Assembly: GCF_009905375.1 (NCBI RefSeq) | Contig: NC_133656.1 | Coordinates: forward strand, 239,042,415 to 239,106,414 | Reading direction: 5' to 3' | Length of the DNA: 64,000 nt | Source of the DNA: Apium graveolens | Taxonomy: Eukaryota; Streptophyta; Magnoliopsida; Apiales; Apiaceae | Part shown: one piece after another, positions 1 through 64,000 of the stretch | How positions within the stretch are numbered: position 1 is the first letter of the stretch | Layout: each line of letters opens with the position of its first letter | Program-made: the position numbers and the translations under genes | Notes under the pieces: model-generated | Told to the model about the DNA's origin: nothing | The model's input: the letters and a program-made list of their open reading frames with translations, nothing else | Databases searched by the model: none

Positions 1-422
1 CTTACTACCGAAATTCTTCAATCCTTACGGATTCTTTCTCCATCCTTACATGAGCCAAAAAACTTCGCATCCTTGACGTAAAAACTCCTCGTCTCGATAG
101 CCGTTAAAATTTCTTCTCTTATCTTTTTCCCTTTGATATCACTTCATCGCCATCCTTGGTTCTACTTCACCTTCTTACTTTTACACTCTATTTGCGCCTC
201 GTGGTTTGACAACCAATCCGTTTCCTAATATAACATCAAATTCTCCTAACTAAAAGGGATTAAGTCAACAGAAAAGTGCCGACCTTCTATAACCACAACA
301 CAATCGGGACAAACTTTATCAATAATGACTTTCTCTTGATTGCTACCTCTATAATCAAGTTAGTTCCAGAGGGTACGCAACACAATTAAGTCTATCAAGA
401 ATACTTTCAGAAATAAAGATCT

Positions 423-440
423 AGTTGCTCCAGAATCCAT
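423..440 (-). other. Retroviral-type aspartic protease active site of Gypsy-1
   Basis: Minus-strand translation gives MDSGAT, the active-site signature of gypsy-type aspartic proteases, about 170 bases downstream of the last gag zinc knuckle. The surrounding frame is interrupted, so the protease is a remnant. Confidence 0.7.
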
Positions 441-599
441 CAATACTTTTACTTCTACTGAGTTATAACAAGCATACCTGCCCCCAATCCACATCCTGCA
501 CAGCATCTTTCATTGTCCATATTGAAGGTTCTAGCTCTGAGTTGAGCTGTTGGTCTGGGAGGGCGGCAATCCAGCATCCTAAGAACATTGGCCTATTGA

Positions 600-1604
600 A
601 CATGCTCCTTGCAACTTCTCGCCATATGGCCTACCTTTCCACATTTAAAACAAGCTAAGTCAGGCTTCTTTGCTCCAGTTGGGCACTCTGATGAGTAATG
701 CCCTTTCGGTTACATTTGAAACAGGTCACTCCAACTTGTTACACCTTCCGGGTGTCTCTTCCACAAACTTTGTACTCTTGATCTGAGGTCTACTATCCTT
801 TCCCGTTGTCCTCCTTCTGAAAACGGTTCTTCTGGGCTCCGTTACCGGGTTTAAACTTCTGAAACTTTTGGTTCTGACCTCCACCATTTTACCAAACTTT
901 CCTCTGAACTTTGAACTTCCTTTCTCTCTGTTCCGAGCTCTCAAACTTCCTTTTCCTACCTTCATTTTCTCTTTTGCAGCTTCACGCTCTCCTTCCACTA
1001 TCATTGATTTCTGCACCAAGGCGGCATAATTCTTGATCTCCAACAACGCCACTTGACTTCTAATCCATGGCCTAAGTCTCTATTGGAACCTTTTGGCCTT
1101 CTTCACTTCCGTGTTCACATACTCTGGTACAATCTGACAGCTCTAAAAATTTCACTTCATATTCCGCTACCGATATATCTTCTTGCCTAAGTCCAAAACT
1201 TCTCTCCAACCGATCTTGCATATAACTTGGCAATACTTCTCCAGAAACATTTTAGTAAACTTCTCCCACGATAGTCCTTTACTTCAAGCAACCCTTCGAA
1301 GATTTCCACCAGAACTCGCTTCATCTTAAGGTAATAACTCGCATACTGATCTTTCTTCTCATCCTTAACTTCCGCTATCTTAAACCTTTCTCTATTTCTC
1401 TTAACCACGATGAGCTTTTATCAGTTTGGCAAACCTAAAACTTTGAGGGATGAATATTTGAAAGTGTTTGAAGTTTCCACTTTAGGGACTAGGGTTGTTG
1501 TAAAGCTGAGCAATCTGCTCATCATGGTGGTTTTCTGGATTCATTTCTGGGTCTTGGGTTTGGATTTCTTCTTCTTGGTGATCTGGTGAGTTTGGCCATT
1601 TTTT
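600..1604 (-). pseudogene. Decayed gag of Gypsy-1
   Basis: Gag is the capsid/nucleocapsid precursor of the element. Minus-strand frames show an N-terminal piece rich in N, P, E and H (about 1604-1490), a retrotransposon-gag core fragment with a SWEKF-like motif (about 1270), an open piece of about 108 codons (1052-726) starting ALLEIKNYAALVQ, and two CCHC knuckles near 720-600 (CFKCGKVGHMARSC is clear at about 650-610; the first has lost a Cys codon to a stop). Stops and frame changes separate the pieces, so no full Gag can be made. Protease follows to the left. The order gag-PR agrees with Ty3/gypsy. Confidence 0.75.
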
Positions 1605-2830
1605 ACAACCTGATTGAGCAATTATTTAGCAATATGTAGCATGGCATATAGATAACAACATTTTATTACGAAATCTCTTTTGCGGTTTTAAGCTTTACCC
1701 AATTTTGCACATGCAATCCTATAACTATATAATTTCTCATATCAGTGTTGTTTTCTCATGGCACAGGGTATGATTTTATGAAATTTTAAACACGATTATA
1801 TGAAAACATGGTATTCAGAAAAGATTCCAGATGCACAATGGAAACAAGATATGTAATTGATTCATCAACCAAGGGTACTAAATAAAAGTCTGATTATCAC
1901 AAGTTCTGGAAATAGGTCAATAATATAACAGGTTTAAACATAGGAAAAAACTGGAAAACATCCCCCTATCTACCCCTAACTTCTAACAACTACTACTACA
2001 AAGTTCCGAGATACAATACAACAAATGAAAAAGGGATCCCGCATCTGACCAGTACCCCAAAGCCTATCGGCGCAGAAAAACAACACTACGGGTCTCCACC
2101 AAAAGTCCCGCCTGACAACACTAACTCTAATCATCTAGAATTTCTCTCACACACACACCAAAATCCGGAGAATGATCTTATGCAGCCTCCAGGCCTCAGC
2201 ATCACATCACTAGTGGATGGTCTTCCAATCTCCTCCGGGAAACCTGCTCCACCCATCTTAATCTAAACTCTCCACTCATCCTCCATAACTGAAACCTCTG
2301 CCTAACTCTCGAGCTAGCCTATCCACCAAAGCTCCCAACTCAGGAATACAGGATAAAAAGTCTCGATCCTGGGCTAACTTGCCATCAACACTGACAGGCA
2401 CAATCTTAGGCATCTCAGACTCTGGCTCAGGGCTGGGGTCTCTGACTCTGGCCTCAAGGGTGATATCTGCATAGGGATCTCACTACTCTCAGATGGATTC
2501 TCTCTCCGGATCTGAACTAACTTACACAGGCTCCTCTGAAGAGGGGTTGAATGGGCCATGGGGTACCGGTCAAACTAACTGCTGAATCGGAATCACTACC
2601 ACTACTGGGATCCTGAGAGAAAACACGAAACAGCATCAAGAAATAGCATTAGGGTTAATAAACTTCCACTAACTCACGCCCTATTCTAGTTGCCACTTTA
2701 GCTTTATCATTTTCCTTAGACTATACCTATAGTCTAACCCAACTCTATATGAGTCGAACTCTCTCGCGATATAGATATATACCCAAAATACCCTTTTTAC
2801 TCCTAACTTGTCTCAGGACTAGATCCTGTA
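1605..2830 (-). other. Leader (5' UTR) of Gypsy-1, no credible gene
   Basis: This is the stretch between the primer-binding site and gag. A 61-codon minus frame (2559-2374) is Ser/Leu-rich and matches nothing I recognise. Long untranslated leaders are usual in this class of element. Confidence 0.5.
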
Positions 2831-2842
2831 GCTCTGATACCA
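2831..2842 (-). other. Primer-binding site of Gypsy-1 (initiator tRNA-Met)
   Basis: The plus strand reads GCTCTGATACCA, the reverse complement of TGGTATCAGAGC, which pairs with the 3' end of plant initiator Met-tRNA. It lies 3 bases inside the LTR edge. Confidence 0.9.
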
Positions 2843-2845
2843 ACT

Positions 2846-5791
2846 TGTGACGCCCTCAATCTCAGGGTTAGGAAATGACCCACATACCTTTAATCTATGA
2901 ATTAATAACATAAACCCCCGATTAACTACTAACAAGATCAACAGATAAAGTTTGAGACAAGATTACAACTACCAACCATAAATATAATCAACCCAAAATA
3001 ACCAAATTTACATAGTCGATCCCGACTTGGAATCGACCGATACCCATTGTATCTTAACAACCTTTCGGCTAAGCGCTTGCTCACTCAAACTGTACTACCT
3101 GCTATAGCAACCGGAAGCCCTCACACGGTAGGGACCACCAGGTACGCTCTTACGAGCATGCGCCTAAGCCTGGCCATCTTCTTGCTTACTTCCATGGTTA
3201 GATTAAACAAACGTATGAGTAAAACTCAGCAAGTAACTATAAAATGTTTACGATACAAATCCACAACATACCATTTCTGTTTTCAGGGCATTCTACTTTA
3301 ACATTTCTAGGTGGCAGATTTCTTCTTTTGGGCTATGAAAGGTTACGAAGAAAGCTTTTGGGCTTTCAAGGAACAAGGCTCAGATAGGGTGAAAGCCGAC
3401 ATTCATCACAAATCATTAACGATGACAAATGATCTTTCAAATGGAAAGCGGTAACTTTTCATAATTGGGAATCAATTTATGATCAACAGAATCAAAATCA
3501 GGGTTCACAAGCTGTACTTCACATATCACAATCAACTCTTTTCAAACATATAAGCCTTTTTCATTTTCAAAGAATCAATTACGGAATAGGAAATTCAATT
3601 CCTTTTTAAAGAATTATGGAACCCTTTATTGGACTTATTTAACTTTCAATTCATAATACGTGATCAGCCCGTACCGACCTCCATCCGTCTTTAAGGTACC
3701 TATGCATGATTTCAGCCTTAAACTGGACTAGCCCCGCTAGCCTCTTAACATGACTGGACTAGTCCCACTAGTTTCTTACATCTCAATCCAATCCATGAGG
3801 AATTTGTTTGGAAACCTTGTGTGGAAAAAAAGGTTTTACTAATTCATTTTATCATTACCAAGAATATGAAATCATTTAGAATCTTTCAAGTCGAACTCAT
3901 TCTTAAGTTCAAATTTCAAGAATTCAAGATAAGGAAATGAATCAAGGATAAGCAAAGTTCAATTATAGGGATCTTGTCAAATGAAACAATGTACTCAAGT
4001 TAGGGAATCAAAACCGTTTCAGGGATCAATAGGGTATAAGGGTAAACAAAGGTATTAAGGATCAGAACACAAGGGGGTTCGTAAAGGTTCTTATAGGGTT
4101 TACAACAGTTCATGGTATTACAAGTAATCAGGATAAGAAAAGGTTACCAAAGGGTTGAACAATAATCTTATCATAACAATTTCATAGAACAATGACAGGA
4201 TATCTCAATATCAATAACAGGGACACATTACTATAAAAGTTCAATACTCTACATGGCATGAACAATATCCTCTTTATAACCAGTTACACAAGCAAGTAGA
4301 GTTACTTGCCTGAATTTGCTTTCCTGTTTCACAAATGTTGAACTACTGCCTACCTAGTATACTTTTCCCTTTCTTAGTCTGAATGCCTCAACGCTCCGAA
4401 TCATACAATCCAAAAACCAAAACCTTAATTAGATTCCCACTTGACGTTCCCAGAACGCTTTAATATTTCCCTTAATCGCAATACCCTAAGAGTATTTATA
4501 TACTCAATTATAATCACACAACATGTCTATACATAACTCATATACTTTAACCATATAGACTTCGATTCACGGATTACGATGCAAATACGACACACAACAT
4601 TTAATCCTTGCATTTCCAACTCTATACTTGAGTTATCATATCATTTATGTACCCTTGTAACTAAATGACTTAATCCTTCCTTTTTAATACTTAATTCAAA
4701 CCCAAAACAATCAAACAAATCACATATCTCTTAGAAATTACACATGCATTCACTTAGCATCAAATAAATCACTTTTATATCTATATTCCATTCGGCTATA
4801 ACCACAAAACACAACCCAAGAATCAAACATTAACATGCAAGCACCAAAATTGCGTAAAAACTTGGGATCAAGTCACAACTCATTCTTTAAAATCATCTTT
4901 TAACCTAAACGCTTACATGCAAAACTTTATCTTGACATGCATCCAAGTTTTCATTTCGACTCTCACTAATAACTAATGCAATTAGCACATAAACTCACAA
5001 AATCAACTCATCTTCGTTTAACCATAAGACCCATTCGGGTTTTTCAAAAGAAACACACATGCATAGATAAATTTGACATGCAAAGTTCTAAATCACAATT
5101 TTAAACTTGTTTTAAGCCTTAACTTGGACATTCATTCATTTCCTTAAAAAAAATCAAACCTACTTACTCGATTATACTCAAATCTTACATGCAATCATCA
5201 ATTCACTTCTTTAAACCAATAAACCATTCTAAATTCCCACTATTATTCTAAAACAATAATCCACAATCATTTTGTTCAACAAAAAGCAATTTAATAACTT
5301 CAAAAATCAAAAACCCATTCGGTTTTTAGGCAATCACCATATGCAAATACCAAACATTAAGTTTTATGAATATTAGAGCTCAGTAAGAACATCATCACTC
5401 ACCACCGGTTCACTGGAGTTCATCACCGGGGTGGTGGCTTCACGGTGGTGCTCTCATTCGAGGGTTTCCAACCACAAAACCCCCGATTTTCCATCAAATC
5501 CTCAAAATAACTAACATACACAACTTAGATATCATTCATTTGTAAGGAATCATGCTTTACACAAATAACAACAATAAGAACAACAGAACGGAGAGGTTCT
5601 CGGTGAACACACACACATCGACACACACACACCAATACACCTACATACAATGTGTTCTTGCATCTTTAGAGTATAAGAACTTAAATCTTGATTCAAGATT
5701 CAATTTTAATGGAGGTTATGGAAGGAACCAAGAAGAGAGAGAGAGAAGAGAGAGAAGAGAGAGAGAGAGAGAGGAGAGAGAGAGATTATAG

Positions 5792-5867
<76 letters not shown>

Positions 5868-6871
5868 GAGTGAGATGAGAGAAACAGAGAGTGACACCCG
5901 GTGAGAAAACAGAAAAAGGGAGGGGAATGAGGTTATATATAGTGAGTAGCCAAGGGTATAAAGGTCTTTTACCCACTAGCTTCTAGGATTTTCCCTTTAT
6001 TCTTTAATTCCACTTTCTAAAAATAATTTTGATAAATGAATAACCCTCTCGGAAAAGATGGGAAAGCAAAGAATTAAAAAATTTAAAACGTAGATCTTAA
6101 AATTAGCTTTCCAGCCATATTTTCAGAATAATTTTTGAGCGAACGGTTGATTAAATACGGATTTTACAAGATTGCGCTGAAAATAGCATTTTAACTCCAT
6201 AAAATCATTTTAAAATGCGACGATCATGAAATAAATCCGTCTATCATTTTTAAAAAGGCTCTAGGACTATTTTGAAGATAAGAGAACAAATTTCACGCCT
6301 TGACCATTCTCGAATAATTTTATAGAAATATATAAAGGTTCAATAAACCTGATTTTAATTCAAATAAATCTCTTATATCCATTAAAATTAATAGATCACG
6401 TAATCATGCATACAGGCAAGCAAGCACATATATATCCACACATCACAACTCATATTTGACCATACATTTTCCCCTTTTTATTATTATTCTCCTTTTTCGC
6501 GTATCGGGTCACGTTCTGCCTGACGGCCCATCGCTCAGCGTTTCATTTACGCTTCACAATCGATTATCTTACCAATCGACACATTACTAGAACATAATCC
6601 TCACTTAAACATTCCATTTCACATATCAACACATATTTTGCTTTTAAATACTTTAATCCCTTTTTAAAACGGGGTTCGTTCTACCTGACGGCCTGACAAC
6701 ACAGCTTAACCCCTTAGCTGACTCTTTAAATTGGAACGTATCTATCTCCGCTTCCAGATACTATTATATAATAAAGACAATTAGCCATCACTTAGTCACA
6801 TAATTTATAATCACACCACAGAAGTCTTACTTTATTCACTTATTTACGTCGCGAAATTCTCAGTCGTTACA
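2846..6871 (-). repeat. 5' LTR of Gypsy-1 (4026 bp)
   Basis: The LTR is bounded on the plus strand by TGTGACGCCC at 2846 and GTCGTTACA ending at 6871, giving TG...CA ends on the minus strand. The inner edge lies 3 bases from a tRNA-Met primer-binding site, which fixes it as the 5' LTR. It has no coding frame I trust. Contents include a long GA tract (5731-5866) and two copies of a GTTCT.CCTGACGGCC motif (about 6512 and 6678). Short ORFs inside it are simple-repeat or chance frames. Confidence 0.85.
5731..5866. repeat. GA/AG microsatellite in the Gypsy-1 LTR
   Basis: An almost pure run of GA dinucleotides, broken by short GAA and ATTATAG interruptions. It creates artificial Arg/Glu-rich (plus) and Leu/Ser-rich (minus) open frames that are not genes. 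Length is likely to vary between individuals. Confidence 0.95.
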
Positions 6872-8550
6872 TCTTTCGACGGATAATCCTTTTGATTATT
6901 CGACGGATAACTTTCACCATCCGTCGAGTACACATCTGTTGAAAGTCCTTCAACCAAGTTGGAATCAAGCTTCTCTTTATTCTTTTTCCAGGCTGCATCA
7001 CAAAAAGACTCTATACCTTGAACTTTAGAGATTTGAGCATGGACATCTCTAGATGATTTCCATGCCTTAATCACATCCAGTTCTCGTTCAAGTTGCTTTC
7101 TTAAAATCTCCTCTTTCTTTAAGGATTCTGTTAGTTCATCCTTAGCAACCTTGCATTCTAATTTCAATTTTTCAAACTCAATGAATCAAGTCTTTAGCAC
7201 ATTATTCCTCTCACTTAAAAACACATTGTTCCCCTTAATTTTACTGTTTTCTTTGGAGAGAGACTTAAGAGTACCACACAGGTGATATAGTTCAGTAGAC
7301 ATGTCATTTATTGCATCATTACACTCAGCTTTAGATAAATGTTGTAGGTTAGTTATGATTACCTGATTGCTTGATGAACTGGATCTCTGTTCCATCTGAT
7401 TTGGCCATTAGGGCTAGGTTGATATAGCTTGTTTCTTCATCTTCATCCAATCCATCTGCAGCCCAGTCATTCTCCTGTGTGATGAAAGCCCTTTCCTTTT
7501 GTTTGAGCAGCTCAAAATATTTTTGCTTGTAATCAACAGGCTCAAACTTCTTTTTACCAGAATCAGGCTTTCTACATTCACTGGCAAAATGACATGCCAA
7601 GCCACATTTGAAACACTTAAATTTTGATTTATCAACCATGTTTCTGTTTGGCTTAGCTGCTCCAAAATTTTTCTTGAATTTGAGCTTGGAAAATCTCCTG
7701 GATAAGAATGCTAGATGCTCATCTATATCATCCATGTCATCTTGGCTTAACTGTTCTTCATTTTCAGCTACCAGCCCTCTACCCTTGCTCTCACAAACCT
7801 TTGAGTTTGATGCAGATTCCACAGCTTCAACATTCATCTCCTTTCTTTCTCTAGCCCAGCAACTAGTGCAATGGATCTTCTTTTCTTCCTTCCTTTCTCC
7901 ATCCTTTCATCTTGCTCTATTTCAAGCTCATAGGTCTTTAGAATTCCATACAGTCTTTCTAAGGTGAATTCCTTGTAATCTTGAGAGTTTCTTAAAGAGA
8001 CTGTCATGGGCTTCCATCCCCTTGGAAGATATCTAAGGAATTTAAGGTTTGAGTCTTTTGTTTGATAGACCCTTCCATGCAACTTGAGAGCATTCAGTAG
8101 TTTTTAAAATCTACTAAAAATATCAGTGAGTGATTCACTTTCTTCACAGTGAAAATGCTCATATTGCTGAATCAAGAGTTGCATCTTGTTCTCCCTGACT
8201 TGCTCAGTACCATCATAAATAATTTGAATTGTGTCCCAAACCTCTTTAGTTGTTTTACAGTTTATGATGTTGTCAAACATATCACCATCAACACCATTAA
8301 ACAATATGTTCATGGCCTTCTTATCTTTCCTGACTTGTTCAATGTCTAGATCGGACCACTCATGCCTAGGCTTTGGAACTGATGGTTCATTACCTGTAGC
8401 AGCTCTCATAGGGACATGAGGACCTCTTTCAATGCAGTCCACATAAGCTTCATCTTGAGAGAGAAGATGTAGGTGCATCTTCACCTTCCAGTGGTGATAG
8501 TTTTCTTTGTCCATAAATGAAATTTTCACTCCAACATCCTTTTTGTTCAT
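6872..8550 (-). pseudogene. SIRE-A gag, frameshifted and 3'-truncated
   Basis: Capsid/nucleocapsid precursor of a Sirevirus. Open pieces run 8550-8104 (start MNKKDVGVK, copia-type gag core), 8082-7834, 7837-7349 (CCHC knuckle CFKCGLACHFASEC) and 7395-6872 (coiled-coil region with TELYHL and AWKSSRDV). Frames change twice and stops intervene, so it is dead. The coiled-coil part shows that this copy keeps the segment missing from SIRE-C. At 7362 the sequence reads CAG|GTAATC, the counterpart of the proposed splice donor in SIRE-B. The last codons encode STD/YPS repeats made from the CGACGGAT motif (about 6940-6876). Truncation at 6872 is by Gypsy-1. Confidence 0.85.
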
Positions 8551-8596
8551 CTTGTTGATTGTTGTGATCTTTACACTCTTTGTACTTCAAGAGTTT

Positions 8597-8608
8597 GCTC
8601 TGATACCA
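8597..8608 (-). other. Primer-binding site of SIRE-A (initiator tRNA-Met)
   Basis: The plus strand reads GCTCTGATACCA, complementary to TGGTATCAGAGC, separated by two bases from the LTR edge at 8611. Confidence 0.9.
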
Positions 8609-8610
8609 AT

Positions 8611-9642
8611 TGTTATTCCCAAACAATTCAACAAAAATTACAGAATGGGGGTTGAATGTAATTCTGGCTCCTTTTCAATTTTAAGATTGTTCTTACTTAA
8701 TATATAACAGTGTTTGATTTTGCAAGAAGTTCGGAATGAAACTTAAATTGAAATAAAAACACAAAGTAATAAAACACAAAGCTTTAAAACTTTCTGGTGG
8801 ATTTGAACTTATCCATCAGAGATATATATTAGTATGAGAACTCTGTGATGCTTGAATAGCACACAGTTGCTTACAAATGAACTTACAAACTTATAGAGAA
8901 ATTCTTAACAGATACAGCTTTTTCTATCTCTCTGAAAATAATGCTCACACTTTTTTTGGTTCTACTTGCTATACTTGGTTTATATATTACCAAGTTACAT
9001 GACAGTAAGACAAGATAATAAGACAAACTATATCTAGTCTAACTCCATGCTGTTTCACTACTCTATTCCAGCATCTTTGAATATCTTCATAATTGCATGA
9101 AAATAATAATGCTTCTTTGTTCTCTAAAACCTGTAATTAAGCTGCCGCATTCCATTTACAAACACCCGACACATGTGACTGTGTTGTCACTGTCAACTGC
9201 TCTTTTTGAATTATGATCATCCGTCGGGACTATGTTAATCATCCGTCGAGAGCCTTGTTGATTATCCATCAGTAGTCTTTGTAGATCATCCGTTAGAAGC
9301 TTTTCTATCACTTGACTCCATTTCACTTATACAGAATTATAAGACATCTCATATTTACAATTAGCCAACTTATTTTGTATATCAATCTAGTAGTCAACAT
9401 GACTTAGAGAATCCTACAGAATCTACTAGACTAAAACATTGTTGTTTGCAGAAAATGTGCTGCAATACTTATTGTTACATAAGCTACACTCTCGATGGAT
9501 GTTCAGTTGTCATCCGTCGGGACTATAAAGATCATCCGTCGGGACTATAATAAAACATCCGTCGAGAGCTACAAAAACACTAAGTTAAATCTACTTAGGT
9601 GTTTTATTTAACTTATCATCAATTTCACAACGTATTCCTAAC
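8611..9642 (-). repeat. 5' LTR of SIRE-A (about 1.03 kb)
   Basis: The inner edge is TGTTATTCCC at 8611, two bases from the primer-binding site. The outer edge is near 9642, where the expected final A has mutated (CCTAAC then T). A TATA box framed by CTTGGT/ACCAAG is at about 8974-8994. Repeat-motif copies (ATCCGTCGGGA, ATCCGTCGAGA and decayed versions) lie at 9219-9300 and 9490-9570, upstream of the TATA box in the direction of transcription. Confidence 0.85.
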
Positions 9643-12575
9643 TGGTTCGCATTAATCTTAACAAATACAGGTACTATTGTCTTTCATCCTTTATGATCAC
9701 TTGACGCATCATAACTGAGCGAGAGAATCGGGGTTCGTGTAAGTCACATGTGTCCTTCAACAATCAATGGCAGTTTAGAGTTAGCATGAATGAATATGAT
9801 TTTACTTGATGAACATGTAATAATTCAATAAATTTTGAACTCTCGACATTGTCATCAGTTCCATTATGTTTCGAACAATAAAATTACTTTGTTGATTTCA
9901 TACACATTTCAAAATTATGATCTTCATGCTTTTGCACAAACACCAATTTGGAGATTATTTAAGAATGTTGTGGAAGAAGGAAGTCTATTAGACATGGTAG
10001 ATTACACAACAGTAGAAGCTAGATGATCTCTAATGTCCGTTTCAACGGATGTAAAATTTTTATTTACAGACGAAACCATATTACATATCATCGTTGATCC
10101 AAGTGTAAATATTCTGTAACATAAGTTTGAACTGAAAAATATTGATGAATTAGGCGAGTATGTGTTCTCATATGCTCCCGAACAAGTTCCGACATTGGCA
10201 CTAGGTAAGTAGTTATTGACATTAAATGGTTTCAATTCATATACCGTTTAATGTATCTGTTGTTTTATAATTTTATTGATGTTGTTGTTATTATTTCCGA
10301 CATCAAGTAATGAGATGTATACACAAAGTGGGGTCTAAAAGAATATGTTCATTTTAATAATCATGATGAAAGATAATGATAATTATTGATCAATTTTTAT
10401 ATTTATGCGAGGATTTTTACATAATACGTTCGTGATTATTAAAATTTATGCATCTTGGTTGAATAATATAAACATGTAAGAGTTCTGTAAAAAGTTACAA
10501 TTTAGGGTTCATTGATTTCTAATATAGAACCTCTCATCAATGGAAATATACCAACACCTGCTGTAATTATTTTTGCAAGTATCCATGTGAAACATTTGCG
10601 CCCTAAGATTCTTTATTTGTTTCACCTTAATAGATATGTGTTATATAAATATTTTTGTACATAGCTTAATATGTGGTAGTTTTCATTATCCAACATACTA
10701 ACATGAATGGTTTTAGATATCGTAACTTTATCAGGAGGCCCGTGGCCTAGGATATATATAATCCTTTACATGATAAGGTTGCAAGTTTCAGGGATGGGTA
10801 TTTTTCTATTTTAAATTTATAAAAATATAATTAGATAATTTTTAAAATATGTTTGTTTTGTTTCATTATACATTAAAATAAATGATGTAAATAAAGTAAT
10901 ATGTAAAATTTCAATAAAGTTAAATAATTTTACGAAAAGTGGAAGTTGATGAAGCCATGTTCTACAGCTCAATTAAGAATCTTTTTTTGAGGGAAAATGT
11001 TGATCATCATATCACAGTTTTAGTTCATCTAACAGGTAACTATTTCCCATCTTTGTTCAATTATATTTTCTTCAAAGCTATTTTTAGATGTCTTGAAAGA
11101 AGGAAGACTTTCCAGGAGATGATCGAATTGCTCAATAGAACTAATATAAGGTTGAAGCTGATAGAAATAATTAGGTTGTATGTGATATGTATGCTTACAT
11201 TACAAACATAGACTATCTTCCACATGTATACAAGCTTTTCCCAAATGCACAAAATTTAGACCCAATATACCAGTTAGAGGGTCATTCTTATGGAGAAGAA
11301 TTGTGGCTATCACTTTGCTCTAAGACCGTTGAGTCTGACTTTCACAATGAGGGTGAATTTATACCAAAATTTTGAAGACGACTCATATGTGGTACAGTGA
11401 TTGTATGCATTGTGCTAAACAACTCATTCTCTATAAGATTCTCCTGAGTAATTTTAGAGATTAAGCATGTTAGATATAAATGTGCTTTTGCAGTTGTGGT
11501 TTTGAATTGAATGTGTTCGCGTGCACAATGCATGAACATGTTAATGAATTTTGGATTGTAACAACATGTTCAGATATTTCCAATGTTGATATTTATTTTG
11601 CTATAGATGTTGGTTTTTATAACAATCTCAAACCTATTGCTTTTAAATTGTTCTGTATTATTAGCTACAATATGACGCATCTCGGCTAACTGTATTCTTT
11701 GACAAATATTTATCAAAGTTCAAATAATATGCCCTTTTTTATTCATCAATATTGCCCAATATTTCAATGTTAATAACACCTTAATATGTCTTAGTAGTAT
11801 CATTGTGTCCTAATGTGACATAAGTATCCTACTAGAATGAAGCAGGTCAACAATGCAATGTTTTTTCACTCTTCCTTAAATTTGAACTTCTCATGAATCC
11901 GATACATTGTCATGCCCATTATCTTTAACAACAGAATATACAAATATTTTCAATAAGTTCTTGCATTGCTCAAAGAATTCATCATTTGTAATCACCTGCA
12001 AACTAATATGTACTTGAAAATCCCAGTGTCATAGCAAAATCAATAGTTCAAGTATCCAAGAAAAAGATTAAAACAACATATTTGTTTACAATATACAGTG
12101 TGTTAAATTGTAAACATGTAAAGGTTCAACGATAGACTTTATAGCTACCATTTTTTAGTCTAATTTTTGTTTCCTTAGGCCTTATGTTCACAATAAAATG
12201 TCATCAGACAAATCAACTTTAATCCAACGCTTGCAGTCTGCAAGTGGAAGTTTGAGGCACCATATTAAGGACAAATTTTGGAGATATATTTAAGTTAAAA
12301 TCTGAGGCTTCAAGTGTCATTCTGTTAAGCACTATTCCATGATTGTTAATTCTTCATATTGTACCTTCTTATTAGTCTACTGAATTAAACTATATTAGCC
12401 AATTATTGGGCCTCTACTAGAACACACACATGCTCTTCTACATATTTGGACATCTTAGGCATTGTCAAACATTTACAAAATGTCCACTGACCATTAAACT
12501 CTGCATATTAAAGAGAGTATATCAAATTGTTATGGCTCATTCAGATGCAACATTTTTGTGAGTACCTATACCTGT
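9643..12575. other. Unrecognised decayed region between Sirevirus fragments
   Basis: About 2.9 kb, AT-rich, with no recognised protein family. The plus strand has short coding-like stretches: about 9900-10205 (contains EYVFSYAPEQVPTLAL, then a splice-donor-like AG|GTAAGT), 10939-11211 and 11187-11375 (contains YLPHVYKLFPNAQNLDPIYQL). These could be exons of a decayed host gene or of a transposon, but frames are broken and no motif identifies them. The rest shows no structure I can support. Confidence 0.35.
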
Positions 12576-13336
12576 TGTTAGGAATATATTGTGAACTTGA
12601 TGATAAATTGAACAAAATACCTTAGTAGATTTAACTAAGTATTTTTGTAGCTCTCGATGGATGTTCTACAATAGTCCCGACGGATGAACGTTATAGTCTC
12701 GACGGATGATCACTAAACATCCATCGAGAGTGTAGCTTATGTAATAATAAGTCTTGTAGCACATTCCTGCAAACAACAATGTATTAGTAGATGTTGTAGG
12801 ATTCTTTAAGTCATGTTAACTACTTGATTGATATGCAGAATAGGTTGGCTCATTGTGAATATAAAATATCTTGTAATTCTGTATAAGTGAAATAGAGTCA
12901 AGTGACAGAAAGGCTCCCGACGGATGATCTACAAAGGCTCCCGACAGATAATCAACAAGGCTCCCGACGGATGATCAACATAGTCCCGACGGATGATCAT
13001 AATTCAAAAGAGCAGTTGACAGTGACAACACAGTCACATACGTCGGGTGTTTACAAAAGGAATGTGGCATCCTAATTGCAGGATTTAGAGAACAAATAAG
13101 CATTACCATTTCCATGTAATTATGAAGATATTCAAAGATGTTGGATAGAGTAATGAAGTAGCATGAAATTAAACCAGAAGCAATTTTTGTTTTACTTATT
13201 TGTCTTTTTATCATGTAACTTGGTAGTAAATAAACCAAGTGTAACAAGTAGAACAAAACAACTAAATAAGCATTACTTTCAGAGAGATAGAAAAAGTTGT
13301 ATCTATTAAGCATCTCTCTGTAATTCTGTAAGTTTT
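12576..13336 (+). repeat. Truncated plus-strand LTR of SIRE-A type
   Basis: Starts TGTTAGGAATATATTGTG, as expected for the 5' edge of this LTR family, and follows the SIRE-A LTR (opposite strand) until it stops at the edge of SIRE-B at 13337. It contains eight repeat-motif copies, mostly CCCGACGGATGATC (12650-12995). The TATA region at about 13214 is mutated. No polypurine tract precedes it, so it is the start of a 5' LTR or of a solo LTR. The missing last part is not found on the far side of SIRE-B. Confidence 0.8.
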
Positions 13337-14398
13337 TGTTATTCCTAGTGAACTAACAATGAGATTTACAGAAGGGGGGTTGAATGTAAATCTCAAAACT
13401 TTTTCAAGTTTTGAGCAGTTTCAAGGGCTATGTGTTTAAGATAAACAAGTGTGTGAATTGCTTTAAGCTAATACAGACAGATATATATTCAAACACAAAA
13501 GTACAGAACACAACAGACCTTAAAAACTTTTCTGGTGGATTTGTTGTTCCACCAGAGATGGTATTTCAGAAAATCTGTGATTCAAGAAGTTGATCACAGC
13601 TGCGTCCTAGTACAAACTAGATAATTTTTCTCACAAGATTTTTCTAAACAGCTCTGGAAAAAAAATTCTCTTTCTAATTACTAGCTTCTGCTTGGTTTAT
13701 ATATCACCAAGTTTACAAGTGAAGAGAAAGATAAAAATACAATAAAAAATAAGTTCTCCACTTGTTTCTTTTCCATTTTTACTCCAGTGCATTGTTGACT
13801 ATTGCCTCTTTGTACTAGAGTAGAACGGCTGCTTTTTCTGATGTTCCTGAAATAGGCTACCACATCTCAGTTGTCTCTGTCAACCCATGTGCCTCTGTTT
13901 GTAGGTACAACTACCACTTGTCAACTGCTATTTAACAGAACATCCGTTGAAGCCTTCATCCGTTGATGGCTTTATTCGTTGATGTGTTAGCAGTTGAAGC
14001 TCTATCCGTTGATGCACTCATCCGTTGAAGGATGTTATCCGTTGAAGCTTTAGAGACATCCGTTGAAGCTTTGTTTCTCATCCGTTGAAGGTCTTTAAGT
14101 TATCCGTTGATACCACTTCATTTATGCAAAATTACAAGGCATGAAATATTTACAATTGGCCTTCCTATTTGCATATCCTCTAGCAGTCAACATGACTTAT
14201 AATTCCTCTCAACAGTTAAGAACTATATCTCAAATACAGATTCTGAAATGTGCTACAACACTAGACTTATTTCTAAGTAAAGCTACACCATCAACGGATA
14301 GCCAAAGTGGTCTTATCCGTTGAGGCTACAAACACTAGATTTCTACTTAAGTGTTTTGTTAATCATATCATCAAACTAATGCACATATATTCCTAACA
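13337..14398 (-). repeat. 3' LTR of SIRE-B
   Basis: TG...CA ends (TGTTATTCC at 13337, CCTAACA ending 14398), 1062 bp. A polypurine tract adjoins it on the right, which fixes it as the 3' LTR. It has a TATA box at 13696-13703 (TATATAAA on the minus strand) framed by an inverted CTTGGT/ACCAAG. An array of ATCCGTTGA motifs (13942-14110) starts 239 bp upstream of the TATA box. A 10-bp inverted pair of the same motif is at 14291-14323. Confidence 0.93.
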
Positions 14399-14413
14399 AT
14401 CTCCCCCTATTTA
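14399..14413 (-). other. Polypurine tract of SIRE-B
   Basis: The minus strand reads AAATAGGGGGAGATT immediately before the LTR start TGTTAGG. This is the expected plus-strand DNA primer site of a copia element. Confidence 0.85.
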
Positions 14414-14587
14414 TGTCTATAAGAATTGTAGGCATAAATTCAGGGTTAACTTGATGATAACAAAACACTTAACAAATATATGAACTGAAACTAAGTAGAA
14501 ATTTTAAAAGTGCTGCAAAAGTGTATGTACTAGAAGGTAATTGAAGATTTACAGTGTTTTCAAGGGTGCTCCTCTAGCCTGAGCAAA

Positions 14588-17500
14588 TCACCTTTTTCTT
14601 CTTTGTTCCCTGGTTTTCTTTCCTAGCCCTTTGTCATTTTCCTCAATTTGGAGTTGGAGTTGTCTGAAGAATTCAGCTTCATCTTCAACACTGATATCTA
14701 ACTTAGATTGCATTTCCTTGAGAGTTTCATTTCTGGTAATCTTGAGTTGGTCTTCAAGTCTGAAAAATCTTCTGACTCCTTTTTCATCTCTGAATTCCAT
14801 CAACCAATGAGGTGATTTGTGAATTGTAGTTCCCCTTTCTTGAATGAGTAAGGTTCTGGGCAAAGCATTGGGCTCCCTCCAAGTTTTCCTTATGTTGGCA
14901 ATCTTGTTGAGAATTTCAGTCTTGGCAGTCCTGGTAAAGCCAGAATCCTTTTGTATGGCTGAAAAGACTCTGATCAAGGTAGAGTAGCCTTCATTCAGAA
15001 TCCTGTAGAGAGGCCATGTTCTTTCCCCAGCTCCTTTGTATCTGAACACCAATCTTTCTGGTAGCTGTCTGTAGGCAGCTATTCCCCTTACATCCTCCAG
15101 CTCATCCAGATAAGTTTAATGTCTGAAATTTCTTTTATGTCACAGATGTGAACATAATCATCTTTAGAAATGGGTGGCTTAGGGTTAGGTTTATGTTTTT
15201 GAGTGAATTTCTTAGAGGTTAGGGGAGGTGTAGTTTTGGATTTTCTTTTCTGTTTCTCTGGTAGTGGAAGAGTGGTTAGAAAAGTAGGCAAATTGATGGT
15301 GTCCCAATCAATAGGTTCCTCTTTTGGGATGATTGGTTCACCATGGATGTTTATAGTGGGATCAGCAACAAAGGGTTCAGGTATGGAAGATAGTGGTTTA
15401 GATATTGATTTAGTTTCTTCAGTGTTGTCTTCACTCCTTCTATGTGCCTTGACCTTTCTTCTGTTTCCCTTCTGCCATTCCTCTTTTTCCTCTATACTTT
15501 CACCAAATATACTCCCAATAACCTCATCTAGGTTTGCAATCTTGTCTTCACCCCTGACTTCAATTCCTTTCTCTTCTTCAACTAGACTTGACTTTAGCTG
15601 TTGTTCATGCTTTGCTTGTGCTCTTTTGTCAGCCTTTAGCTGTTTGGCTTCTTCCTTCAACCTTTTGGTTTCTTCCTTCTTGGCTATTGAGAATTTGGGA
15701 TGTCCTTGCATCACACATATGCTCTTCCCTCTCTGAAGATAATAGCCATGTTTCTCCTTACAACCTCATCCATGGTCTCTTTGAGATATACAATACTCCT
15801 ACCTAAAAGCTTGTTCTCATCAGCTTTTGGAAGAGGAAAATCCACCTCTTTTAAAGGATTCTTTGTAGAGTCCTTATTGGATCTGTTGTTGGCTTGAGAA
15901 TCATAGGTTGCAGATCTTTGAAAGAAGCTTCTTCATCCTTATGTCTCCCTACTGGCTTGAGTTCCATATTGATTGGTTCAACCTTTGTGCTATGTTTCAC
16001 AGATATTGATTGATCTTGTGTTGAGCCAAACAACTGTTGCACCCTTTCATCAATTCTCCTCCTTTGCTCTTTCACTTGAATTTCAGCTGCTGCTAGCTGG
16101 ATTAAATCAATTCCATCAGGCTTTCCTTTGATTTGAATGATTGGAGAAGTAGTGATGGCAGGAACTAGCACTTTAGATATTTGAATTTTTGTAGATGGCT
16201 CTCCTTCCCCTTCCCTTTTACTCTCCCCCTTTTTGTTATCATCAAGGAGAGGGGTCAAGCCCTGTGCCTTTGCCAGCTGCATAAGTAGACTTGTTTGAGA
16301 TTGTTGGTTGTGAAGAATGGTGGCCACAGAATCTTCAATAACTTGAACTCTGTCTTCCAACTTGGCCAGCCTCTTTTCAGTATTTGATTCCTTTTTCAAT
16401 CTCAACAATAAGTCCTGCATTGTACCATAGGGCATGACTGAATCCAATTTTTCAGAATTGTAGGTCTTCAAGTCAGCAATATCCTTCTTGAGTTCATCCA
16501 CACTCAGATTCTGTCTTACTTGCTGCAACTTCATGAGATGCAGTGAGTCCAGGTGAGCTGTAAGGATTGCTTTGGTACCAGCATGGGAAGTCTTCTAAAT
16601 GGCCTGTTGGATAGAACTGATTTGTTTGACTAAGGAGACATTGAATTGCCCTGGTGTAGAATCCTTTGTCAAGGCCCATTCAGGTAAATTTGGAATAGAA
16701 CTAGGGCCTTCATCTCCCCCTAAGTTCATGCTTCCATCAGAAGAAACAGAGTCATCATCATCAGAATTTACTCCAAATTCCTCAGATGACTCACCAGCTG
16801 TAGAAGGCATCTTGTTAATAGCAGCTTTATCTCTTTGAAGAGATTCTGTTGTATGTACTAGATGTAGTGTATTTTCTGCCTCCTCATTGCCCTGAGCAGC
16901 CAACAATTGATAGGCTGGCACAGGATGAGTAAAAGTGTCAGCATCCAAGGAAATGTTATCAATTACAGCTTTGTAATGTTGCTGAAATTGTCTTCCCTTT
17001 TCAGCATCATCCACAATCATTGACTCACTAGCAATGGCTGGATCCACCCTTATACCTGCTGTACCTGCCTTTCTCTCATTTTCTCTATTTTCTTGCATCA
17101 GGGGCTCCCCCTGGCTCACACTCCTCACACCCTCACCTTCACCTACTAAGGTGGTACTCCTCTCACTTACTTTTGCCATGCTGGAAGAAATAGCATGCAT
17201 ATTTGAGCTCTCAATCTCTCCTTTTGCCTGGGAGCAACCCAGCCTCTCACTCAAATTATCACTCCCTTCCCTCAGTCCTAGAAGTGATTGTACAGTAATC
17301 ATATCTTCTACACTTGGAATTGTTTCAGTTGAGTGTGTAGAGACTATCAACGGATATGGAGTAGCCGTTGAAGGTGAAACTGATAGTATCAACGGATAAC
17401 TGCTGTTAAGCTTATCCGTTGAAGAACAACCACTTGTCAACGGATGAGTGATATCCGTTGAAGAAGGAAAAGAAGTAGAAATTGAAAGTGATATAACTGT

Positions 17501-19114
17501 TGAATCTGTGTGGATTCATTTGAGATTTGGTGACACAGATCCTTCAATTACATCTGAAAGAATTTGCGGGTGATCCAACAAATCATCTAAAAGATGATGA
17601 TCACCTGTATTTGAGTGGGGCTCCTCCCTGAGTTGTAAAGAGGGAGAATCAGGAATTGATGGGAATAACATATCCACATCCAGAGATGGTGATGAAGTGT
17701 GTGGTGATTGATGTGTGTTTATTGTGAGAGAATGGGGCTGTGACTCCACATTTGGTGGAGCCACATCAAACTGAGTTTGAGAAGGCATAGATACAGATGG
17801 ATGTATCTGTGCAGTGTGTGCACCCTGTGTAGAAGATTGGGTTCTAGCCCTCTTTCTTCTAATAAAAGCTTTTGTTGGTGAGTGTTTGGCTTCAGTGTCC
17901 CTCCCTCGTTTGTTCTGTGTTCCTGGTTGGGAACTATTTTCAATAGTTACATCCTTTTGGGAGGATGCAGCTAGGGATGTGCTAGAGACCTTTTCAACCA
18001 CCACAGCTTTTTGAGAAACTGTGGCTTGGCTAGCTTGGGAAGCACTTATCTCTCCTTCCTTATCCTGGGGGTTTCTTTGATGTTCACCCCTCCCCTCACC
18101 ACTCACACCCTGTTCACTCCCCTCAGGGTTAATGGTAGGTGTTACAACTGTTGTCTTTTGAGAAACAACAGAGGTGGTTTTCTTTGTTTTTGATTTTGAA
18201 AGTTTAGTTTTGGTGACCTGGGTAGAAATCTGTTGGGGCATTGTCACAGATTCCATGGCCACACTAGAAGATAAAGAAATAGAGGGGTTGGAAGAAGTAG
18301 GAGTTGTAGAAGCAATTACCTCACTTACCTGAGGTGCATTCATGATTGGTAAATATACCAATGGCACACTGCTGTTGAGATCCATTCTCAATAAATCTGC
18401 AAGAACTCTTTTCTCTTGTGCCCAGCACTTGAGTTTATTATTCTCATTGGTTATGACCAAACCTTCAGCAACATGGTTAGCCAATAACATAAAGAATCTA
18501 GCATAATAGATGTTATTAGGTCTATTAGCTTTGTTACCTAATCTAGTACCCAATTCTAGCATAACATAGTTGCTAAAATTAAAATACCTATCAGAAACAA
18601 GCATATAGAGCATATTAACAAGAGATGAAGTTATGGCATCAAAATTACTAATTTTTCCAGAAAAAACCTTGATAAAGGCATCTCCAAGAAAACTCCATTC
18701 TTTCCTAAGGCCTTTTCTTTTAATATTCCCTAAACTAGCAGAGTTAAGAGAATAACCTATGGAATCTAACATGCTTGATACATCATTATCAGTGTGTGGT
18801 GTCATGGCATTGTTCTCAGGTAATTTAAAACATGCTTGTAAATCATCACAGTTAACACAGTGATTTTTACCTTTGAGAGTGAAGGAGATAGTCATATCTA
18901 TGGAGTTGAACTCAGCAGTTGTCCAGATCTCCTCGACTACTTCACAGTAAATCGTTGGGGCTTCCAGCATTGCATAGCTAAGTTTACAGTTTTTGATGAA
19001 GTCCATCATTTTGTGATAATCTGAGTGGGCTTCATTCTTTGCTACCAAGGCTATGAAATTGTTCTTCTCATAGATAAACCCAGATTGAGACATAATCTTT
19101 ACTACTGGTGCCAT
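14588..19114 (-). pseudogene. Env-position third ORF of SIRE-B, interrupted
   Basis: Sireviruses often carry an extra ORF between pol and the 3' LTR, called env-like; its function is unproven. I take the start at 19114 (MAPVVKIMSQSG) rather than the upstream ATG at 19270, because the upstream stretch contains a TATA box and looks untranslated. The first open part is 532 codons, to TGA at 17518-17516. The same frame continues to TAG at 16597-16595 and on to TAA at 15851. Frame changes then lead through 15714-15088 and 15052-14588. Residues 1 to about 250 look globular and helical. A Ser/Thr/Gln/Pro-rich stretch follows, then Lys/Glu-rich coiled-coil-like regions. There is no clear signal peptide or membrane anchor in the MAPVV form, so calling it an envelope is not supported by the sequence. 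The repeat motif encodes SSTD and YPLI copies near 17470-17340. Confidence 0.75.
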
Positions 19115-19223
19115 TGTTGTGAGTAGAAATTGCAGAGAATAACTTGAAGGTTTTGCAGAGAGAAAATGGTAAAAGCTTCGAAATTTCAAGAAAGCGTAAA
19201 GTAGAAATGAAAAATCAGAAGGG

Positions 19224-19582
19224 CTTATATACTTTCTCAAATTAAAAAGCATAAATAAAAGATTAAACAATAATTATATGTAAGTGAATTTCAGCCGTTT
19301 AAGAATAAACTGTAAGTATTCTAAAAACTACCTTTAAAACAAATACATACAGCTGTATGTATGAGTATCAATGGTTAAGAAAATAGAATCAACGGCTGTG
19401 AAACACCTGAATCGACTGATGTGACATTTCAACGGATAAAGTAAACTGTCATCCGTTGAAAGGCACTTCAGTTTTATCCGTTGATGGATAAAAATTCCAG
19501 AAATGTATATGTCTTTCAACGGATAATGAACATCCGTTGACAGAACAATTTTGACTTTCAACAAATAGGAAATATCCGTTGA
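19224..19582 (-). promoter_or_regulatory. Candidate internal promoter before the env-position ORF of SIRE-B
   Basis: On the minus strand a TATATAAG box (19231-19224) lies 110 bases before the ATG at 19114. Between 19582 and 19429 are six exact copies of ATCCGTTGA/TCAACGGAT in both orientations, the nearest about 200 bases upstream of the TATA box. The LTRs have the same layout: motif array, about 239 bases, then TATATAAA. An 80-base untranslated leader would result. Promoter activity is inferred, not shown. A 76-codon frame here (19564-19334) is made largely of the repeats and is not a gene. Confidence 0.5.
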
Positions 19583-19668
19583 TGGAATAATCTGTGTTAA
19601 AAGTTAAATTTGTTCTATCAACTAATACATTTCAGGCTTCAATTCAAATTGCAATATGGACATGAATT

Positions 19669-22600
19669 TTAAGAGTAATTAAGCATACCTAGCTCACTTA
19701 CCAATCTTGTGAATGTTGATTCATCAAGTGGCTTGGTAAATATGTCTACAATTTGTTGTTCACTTGGAACAAAATGTAGTTCCACTGTACCATTCATGAC
19801 ATGCTCCCTAATGAAGTGGTACTTGATATCAATGTGCTTGGTCCTTGAGTGCTGCACAGGATTCTCTGTTATGGCTATGGCACTTGTGTTGTCACAAAAG
19901 ATAGGAATTCTGTCAACATGAAGTCCATAATCAAGGAGTTGATTCCTCATCCATAACACTTGAGAGCAGCAATGTATTCAGCCTCAGCTGTAGAAGTAGA
20001 GACTGAATTTTGCTTTTTGCTAAACCATGATACAAGCTTGTTTCCCAGGAATTGGCATGAGCCTGTTGTACTTTTCCTGTCTATTTTGCAACCTGCATAG
20101 TCTGCATCTGAATAACCAATTAGATCAAAGCCAGATTCTCTAGGATACCAAATACCTAAATTTGGTGTACCCTTGAGATATCTGAAAATCCTCTTGATAA
20201 CAATTAAGTGAGACTCCCTAGGATCAGCTTGAAATCTAGCACACAGACATGTAGCAAACGTTATATCTGGTCTGCTAGCAGTTAAATATAAAAGTGAACC
20301 AACCATGCCTCTGTAACTTGTAATGTCCACAGACCTTTCAGTCTTATTTAATTCAAGTTTGGTGGCAGTGGCCATGGGAGTTTTTGCAAATGAACATTCC
20401 ATTAAGTCAAACTTCTTTAAAAGATCATGAATATATTTAGTTTGACTAATGAAAATTCCATCACTAACTTGTTTAACTTGTAAACCAAGAAAATAGGTTA
20501 GTTCTCCCATCAGGCTCATTTCATAATTACTTTGCATTAGCTTAGCAAACTTTTTGCAAAGTTTATTATCTTTAGAACCAAATATTATGTCATCTACATA
20601 AATTTGAACAAGTATACTAGAGCCATTAATATTCCTAAAGAAGAGAGTTTTATCAACAGTACCTCTAGTGAAGTGATTCTCCAAAAGGAATTTTGATAAG
20701 GTTTCATACCAGGCTCTAGGTGCTTGCTTCAGTCCATAGAGTGCTTTCAACAAATAATACACATAGTCTGGAAAATTTGGATCTTCAAATCCTGGAGGTT
20801 GACTTACATAGACTTCTTCCTCTAATTTCCCATTCAGAAATGCACTCTTGACATCCATTTGATAGACTTTGAAATTGGCATGGGCTGCATAGGCTAGAAA
20901 AATTCTGATGGCTTCAAGTCTTGCAACAGGAGCATATGTCTCATCAAAATCTATTCCTTCTTGTTGAGAATAGCCTTTAGCAACCAATCTGGCTTTATTC
21001 CTTATGACAATGCCATTTTCATCCATCTTGTTTCTGAATACCCATTTTGTGTCAATAGGACTCTTGTTCTTTGGTTTGGGTACCAGCTTCCAAACTTTGT
21101 TTCTCTCAAATTGATTCAGCTCTTCCTGCATAGCTAATATCCAATCTGGATCCATTAAAGCTTCTTCCACTTTCTTAGGTTCCTCCTGAGATAGAAAACT
21201 ACTATACAGACATTCATCTTGAGTAGCTCTTCTTGTTTGCACTTTAGATGATACATCACCAATGATCAGTTCAAAGGGATGATTCTTGGTCCATTTCCTT
21301 TGAGGTGGAAGATGTGCTCTAGATGAGGTGGCCTCAGTATTGTCATGATGTGAGACAGAGTGTTGATTAGTTGAAACTCCCCCTGAGTTGTTGGTCCTTT
21401 GCAGGGAACTTGGAGTTCTATCAACTGATGATGTAAATCGATTATCCGTTGATAAACTATGATCAACGGATGCTTCATTTTGTACTTCAACGGATGATGC
21501 ACTATGTCTTTCAACGGATACTGCATTGCCTCTATCAACGGATGCAGAATTCTGACTTTCAACGGATGCAGTATTTTGTGCATTATCCAAGGGCATGTTT
21601 TGAATCCCTTTTGAAGTGTCATCTCCATCAGTCTCCTCTTCACTATCATCACAATATATCTCAATGTTGTCAAATTTGAGTCTCTCATGATGTCCCTCAT
21701 CTGTTAGTCCATCAATCTTTTTATCATCAAACACAACATGCACAGATTCCATAACAATGTTGGTTCTTAGATTGTAGACCCTATAAGATTTTCCAGCTGA
21801 GTAACCAACAAATATCCCTTCATCAGCCTTTGCATCAAACTTCCCTTTATGGTCAGATTGATTTCTCAGTATAAAACATTTACATCCAAAGACATGAAGA
21901 AAGTTTAGAGTTGGTTTTCTTCCCTTGAACAACTGATAAGGAGTCATGCCTTTAGCTCGATTGATCAAAGAAATATTCTGAGTGAAACAGGCACAATTAA
22001 CAGCTTCAGCCCAGAAATATGTTGGTAACTTTGATTCTTCAAGCATTGTTCTGGCGGCCTCAATTAAAGATCTGTTCTTTCTTTCAACTACCCCATTTTG
22101 CTGAGGTGTTCTTGGAGCTGAGAACTCATGCATGATTCCATTTTCTTCACAGAACAGCATCATTGATAAATTCTTGAACTCAGTTCCATTGTCACTCCTG
22201 ATATTCCTAACCTTCAAGTCAGGATGATTATTGACTTGCCTGATGTGATTGATAATGATTTCACTTGCTTCATCCTTTGATCCAAGAAAATAGACCCATG
22301 AAAACTTTGAGAAATCATCTACAATCACTAAGCAATATCTTTTTCTTGCAATTGACAATACATTGACTGGTCCAAACAAATCCATATGTAGCAGCTGTAA
22401 TGGTTCATCAATTGTTGTTTCAAGCTTCTTTTTTAATGATGCTTTCCTTTGTTTGCCTTTCTGACAAGCATCACACAAACCATCTTTGAGAATTCAACAA
22501 GAGGAATTCCTCTGACTAAGTCCTTTTTGACTAGATCATTCATTGTCTTGAAATTCAAATGGGATAGCTTCTTGTGCCATAGCCAACTCTCAACTGAACT

Positions 22601-22999
22601 TGCTTTGCTGAAGAGACAAGTAATAAATTCTGCATCTGTAGAGTTGAAGTCAGCTAAGTACACATTTCCTTTTCTAACTTCAGTTAGAACCACTTTGTTG
22701 TCTTTCTTGCTGGTGACAACACAGGCTTCAGAATTGAAGGAAACTGTATTCCCTCTATCACATAGTTGACTGATGCTCAGTAAGTTGTGCTTGAGACCAT
22801 CAACTAATGCAACTTCATCAATGATGACATTCCTTGTTGAAATCAAGCCATATCCCATAGTAAACCCTTTGCTGTCATCTCCAAAGGTTATTCTAGGGCC
22901 AGCTCTCTCCTTAAACTCTGTGAGCAAGGTGAAATCTCCTGTCATGTGTCTTGAATAGCCACTGTCCAAGTACCATAGATTTCTTCTTTTTCCCTGCAC
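19669..22999 (-). pseudogene. SIRE-B pol (protease, integrase, RT, RNase H) with two frameshifts
   Basis: Copia-type Pol in the order PR-IN-RT-RH. The first piece (22999-22433) has the protease LDSG site, with Tyr where SIRE-C has Cys just after it, and the integrase zinc-finger His pair. A 1-base deletion near 22484 breaks the frame within the zinc finger. The second piece (22478-19947) carries IN (MDLFGP, SDNGTEF and the following Glu), a low-complexity linker with SVE/SVD repeats written by the 9-bp motif (about 21570-21425), RT with YVDD and RNase H. A 13-base deletion near 19960, seen against SIRE-C, shifts the frame again. RNase H ends in 19959-19669. Pol lies in a different frame from gag. 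A TGCAG|GG splice-acceptor-like site is at 22995/22993. Confidence 0.92.
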
Positions 23000-24212
23000 A
23001 CCACCAAATCAATCAAGTTGATTTTGGTACCCAAGTTTCCTTGGGTCCATTCTTGTTAGCCTTTCTCCTAGACTTCATTCCTCCTGCATCTTTAGACTTA
23101 GGTAACTTTGAGTCAACCTTGGTCTTAGATGTAGTTGGTTGAGGTGTAGGGTTAGTCACAGAATCATTTAACACATTTGGAATATGATAAGGCATGGATT
23201 GTGCAAACATGTTATTCCACATAGGCATATTGTATGGCATTTGAGGCATACTAAATGGAGCAAGATAAGGATTGTTAAAATATGGCATGTTTGCAAAATG
23301 TGCATAAGGATTCTGTTGAGACATAACAGGCATAGCATGCAGAGGTGATGCAGACATATTAGGCATGGAAGAGGGTACAGGCATGGGAATTTTCTTAATA
23401 GATTTGCAATTAGCAGATAGATGATTAACACTACTACAATGCGCACAGCTTTTTCTAGGAGCATACTTGTCAGGTGTGTAATTGTTATGTTTGTTAACCC
23501 CTACCTTCCCATTTCTATTGGATTTCCTTTTAGTTTCCTTTTTATCCTCAACCACTTTGAGCCTATTCTTTAACTGTTCTAAGGTCATGTGCCCTATATT
23601 CACCTTACTGACATCTTTGGATGTGCTTGCTTCTTCTTTGACAAAGTTCTTGGAAGTTGAACCAAACTTTTTGTTGAGTTTCTTTAGATTTCCACTTTTA
23701 GAAACATCTGCCTGTTTTAATTGAGGAACCTTCAACGGATGCTCCTTTTCTTCCTTCAACGGATAACTTTCATCATCCGTTGATTCCACATCCGTTGACA
23801 GCCCATCAATTAATTCCAGTTTCTTTTTGTTTTTATCCCAGGCAGTCTCACAGAATGATTCAATTCCTTGGACCTTGGCAAATTGAGCACTAACATCCCT
23901 AGATGTCTTCCAGGCTTTAATCACCTCTTGCTCTCTCTTTAATTGATTAGAAAGTATTTCTACTTTCTTAACAGATTCAGCTAGTTCATTTTCAACAGAT
24001 ATACAATGCAGCTTAGTTTTCTCTAGGTCAATCAACTTATCTTCTAACACAGCATTTCTATCACTTAAAAACAGATTGTTCTCTTTAATCCTACTATTTT
24101 CTTTAGCAAGAGATTTAAGAGACACACGCAAATGATACAATTCAGTAGACATATCATTAAAAGCATCATTGCACTCTTCTTTAGTAAGCTGTGTTACATC
24201 AGTAGTAATTAC
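22994..24212 (-). other. Putative 1219-nt GT-AG intron across the gag C-terminus and gag-pol junction of SIRE-B
   Basis: The minus strand shows CAG|GTAATT at 24213/24212 and GTGTGCAG|GGA at 22994/22993. Joining the flanks puts gag residue 405 directly in the protease frame and removes the coiled coil, the second zinc cluster, the gag stop codon and the frame change. SIRE-C has exactly this join (54038/54039). A TTGAT branch-point-like sequence and a T/G-rich stretch precede the acceptor, as in many plant introns. SIRE-A keeps the donor (CAG|GTAATC at 7362). Splicing itself is inferred. Confidence 0.7.
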
Positions 24213-25427
24213 CTGGCTGCTTGATGAACTAGCTTCATTTTCCTCAAAATCAGCCATGAGAGCTAAGTTGACATATTCCACATCTTCATCCTCTTCTTCT
24301 CCATCAGCTGCCCAGTCTTTCTCTTGAGTAATGAAAGCCCTCACCTTTTGCTTGAGCAGATCAAAATATTTCTTTTTGTAATCTACTTGGTCAAATTTCT
24401 TCTTTTCAGAAGTTGGCTTTCTGCACTCACTTGCAAAGTGTCCACTTGTACCACAATTGTAACACTTGAACTTGGATTTGTCCACCATGTTCTTATGAGG
24501 TTTAGTGGCTCTAGTGTTTTTCCTAAATTTCATCTTTGCAAATCTCCTGGACAGAAATGCAAGATGCTCATCAATACTATCAGAGTCATCTTGACTGGAG
24601 TTGTCTTCATTCTCAGGAACTTGCTCTTTACCCTTGCTTGATTCCTGATTTCTTATACCATCTTTGGAGTTTGATGTAGATCTCACAGTTTCTTGTCTGC
24701 ATTCTCTCTCATTTTCAGCTACCAATGCAACTGAACCTCCTTTCTTTCTCCCCTTCTCCAATACCTCATCCTGTTCCAGCTCTAGTTCATAAGTCTTCAA
24801 GATTCCATATAATCTTTCAAGAGTGAAGTCCTTATAATCTTGAGAGTTTCTCAAGAAGACAGTCATGGGTTTCCATTCCTTTGGCAAGGATCTTAAGAAT
24901 TTAAGATTTGAATCCTTCACCTGGTACATTCTACCATACAACTTCAGTCCATTCAACAGCTTTTGGAATCTGTTGAATGTGTCATTTAAAGATTCATTTT
25001 CTTTAAAATGGAAATACTCATACTGTTGAATGAGAAGCTGCATTTTGTTCTCTTTTACTTGTTCTGTACCTTCACACAGTAGCTGAACTGTGTCCCAAAC
25101 CTCTTTGGCAGTTGTGCAATTTATCACATTATCAAACATATCCTTGTCAAGACCATTAAACAAAATGTTCATAGCCTTCTTATCCTTGTGGACTTCTTCT
25201 GTGTCTTCCATAGTCCATTCTGCTCTCGGTTTTGGAATGGATTGACCAACAGCAATTGTGGCCGTAGCAACTATGGCTACTTTGTGGGGAATGTGAGGAC
25301 CATTCTCAATGCAGTTTACATAACCTTCATCTTGGGAGAGTAGATGAATGTGCATTTTCACCATCCAGTGGTGATAACTGTCTTTGTCAAGAACTGGGAT
25401 TTTTACTCCAATATCCTTCTTACTCAT
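23013..25427 (-). CDS. gag: SIRE-B Gag, 804 codons, long Sirevirus type
   Basis: Structural precursor of the virus-like particle, open over its whole length. Residues 1-210 form the copia gag core (start [19 protein letters not shown] and LLIQQYEYF segments). Residues 322-335 are a CCHC knuckle ([14 protein letters not shown]). Residues 415-510 are coiled-coil-like. Residues 542-566 hold STD/YPL/HPL repeats encoded by the 9-bp motif (23810-23733). Residues 661-674 form a second Cys/His cluster (CAHCSSVNHLSANC). The tail is Met/Pro/Asn-rich. Sirevirus Gag proteins are known for such C-terminal extensions. The frame ends at a TGA 13 bases before pol begins in another frame. Bases 24212-22994 of this gene and its junction to pol behave like an intron, absent from SIRE-C. 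Confidence 0.9.
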   Translation of the reverse strand: MSKKDIGVKIPVLDKDSYHHWMVKMHIHLLSQDEGYVNCIENGPHIPHKVAIVATATIAVGQSIPKPRAEWTMEDTEEVHKDKKAMNILFNGLDKDMFDNVINCTTAKEVWDTVQLLCEGTEQVKENKMQLLIQQYEYFHFKENESLNDTFNRFQKLLNGLKLYGRMYQVKDSNLKFLRSLPKEWKPMTVFLRNSQDYKDFTLERLYGILKTYELELEQDEVLEKGRKKGGSVALVAENERECRQETVRSTSNSKDGIRNQESSKGKEQVPENEDNSSQDDSDSIDEHLAFLSRRFAKMKFRKNTRATKPHKNMVDKSKFKCYNCGTSGHFASECRKPTSEKKKFDQVDYKKKYFDLLKQKVRAFITQEKDWAADGEEEDEDVEYVNLALMADFEENEASSSSSQVITTDVTQLTKEECNDAFNDMSTELYHLRVSLKSLAKENSRIKENNLFLSDRNAVLEDKLIDLEKTKLHCISVENELAESVKKVEILSNQLKREQEVIKAWKTSRDVSAQFAKVQGIESFCETAWDKNKKKLELIDGLSTDVESTDDESYPLKEEKEHPLKVPQLKQADVSKSGNLKKLNKKFGSTSKNFVKEEASTSKDVSKVNIGHMTLEQLKNRLKVVEDKKETKRKSNRNGKVGVNKHNNYTPDKYAPRKSCAHCSSVNHLSANCKSIKKIPMPVPSSMPNMSASPLHAMPVMSQQNPYAHFANMPYFNNPYLAPFSMPQMPYNMPMWNNMFAQSMPYHIPNVLNDSVTNPTPQPTTSKTKVDSKLPKSKDAGGMKSRRKANKNGPKETWVPKST

Positions 25428-25474
25428 CTTTGTTAGTTTCCAAGATCTTTAAACTCTTTGTTTGTCAAGAGCTT

Positions 25475-25486
25475 GCTCTGATACCA
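25475..25486 (-). other. Primer-binding site of SIRE-B (initiator tRNA-Met)
   Basis: The plus strand reads GCTCTGATACCA, two bases from the 5' LTR edge at 25489. Confidence 0.92.
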
Positions 25487-25488
25487 AT

Positions 25489-26547
25489 TGTTATTCCTAG
25501 TGGACTAACAATGAGATTTACAGAAGGGGGGGTTGAATGTAAATCTCAAAACTTTTTCAAGTTTTGAGCAGTTTGAAAGGCTATGTGTTCAAGATAAACA
25601 AGTGTGTGAATTGCTTTAAGCTAATACAGACAGATATATATTCAAACACTAATGTAAAGAACACAACAGACCTTAAAAACTTTTCTGGTGGATTGTTGTT
25701 CCACCAGAGATGGTATTTCAGAAAATCTGTGATTCAAGAAGTTGATCACAGCTGCGTCCTAGTACAAACTAGATAATTTTTCTCTCAGGATTTTTCTAAA
25801 CAGCTCTGAAAAAATTCTTATCTAATTACTAGCTGCTACTTGGTTTATATATCACCAAGTTTACAAGTGAAGACAAGGATAAAAATACAATAATAAAATA
25901 AGTTCTCCACTTGTTTTTACTCCAGTTCACTCCAATACATTGTTGACTATTGCCTCTTTATACTAGAGTAGAACGGCTGCTTTTTCTGATGTTCCTGAAA
26001 TTAGGCTGCCACATCTCAGTTGTCTCTGTTAACCCATGTGCATTTGTCTGCAGTTACAACTACCACTTATCAACTGCTATTTAACAGATCATCCGTTGAA
26101 GCCTTCATCCGTTGATGGATTTATCCGTTGATGTGTTAGCAGTTGAAGCTCTATCCGTTGATGCACTCATCCGTTGAAGGATGTTATCCGTTGAAGCTTT
26201 AGAGACATCCGTTGAAGCTTTGTTTCTCATCCGTTGAAGGTCTTTAAGTTATCCGTTGACACCACTTCATTTATACAAATTAACAAGGCATGAAATATTT
26301 ACAATTGGCCTTCCTATCTGCATATCCTCTAGTAGTCAACATGACTTATAATTTCCCTCAACTTCTAAGAATAATATCTCAAATTCAGAGACTGAAATAT
26401 GCTACAACACTAGACTTATTTCTAAGTAAAGCTACACCATCAACGGATAGCCAAAGTGGTCTTATCCGTTGAGGCTACAAACACTAGATTTCTACTTAAG
26501 TGTTTTGTTAAACATATCATCAAACTAATGCACATATATTCCTAACA
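25489..26547 (-). repeat. 5' LTR of SIRE-B
   Basis: TGTTATTCC at 25489 to CCTAACA at 26547, 1059 bp, matching the 3' LTR with scattered substitutions and small indels. TATA box at 25844-25851. Nine exact ATCCGTTGA copies lie at 26091-26259, upstream of the TATA box by about 240 bp, and an inverted pair is at 26440-26472. The right flank is the Copia-2 pol tail. Confidence 0.93.
26091..26259 (-). promoter_or_regulatory. ATCCGTTGA motif array in the SIRE-B 5' LTR
   Basis: Nine exact copies of ATCCGTTGA plus one decayed copy in 169 bp, mostly followed by AG or TG and spaced irregularly (about 13 to 25 bases). The same arrays are at 13942-14110 in the 3' LTR and at 52004-52159 in SIRE-C. Conserved repeated motifs in LTRs have been described for Sireviruses as a group. 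A role in transcription control is inferred from the position upstream of the TATA box. Confidence 0.75.
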
Positions 26548-28338
26548 CACACATAACAACATAGCAGACCCACTCACAAAGCTACTTTATGAAAGTCACT
26601 TTGATCGTCATAAAGACAAGATGTGTATTAGATACCAGAGTGATTGGCTTTAGTACAAGTGGGAGATTGAAAGGAATATGTCCTAAGTCCAATCATGTAT
26701 TAGGATTTAGGAATAACTTTTTTATGTAATCTGTTTTGATTTCATTGATATTAATAAAAGACTTGTTTTATTTTTATTACGGGCTCTATCTATTTAAGTG
26801 TTTAAATAAGATATACCATAGTTTAGAGTAAAGCTTTTTATGGATTATAATGAGATCATAATAGTGAGACCTAAAAGATGATAACTCTAAACTTAAATAG
26901 TTCCTGATCATAAGATTACTAACTGGTAATTAATAATCCGCAGAGATCGGTACATACTATGCTTGCTTCATTATGAAGGATGTCTGTTCTCATAGACATT
27001 TGTGTGGTGACACTATAGCTAGTATGTATGTGCTTATTATAGAATAAGTTCACTGAACATGACTCGCACAGCTGAACAACTGATGGAGTTCACTCACGTG
27101 TCAACAGTTGTTCACATAGTGATAGTTGTACAAGTATCCTTAGACTTGAGGTCATCATAGTCATCTTGTGTACACTGAACTATGCTTTGGTTTAGTTCTT
27201 AGTCTCCAGGGACAATTATTAGGGCTCTACTGGGTATAGGAATTTGTACACGAAGATAGTGTATGATCAATATAGGATCTACCCCTTCCAGTGAAGGAAG
27301 CGAATGTTCAAGGCTGATCCACTTATGCTAGTTCAGGAATCTTTGGCCAGAGTGAATGAAATTAGAAAGGAGTTTCTAATTTGCATAGAACTACGCATAG
27401 TAAATGGTAAGCAGGTGATTAAATTAGATAGGCTTGACACGAGATCCATGCCTTGTATTTAATCGGGACATTGTAGGGTAGAAGGAGTTTATTGTACGGT
27501 AACTATTCACTGAATAGGTTCTTGATATTCTAAGCAGTGAATTCATATTATCCGGATAGTCGCGATATGCTGAGAAGTATCCCTCACGATGTAGAATAAA
27601 TGTGATTAATTAATTAATCATATTTAATAAATTAGAGAATTTATATAAATAATGATAAAATAGTTTTATTATTATTTATTTCTACTACCGGCTTAATATT
27701 GAACCTACAGGGTCACACCATAAAAAGAGAATGATTTAATGGTGGAGGAATTAATTAATAATGGCTAATAATTATTTATTTGTGAAATAAATAATTAATT
27801 GGCAAATTTAATAATTGATTAAATGAGATTTAATTGATTATAAATTAATTAAGAAAAGTTCTTAATATTATTAATTAAGGATTTAATTTTTGGAAATTAA
27901 ATCAAGAGAGAGAATTATTTCTAAAGTGTTTAGAAAAAGGATTAATAATTAAAAGGTGTTTTAATTATTAATGAGAATAATAAATGGGATAATAATAATA
28001 ATATTTATGGAAAAATTTCAGCTGAAAATTTTGCCTATAAATATACTATTATAGACCCTATTTTTATTCTAACATTGGAACCCCAAAACCCAAAAAGTTT
28101 GAAAAACCCAATTCTCTCCACCTCCTTCCTCCTCCTTAACATCGTTTTCTTGGTGGATACCGATGGAGTGCTTCACACTTGAGGAGCAACTGCTAAGGAT
28201 CTCTGATCGTTGTCTCCGAATTATTTTAAAGGTTAGATTCGATCTCTCGAATTTTTATTCATGATCTGTATGCTTTTATGTGGATTTTATGTGTGTAAAA
28301 GTGTTTTGCCATGCCCCCGCTGCGATTAAAATCTAACA
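26548..28338 (+). mobile_element. Copia-2 (plus) remnant: last pol codons, polypurine tract, 3' LTR
   Basis: Bases 26550-26653 encode the end of a copia RNase H region (ADPLTK...SDWL, stop TAG at 26651). GTGGGAGAT at 26659-26667 is the polypurine tract, then the LTR begins. The rest of the element is missing to the left, where SIRE-B lies. The family is the same as the minus-strand element at 33031-41040. Confidence 0.88.
26668..28338 (+). repeat. 3' LTR of Copia-2 (plus), 1671 bp
   Basis: Starts TGAAAGGAATATGTCC and ends AAATCTAACA at 28338, with a TATAAATA box at 28036-28043. It matches the LTRs at 33031-34700 and 39369-41040, which are in the opposite orientation. The AT-rich interval 27590-27960 carries many ATTAATTAAT-like stretches. 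Bases 28339 onward are the leader of the FAR1-related pseudogene. Confidence 0.9.
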
Positions 28339-28541
28339 TATCTCTCCTCTGCTCTCTCTCTTCAATAGTTCTCTCTCTTCAATCGTTCTCGTCTCTCTCG
28401 ATCGATCTCATCTGTTTTCCGATTGAATATTAAATATTGACCTCATTTATTCATCTATGTTGATACTTCTCTCTGATTGATTGTTCTATCTTAGTGTTTT
28501 CAGGTTATCGTTAAACTTTGTTACTTGATTAGTACTCAGAG

Positions 28542-31500
28542 ATGATTATAGCTGATTTGAATAAAATTAGAGACAGTCAAGGTAAATAATCTCATTTTCA
28601 GCTTAAATTAGCTCTTGATATTATGTTTTATTTGTTCATTTGTTGATCTTTATCCTGATGAACTTTTTATATAGTATTAATGTTGTAGATTTGTTTTTTG
28701 TTTTGTTTTTCATTCGATTTATGTGTTTGAGTAGATTTTTGTATATGAATTTGTGAAATTTATATATTTTTATAGAGTGTTCAAATTTTTCGTTTGTTTG
28801 TGTTTATTTCAGTGATCGTCTTTTTAAATATTAGTGGTTTTATTTGATATTGTAATGTTACTTGTCTTTTATTTGCATATTTTAATAATATTTTTATTAT
28901 TAGTTAGTGAAAATTATTAAAAAATACATTCTTTATATCTTACATTGTTTGTCTTTTATAAATATGTTTGTTTTTAGGTTCTACTTGTGGTGATTCGTCT
29001 CGGATTAGCAGTGATATTGGTACTGAAGTTGTTAATGAAGTGACTTCAATTGAAAGTGAAAGTAATGTAAGCATAACTCCCGATGGTAGTTTGAATTACA
29101 TACCTTGTTCTGTTGGTGATACTAGTATACCCTTTACCAATCAGATTTTTGATTCTCTAGATAAAGGTTACAAGTTTTACAAGAATTATGGTCGATTAGG
29201 TGGTTTTACTGTACGTAAGACAACTGAGAAGACAGATGATGATGGACGTGTTCTGCTGAAGCATTTTGTTTGTAGTTGTGAAGGTTTTAACGATCTTAAG
29301 AATGATGCAAATCCAGCAGTTAAGAAAAGGAGGACAGTTTCTAGGAGATGTAGATGCAAAGCGAAGATGATTTTGAAGTATATGTTTCCTGATAAGTATA
29401 TTGTTAAGACTTTTGTTGAGCTACATAGTCATCCGTTAGCTGATAAAAATGATCGTCAGTTTTTTAGGGTTAACAGGGAGATGGATATTAGTTTAAGAAA
29501 TCTTTGTTATAATGGTGCAAAAGTTAATATTGGTTCCAGCAAGATGTTTAACTTTGCTAAAGAAATGTATGGCGGATATGCAAATGTAGGTGCGAACTTG
29601 CGAGATTTTTGAAATTTCAGTAGGCATCTGAAATTATTCATTGGAGATAATGATGCGCAAATGATTATTGATAAATTCAAACGTATTTAGCAGAATTCTG
29701 AAGGCTTCTATTTTGCTTTTGATGTTGATTCTTCTAGTCACCTAAACAAGTTGTTTTGGTCTGATGTTATTGGTCGGAGGAACTTTTAGTTGTATGGCGA
29801 TGCAGTGTCATTTGATGCAACCTTTGATACCAATAGATAATTTTACTATTTTAACATTTGTAGTATTTTATGCAATGATTGATAATGTTTACTATTCAAC
29901 TTCCAAGTGTTTAAGATTCTTGATGTTTTATTTAGTGCTTAATATACTGATGATTTTGTAGATTATTTTTTTGCACGTCTATTTTTTGTAGATTCAAGTT
30001 TTTAATACTCTGATTTTTATTGTATTATTTGTTGTGATATTTTTTTAAAAAACTGGTATAATATGATTTTTGCGCCTTTCACTGGTGTGGATAAGCATTA
30101 TAGATGTGTGACTTTTGCGGCTTGTCTTTTATCACATGAGAGTATTGTTGATTATAGTTGGGCTTTTGATCATTTAGTGAAGGCAATGGGACGAAATCCG
30201 GTTGTCATTGTTACAGATCAATGTCCTGCTATGAAAGTAGCTGTTCGTGATGTTTTTTCTGAAGTGAATGGTTTAGTTGCTACTAAACACCGTTTATGCA
30301 TGTGGCATATTATGGAAAAATTTCCAGTAAAGGTATGATTTTCATTTTTTTTAACAGCCTAGTATTAATACATTATATTATGTACTTATTTTATTTTTTA
30401 TGTAACCTTTACAGCTTGGTAATCGATTATGCAAAGAAACGGTTTTTATGGAAAAGATGAAAATGTACATATGGTCACCTGTTATAGAAATTGAGGAGTT
30501 TGAGAGGGGATGGGAAACAGTTCTCAAGGAATTTAACTTAGAAAGCAATAAGTGGCTGGAAGATTTGTATGCCTTAAGGGCATCATGAATTCCAGTTTTT
30601 TTTAGAAATGAAGCAATATTTGGGTTAATGAGGACTACATCGAGATCTGAAAGTGAAAATTCTTTTTTTGCTCAATTTCACCAACAAGGAGATACATTAT
30701 CTGAGTTTTGGTTACGATTTTGAGAGTGCTATGGATAGACAAAGAAATTAGGCTGCTAGATTGGATGAGGAGTCAAAGTCAAGTGTGCCTACTACATTTT
30801 CCACATGGTTTATTGAAGATGATGTTGCTCGTTTATTCACACGTACTGTTTTTTACCAAGTTCAGGAGGAAATTTTTGCATCTTGTGTGGATATGCAAAT
30901 TAAGCGTATGAGCAATGAAGTTGATGGTGTTACTTGTTTTGATATCAAGGATGTGAAAGTCAATGACACACTTTTTAAGGTAATATTTTTAAATATTATT
31001 ATTTTTATCCCCCCTGCCTACTATTCAAAATAATTTTGCAATCACTTTTGATATATTATTCAAATGATCAATTCCATATTTTTTTCATATTATGTAATTG
31101 TAAAGAATACAATTGTATGTCTTTTATGAATTTTTACTTCAGTTGTATTGCTTTCTGATTTATTAAGTAGTTATTTGTTTTTTTACATGTATTATTTTAG
31201 TGATTGGTAGATGATATTTTTGTGATTTGTCCTAAATATATTTGTGATTTTTATTTTGTATTTTTGTAATTTTTCCCCCAGGTCTCTATGAGTATGAACC
31301 ATGTTGTGTGTTCTTGCAAGAAATTTGTTATGTGTGGTATTGTATGCAAACATTCATTTTGTGGGTTAAAACAAATTGGAGTAACAAAGTTTTCTAAAAG
31401 TCTTGTTCTTAATCATTGGATGATAAATGCTGGGAGTGGAACTTCATCAAATTTAGATTTGGTAACCAATGCTTGTTTTAAGTTGGAGCATGTATCTTTG

Positions 31501-31872
31501 AAACTGACAAATATCTAGTTTGATTTTCGTCAAGCTGTTGACAAGGCTGGAGTTAATATAGACAAGTTGGGTCATGTACACTCAACTATAAAGCAATTGA
31601 ATACTGATCTTGATGATCAAGATGAATCTGCTGTTACTTTTACCAAAAAAGATCACGTGGCTGCTATGGTTGGGCAGCAACCTTCAGAAGAAGTTACTAT
31701 TCTTGCCCCTAATATTTGCAAGAATAAAGGCAATTATTTTAAGAGGCTGATGAGTGATAGAGAAAAAATAGTGATCAAATCGAAAAAACGGATTCAGAAG
31801 TGCGCACTATGTCAGACAACTACTCATGATGCCAGAATATGTGAAAAAAGGAAGAATGCGAAGGCCAAATAA
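28542..31872 (+). pseudogene. FAR1/FHY3-related (MULE transposase-derived) gene, spliced and decayed
   Basis: FAR1-related proteins are domesticated Mutator-like transposases acting as nuclear DNA-binding factors. Exons I can place: 28542-28581 (ATG, donor AG|GTAAAT), 28978-29836, 30056-30332 (donor AAG|GTATGA), 30415-30979 (acceptor TTTACAG) and 31282-31872 (acceptor CCCCCAG). Domains: FAR1 zinc-binding region (FVCSCEGF, RRCRCKAKM), transposase core with SFDATF, VTDQCPAMK and SRSESENSFF, SWIM finger (CSC...CKH) and a final knuckle (CALCQTTTHDARIC). In-frame stops occur at 29610, near 29689, in the transposase core and at 31516, and there is an extra T near 30720. Both splice sites of intron 2 look mutated. 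A CT-rich leader (28340-28420) abuts the Copia-2 LTR. It could be a former host gene or the transposase of a MULE; no terminal inverted repeats were found. Confidence 0.85.
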
Positions 31873-32154
31873 AAAGTGAAAAAAGTAAAGAATGTGAAAG
31901 TAGTAGTTGTTGATGGAGAGAAAGCTGGATGACTGTTTTTGATGATATTACTTTTTAATTTTCATTTATTTCTTAAATTGTTGGTAATTTTACTGTTTGG
32001 ATATTATGGTACATTTCAAGTGAGTAGTTCGCCGATATTGTTTATTATAATTGTTTTTTTATACTGATTGCCGTCTCTAAATTTCGAAGTTGCTATTACT
32101 ATTTTTCTGGTTAATTTTGAATATTGATTGTTATTTTAATATGATTTTTATGAG

Positions 32155-32240
32155 AAATTGACCAAAATGTCACTATTTCAGTAAAAAAAATGACCAAAAT
32201 GTCACTTTTCAAAATTATGATCTAAAATGTCACTTTTTAA
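32155..32240. repeat. Two to three tandem AAAATGTCAC units
   Basis: ACCAAAATGTCACTATTTC, ACCAAAATGTCACTTTTC and CTAAAATGTCACTTTTT follow one another at spacings of roughly 35 bases. Such units occur near the ends of some plant DNA transposons, but no partner end was found. Confidence 0.6.
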
Positions 32241-32618
32241 CTGGGTATCGTGTAGAATTTTGAAAATAAGGCAAAACGATATACAAAATACCATTTTGCT
32301 ATTGTTTTTAACATTCCAAGGTTACAAACGTTAGATGAACTAACGTTTTGTGTGTATGTCTTTTTTCTTATATTTTTTTACTTTTAAGTTTTGGGTTTTT
32401 TTGTCTTTCTTCTTATTTTTAAATTTCTTTTGATGTATTGTTTAGGGATCCGAAAACATCAGTTAATATTACGTTTTCGATAATTCTTTTTATTTAATAT
32501 TTTTAAAATTTAAGATTATAACATAATTTAACAATTTTTAACATTTAGGGTTCACTAATCCCCTTTTGGGTTTAGAAATATTAAAAAAGAAATTAATAAA
32601 TATTACACCGGGCCTAGA

Positions 32619-32668
32619 GGCCCTAAACCCTAGAGGATAAACCCTAATTTAAGTTAGGGTTTAGGGCC
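32619..32668. repeat. Telomere-like inverted repeat
   Basis: Arms GGCCCTAAACCCT (32619-32631) and AGGGTTTAGGGCC (32656-32668) are perfect 13-bp inverses. Both contain the plant telomere unit TTTAGGG/CCCTAAA, and further CCCTAA and GTTAGGG copies lie in the loop. Confidence 0.85.
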
Positions 32669-33030
32669 ATTAGGGTCTAAATCCTAGAAACCGAAAATGT
32701 AAAATTTAAAATAAATAATTTATTTTTTTATAAAAATGTTAATTTTTGATTTATATCAAGAGTAACAAGTGATACTTATATTATCTTTAGTGATATATTA
32801 TTTGAATGCTAGTGATTTACAGGCAGTATGTTAATGATTATTGTAGTTTATTGGTCTATACTTGAAAATTTACTTGTATTTTTTGTAAACAAAATCAGGT
32901 TTCTGTGACTAACAATCATAATGTATGTTATTGCAAGAAGTTTATTATGTTTTGGACTAATCTAACATTATAAACATTACAATTACAAAAATCTTTAAAG
33001 ACTGATATTGTAATTTTCAGAGCTTCTTTA

Positions 33031-34700
33031 TGTTGGATTTTAAACGCAGCGGGGCATGGCAAAACACTTTCACACATATAAAATCCAAATAAAAGCATAT
33101 AAATCGTGAATAAAAATTCGAGGGATCGAATCTAACCTTTTAAAATAATTCGGAGACAACGATCAGAGATCCTTAGCAGTTGCTCCTCAAGTGTGAAGCA
33201 CTCCACCGGTATCCACCAAGAAAACGATGTTAAGGAGGAGGAAGGAGGTGGAGAGAATTGGGTTTTCCAAACTTTTTGGGTTTTCGGGTTCGATGTGGGT
33301 TAGAATAAAATAGGGTCTATAATCGTGTATTTATAAGGAAAATTTTCAGCTGAAATTTTCCCATAAATAATATTATTATTATCCCATTTATTATTCTCAT
33401 TAATAATTAAAACACCTTTTAATTATTAATCCTTTTTCTAAATACTGTAGAAATAATTCTCTCTCTTGATTTAATTTCCAAAAATTAAATTCTTAATTAA
33501 TAATATTAAGAACTTTTCTTAATTAATTTATAATCAATTAAATCTCATTTAATCAATTATTAAATTTGCCAATTAATTATTATTTCATAAATAAATAATT
33601 ATTAGCCATTATTAATTAATTATTCCACCATTAAATCATTCTCTTTTTATGGTGTGACCCTGTAGGTTCAATATTAAGCCGGTAGTAGAAATAAATAATA
33701 ATAAAACTATTTTATCATTATTTATATAAATTCTCTAATTTATTAAATATGATTAATTAATTAATCACATTTATTCTACATCGTGAGTGATGCTTCTCAA
33801 CATATCGCGACTATCCGGATAATATGAATTCACTGCTTAGAATACCAAGAACCTGTCAGTGAATAGTTACCGTACCATAAACTCCTTCTACCCTACAATG
33901 TCCCGATTAAATACAAGGCATGGATCTTGTGTCAAGCCTATCTAATTCAATCACTTGCTTACCATTTACTATGCGTAGTTCTATGCAAATTAGAAACTCC
34001 TTTCGAATTTCATTCACTCTGGCCAGAGATTCCTGAACTAGCATAAGTGGATCATCCTTGAACATTCGCTTCCTTCACTGGAAGGGGTAGATCCTTTATT
34101 GATCATACACTATCTTCGTGTACAAATTCCTATACCCAGAAGAGCCCTAATAATTGTCCCTGGAGACTAAGAACTAAACCAAAGCAAGTTCAGTGTACAC
34201 AAGATGACTATGAAGACCTCAAGTCTAAGGATACTTGTACAACTATCACTAGGTGAACAACTGCTGACACGTGAGTGAACTCCATCAGTTGTTCAGCTGT
34301 GCGAGTCATGTTTAGTGAACTTATTCCATAATAAGCACCTACATACTAGCTATAGTGTCACCACACAAATGTCTATGAGAACAGACATCCTTCATAATGA
34401 AGCAAGCATAGTATGTACCGATCTTTGCGGATTATTAATTATCAGTTAGTAATCCTACGACCATGAACTATTTAAGTTTAGAGTTATCATCTTTTTAGGT
34501 CTCACTATTATGATCTCATCATAATCCATAAAAAGCTTTACTCTAAACTATGGTATATCTTACTTAAACACTTAAATAGATAGAGCCCGTAATAAAAATA
34601 AAACAAGTCTTTTATTAAAATCAATGAAATCAAAACAGATTACATAAAGAGTTATTCCTAAATCCTAATACATGATTGGACTTAGGACATATTCCTTTCA
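33031..34700 (-). repeat. 3' LTR of Copia-2 (minus)
   Basis: TGTTGGATTTT at 33031 to ATTCCTTTCA at 34700. Adjoining it on the right, ATCTCCCACTTGTAC (34701-34715) is the polypurine tract in reverse. It is inverted relative to the LTR at 26668-28338. Confidence 0.92.
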
Positions 34701-34715
34701 ATCTCCCACTTGTAC
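34701..34715 (-). other. Polypurine tract of Copia-2 (minus)
   Basis: The minus strand reads GTACAAGTGGGAGAT immediately before the LTR start TGAAAGG. The same tract precedes the plus-strand LTR at 26668. Confidence 0.8.
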
Positions 34716-37506
34716 TAAAGCCAATCACTCTGGTATCTAATACCCATCTTGTCTTTATGACGATCAAAGTGACTTTCATAAAGTAGCTTTGTGAGTGGGT
34801 CTGCTATATTGTTATGTGTGTCAACTCTAATTCAATACAATACAAGAAATGTTACCGCGCTCCCACTAACCCTTTTGTAGACGCATGGTTCATCTGCGTT
34901 TTTGATAAAATCAAACTCTTTGATTGTCTCATCAAAACGGATATTCCATCTACGAGAAGCTTGCTTTAAACCACATATGGTTCGCAGCAGCTTACACACT
35001 AGGTTTTCATTTCCTTTGGAAAGAAAACCATCTGGCCATCTGCCAGATTTCATAGTCGTAGTAAGCAGCATTCGCAAGCAAAATCCGAATTGATTTTAAC
35101 AGGGCTACAGGTAAAAAGTTTCATCAAAGTCAATCCATTGCCTTTGTTTGAATCCTTTTGCCACAAGCCTGGCCTTATAGGTCTCCACCTGGCCATCTGC
35201 TATAATCTATCTTTTGTATACCTTATACATAGATTCCATTCTGGATTTCATGGCACTATGCCATTTCTCTGAGTCAACACTACTCATAGCCTCATTATAG
35301 GTTACAGGGTCGTCATCATCAATGATCGACAACTCATTGTCATTCTCAATGGCAAGGCCATATTACCTCTCAGGTTGGCGAGACACTCTCCCTGATCTAT
35401 GAATGGGCTGTTCCACAAAAGGTTGTTCAGTCAGAACAGGTGTTTCCACTCGATCTGTAGTAGTTTGTGCTTCTTGAACTTCATCAAGTTCAATTTTGCT
35501 CCCACTGTTTCTTTCAAGGATAAACTCCTTTTCCAAGAAGGTAGCATGTCTGGAGACAAACACCCGATGATCGGTGTAAAAGTAATACCCTAAAATCTCT
35601 TTAGGATATCTCACAAAACTACATTTTACGGATCGATATTCCAGCTTATCTGGGTCAACTTACTTGACATAAGCTGGACATCCCCAAATCTTAACGTGTT
35701 TAAGACTCAGTTTCCTTTCTTTCCATATCTCATACGGAGTTTGAGGAACAGATTTGGAAAGCACCTTATTCAGTAAATATGCTGAGGTTTCCAATGCATA
35801 ACCCCATAGTAATACTGGAAGATTTGCATAGCTCATCATGGACCGAACTATGTCTAACAAAGTTCGTTTTCTCCTTTCAGATACCAATCTGGAGGAGTCC
35901 ACTGGGAGACTATACCATTTACTTTGAGATAATCTAGAAACACTCCATTAAAGTATTCACCACCTCGATCTGATCGAAGAGTTATAATACTATGTTTGGT
36001 TGTTTCTCCACTTCATACTTATATTCTTTGAACTTGTCAAAGGCCTCAGACTTGTGTTTCATCAAACACATGTCTGAATCTAGATCTATCATCTATGAAA
36101 GTAATGAAGTATGAAAATCCACCAATGGCTTGCTTAGACATTGGTCCACATACATCTGTGTGTACCATTCCTAGCAAATCTTCAGTCCTCTCTCCATGTC
36201 TACTAAATGGAGACTGCAGAGCCACAATGAAGTGAAATTTTCATCATCCCTTTTCTTTTATTAGTTTGTTCAATCTGAAGTAAATTATGTCACATATATA
36301 CAGACCATTATTTAAAGTACCACGTCCATAAAGAATATTATCTCTAAGAATAGAACATTCATTATTCTCAATAATAAATGAAAATCCAGCCAAGTCTAAC
36401 ATGGGAATAATATTCCTCACAATCGAGGGAACAAAATAACACTTATTTAAAACAATAGTCTTGCCCGTAGGCATATGTAAATGAAATGATTCTACATCTT
36501 CAGCAGCAACTATTGCTTCATTTCCATCAGTAGAATCACCTCCTCTTCCTCAAGAGTCCTACTTCTCCTTGGTCCCTGCAACAAATTGCAGATATGAGAA
36601 CCACAGGCGGTATCTAATACCCAAGTAGAAATTTGATTTAATGACATATTCACTTCCATCATGAACATACCTGAATCAGAAGCGGTAGTCTCACTACCCT
36701 TCTTCTTCTTCAATTCTGCAAGGTAAACCTTGCAGTTCCTCTTCCAGTGCCCCACCTTGTTACAGTGAAAGCAAACAACTTTGCTCTTGGGGTCTTCAGC
36801 TTTTGGTGGAACCGGCTTTTCTTCACCTACTTTCTTCTTCTTGGAAGGGTTCCTCTTCCTTTTCTTAGGATTGGAACCTTCACCAATTAGAAGAACAGAA
36901 CTCTTCTTAGGGGGGAAATTCGATTCCGCAGTCTTCAACATGTTGTGGAGTTCAGGCAGGCTGACATCCAACTTATTCATGTGAAAGTTCACAACAAACT
37001 GCGAGAACGAACTCGGAAGCGATTGCAAGACCAAGTCTTGGCTCAGCTCCCCATCCATGACAAAACCAAGTTGTCCAAGACGTTCAATCAAATTGATCAT
37101 CTTAAGTACATGGTCATTCACAGATGATCCCTCAGACATCCTACAACCGAACAGCTCCTTCGATATCTCATATCGAGCTGTCTTCCCCGCCACATCATTA
37201 CAACTCTTGTAGATGCATGAGGATAGTGTGAGCATCCATATGCTCATGTTGCTTCTGTAGCTCAATGTTCATGGAAGCTAGCATGATGCATTGAGCAACA
37301 TTTGCATCATCTACCCATTTACGATACACAACAAGTTCATCATTATGTGCATCAATAGCAGGTTCAGTAGGCTTAGGTGAGTCAATCACGTATTCCAGCT
37401 TCTCAATCCTGAGAACAATTCTCAAGTTTCGAAGCCAGTCAGCATAATTAGGACCAGTCAATTTGTGAGCATCCAGTATGCTCCTGAGTGATAGTGCAGA
37501 AGACAT
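34716..37506 (-). pseudogene. Copia-2 gag-pol, multiply frameshifted and internally deleted
   Basis: Pieces on the minus strand: gag N-terminus from 37506 (MSSALSLRSILDAHKLTG), gag C-terminus with a CCHC knuckle (CFHCNKVGHWKRNC, about 36770-36730), protease VLDTACGSHIC (about 36620-36590; the usual Gly after DT is Ala), a pre-integrase piece (36474-36244), an integrase C-terminal piece (35902-35660), linker (35614-35363) and RT to FLVLY (35077-34832). The frame then jumps straight to the final ADPLTK...SDWL codons. RT catalytic residues and RNase H are deleted. The integrase core between 36244 and 35902 is not open. Confidence 0.9.
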
Positions 37507-37710
37507 AACGTACAAAGTAAATCTGTAAATGATAAACACATAACAACACTTAGCAAATATTCGATTTCATTTTAAAACACTATATTAATCGGGTCTTTAT
37601 TCATAAGTGGCTCCCACTAGTTTATCTAATTTATTCAACCCCCTACGTGAAAAATTAAGCATTCATAATGCTAGTGGGAATAGGGATCCTACATTCCATT
37701 ACACAACCCT

Positions 37711-38010
37711 GGCTGTGGCACGAAACGCCATGTAATGTTCAATAGGCAGACAACTCTTGTCAATTACATCTAATGTTATTCCCTAATCAAACTTTAGCCT
37801 CTTGAATAATTGAGTCACGGCTGTGGCACGACAAACTCAATATTCTAAGTCAAGTCTAACCCAATATTCCGTACAATTGAATTAGTCCCCAAAGGCCCAC
37901 GGCTGTGGCACGTAACGACCTTTAAATTCTTATTCAATGTACACATCTCTATGTAATAGACAAGTATTTCTTATTTCGAAATCAAAGCCCTCGGCTGTGG
38001 CACGAAACGA
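37711..38010 (-). repeat. Four dispersed copies of GGCTGTGGCACG in the Copia-2 leader
   Basis: Copies start at 37711, 37819, 37911 and 37993, three of them continuing as AAACG or TAACG. Intervals are 82 to 108 bases, and the DNA between copies is not alike, so it is the 12-mer that is kept. Confidence 0.85.
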
Positions 38011-38775
38011 CAATGATTCAAAAATAAGAACTACTTTTATATCATGTTGGAAGGTTATGACCGACACAAGCCCGTTGTGTCATTGGCCAATTACTACTTG
38101 ATATTATTTAATTTTAGAGGGATTATATTACGTTACAATCATAATCATATTATAAAGAGATTCTTCCTTTTAAATTAAATATTTCAAATCAATAATCAAT
38201 AATCAGATGATTCCCAGATCGGGTGGAGCATTGTCAAGAGGCGTCACTTAATAACCCTTTCTTACAGATAGAAATCTGTTGTTGACAGAATCATCCTTTC
38301 TCTCATATCGAAAATTTATATTCAATTACGTGTTTCACAAACACAAGAATCTCATGATTGTATTCATAATATTGTTATTAAGGTTATTAAACAATTTCAC
38401 TATACTAGGTTGTCTAACAAACGCCTTATGTTTATTTAAGTTCACCAAAATCTATCATCGCATGATAAACTAAGCATATATCACATATATCAACATGAAT
38501 AAACATCAAGGTAGGCATGTTACATCATCTAGCACATTAGTCTAAGCATTATACATCTCTATGTATCACATGAAGCATTTAAAAGCAATTAAAACAGTCA
38601 AAAAACAACTTTAAAACACTTCATGGAAATATAAACAGTTCAAAGCTTTTATATAAACTAAAATTGATCACTCCATTAGATCCGTCTCGGAAAAATGAAT
38701 CCAACGGTATATTGCACGCCTAAAACGGAGTTACGAAACTCCCAGAAAATCAATTTTAAAATCAACAGACGGGCT

Positions 38776-38912
38776 GTAACGCATTACAGGAACGCGTTAC
38801 AAGACCTGTAACGCATTCCGGTGATGCGTTACACATCTTTTAAGCCATTAAATGGTGTAACGCATTCCTTGAATGCGCCACAGGTGTGTAACGCATTCCC
38901 GGAATGTGTTAC
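38776..38912. repeat. Array of four 25-bp imperfect palindromes in the Copia-2 leader
   Basis: Units at 38776-38800, 38808-38832, 38857-38881 and 38888-38912, each exactly 25 bp. Each starts GTAACGCATT and ends in the inverse (GCGTTAC, GCGTTAC, GCGCCAC, GTGTTAC). The centre is usually CC/GG flanking one base. Between them are unrelated spacers of 7, 24 and 6 bases. Confidence 0.88.
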
Positions 38913-39355
38913 ACCCTTATTTATTTATTTTTTTTCTTTTTCAGCCGCCTGACAGACGTTCTCGATCAGCGTGCCTGTCCTATTCTGCCGTGTCAGTTCT
39001 TCACTTTCTCCGTGCAATCAACAGACATACAGGGGTGTAACACAGCAATACAGATATACATATACATACTAACAAATAATATATATATATATATATGATT
39101 ATTTAATTACGAATTTAATTGTAAGAACTTCAAAAATTCATAATAAAAAATCTATACATCATAAAATTATGAAAAAAATACCCAGCCGATCTACAACACT
39201 TGTAGAACCCAGATCAACATTCAAAATTATTCTGAGAAACGATTTCTTATCAGACAAAATTAATCCATAATATAACTTGTAAAAATTATAATTAATTCAT
39301 ACAAGCACATAAAATTCTGAAATTTTTACCACAGATCTATATGCAAACAACCTAT

Positions 39356-39367
39356 GATCTGATACCA
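39356..39367 (-). other. Primer-binding site of Copia-2 (minus)
   Basis: The plus strand reads GATCTGATACCA; its complement TGGTATCAGATC differs by one base from the tRNA-Met consensus. It lies one base from the LTR edge at 39369. Confidence 0.85.
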
Positions 39368-39368
39368 A

Positions 39369-41040
39369 TGTTGGATTTTAAACGCAGCGGGGCATGGAAA
39401 AACACTTTTACAGATACAAAATCCAAATAAAAGCATATAAATCAAGAATAAAAATTCGAGGGATCGAATCTAACCTTTTAAAATAATTCAGAGACAACGA
39501 TCAGAGATCTTTAGCAGTTGCTCCTCAAGTGTGAAGCACTCCACCGGTATCCACCAAGAAAACGATGTTAAGGAGGAGGAAGGAGGTGGAGAGAATTGGG
39601 TTTTCCAAACTTTTTGGGTTTTCGGGTTCGATGTGGGTTAGAATAAAATAGAGTCTATAATCGTGTATTTATAGGCAAAATTTTCAGCTGAAATTTTTCC
39701 ATAAATAATATTATTATTATCCCATTTATTATTCTCATTAATAATTAAAACACCTTTTAATTATTAATCTTTTTTCTAAACACTGTAGAAATAATTCTCT
39801 CTCTTGATTTAATTTCCAAAAATTAAATCCTTAATTAATAATATTAAGAACTTTTCTTAATTAATTTATAATCAATTAAATCTCATTTAATCAATTATTA
39901 AATTTGCCAATTAATTATTTATTTCATAAATAAATAATTATTAGCCATTATTAATTAATTCCTCCACCATTAAATCATTCTCTTTTTATGGTGTGACCCT
40001 GTAGGTTCAATATTAAGCCGGTAGTAGAAATAAATAATAATAAAACTATTTTATCATTATTTATATAAATTCTCTAATTTATTAAATATGATTAATTAAT
40101 TAATCACATTTATTCTACATCGTGAGTGATGCTTCTCAACATATCGCGACTATCCGGATAATATGAATTCACTGCTTAGAATACCAAGAACCTGTCAGTG
40201 AATAGTTACCGTACAATAAACTCCTTCTACCCTACAATGTCCCGATTAAATACAAGGCATGGATCTCGTGTCAAGCCTATCTAATTCAATCACTTGCTTA
40301 CCATTTACTATGCGTAGTTCTATGCAAATTAGAAACTCCTTTCTAATTTCATTCACTCTGGCCAGAGATTCCTGAACTAGCATAAGTGGATCAGCCTTGA
40401 ACATTCGCTTCCTTCACTGGAAGGGGTAAATCATTTATTGATCATACACTATCTTCGTGTACAAATTCCTATACCCAGAAGAGCCCTAATAATTGTCCCT
40501 GGAGACTAAGAACTAAACCAAAGCATAGTTCAGTGTACACAAGATGACTATGAAGACTTCAAGTCTAAGGATACTTGTACAAATATCACTAGGTGAACAA
40601 CTGCTGACACGTGAGTGAACTCCATCAGTTGTTCAGCTGTGCGAGTCATGTTCAGTGAACTTATTCCATAATAAGCACCTACATACTAGCTATAGTGTCA
40701 CCACACAAATGTCTATGAGAACGGACATCCTTCATAATGAAGCAAGCATAGTATGTACCGATCTTTGCGGATTATTAATTACCAGTTAGTAATCCTACGA
40801 CCAGGAACTATTTAAGTTTAGAGTTATCATCTTTTTAGGTCTCACTATTATGATTTCATCATAATCCATAAAAAGCTTTACTCTAAACTATGGTATATCT
40901 TACTTAAACACTTAAATTGACAGAGCCCGTAATAAAAACAAAACAAGTCTTTTATTAAAATCAATGAAATCAAAATATATTACATAAAGAGTTATTCCTA
41001 AATCCTAATACATGATTGGGCTTAGGACATATTCCTTTCA
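39369..41040 (-). repeat. 5' LTR of Copia-2 (minus)
   Basis: TGTTGGATTTT at 39369 to ATTCCTTTCA at 41040, 1672 bp, closely matching the 3' LTR with scattered substitutions. The promoter region includes a TATAAATA-like box near 39667 (minus). Confidence 0.92.
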
Positions 41041-41336
41041 CTTTTGACTTTAACCAACTAATCGGATATGTAATGCAAATGGAATCATGTATAATTGCTA
41101 AATAGGTGGCTTAAAATTTAAGTTATCAGAAATGTAATGCCATTGTAATCAAAGGATTAATTTCCAGAAGTAGCAAAAGAATAATCCATTTGAAGTATCA
41201 CACTGATGGCTAACAATCATAAAATCTAGTTAAAAATAAGCATAATATTTCAGTTATGCAATAATCATGTACTTCTCCAAAGTCACTACTAATATCTGTT
41301 GAAATTCCCAACTAAATCAGTTAAAGATTAATTTAA

Positions 41337-41610
41337 TTATCCAGCTTCATTGAAAGGAGTCATCAAATTCTGTGCAAACGTGACACTCTTCCTTTTTGCA
41401 GATTGATCTTGTCTATATTCTGTATTTTTATATTCTTGAGAGGATTTAGATGACTGGATCGCCAAATTCAGAATTTTTCTTGACGCAGCATCAATGTAAA
41501 GCTCTTTGCCTTCTTTCATTATTTCTCTCCTTTTTTCATTGAGTTCTGAAGAAAGAATGACACTATTATATTTGACTCTAAGGGTTGTAATTTGTTTTTT
41601 CTGGCCGTTC
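41337..41610 (-). CDS. Candidate terminal exon of an unrecognised gene
   Basis: On the minus strand an open stretch of about 90 codons (NGQKKQITTLRVKYNSV to LMTPFNEAG) begins after a pyrimidine-rich acceptor-like TTCTTTGCAG at about 41620 and ends with a stop at 41337. It is Lys/Ser/Glu-rich. A short upstream open piece (FALVPLYE, followed by donor-like GAG|GTATGA) is at about 41810-41786, and another donor-like site (GAG|GTATGT) is near 45741. Together they could be exons of a host gene broken by the insertion and duplication described here. I do not recognise the protein, and it may be a chance frame. Confidence 0.35.
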
Positions 41611-41696
41611 TGCAAAGAAGATTTTAAACAAAAATTATTAATATCATATTCACAATCAATTGGTTATCCAACATAACTTTAAAATTGATCTGGTAA

Positions 41697-42194
41697 GAAA
41701 TATCTGCGATCAAAGAGGCGTTAAATTTATGATTCTTTATACAGAGAAGAGTTTCCAAGCCTTACATTTGCCAATTCATACCTCATACAGTGGAACTAAT
41801 GCGAAATAATGTACTGTTCAAGTTAGCGAGACTAACATTTAGATTAAAATTCTTCGACATCTAAAAATCGATATCGTAACATAATTAAAGAGCAAATTAT
41901 AGCAATTACAAAAATTACATTTGAATTCTCAAATACAAACATGTTGAGAATAAGTATATAGTAATAAGTGAATGGTACATATGATTTTAGTAAATAAGAA
42001 TACAATATTTGGTGATTGTTCTATTTCTTTTTGTGATACCTAACAATTGTGCATACATTTGAACAGTGTTACTAACACGAAATATTGTACTGTACAAGTT
42101 TGCGAGACTAGCATTTAAATTAAAAAAATTCAACGTCTAAAAATCGATATCGTAACATACTTAATGATCAATTTATAGCGTAACATGATTAAAT
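41697..42194. repeat. Left copy of a 498-bp direct repeat
   Basis: From GAAATATCTGCG to AACATGATTAAAT. The right copy at 45053-45550 has the same length with about three differences seen by eye. Within each copy an older tandem duplication is visible (41795-41908 against 42071-42183). It does not have TG...CA ends, a primer-binding site or a polypurine tract. Confidence 0.9.
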
Positions 42195-42303
42195 CTCTTC
42201 TATATATAATAGGAGAACAAGGGGATAAATTCATGAGATTAAAAATTCTCATTGAAATTACTAATCTACCTCTGTATTTTAAATTTATATAAAATAGGTA
42301 GAT

Positions 42304-42361
42304 GGGAGGATTTGAACCCAAGTCTTCACATTCACAAGCACATCACCTTACCACTACACCA
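42304..42361 (-). repeat. tRNA-derived sequence, left end of the insert
   Basis: On the minus strand an A-box-like GGTGTAGTGGTAAGG (42361-42347) and a B-box-like GGGTTCAAATCCTCCC (42319-42304) have tRNA-like order and spacing. The T stem and acceptor stem do not pair well, so this is tRNA-derived (SINE-like), not a working tRNA. Confidence 0.6.
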
Positions 42362-44983
42362 CACTATTACTTGAGTTTTTTATCATACACATAATATGTG
42401 AGTGTCGTAAACAACGACAATTTATTTAACTTTAAACATGATTACTAATATATTTGTAGAGTTAGTTTTGAACAATTGAATTTGAGATATAAAGTTAAGT
42501 ACAATATATAAACGGATCATTAACTTATTTATTAAATAATTTAGTTTGAAAAGTATGTCTCATATATTTTTAATATATATTTTTAATAAAAAAATAAATT
42601 GTACATATAATTATTTTTTTTATATCTTAAAAAGAGATACACTTATATAAATAATATATATATATATGTACTACATATGTAGATAAGTTATAATTAGCGT
42701 ATTTCGATTTATTTCGAATTCAAAATTAGAATTCGACCCATTTTTCAAAAAATACTCGAAATCTGACTAAATGGCATGCCCGTAAATACAATGTCACTAC
42801 ATAGGTTTAATTTGAATTACAAGTTTGACGAGAAAATCTTACCAACAAAATTAATATCTTTGGGATCTTTATAAAATCAAGTAAATTGATTTATGTATCA
42901 AAATTATTAGCTTCAAAACCATAATTTTACCCATTTTGAAAAATACTCGCAATTTGAATACATGATCCGGCCGAAAATACATCATCACTATCTAGATTTA
43001 ATAAATTTAAATTACGAGCTCGACGAGAATATCTTACCAATAAAAATAAATTTTATAATATCTTATATTAATAAAAATTAATATTTTTGAGCTCTTTATA
43101 CGATCAAGTCAATTGATATTATGTATCAAAATTACTATTTTTATACTATTTTACTTGCAGAACATATATGGACTCCTGTACTGAACTAAAAATAAGGACT
43201 CCTATATATATATATAAGTAACTTGTAAAATTATATAATTCAATATTTTGAAAAATAAAAATTAAATTAGCAATAATAAATTTACAAAAAAAATATTTAG
43301 TGTTGGAAAATATTGTAGAACTATTTTAAATTATTTGAAAAAAGGTTAAAACTATAATGTATTGTACTATTTGATTTAATCCATGTTATGCTATCTAAAT
43401 AAAATAATTAACATTAGTCGATATTTTGAAAGTATTAACAAGTTCAACTAATATTTAAAAAAAATATCAAATTGAAAATATTTAATTTTAGAAAAATAGT
43501 ATACAATGTTATAAAGTTACCATTAAAAGAAATATTAGTATCATAAATGAAAGAAACTTTAAAATGATTTGAATGATGATATTAGTACAAATTTATCTTC
43601 AAATTCTTGAAAAAAAAATTCTGAATATTAGTAGTTAGTCTTGACGATATATAAATTATTTCTATATCAGATCCATGACTAATGCTCTGTTGAGTAAAAA
43701 TAGATATTATTTGATTTTCAGTCCTACTACGACTACGATATATAAATAATTATAATTTATTTATTAGATAATTATAATTTTTGAATAATCATAAATACAT
43801 GTTATTTGAGTAATTTACTGAATAACAATTAGATATATACATTACCAAGATATCTAGAATATAAATAAACGAGACCAGCATAATTTACTCAAAAATATAA
43901 TAAATAATAATTTACATACATAAACACACATGTGGACTTTATCTTAACCAATATTAAAAGATTCAATTTTGATGTTGTATTTCAGAGTTATTGATGTATG
44001 TACTATAAGAAAATAACAAAAGTCTTTTATGTTCTGAAAATAAGAATGATCAATTAAATTTAAGTTTTTTTTAATATGTTAAAAACTAAATAGATTATGT
44101 CAATTTTAATTTATGAATTGACAATAATCTGACATCTTATAAAATTAACTTTGTATAATGGAGATGAGTAAAGCTAAATACATGGTCGAGATCAACTTTA
44201 GTTAATGAATTAAGACATTAGCAATTAGCAATGATATTAAATTAACATAAATATTGAATTAAAGAAATAATATTTTTCTTAAAAAATAAACTTATATTAC
44301 TTGAACTGTAAATTCTACTTTGTTGAATATTACGATTGCAGATCTTGACCACTTTAATTATGCATTACTAATCCTTTTAAATTAAGCAAGATAATTGTAA
44401 ATTAGTAATGACTTTAGTAATAAAATACCTAATTACTCCGGGTTTATTTGACCAAAACTCAAAAAATTTACTCGACTGTGTAATATACATATATGTTAAA
44501 TTTTAGTTTCATTTTATAAACATATTGACAATATTTAATGGATTAACTATAATTTTTTTCTTTTACACGTACAGTACAGTGACTACCCTGTTTGTATTTA
44601 TTTAAATAAATACAAATTACACGACACAAATAAGAAAACATGTCTCATAGTTAATGAGATATATTTAAAAATGTTATGAACGTTATAAATGTTTCACATG
44701 AAATCATATACTCAACTTGTATTTGATATTTTTAGACGTTATACAATATTTATCAATAAGAAAATAATTAAAATTTCTACTAATATAATTGTATGATGTA
44801 CAAAAAAGCCTAGAACTATGCCTAATTTTATATCTGGAATTCAATTCTTTAAAATTAACTGTACAAATATTCAACTAACTATTTTTTTTTGCGCAATTCA
44901 AGTAAGTATCTTTAAAGTTAAATAAAATATTCATTTAGCACACTTACATATTATGTGTATGATAAAAAGCATGTGTGAGAATA

Positions 44984-45038
44984 TGGTGGAGTGGTAAGAG
45001 GTTGTATAGTTGAATGAAATAACCTGAGTTCGATTCCC
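44984..45038 (+). repeat. tRNA-derived sequence, right end of the insert
   Basis: An A-box-like TGGTGGAGTGGTAAGAGG and a B-box-like GAGTTCGATTCCC lie in tRNA order. The orientation is opposite to the left copy. Stem pairing is poor. Confidence 0.6.
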
Positions 45039-45052
45039 ACGAACCACATTTT

Positions 45053-45550
45053 GAAATATCTGCGATCAAAGAGGCGTTAAATTTATGATTCTTTATACAG
45101 AGAAGAGTTTCCAAGCCTTACATTTGCCAATTCATACCTCCTACAGTGGAACTAATGCGAAATAATGTACTGTTCAAGTTAGCGAGACTAACATTTAGAT
45201 TAAAATTTTTCGACATCTAAAAATCGATATCGTAACATAATTAAAGAGCAAATTATAGCAATTACAAAAATTACATTTGAATTCTCAAATACAAACATGT
45301 TGAGAATAAGTATATAGTAATAAGTGAATGGTACATATGATTTTAGTAAATAAGAATACAATATTTGGTGATTGTTCTATTTCTTTTTGTGATACCTAAC
45401 AATTGTGCATACATTTGAACAGTGTTACTAACACGAAATATTGTACTGTACAAGTTTGCGAGACTAGCATTTAAATTAAAAAAATTCAACGTCTAAAAAT
45501 CGATATCGTAACATACTTAATGATCAATTTATAGCATAACATGATTAAAT
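45053..45550. repeat. Right copy of the 498-bp direct repeat
   Basis: Same ends as the left copy (41697-42194). After it the DNA continues TATGCTTAAAG, presumably the original locus. Few differences from the left copy suggest a recent event. Confidence 0.9.
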
Positions 45551-46780
45551 TATGCTTAAAGACTAAAAACTGGTAGCGTAATCATTAAAGTAGGCATAAA
45601 ACTAAAAAATATCAAAAAAACATCAAAATTGCAGAAAAAAACTACAGAGGCATAATTATACAATTAACATTTGTAAAACAAATGAAATCATTAAAAGTTC
45701 AACAAATTTTATCAAAAAATTATAAAACACTAATTTCACATACCTCCTCTAGTCCTAACAATTTTATCCCTTCAATAATTATAAAATCACAAATTAAAAG
45801 TTGTTTGAAGAACATATTAAGATTATTAGTTAGCACCTAAATAGTAATTAGTGAAAAACACTAAAAACATGAAAATATCAACATGCATCAGTTAAACTAT
45901 GTGTAAATGTAACAATAAAGTTGATTATAAGTAAAATATCACTACATCAACAAAAAAATTACACTAATTTACCTTTAATTGTGTTTTTTGTTGTTTCTGT
46001 ACACGAGGAGTACAAACTCTGAAGAAATTTGATCTCCTCTTCGTTTAGTATCAATCACTAGAATATTATATTTTTCAACACGATTTGTGTTTGGAAACTA
46101 AGAAATGCTTGTCGATTTGAGTAGTTTGGAGAGATGAATACGTTGTAACTGTTTTGTGTGTAATATGTATGTATAGTTTCCTTTTTTCTCAACTTAAGAC
46201 AAATTAATTATTTAACTGTTTTGTAGTTATATGGGCCGAACATGTTCTTTTTTTTGTTTGGATTGCTTTTATTTGGGCTGGGTTGTAGGTTTCTAGTTTT
46301 TATTTTAAAAAAGTTTCTATTGGAGTAGCCCCTATATATATATATGTATATATATAAGGAATAAGTTAAGACGCTCTTGGATTTGCTATAGATGACTCAG
46401 GAGTATGGGTTAGGAGTGTTTATTTATAGTGTTACCCAGTATGTCATTTTAAAAATTGGTCAAATATATTGGAAATCATGGCCCAACAACGATCATATTT
46501 TTAAAACTTTTTTTTGTGTTTTTCAATATTTTTAACCATCCTAAAAATATCTAAAATAAATTTTTTTTCTTAATATACAAACCTATTAACCTATTTAACT
46601 AAAACACATTATCTTTTCAATTACAAGGTAATTGAAGGATAATTAATATGTCGATATAATGACACCGATTAAAATGCATACTTGTCTTTCAGTTTTGGGA
46701 AAACCTGGCAGAAACATTACTTATCTTTAATTTTACTCTTGCTGGTTTTTAATAAATTGTAGACAAAATTTAATATTATA
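45551..46780. other. AT-rich DNA, possibly the 5' end of a host gene on the minus strand
   Basis: On the minus strand, donor-like sites are seen at about 45741 (GAG|GTATGT, after codons IIEGIKLLGLEE) and about 45974 (AAG|GTAAAT). No domain is recognised. 46328-46356 is an AT-repeat run. Nothing else is supported. Confidence 0.3.
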
Positions 46781-46799
46781 TGTGATAAATTATAATGTA

Positions 46800-46996
46800 A
46801 TATCATTTAATTTCTTATTTAATCAGTTTTGTAACCGGAACCGAACTGATTACAACCGAACTGATATTTTTTTAACCGAAATCGAAACTGAATCCGAACC
46901 GGCAGTTGCGGTTTTGGATTTTAGAAACCGAATATATAAAGTCGCGGTTCCGATTTTTGCCGAAAATCGAGCCGAACCGGCCCATACTCTCCCCTA
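46800..46996 (-). repeat. CCGAAC-rich tract ending CCCCTA, hAT-like transposon end
   Basis: Repeated AACCGAA/CCGAACCGG units run 46832-46982 and end in CTCTCCCCTA at 46996. Read on the minus strand it starts TAGGGGAGAG, then GGTTCGG repeats, a pattern common at ends of plant hAT-type elements. No partner end or 8-bp duplication was found. The short ORFs here come from the repeats. Confidence 0.4.
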
Positions 46997-47244
46997 CTTT
47001 AAACTATTTCATCAAACTTCAATTATTTTTAAATAAAAAAATTGCGGAACTCCGTTTTAGTTTGATAATTAAAATTTGTAACTATATAAATGAAATAAAT
47101 CAGGTATTAAAATTTTTTAAATAATATTTTTTGACGAAGTGAGTCATTCGTGGATTAACGCCCTATTTATTTGGATTTGGTTGATCTAACCGACTTATAT
47201 AATTATTTGTTTTCTTTTGTGTCTATTTTATACATATTATTTTT

Positions 47245-48443
47245 ACTAGCTTATAGCTTGTGCAATGCACGGTTTTTTAAAATTTATTTGTTTGCTTTTT
47301 TAAAATTTTATAAATTTATTTTAGAATTTTTTTACTGTAGGTATATAGTTACTCTTGATGTTTGTATTTATATTCTTATTATTTTTTATAGTTTGTTGCA
47401 ATATTATTTCAATAACTATGCAGATATTGAAAAATATATGAATGTTAAATTTATTTACTTTTTTGTCACGTATATTATATAGCTATATATAGTAAAATAT
47501 TAAATCGTATTACAGTTATATTATTACATCATATTTTAGTATTTAGGGATTAGTAGAACAATCCTTTTTATTTATGATCAATTCAACCTCTAATCATATT
47601 TTATCTAGATACGTATTCGGAAATTATATTGTATTCTTGTGTTTGAATAGTATTGGAACAATGTGATCAATTTCTTTTCATGATTGTATTAAGAATTTTT
47701 TTAATTGATTTTTGTGATTTTATTATTTTCTAATAAGATATTTTATTATTATACAATTCAGGGTAGGATTTCTACTTCTTTTTTTGTTTAAATCTTATGT
47801 TCTATTCAATTTAAAATAATGTAAGATATAATAAGATATATTTTTTTTATTTTATTTAATTTAGGATGCATATTCCTGTTTGGTTTAAATCTTATATTCT
47901 ATTCAATTTTGGAATACAGTTGATTATAGAATGATTTGTGACGGATTTGGAGTCGTAATGTATTTACAATTTTATTTTCATATTTAATTTTATAATCTAG
48001 CGGTTATGATATTATCTTTTATGATCCAACGATTGAGATTATTTTGGCGGTACATGAACCATAACTATCAAATATTTGGATAAGATCCCCCTTATGCATA
48101 TGATATAATAAGGATATAATTAGAAAGAAACTAAATTTTATTCATAAGTTTGTATAATAACGTTGTACTAAAACAAAGTAATATAAAATATTAATCCGGG
48201 CTAAAACAGAACTATACAAAAAATCAAAGATAAAACAAAGTTATAATTAAAATTAGACCAACGAAAATAACATAATGTATACTTTTATCTGAGTTAAAAT
48301 AAAAGAATAACTCACTCGGCTTCATAAGTCGATCGATCAAGAACTAAGATGTGAACAAATTTTATATTTTGAAATTTTCAATTCAAAATAACATTTTCTA
48401 AATATAATATTAAAAATAATCCCTCGCACGGGTTTTAAACTAA
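47245..48443. mobile_element. Helitron-like ends in opposite orientation
   Basis: At 47245-47272 the plus strand reads ACTAGCTTATAGC then TTGTGCAATGCACGG. Its complement resembles a plant Helitron 3' end: a GC hairpin followed by a CTAGT terminus. At 48421-48443 a second such end, CCCTCGCACGGGTTTT then AAACTAA, lies in the other direction. The interval is AT-rich and non-coding. The match rests on short signals only. Confidence 0.35.
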
Positions 48444-48804
48444 TTATATTAAAGAAAAAATAATAAATTTTTTATTGATAGTCGGCATGGTCACCGTAAT
48501 TATAGTACATTAAGATAAAAGACTCTGGTAAATATATTAATATTCACAATAGAGTTATATAAATATATATATATATATATATATAATTATAAAATGTCTA
48601 ATGATGTTAGTTTAAACATAATAATATTTAATATTTAACCGTATTAAATAAAATTATATTATCGATCCAATATTTCAAAAAAGTAAACTACATGTAATTA
48701 GTTCCATTTGCAATTTCAGATTTAAATAAAATAATAAAGACTATTGTTCCCGCTAAAAATATTTATATTATTGTACCGACCTAAAATAATATAAAAATTG
48801 GACT
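48444..48804. other. AT-rich spacer before the LINE
   Basis: An AT dinucleotide run (48558-48584) and otherwise featureless AT-rich DNA. The LINE 5' truncation point lies just before 48805. Confidence 0.5.
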
Positions 48805-51715
48805 TTGATAACAACTGTAGAGTCCAAGAAACGTAAAACGGATGATAATATGGGCTTTGAGAATCAAGTGGGCCTCAACAATGAAGTAACATTGGACGCT
48901 GAGGATGATATAAACATGACTACTGATCAAGTAAGCCCAAATAATTTTATGGATTCAAAAAACGGACCAGAGGCGGGTACCCAGGGTGGTGCTCGCCTAG
49001 CATTATGAGTATTGTAAGTTGGAATTTCCATGGGCTTGGGACCCTGTGGGCGTTACAATTCCTAAAGGAGGTTGTGCTCCAAAAGAAGCCCAGTTATGTT
49101 TTTTTATGTGAAACGCTTTGCAGAAAAGGAATAGTGGAAAGAGTAAGATCATCTTTAGGTTTTGAAGGGACGATTGTAGTGAAAGCCATAGGTCACAGTG
49201 GTGGTATTGCTTTATTATGGCGTAATAAGGATGCAGTTAGTTTGTGTTCGTTCAGTAAAAATCATATTGACGGGATTGTCACTACTCCAGAAGGTGTAAA
49301 GTATAGACTCACAGGGGTATATGGTGAACCAGATAGATCAAAGCGTCATGAGACATGGAGTTTGATAAGGAGTTTGGCTAGTCACAATACTCTCCCGTGA
49401 TGTCTAATCGGGGATATGAACAATGTTCTTTCTCAGAGGGATAAAAGAGGTGGTAGGCCATATCCTAATCGGTTGTTACAGGGGTTCCAAGAGGTTCTTA
49501 ATGACTGTGATCTGGTAGATATGAATCTGTGTGGGTATCAGTATACTTGGGAGCGTGGTTTTGGTACGAGTAATCATATTGAGGTACGTCTTGATCGGGC
49601 ACTTGTCAGTCCTGATTTTTTGAACTTGTTTAAGGATGCTAAGCTCACTAATTTGGAAGTGTCAACTTCCGATCATTGTCCGATTTTGCTGGAACCACAA
49701 GTGTGTAATATATTCTTCCGTGATAGACCGTTTCGTTTTGAAAATGCCTGGCTCAGGGAGCCTATGTGCTATCAATTAGTTGAGGATGCTTGGAGCAATA
49801 ATGTGGGTTCTTTTTATGATAAGCTGTCTTTTGTTTCTGAGATATTATTAGCTTGGGGTAAGGAAATCATGGGCAATTTCAAGGGGCGTATTAGTAAAAG
49901 TAAGAGGATTTTACAGGCGTTGAGAGGTCGAAGGGATGATCATTCAGTAAAAGTGGTTCAGGAGGAGAAGAATAAGCTGTCAGAAATTTACGCTCAGCAA
50001 GAGGTCTTTTGGCGACAGCGGTCAAAACAGTTATGGCTTCGTGAAGGGGACCAGAACAGTAAATTCTTCCATGTCGCAACGAAGAATAGAAGGAAAACAA
50101 ATCATATAAGCCATTTGCAGGATATTCAAAGGAATAAAGTGGAATGGGGTAACGGTATTGAAAAGACTATAGAGGATTATTTTGCCCAGTTATTCACAGC
50201 TTCGGTTACATATTGGGAAAGGGTGACTGGTTGTGTTTCTAGTAGAGTCAATGTTGTTCAAAATGAAATGCTGTGTGCAGAAGTGGATGAAAAAGAAGTT
50301 AAAGCAGCTCTTTTCAACATGCATCCAGACAAGTCACCGGGTTCAGACGGTATGACTCCGGGTTTTTATCAGAAGTGTTGGAATATTGTCAAATCAGATG
50401 TAGTCTCAATAGTGCAAGGCTTCTTTGTGAATGGAAAGATGGATGAGCAGCTTAGATATACGAATATAACGTTGATTCCTAAAAGCCAAATCCAGTGCTC
50501 ATGACGGATCTCCGTCCCATTTCTCTTTGTAACATTGTTTACAAAATTATTTCCAAGGTTTTAGCAAACAGATTGAAAAAGATTATTGATTTAATAATCT
50601 CTGATTCACAGAGCGCCTTCATTCCTGGCAGACTTATTACTGACAATAAAATGGTTGCTTTCGAGGTTATGCATTATATGAAACGAAAGACAAAAGGAAA
50701 AGAGAGTTGGATGGCTTTAAAGTTGGATATGTCCAAAGCCTATGATCGTGTCGAGTGGAATTTTTTACAAGCAATGTTGTTGAAGATGGGGTTTGATCAG
50801 AGAGTTGTTAATTTGTTCATGGGATGTATCACCTCTGCAAGGTATAGTTTTTCTCATGCTGGTAGAATTTTTGGGAATATTATTCCTGAAAGGGGCCTAA
50901 GACAGGGAGACCCCCTATCATCGTACTTGTTCTTAATATTTATTGAAGGTTTGACAGCTTTGTTACATGATTTTGAAAGGCGTAATCTGATCAAAGGAAT
51001 AAAAGTTGCTAGGACGGCGCCTTCTATTTCTCACATGTTTTTTGCTGATGATTCTTATGTGTTTTGCAAAGCCAATATGGAAAGTGCTGATCATGTCTTG
51101 CAATTGTTGAAAATTTTCGAAAGAGCTTCAGGGCAACAAATAAATGTTGATAAATCCTCAGTGTTTTTCAGTAAGAATTCTTCCTGTTCTCTGAAGAGAG
51201 AGCTTTGTCAGAAGCTCAGATTTAAGGAGGCCAATGATCAGTGTATGTACTTAGGTTTGCCTAATATAATAGGAAGAAATAAGTCATCAATCTTTGGTTT
51301 TCTGAAGGACAAGATGCAAGATCGTATTCAGGGTTGAGATAAGAATTTTATGTCAAAAGGAGGCAAAGAAGTGTTGTTGAAGACTGTGGCCCAAACACTT
51401 CTGAACTATGCTATGAGTGTTTTTTTATTGCCTTTGGACTTGTGTCAGCAGTTGGAGAATTTGATGTGTAAGTTTTGGTGAAAAAATGATGCTAAGAAGG
51501 ATAGAGGTATTCACTGGAAGAGTTGGGGCAATATGTGCAAGAGGAAGGCTTCTGGGGGTATGGGTTTTAGAAGGGTTCGTGACTTCAATATAGCTCTTCT
51601 TGGTAATCAGGGATGGAGATTGTTGAAATATCCAGAAAAGTTGGTGAGTAGGGTTTATAAGGCTCGTTACTATCCTACAGGTTCTTTTATTAATGCTGAA
51701 ATCGGGCACAATCCT
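48805..51715 (+). mobile_element. L1-type LINE, 5'-truncated, 3' end cut by SIRE-C
   Basis: The last 67 codons of ORF1 (48805-49008) overlap the ATG of ORF2 at 49005 (ATGA). ORF2 has endonuclease and reverse transcriptase in the order of plant L1 elements. It ends abruptly at 51715, where the SIRE-C LTR begins. No poly(A) tail is visible because the 3' part is missing. 5' truncation is typical of LINE insertion. Confidence 0.9.
49005..51715 (+). pseudogene. LINE ORF2 (endonuclease and reverse transcriptase), interrupted
   Basis: The apurinic-type endonuclease starts VSWNFHGLG. Its frame is stopped once by TGA at 49398-49400, just before CLIGDMNN, where a Trp is usual, and continues in the same frame (49416 on) with LVDMNLCGYQYTW, RLDRAL and STSDHCPI. 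The RT part has PDKSPGSDGMTPGFY, and then a 1-base deletion near 50484 shifts the frame. RT continues at 50495 (DLRPISLCNIVYKI, KLDMSKAYDRVEW, RGLRQGDPLS, FFADD). A stop at 51335 and another at 51479 interrupt the later region. The last codons before SIRE-C (GSFINAEIGHNP) resemble the region upstream of the RNase H-like or zinc-binding tail. Confidence 0.9.
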
Positions 51716-52762
51716 TGTTAGGAATGTATGTGCATTAGTTTGATGATATGTTTAACAAAATACTTAAGTAGAAATTTAGTGTCTGTAGCCTCAACGGATA
51801 AGATCACTTTGGCTATCCGTTGATGGTGTAGCTTTACTTAGAAATAAGTCTAGTGTTGTAGCATATTTCAGTCTCTGTATTTAAAATGTAATTCTTGGAA
51901 GATGAGAGAAACTATGAGTCATGTTGACTACTAGATGATATGCAGATAGGAAGGCCAATTGTAAATACTTCATGCCTTGTAATTTTGTATAAGTGAAGTG
52001 GTATCAACGGATGACTTAAAGACCTTCAACGGATAAGAAGCTAAGCTTCAACGGATGTCTCTGAAGCTTCAACGGATAAAGTCATCAACGGATAACATCC
52101 TTCAACGGATGAAAGCTTCACATCCTTCAGTGCATCAACGGATGAAAGCTTCAACGGATGTTCTGATGATTAGCCGTTGATAAGGGGTAGTTGTACCTAC
52201 AAACAGAGGCACATGGGTTGATAGAGACAACTGAGATGTGGTAGCCGAATTTCAGGAACAACAGAAAAAGCAGCCGTTCTTCTTTAGTACAAAGATGCAA
52301 TAGTCAACAAAGTACTGGAGTGAACAGGAAAAGAAGCAAGTGAAGAACTTATTTTATTACTGTATTTTATATTGTTCTTAACTTGTACACTTGGTAATAT
52401 ATAAACCAAGTAGAAGCTAGTAATTAGATGTGAGATTTTCCAGAGCTGTTTAGAAAAATATTGAGAGAAAATCCATCTAGTTTGTACTAGGATGCAGCTG
52501 TGATCAACATTGTTTAATCACAGGTTTTCTAAAATACCATCTCTGGTGGAACAACAAATCCACCAGAAAAGTTTTTAAGTTCTGTTGTGTTCTTTACATT
52601 TGTGCTTGAATTTATATCTGTCTGTATTAGCTTAAAGCAATTCACACACTTGTTGTTCTTGAACACACAACTTTCATAAACTGCTCAAAACTTGAAAAAG
52701 TTTTGAGATTTACATTCAACCCCCCTTCTGTAAATCTCATTGTTAGTCCACCAGGAATAACA
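51716..52762 (+). repeat. 5' LTR of SIRE-C (1047 bp)
   Basis: TGTTAGGAATG at 51716 to GGAATAACA at 52762. An inverted motif pair (TCAACGGATA 51791-51800, TATCCGTTGA 51814-51823) is near its start. Eight exact TCAACGGAT copies lie at 52004-52159, then after 239 bases the TATATAAA box (52398-52405) inside CTTGGT...ACCAAG. Confidence 0.93.
52398..52405 (+). promoter_or_regulatory. TATA box of the SIRE-C LTR
   Basis: TATATAAA, framed by CTTGGT (52390-52395) and ACCAAG. The same framed box is at 13696-13703 and 25844-25851 in SIRE-B (minus) and near 8974-8994 in SIRE-A. Confidence 0.75.
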
Positions 52763-52764
52763 AT

Positions 52765-52776
52765 TGGTATCAGAGC
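52765..52776 (+). other. Primer-binding site of SIRE-C (initiator tRNA-Met)
   Basis: TGGTATCAGAGC, two bases after the LTR end at 52762. Confidence 0.93.
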
Positions 52777-52823
52777 AGGCTCTTGACATACAAAGAGTTT
52801 AAAGATCTTGGAATCTAACAAAG

Positions 52824-55800
52824 ATGAGTAAGAAGGATATTGGAGTAAAGATCCCAGTTCTTGACAAAGACAATTATCACCATTGGAAGGTGAAAATGCA
52901 CCTTCATCTACTCTCCCAAGATGAAGGTTATGTAAACTGCATTGAGAGTGGTCCTCACATTCCCCATAAAGTAGCAACAGTTGCTACAGCCACAGTTGCT
53001 GTTGGTCAATCCATTCCAAAACCTAGAGCAGAATGGACAATGGAAGACACAGAAGAAGTCCACAAGGATAAGAAGGCTATGAACATTTTGTTTAATGGTC
53101 TTAACATGGATATGTTTGATAATGTGATAAATTGCACAACTGCCAAAGAGGTTTGGGACACAGTTCAACTACTGTGTGAAGGTACAGAACAAGTGAAAGA
53201 AAACAAAATGCAGCTTCTCATTCAACAGTATGAATACTTTCATTTTGAAGAAAATGAATCTTTAAATGAAACATTCAATAGGTTCCAAAAGCTGTTGAAT
53301 GGACTGAAGCTGTATGGAAGAGTGTACCAGGTGAAGGATTCAAATCTTAAATTTTTAAGATCCTTGCCAAAGGAATGGAAACCCATGACTGTCTCCTTAA
53401 GAAACTCTCAAGATTATAAGGACTTCACTCTTGAAAGATTGTATGGAATCTTGAAGACTTATGAACTAGAGCTGGAACAGGATGAGGTATTGGAGAAGGG
53501 GAGAAAGAAAGGAAGTTCAGTTGCATTGGTAGCTGAAGATGAGAGGAAATGCAGACAAGAAACTGCAAGATCTACATCAAACTCCAAAGATGGTATAAGA
53601 AATCAGGAATCAAGCAAGGGGAAGGAGCAAGTTGCTGAAAATGAAGACAACTCCAGCCAAGATGACTCAGATGGTATTGATGAGCATCTTGCATTTCTGT
53701 CCAGAAGATTTGCAAAGATGAAATTCAAGAAAAACACTAGAGCCACTAAACCTCACAAAAACACTGTGGACAAATCCAAGTTCAAGTGTTTCAATTGTGG
53801 TATAAGTGGACACTTTGCAAGTGAGTGCAGAAAGCCAACTTCTGAAAAGAAGAAATTTGAACAAGTAGATTACAAAAAGAAATATTTTGATCTACTCAAG
53901 CAAAAGGAGAGGGCTTTCATTACTCAAGAAAGGGACTGGGCAACTAATGGAGATGAAGAGGATGAAGATGTGGAGTATGTCAACCTTGCTCTCATGGCTG
54001 ATTCTGAAGAAAATGAAGTTAGTTCATCAAGCAATCAGGGAAATGGAAGAAATCTATGGTACTTGGACAGTGGTTGTTCAAGACACATGACAGGAGATTT
54101 CTCCCTGCTCACAGAGTTCAAGGAGAGAGCTGGCCCTAGCATAACCTTTGGAGATGACAGCAAAGGGTTTACTATGGGATATGGCTTGATTTCAACAAGG
54201 AATGTCATCATTAATGAAGTTGCATTAGTTGATGGTCTCAAGCACAATTTACTGAGCATCAGTCAACTATGTGATAGAGGAAATACAGTTTCCTTCAATT
54301 CTGAAGCCTGTGTTGTCACCAGTAAGAAAGACAACAAAGTGGTTCTAACTGGAGTTAGAAAAGGAAATGTGTACATAGCTGACTTCAACTCTACAGATGC
54401 AGAATCCATTACTTGTCTCTTCAGCAAAGCAAGCGCAGTTGAAAGTTGGCTATGGCACAAGAAGCTATCCCACTTGAATTTCAAGACAATGAATGATCTA
54501 GTCAAAAAGGACTTAGTCAGAGGAATCCCTCTAGTTGAATTCTCAAGGGATGGTTTGTGTGATGCTTGTCAGAAAGGCAAACAAAGGAAATCATCATTCA
54601 AAAAGAAGCTTGAAACAACAATTGATGAACCATTACAGCTGCTACATATGGATTTGTTTGGACCAGTCAATGTATTGTCCATTGCAAGAAAAAGATATTG
54701 CTTAGTGATTGTAGATGATTTCTCAAAGTTCTCATGGGTCTATTTTCTTGGATCAAAGGATGAAGCAAGTGAAATCATTATCAATCACATCAGGCAAGTC
54801 AACAATCATCCTGACTTGAAGGTTAGAAATATCAGGAGTGACAATGGAACTGAGTTCAAGAATTTAACATTAAGGCTGTTCTGTGAAGAAAATGGAATCA
54901 TACATGAGTTCTCAGCTCCAAGAACACCTCAGCAAAATGGGGTTGTTGAAAGAAAGAACAGATCTTTAATTGAAGCTGCCAGAACAATGCTTGAAGAATC
55001 AAAGTTACCAACATATTTCTGGGCTGAAGCTGTTAATTGTGCCTGCTTCACTCAGAATATTTCTTTGATCAATCAAGCTAAAGGCATGACTCCTTATCAG
55101 TTGTTCAAGAGAAGAAAACCAACTCTAAACTTTCTTCATGTCTTTGGATGTAAATGCTTTATACTGAGGAATCAATCTGACCATAAAGGGAAGTTTGATG
55201 CAAAGGCTGATGAAGGGATATTTGTTGGTTACTCAGCTGGAAAATCTTATAGGGTCTACAATCTAAGAACCAACATTGTTATGGAATCTGTGCATGTTGT
55301 GTTTGATGATAAAAAGATTGATGGACTAACAGATGAGGGACATAATGAGAGACTCAAATTTGACAACATTGAGATATATTGTGATGATAGTGAAGAGGAG
55401 ACTGATGGAGATGACACTTCAAAAGGGATTCAAAACATGCCCTTGGATAATGCACAAAATAATGCAGTATCTGTTGAAAGACACAGTGCATCATCCGTTG
55501 AAGTACAAAATGAAGCATCCGTTGATCATAGTTCATCAACGGATAATCGATTTACATCATCAGTTGATAGAACTCCAAGTTCCCTGCAAAGGACCAACAA
55601 CACAGGGGGAGTTTCAACTAGTCAACACTCTGTCTCACATCATGACAATACTGAGGCCACCTCATCTAGAGCACATCTTCCACCACAAAGGAAATGGACC
55701 AAGAATCATCCCTTTGAACTGATCATTGGTGATGCATCATCTAAAGTGCAAACAAGAAAAGCCACTCAAGATGAATGTCTGTATAGCAGTTTTCTGTCTC

Positions 55801-57104
55801 AGGAGGAACCTAAGAAAGTGGAAGAAGCTCTATTGGATCCAGATTGGATATTAGCTATGCAGGAAGAGCTGAACCAATTTGAGAGAAACCAAGTATGGAA
55901 GCTGGTACCCAAACCAAAGAACAAGAGTCCTATTGACACAAAGTGGGTATTCAGAAACAAGATGGATGAAAATGGCATTATCATAAGGAATAAAGCCAGA
56001 CTGGTTGCTAAAGGCTATTCTCAGCAAGAGGGAATAGATTTTGATGAAACATATGCTCCTGTTGCAAGACTTGAAGCCATCAGAATATTTCTAGCCCATG
56101 CAGCCCATGCCAATTTCAAAGTCTATCAAATGGATGTCAAGAGTGCATTTCTAAATGGGAAATTAGAGGAAGAAGTTTATGTAAGTCAACCTCCAGGATT
56201 TGAAGATCCAAATTTTCCAGACTATGTGTATTATCTGTTGAAAGCACTCTATGGACTGAAGCAAGCACCTAGAGCCTGGTATGAAACCTTATCAAAATTT
56301 CTTTTGGAGAATCACTTCACTAGAGGTACTGTTGATAAAACTCTCTTCTTTAGGGATGTTAATGGCTCTAGTATACTTGTTCAAATTTATGTAGACGACA
56401 TAATATTTGGTTCTAAAGATGATAAACTTTGCAAAAAGTTTGCTAAGCTAATGCAAAGTAACTATGAAATGAGCCTAATGGGAGAACTAACCTATTTTCT
56501 TGGTTTACAAGTTAAACAAGTTAGTGATGGAATTTTCATTAGTCAAACTAAATATATTTATGATCTTTTAAAGAAGTTTGACTTAATGGAATGTTCATCT
56601 GCAAAAACTCCCATGGCCACTGCCACCAAACTTGAATTAAATAAGACTGAAAGGTCTGTGGACATTACAAGTTATAGAGGCATGGTTGGTTCACTTTTAT
56701 ATTTAACTGCTAGCAGACCAGATATAATGTTTGCTACATGTCTATGTGCTAGATTCCAAGCTGATCCAAGGGAGTCTCACTTAATTGCTATCAAAAGGAT
56801 TTTCAGATATCTCAAGGGTACACCAAACTTAGGTATTTGGTATCCTAGAGAATCTGGCTTTGATCTAATTGGTTATTCAGATGCAGACTATGCAGGTTGC
56901 AAAATAGATAGGAAAAGTACAACAGGCTCCTGTCAATTCCTGGGAAACAAGCTTGTATCATGGTTTAGCAAAAAGCAAAATTCAGTCTCTACTTCTACAG
57001 CTGAGGCTGAATACATTGCTGCTGGAAGTTGCTGTTCTCAAGTGTTATGGATGAGGAACCAACTCCTTGACTATGGACTTCATGTTGATAGAATTCCTAT
57101 GTAA
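52824..57104 (+). CDS. SIRE-C Gag-Pol fusion, one open frame, cut off within RNase H
   Basis: Open for 1426 codons, with true copia sequence up to 57099; the last codons (57100-57104) come from the Gypsy-2 LTR. Start chosen at MSKKDIGVK, the Gag start conserved in all three Sireviruses here. Gag core residues 1-210; CCHC knuckle 322-335 ([14 protein letters not shown]). At residue 405/406 (54038/54039) Gag joins protease directly, active site LDSG at about 414-417. Integrase: zinc ligands H545, H550, C579, C582, catalytic D610, D673 and E709. A low-complexity linker (about 845-960) contains SVE/SVD repeats. RT has YVDD at 1189-1192; RNase H starts near 1350. All catalytic residues I looked for are present. 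Compared with SIRE-B it lacks about 400 Gag residues and about 15 linker residues. No stop or shift is seen before the truncation. Confidence 0.93.
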
Positions 57105-59096
57105 CACCCCCAGATCCGGGGTCGGGGATCCGAGTCGTCACGGTCTTTCATTCCACAATACCACTTCACTTACTTATTAAAAATAACCTTATGCTGTGAC
57201 CCCACACTAACACACACCACAACCCGTTATAGTCTCAGAGATGAACATCAAAAAAAATATAACCACAAGTAATTATATTCCACAATTATCTGCCAATACA
57301 CCTTAAAAGGTTTTCTGAATAGATTTACATTTTATTTGCCATTATTACAATTCATATTATACATAAGTCTGGTACATCAAAAGTTGAATGCCTAGCCTAG
57401 TGGTAGTTCCTACCTCAGCTACAGCAGCATCAACGCTTCCAGAAGACTGCCGAACGTTTTCTAACCTCTTGCGAATCGGGAGCTTGGTCCGGTTCATCTT
57501 GTCTATCTGATGTTGTGTGATGAAAGAAGAAAGCAAGGGTGAGCAGCAAGCCCACCAAAATAATATGCATAATTATTTACAGTATATGAGTCTACTCATA
57601 ATACTCATGAAAGTCTTGGTCAAAAGAAATGAACCAAGTTGATAACTTAATGCGATGAAGTCGCAAAATATTCAGTATATACATATATACATATATACTT
57701 TTCAAAATATTGGAAGTCCTCTTCCATGCATAATATACACAAAGTCCCAGTGTATAACTGTATATAAAAAATATCGTTGCAAGGTGATCTCATATATCTA
57801 ACCTTGTCTCAACGTTTTTCTGAAAATCTTTGTCATTCATAAGACAATTATTAATTAGATATAAGTTTAAAAGATGAAGTTACCAAATACTTCACTACAC
57901 TTATATCATTCCCATATACTACTTGAACTACCACCGTTCAAGTTATAATCAGTTTCAAAAGTTCATCCCACTGATGAGACTACAAGACAAGATTTGAATA
58001 GATTCAATCTTTGAAATATTATTGAATGAAATAAAGTTACGAGATACTTTATTTAGTCCCGATATATATATATCCACATATATATATCTCTTAAACATTT
58101 CCTGGAACCTCTGTTATGTAAAGTATGAACAGAGTTTGAAACATCCAATGAATTTTGGAAAGGAAAGAATTTTGGCATAAACCCGATATCTTGCTGATCA
58201 GGCAAAGATACCAATAAGTAACCTTTTCTACTAGTAGATGGACGAATTCCCCACTGGTCATCACCCTGGTCATAATTAAGACCTATGCTGGACTGCCACT
58301 CAGCCACTTATGCATTTGATGGACTCCCACTGAGCCACTTACACAATAATAGACCGTACCCCGGCCTGTCGCTTATGCCGACTCAATGAGAGGGGCTTAC
58401 TTCCCGAACGTTGGGCAAGTAATCAATTCATTTACCAAATCTGCAACCTTGTTGCGAATATAAAATACACCACAGAGCCGGATTCCCCAGGTTTTGAGCG
58501 AGTATTTAAATCCCCTTAAAAGGAAGATCTTAAATATAAAAATGAGTTTTGGGATCCGCTCTGACTTTTAAAAATCATTTTGAAGACTCGAAAACACTTT
58601 AAAGAGTGTTTGGAGTAAGGCTGATTTAATGAAGTAAATCAGTCCCCAGAATATTTTTAGAAAATGACTGAATATTATTATTTTAATTAATATTCCCATA
58701 AAGAATAATCTTTATAAAAATAATTGAAGTAGAAGTATTAAAATTTATACTTGAAACGAGTATTAAATAACCAAAGATATACTTATGTGAAAGTATTATC
58801 TTTATTTGAATAATCGAAAATAAGTTTGATTATTTACACCTTATTCTTTAATAAAATAAAGAATATATCTCAGCAAATAATCGGAGTCATAGATCCTCAA
58901 ATGAATATTCAAATAATATTCATAAATAATATAAAAGAGTCATAAGCCTTCGAATGAATATTCAAATAATATTCAGATAAATAAATAAAAGAGTCATAAG
59001 CCCTCGAATAATATTCGAAATAATATTCAATAATAAAATGAAGTTTAAAGTTATCGAATAAACCTTATTCGATTAATAGTTTGGAAAACTATAACC

Positions 59097-59130
<34 letters not shown>

Positions 59131-61242
59131 CCATATCCATATAAAATCTACTCGGGATCCTCGACTCCCGGTTTTAGAAAATATTTTCACCTTTGGGTCC
59201 CTATACTAAGGGTATATGCAAGATACAACTATCCTCTAGCATAGGTATTATCAAATGAACCAACAGATATATATTTCAAGAATATGAAACAGGCATGCAT
59301 ATATACCATATTAGCATACTCCAATATATTGCAAAATTTGCTAATAACAATCATGCAATATCACAAGATAATGCATATACATATATTTACATCACAACAA
59401 CAGTATAACGGGTAGAAAACTTGCCTGAGCGACTGGGGGTTACGAATGGCTCGGGACGAGTCTGGTAACCTATAAACAACAAGTAAGTTGGAATTAAACC
59501 AAAGTCACTTGTGAATCTATACTTTAACTAACTTAGACTCTAACGCTTGTTTTGCGCTCACTGATTCGCTTAAGTCACTCGGGTACCCTCGGCTCCACCA
59601 TTTTTAATAATTTAACCTTTACGAGTTTTAAAGCGATTCCTTCGCGAGTGACTTACCAACTGCCTAAAACACTTACCATAAATGTTTCATGCATTAATTA
59701 ACCCTTTTTGGTCTTTAACCTACATTTCAAAGTAAGGCGAGGGAAAAAGTTTCGTTCGCGAAACGCCGTTACTTGAAACGGTCGTTTCTCCTAAACCGTG
59801 CATCGGAATCGAACGAACTACATATCAAAACGAAGCTCGTAACATGAGCTATCTAAACATGGCAGTGGTCACAATCTAGCAGGGGGTTCTCGGGTCCTAA
59901 TGCTATGCACAAAAACAGTCCAAAGAAAATCGGACATTACGACGGCTATGTTTACGCGATTACCAATATTTATACCACTCCAATTCTTTACCAATTCACT
60001 ACAAACCACCCAACCATCATCAATACATCAAACACAACTTATATCAAGGCAAAGTCAGTCCATAATCTCAAGGTTTTCCAACTCATTCAACCACAAACAT
60101 GATCTACTAATCCATAACTTAAGATTCATTAACCATTAACCAAGATTCATATCCAAAATCACCACAAATCCAACCCAACTATCTAACATACATGGATCTT
60201 GCTATACATACATGGATATTTCTATATAGACATTAATCCATCCATAAACTCATCAAAACTCAAAGTTCAAACTATAAGTTAAAGGTGAAAGTTGTTTATA
60301 CCTCCTTGAAGCTTCCTAACACAACCCAAGAGCTTTGAATGCCTAAAAGAACCTTGATCCTTGCTTGTATAACCTTAATCTTTCATAAAAATCCAAGAAA
60401 ACTAAAGTTATTTCTTGAAGGTTACTATTCACCATCTTCTTCCTTGATTTATAGAAAAAGATTGGCTTGGAATTAGAAGCTTAAACTTATAGGAAGTATG
60501 TAACTTAACTAGGAGAAGCTAGGATAATTACCTTGCTAAATAATAAGTGGTGGAGCTTGGATCTTCAAATTTTAAGAAATGGGCCGAGAGCTAGCTTGGG
60601 AAGAAGATATTTTTGTGTTTTGTTTGATGAAAATGAAATGATTTGCTTGGTTAGTTGATTTTTGTGTTGTTTTTTGGTTAATGACTTAATTAACCTTGAT
60701 TTTGTGTGGTTATAATTCAACCACACTTCCTTCCCTTCTATGTCATGCTTGTGTCACCTTGCACATGTCATTATGCTCCCACTTGTCCACACCTTGTGGT
60801 TTGATGATGTCACAATCCCTGGCTTCTTGTACAAGCTTGTCTCTTGGTCACTTATTTGTTTTACGGTTCACTTATCTTTCGTTCTCGTTTATCGTTTGAG
60901 GGATCATACCCGGGATCTTATTACTTAGGTTCCCTTAACCTTTCTCAATATATTATATTCCTTTTATGATCCTCTCTTATAATCCTTTAATTTAAATCCT
61001 TTTTATCCTGTTACCTTATACTCAATTCTCTCCGTATATTGTGGATTTCCGGGAAAAATCAAAGTGTTCGGAATTGGATTCTGACGATCTTTACATACAC
61101 TTATATACCACATAGAGTACTAATAATATCCCATAAGATCAATAACAGAACCCCTACATAGCGTGGCATGAAAAGTTTTCTCATTCAGCAAAAACACTAT
61201 TCATAAGGGTTTCAAAAATTTCCAAAAATTGGGGTTATTACA
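57100..61242 (-). repeat. 3' LTR of Gypsy-2 (4143 bp)
   Basis: TGTAACACCC at 57100 to GGGTTATTACA ending 61242, so TG...CA on both strands. It contains a three-unit tandem repeat (58886-59040), an AT run (59097-59135) and no credible ORF. Short open frames inside it, such as 60696-60899, have no recognisable features. Confidence 0.88.
58886..59040. repeat. Three tandem units of about 55 bp in the Gypsy-2 LTR
   Basis: Each unit has AGTCATA, then CCTC or CCTTC, then GAATATTCAAATAATATTC or a variant. The third unit is shorter and more diverged. Confidence 0.75.
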
Positions 61243-61255
61243 GTCTCCCCTCCTT
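61243..61255 (-). other. Polypurine tract of Gypsy-2
   Basis: The minus strand reads AAGGAGGGGAGAC directly before the LTR start TGTAATAACC. This fixes the LTR as the 3' one and the element orientation as minus. Confidence 0.88.
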
Positions 61256-61299
61256 AAAAGGATTCCGTCCCGGAATCAGATAGAAAACAAATGGGGATA

Positions 61300-62000
61300 C
61301 TTTCTTAGCATTACACTTTCTAACTCTCGAGTCAATTTTCCACATTGTGGTTCTACCACCAAACTCTGCCTAGTTTGATAATCCTTCTCCTAAGCACTTG
61401 TTCCTTTTCACTCTATAACCCTTCCTGGTTGCTCCATATAGGTTACGTCGGGTTGCATATCTATGCGCTCATATGCCCCTATTTGACTGGCATCCGAATT
61501 ACACTTCCTTAACATTGATACGTGGAACACGTTATGAACTTGCTACATATTCGGGGTTAGGGCTAGCTTATATGCTAACTTCCCAAACGTCTTAATATAT
61601 CCAAGGGTCCAACAAATTGTAGACTTAGCTTTCCTTTCTTTCCGAACCTCATCAATCCTTTCCAAGGGATACCTATAACATTACTAGGTCCCCTATTTCA
61701 TACTCTTTATCCTTTCGTGTCAAATCAACATACTTATCATGTCCATCTTGGGCTACTACCAGCCGTCCTCTGATTAGATCTATCATATCCTTGGTCCTTT
61801 GGACTACTGCGGGTCCGAGCATCTTACGCTCTACAACTTCATCCTAACATAAGGGAGATCGACATTATCTTCCCTCAAGAATCTCATAAGGCGACATCTC
61901 GATAATGACATATGATCTATTGTCGTAAGATAACTCAATCCGAATTAAGTGATCATTCCAAATTCTTTCAAGTCTATTGCACAGACTCTCATTATAGCTT
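61300..62000 (-). pseudogene. Gypsy-2 integrase C-terminus and chromodomain-like end, decayed
   Basis: Reading the minus strand from about 62000 down: an integrase segment (MSPYEILEGR, then RSPLC), KDMIDLIRGRLVVAQDGHDKY, YEIGDLVML, VSPWKGLMRFGKKGKLS, VGPLDILRRLG, HNVFHVSMLRKC and, near 61400-61320, VLRRRIIKLGRVWW, which aligns with the start of Tekay-type chromodomains. Integrase inserts the cDNA; the chromodomain of these elements is thought to direct insertion to heterochromatin. Several stops and frame changes break the frame. Confidence 0.8.
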
Positions 62001-64000
62001 TTATCATTAGAGCTTCTGCTTCTCAATACCCATTCTTTTCCAGTTCGTAATCGCTACTACCTTCCGTTCCTAATATTATACTGGTTATACTTTTGCTCGT
62101 TAGCGTTCTATAACCTTTTAATAACCACGTCAACCTTAGTATCACGAATGTGTTCCCATTCCGCATACTACCACCACTTTATTACTCCTTTTTCAGTTGT
62201 TTCTATTTTCCAAAATTTGATCAATCAAATAGAAGTAAAGGAATTTGTTGAGAGATCACTATGATCATGAACACTTGTTATATTGCATAGTTAGTACAGA
62301 AGGTGGCCAGCCTTTAGTACTTGACAAGCAATTAAACAATAGCTGGTATCCTACTCGGCTTCTATCACACAGATAGATAGTCATTCGGCAATACCTCCCC
62401 TTTTGGAAGGGTTGTTCTTCTCAGCTTACATGAAATGAAAAGAAGAGAAAAGAACGAACTGAAGAGAATTGTATATATGAAAAAAAATATACTGCCACAA
62501 AATATCTGGCTTGGAACCTACCTCTGAACTATAGAGGTTTGTCATAGGAGAACAAAACATATACGTATTTATATCAGCATCAAGCATTATAGCCTCGTAT
62601 TTCCCATGCCTAAATATTTTCGCTATCCCGTCCATCATTCTATGGACCCACACTCTTCCTTGAGCTTATACATAATCACCTTTGAAACTCCCTCGACATC
62701 GAAAATCGAATCTGGGATCTCATTCTAGACATCATCGTTACTTGAATTTCTATGCTTGCACCGCAACCTTCCTCGTATAATAATACGACTCTCTATTGAT
62801 AAGAAAGAATAATTATTCACTAGGTAGATACTCTACTTAATTAGTCTATCAATGATAACTTATACACTACCACTACCCGATTAGTGGTACTCAATCTCAA
62901 CACCCATTCCAATACAACTCTCACGGTTGTAATCAGCTCATTAATCGCAGAATCATTACTGCCTTACTATGGTCCACCACTGACCTACTGTAGTCATTCA
63001 TTTTCCATGAAGTCTTAATAACTAACCATACGGAGTCCATACATCTCGTATCTAATTCTCCTAAGGAGTTAACATAACCACCAATCACAATTCATGAAGA
63101 ATACTCCAAACTCTGACGTACTTTCATGACATGAAGCAGATAAAATTTGCAGAAGAGTTTCGCTCAAAGCAATGATAGCAGGTTAATACCATTCTTAATC
63201 ATATGCCTTCAATAGAAGACTTAACTCAAAGGTTTGTTTAGTCCTTTTTGAACTATGGTCCTGGCTTATCTCAAGATAGTATCTTCTGAGATAGATAGCC
63301 CGCTCATGGCGATTACATGAATTAAACCTTTACTAACTACTATTACGGTTGGGTATTGCACAGTCATCAGAAGGAATGTCAATCTTCCAAACCATAATAC
63401 AACCTTCACAGTTTTAACCATCATCACTGTATTCCTTTGGCACAAGTGCCTATAATTATCCTCTTACCTTTAAAGTGTCGGCCACCTCTTGGGCCTTTCC
63501 TGATAGTACAATTTCCTTACAGTCAATGTCATTTTAACCACCTCCAAATAATTTTCTACCTCATTTCAATCACAGCTTATGTGAAGATGTATTCCTTAAA
63601 ATCTGATGAGTAAAAAAAAAAATCACCATTTTTCCATAAGTTATTGCCTCAGTCTTTAGAGGTTAATCACTGTCACGACTGACTCTCAACTATACTTAGA
63701 ACATCTTTTATCTTAAGTCCTAATTGCCTAGAACAATTTCGACCATTACTGGTTCGATCCATACTTTCTCGTGGTTTAACACGTGCCCCACTTGGCATCA
63801 TTATAATTACGTCATATTTCCTTTATCCACATTTCTATTCTTGAGAATTTTGAATATTACCTTTTTCCTTATAAAACCTCTAAGGTTATCCTTCAATCGT
63901 TCCTCCTGTATTCCCTAGATACAGGGCATATCACAATACCATTTACTAATAGTAGAACCATTGTCTATATACTTCTGCAAAATTTCTCCACTGATTCTTA
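62001..64000 (-). other. Upstream pol region of Gypsy-2, strongly decayed
   Basis: By position this should be integrase core, RNase H and RT, but I could not read a continuous domain. The 75-codon minus frame at 62653-62426 (MWVHRMMDGIAKIF) is not recognised. The DNA may also hold unrelated insertions. Confidence 0.4.

What the first reader, a model, noticed from the sequence alone, without database searches (positions are those of the whole stretch)
22994..24212. SIRE-C looks like a reverse-transcribed spliced copy: a 1219-nt intron in gag that fuses Gag to Pol
Seen directly: SIRE-B (minus) has CAG|GTAATT at 24213/24212 in gag and TGCAG|GGA at 22994/22993 at the start of protease. SIRE-C (plus) joins the corresponding bases exactly (CAG|GGA at 54038/54039) and is open from gag to RNase H. 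In SIRE-B gag and protease are in different frames with a stop between them; removing 1219 nt (1 mod 3) corrects both. SIRE-A keeps the donor and the segment, so retention is probably ancestral. Inference: full-length RNA makes long Gag only, while spliced RNA makes a shorter Gag fused to Pol, giving a splicing-based Gag/Gag-Pol switch. Splicing in Ty1/copia is known to produce short gag RNA (Drosophila copia, Arabidopsis copia elements), but the reverse arrangement, gag tail removed to make Gag-Pol, I do not know as described for Sireviruses.
Basis: partly seen in the sequence, partly recalled or inferred. Interest (0 to 1): 0.9.

Follow-up and report, generated by a model that had tools for sequence, protein, structure and literature searches.

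The report
Retrotransposon intron fuses Gag to Pol
A family of plant jumping genes appears to carry a hidden intron inside its coat-protein gene, so that unspliced RNA makes only the coat protein while spliced RNA makes the coat protein joined to the enzymes, which would answer how these elements make their enzymes at all.

Summary
SIRE-C lacks the 1219 nt that SIRE-B has at 24212-22994, with GT-AG edges; apart from an LTR element inserted in C, the largest other indel is 45 nt. In SIRE-B the two sites are the best-scoring donor (1 of 153) and acceptor (1 of 262) of the region (weights recalled). The host genome holds 264 matches to a junction pattern with a 2-32-nt gap; 96 of the 100 listed have the same gap length. 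The intronless state is polyphyletic: one intronless copy is 99.1/99.8% identical to an intron-bearing copy, 93.2/95.5% to SIRE-C. Two other Sirevirus groups here, Gag 30-35% identical, keep a mid-gag donor, hairpin, gag stop and acceptor in the same order, phase 0 where read. The segment is coding and constrained. Best reading: full-length RNA makes long Gag; spliced RNA makes short Gag fused to Pol, a splicing answer to how Sireviruses with a separate pol frame express Pol. No RNA data were available; the number of intron-bearing copies was not obtained.

The parts
24213..25427 (-). SIRE-B exon 1: gag codons 1-405 with CCHC zinc knuckle, ends CAG (phase 0)
22994..24212 (-). SIRE-B retained intron (exitron-like): codes for the Gag tail including a second CCHC-like knuckle; GT...AG, 1219 nt
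24207..24215 (-). 5' splice site CAG|GTAATT, best of 153 GT in the region
   Evidence: weights recalled
23026..23048 (-). Hairpin GGACCCAAG-GAAA-CTTGGGTaCC just before the gag stop; a similar stem-loop in two other Sirevirus groups
23013..23015 (-). Stop codon (TGA) of long Gag, inside a YTNAY branch-point-like motif
   Evidence: motif by eye, consensus recalled
22991..23005 (-). 3' splice site ...TGGTGTGCAG|GGA, best of 262 AG in the region
   Evidence: weights recalled
19901..22993 (-). SIRE-B exon 2: pol (protease first), +1 frame relative to gag; this copy has a later frame break near 22485
52824..54038 (+). SIRE-C exon 1 (gag codons 1-405)
54038..54039 (+). SIRE-C exon-exon junction CAG|GGA, open reading frame through it
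54039..57100 (+). SIRE-C exon 2 (pol), 95.1% to SIRE-B
51715..52764 (+). SIRE-C 5' LTR, 100% identical over 1050 nt to its 3' LTR beyond the window; target-site duplication ATCCT
7362..7363 (-). SIRE-A donor CAG|GTAATC, best of 73 GT; segment kept to about 6875, then truncated
25488..26547 (-). SIRE-B 5' LTR (94.4% to its 3' LTR at 13336-14398)

Best explanation
These Sireviruses carry a spliceable intron that is also coding sequence. Unspliced RNA is translated into long Gag (about 800 aa) that stops just before pol. Splicing from a donor at the end of the zinc-knuckle part of gag to an acceptor at the first codon of pol removes the Gag tail, the gag stop and any frame difference, and gives short Gag fused in frame to protease and the rest of Pol. 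The ratio of the two RNAs would set the Gag to Gag-Pol ratio. Spliced RNA is sometimes packaged and reverse-transcribed, leaving intronless copies such as SIRE-C. Shown here: exact junctions, many copies, the intronless state in different sublineages, coding constraint, and the same site order in divergent groups. Inferred: that splicing happens in cells, that it is partial, and that its role is Pol expression.
For: Exact GT-AG edges and phase-0 fusion. 264 junction-pattern matches in the genome, reversed-pattern control 0 and 0; 96 of 100 listed have the same gap length, with several exon haplotypes. Intronless L038 is 99.1% (exon 1) and 99.8% (exon 2) identical to intron-bearing L029/L033 but 93.2/95.5% to SIRE-C; intronless L039 groups with intron-bearing L020/L032 (support 0.95 and 1.0). 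7 of 7 sampled copies in which both ends could be read keep GT and AG at the corresponding places, in three groups; Gag aa identity to SIRE-B about 30-35% for the two distant groups. Same hairpin-stop-acceptor order in the three groups. Protein P0011, from a 2,987-nt ENA contig, carries the same junction at about 60% identity. Tail of A versus B dN/dS 0.125, gag 0.081, with dS saturated. The SIRE-C LTRs are identical, so at least this intronless copy inserted recently.
Against: No RNA evidence. The segment is not U-rich (27.2% T; gag 24.5%, pol 28.6%), unlike most plant introns. Family-2 and family-3 donors rank only 3-6 of 126-138 by recalled weights and were picked by eye. No intronless copy was seen for those two groups (0 of 5 read); the family-2 junction search did not complete and a family-3 one was not sent. 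4 of the 100 listed matches differ in gap length, and the fixed anchors hide deletions with distant edges. Recombination between packaged RNAs could carry one intronless junction into other sublineages without new splicing; in L038 both flanks (440 nt each) follow the intron-bearing partner, which argues against it but does not exclude it. Some database proteins read long Gag straight into protease (P0003, a cluster of 67 member sequences named for Heracleum) or join earlier tail sequence to the start of exon 2, so other ways to Gag-Pol may exist; those named for NCBI plant genomes may be gene models.
Confidence: 0.86

Rival explanations
1. A DNA or reverse-transcription deletion between the two CAGG repeats, followed by amplification of that deleted lineage and spread by recombination; no splicing.
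For: 4-nt direct repeat at the edges; intronless copies are numerous, so intronless elements do amplify.
Against: Intronless copies fall in different sublineages with the same junction, and a homologous junction is seen in P0011. The repeat is what any AG|GT...AG|G intron has. Edges coincide with the best-scoring donor and acceptor, and the sites recur in other groups.
Confidence: 0.06
2. Splicing is real but incidental: a cryptic intron occasionally removed, while Pol is normally made by bypass or internal ribosome entry at the conserved stem-loop, as proposed before for these elements.
For: A stem-loop at the gag/pol boundary is present in three groups, and recoding was proposed (background of PMC2829016, passages). 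No expression data here.
Against: Donor and acceptor recur in three groups with phase-0 fusion; in L016 (family 2) two in-frame stops lie between gag and pol, so readthrough would have to pass both. The strip between gag stop and acceptor reads like a 3' splice site.
Confidence: 0.14
3. Spliced RNA is chiefly a way to make intronless, Gag-tail-less elements (a parasitic or mini lineage), not a Gag/Pol switch.
For: 264 intronless junction matches exist and SIRE-C is young.
Against: Tail coding is constrained between A and B and the 7 sampled copies read at both ends keep it; the sites occur in groups with no intronless copy seen.
Confidence: 0.12

Closest known systems
[quoted passage not shown]
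   Same: Splicing of a subset of transcripts allows the whole polyprotein to be read (PMC6317226 section 13, read).
   Different: Other superfamily; the Ogre region lies between ORFs (274 bp on average) whereas here about 1.0-1.2 kb that includes the coding gag tail is removed, so Gag-Pol lacks the tail that long Gag has.
BARE1 (104-nt intron), Arabidopsis EVD shGAG and Drosophila copia splicing
   Same: Ty1/copia; splicing sets Gag against Pol (PMC3735527 passages; PMC8892269 and PMC12786077 passages).
   Different: Opposite polarity: there the spliced RNA makes Gag only and the unspliced RNA makes Gag-Pol.
Sireviruses with pol in +1 frame and a conserved inverted repeat at the gag/pol boundary (Gao et al. 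2003)
   Same: Same gag/pol organisation and a boundary hairpin; here pol is +1 in families 1 and 3.
   Different: Bypass or internal entry was proposed there (seen only as quoted in PMC2829016; the paper itself is not held); here splicing is proposed.
Exitrons (introns inside protein-coding exons)
   Same: Coding, constrained, internal to an ORF, spliceable by inference.
   Different: Here in a retrotransposon, and removal joins two separate ORFs. Definition recalled, not read.

Membership tests
Sirevirus (SIRE clade, Ty1/copia) | Enlarged Gag with a central CCHC knuckle | tested here: met
   SIRE-B Gag is 804 aa and holds CYNCGTSGHFASEC (by eye); average Sirevirus Gag 660 aa in PMC2829016
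Sirevirus (SIRE clade, Ty1/copia) | Downstream coiled coil in Gag | not tested
   No coiled-coil program was run
Sirevirus (SIRE clade, Ty1/copia) | Pol in a separate frame and inverted repeat at the gag/pol boundary (subset) | tested here: met
Sirevirus (SIRE clade, Ty1/copia) | Clade membership by RT/INT phylogeny | not tested
   No tree with named Sireviruses was made
Sirevirus (SIRE clade, Ty1/copia) | Long LTRs (mean 1.28 kb) and large element size | tested here: met
   LTR 1.05-1.06 kb; SIRE-B spans 13336-26547
Ogre-type polyprotein splicing | Partial splicing joins the 5' and 3' ORFs of the polyprotein | tested here: inconclusive
   Genomic junctions show joining; RNA not tested
Ogre-type polyprotein splicing | Ty3/gypsy element with the intron between ORFs | tested here: not met
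   The segment starts inside gag; database relatives carry PF14223 and PF13976, which I recall as Ty1/copia gag and GAG-pre-integrase domains
BARE1/EVD/copia-type shGAG splicing | Spliced RNA encodes Gag only | tested here: not met
   Judged from genomic intronless copies: SIRE-C and L038-L041 stay open from gag into protease across the junction
Exitron | Spliceable segment inside coding sequence under coding constraint | tested here: met
   dN/dS 0.125 over 158 codons, A versus B (dS saturated, so the ratio is rough)
Exitron | Both RNA forms observed | not testable with these tools
   No RNA reads available

The most novel reading that the evidence does not exclude
A Gag/Gag-Pol splice switch is an ancestral property of the Sirevirus lineages that have a separate pol frame. 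The conserved stem-loop at the gag end, until now read as a translational recoding signal, would be part of the 3' splice-site region and tune how much Gag-Pol is made; short-Gag-Pol would lack the second knuckle that long Gag has.
Probability: 0.6. Interest if true: 0.88.

Novelty: new variant of a known kind. Interest (0 to 1): 0.8.

Why it matters
Sireviruses have extensively colonised grass genomes (start of the abstract of PMC3414828, search listing), yet how those with a separate pol frame make Pol was left open, with bypass or internal ribosome entry proposed (as quoted in PMC2829016). A constant donor and acceptor make the question testable with existing RNA reads. It would also be a Ty1/copia case with the polarity of splicing reversed from BARE1, EVD and copia, and it offers a natural record of spliced-RNA packaging: 264 intronless junction matches in one genome.

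Tried and rejected
Viral-contig scan for relatives: 4 stretches matched a pattern, none encoded a relative. Composition as an intron test: not informative, because the segment is coding. A simple single-deletion lineage was judged unlikely. Gene models P0016 and P0034 show the same junction but may be annotation introns, so they are not counted as proof. A count of intron-bearing acceptors and the family-2 junction search did not complete; a family-3 junction search was planned but not sent. Three paper searches failed. PMC5009743 (passages) did not show its one Sirevirus mention; PMC5615361 (passages) had nothing on splicing of these elements.

Full report
What is in the window. Two closely related elements of the Sirevirus kind (Ty1/copia; named so from Gag and boundary features, no phylogeny made), SIRE-B (minus, LTRs 25488-26547 and 13336-14398) and SIRE-C (plus, 5' LTR 51715-52764), align over LTR and gag at 91.5%, over pol at 95.1% and over the 3' part at 91.8%. 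The one large difference inside the element sequence is SIRE-B 24212-22994, absent from SIRE-C; the next largest indel is 45 nt. Another LTR element is inserted in SIRE-C at 57100. The missing piece begins GTAATT and ends TGTGCAG; SIRE-C joins CAG to GGA exactly there. The more distant SIRE-A (71% to SIRE-B) has the donor and about 480 nt of the segment before it is truncated, so the segment is ancestral and SIRE-C lost it.

Frames. In SIRE-B, gag runs 405 codons to the donor, on through the segment, and stops (TGA, 23015-23013) just before the acceptor; protease starts in another frame, in phase 0 at the acceptor. The segment is 1219 nt, 1 mod 3. SIRE-C is open through the junction. The segment is coding sequence under constraint: between A and B, dN/dS is 0.125 over 158 tail codons against 0.081 over 390 gag codons, with codons holding gaps or stops left out and dS saturated (1.8 and 2.3), so the ratios are rough. 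It ends in GPKETWVPKST; of 39 database proteins whose ends were printed, 8 finish with WVPKST (P0025, P0027, P0029, P0031, P0038, P0044, P0048, P0053), many of the others being pieces or gene models.

Splice sites. With donor and acceptor weights that I recalled for plants, the SIRE-B donor ranks 1 of 153 GT and the acceptor 1 of 262 AG in 3028 nt; the SIRE-A donor ranks 1 of 73. The segment is not U-rich, which is expected if it must also code.

Genome-wide junctions. The window lies in a 3.33-Gb assembly; the closest named protein relatives are from Apiaceae (Heracleum, Daucus, Apium). A pattern with fixed exon-1 and exon-2 anchors and 2-32 nt between them gave 264 places, and the reversed pattern 0 on both strands. 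The tool listed 100; 96 have the same gap length, hence the same junction. One is a base longer in exon 2, two keep 12 nt after the donor, and one joins CAG to AAATC further in. One of the 96 has CTAG in place of CCAG or TCAG before the junction. There are 19 different strings among the 100. The other 164 places were not seen, and the pattern cannot show deletions whose edges lie beyond the anchors.

Independent losses. Four intronless copies (L038-L041, 945 nt each) were read. L038 is 99.1% (exon 1, 440 nt) and 99.8% (exon 2, 440 nt) identical to an intron-bearing copy (L033/L029) but 93.2% and 95.5% to SIRE-C. L039 pairs with the intron-bearing L020/L032 (86.4 and 94.3%, support 0.95 and 1.0). 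L040 and L041 lie nearest SIRE-B among the intron-bearing copies by exon-1 identity (95.9 and 95.0%), with weak branch support. On these trees the loss happened at least three times (L038, L039, and at least once for SIRE-C and L040/L041), unless recombination between packaged RNAs carried one junction into other sublineages; the near-identity of L038 to its intron-bearing partner on both sides argues against that but does not exclude it. All four pieces are open across the junction.

Other Sirevirus groups. Of twenty 10-kb stretches from ten contigs, 9 held gag or protease matches by tblastn; three more stretches added one gag piece that ran off its end. In 7 copies both ends could be read: family 1 L020/L032 and L029/L033; family 2 L016, L024, L031; family 3 L012, L019/L034. 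All 7 keep the segment, and all 7 keep GT and AG at the corresponding places. Family 2 reads TTAAAG|GTACCT (ACAAAG|GTACCT in L016) ... TTGTGATTGCAG|GGCAAC (TTTTTGATTGCAG in L016); family 3 reads AAAGAG|GTAAAA ... TTTGTATTGCAG|GGCATT. Families 2 and 3 share about 30-35% aa identity with SIRE-B Gag. Donor and acceptor are phase 0 in the five copies translated (SIRE-B, L016, L024, L031, L012; L024 has a stop in exon 2) and, by alignment coordinates, in L020/L032 and L029/L033. Pol is +1 to gag in families 1 and 3; in L016 of family 2 it is in frame but behind two stops. Partial copies seen as well: L013 acceptor GCAG|AG, a second L020 copy with an altered acceptor (GAAG|GG), and an L028 donor with AAA in place of AAG before GT; no donor was found in the stretch for L013 or the second L020 copy. 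L024 and L031 carry other stops, so they are decayed copies. By recalled weights the family-2 and family-3 donors, picked by eye, rank 3-6 of 126-138 and the acceptors 1-2 of 72-258.

The hairpin. Just before the gag stop all three groups can form a stem-loop (GGACCC/GGGTCC type). In 8 copies folded, the 60-nt window gave z from -1.65 to -4.84 against single-base shuffles, with 0 to 8% of 300 shuffles at least as stable; L013 is the weakest and pairs differently in that window. For SIRE-B, 147 nt gave z -1.86 against dinucleotide shuffles, 8 of 200 at least as stable. [quoted passage not shown] 2003 as support for bypass (passages). Here it lies about 30 nt upstream of a 3' splice site, with branch-point-like motifs (CTAAC, CTAAT, TTGAT; by eye, consensus recalled) between the two or at the stop codon. 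Whether it acts on splicing is inference.

Outside this genome. P0011, from a 2,987-nt ENA contig, is a 472-aa protein that runs from Gag into protease through the homologous junction SSGQ|GAKKNLWYVDSG at about 60% identity. Whether that contig is genomic or cDNA I cannot tell. P0016 (Apium) and P0034 (Heracleum) show the same joint but may be gene models. Contrary items: P0003, a cluster of 67 member sequences named for Heracleum, reads long Gag straight into protease, and several Heracleum, Daucus and Apium proteins (P0001, P0002, P0006, P0010, P0013, P0014, P0015, P0017) join earlier tail sequence to the start of exon 2. So Gag-Pol may be reached in more than one way, or annotators chose other introns.

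Mechanism. Most likely, unspliced RNA is genome and messenger for long Gag; a fraction is spliced to make short Gag-Pol; some spliced RNA is packaged and copied, giving intronless elements. SIRE-C's two LTRs are identical over 1050 nt with a 5-bp target-site duplication, so this intronless copy inserted recently. Intronless copies cannot make long Gag by the same route, so they may depend on intact relatives (inference).

Known work. BARE1 splices 104 nt and its spliced RNA makes Gag only (PMC3735527, passages). EVD makes shGAG by splicing (PMC8892269, passages). Sunflower elements Tyran and Varan make spliced short GAG isoforms (PMC7730604, passages). [quoted passage not shown] A December 2025 review names Ogre and EVADE among the intron-bearing exceptions, also cites BARE1, and holds no word beginning with 'sirevirus' (PMC12786077, passages and word count). 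My answered paper searches (open-licence PMC papers only) listed no title or abstract start that reports splicing to make Gag-Pol in a Sirevirus; most listed papers were not opened. Gao 2003 and Steinbauerova 2008 are not held.

Verdict. Observation confirmed; interpretation supported by exact, frame-correcting loss in different sublineages and by the same site order in divergent groups; unproven at the RNA level.

Noticed in passing
13336-14398, 25488-26547, 51715-52764, and coding parts 23733-23790, 21444-21560, 55493-55537, 17348-17453, 19430-19574: The 8-mer CAACGGAT (both strands) occurs 56 times in the window against 1.2 expected from composition: 10-11 per LTR and also in gag tail, pol and 3' ORFs. 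SIRE-A (6877-6919, 9219-9557) and a related LTR-like copy (12678-12987) carry CGACGGAT instead, in LTR and gag tail alike, as if the motif changed together.
   Followed up: partly
57100-61242 and onward: Another element is inserted in SIRE-C at 57100; its two terminal copies (4143 nt) are 99.98% identical, so it looks young too.
   Followed up: partly
13336 and 26547: No matching target-site duplication was seen at the outer ends of SIRE-B (GTGTG versus AAAAC), unlike SIRE-C.
   Followed up: no
G000 C3:10345869-10345925 and C4:131080428-131080484: Two copies keep 12 nt (GTAACAACTCAG) after the donor before the exon-2 start, perhaps an alternative splice site or a later deletion.
   Followed up: no
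14399-19900: A 5.5-kb 3' part with stop-to-stop ORFs of 225-585 aa between pol and the 3' LTR of SIRE-B, also present in SIRE-C at 91.8%; identity of these ORFs not examined.
   Followed up: no
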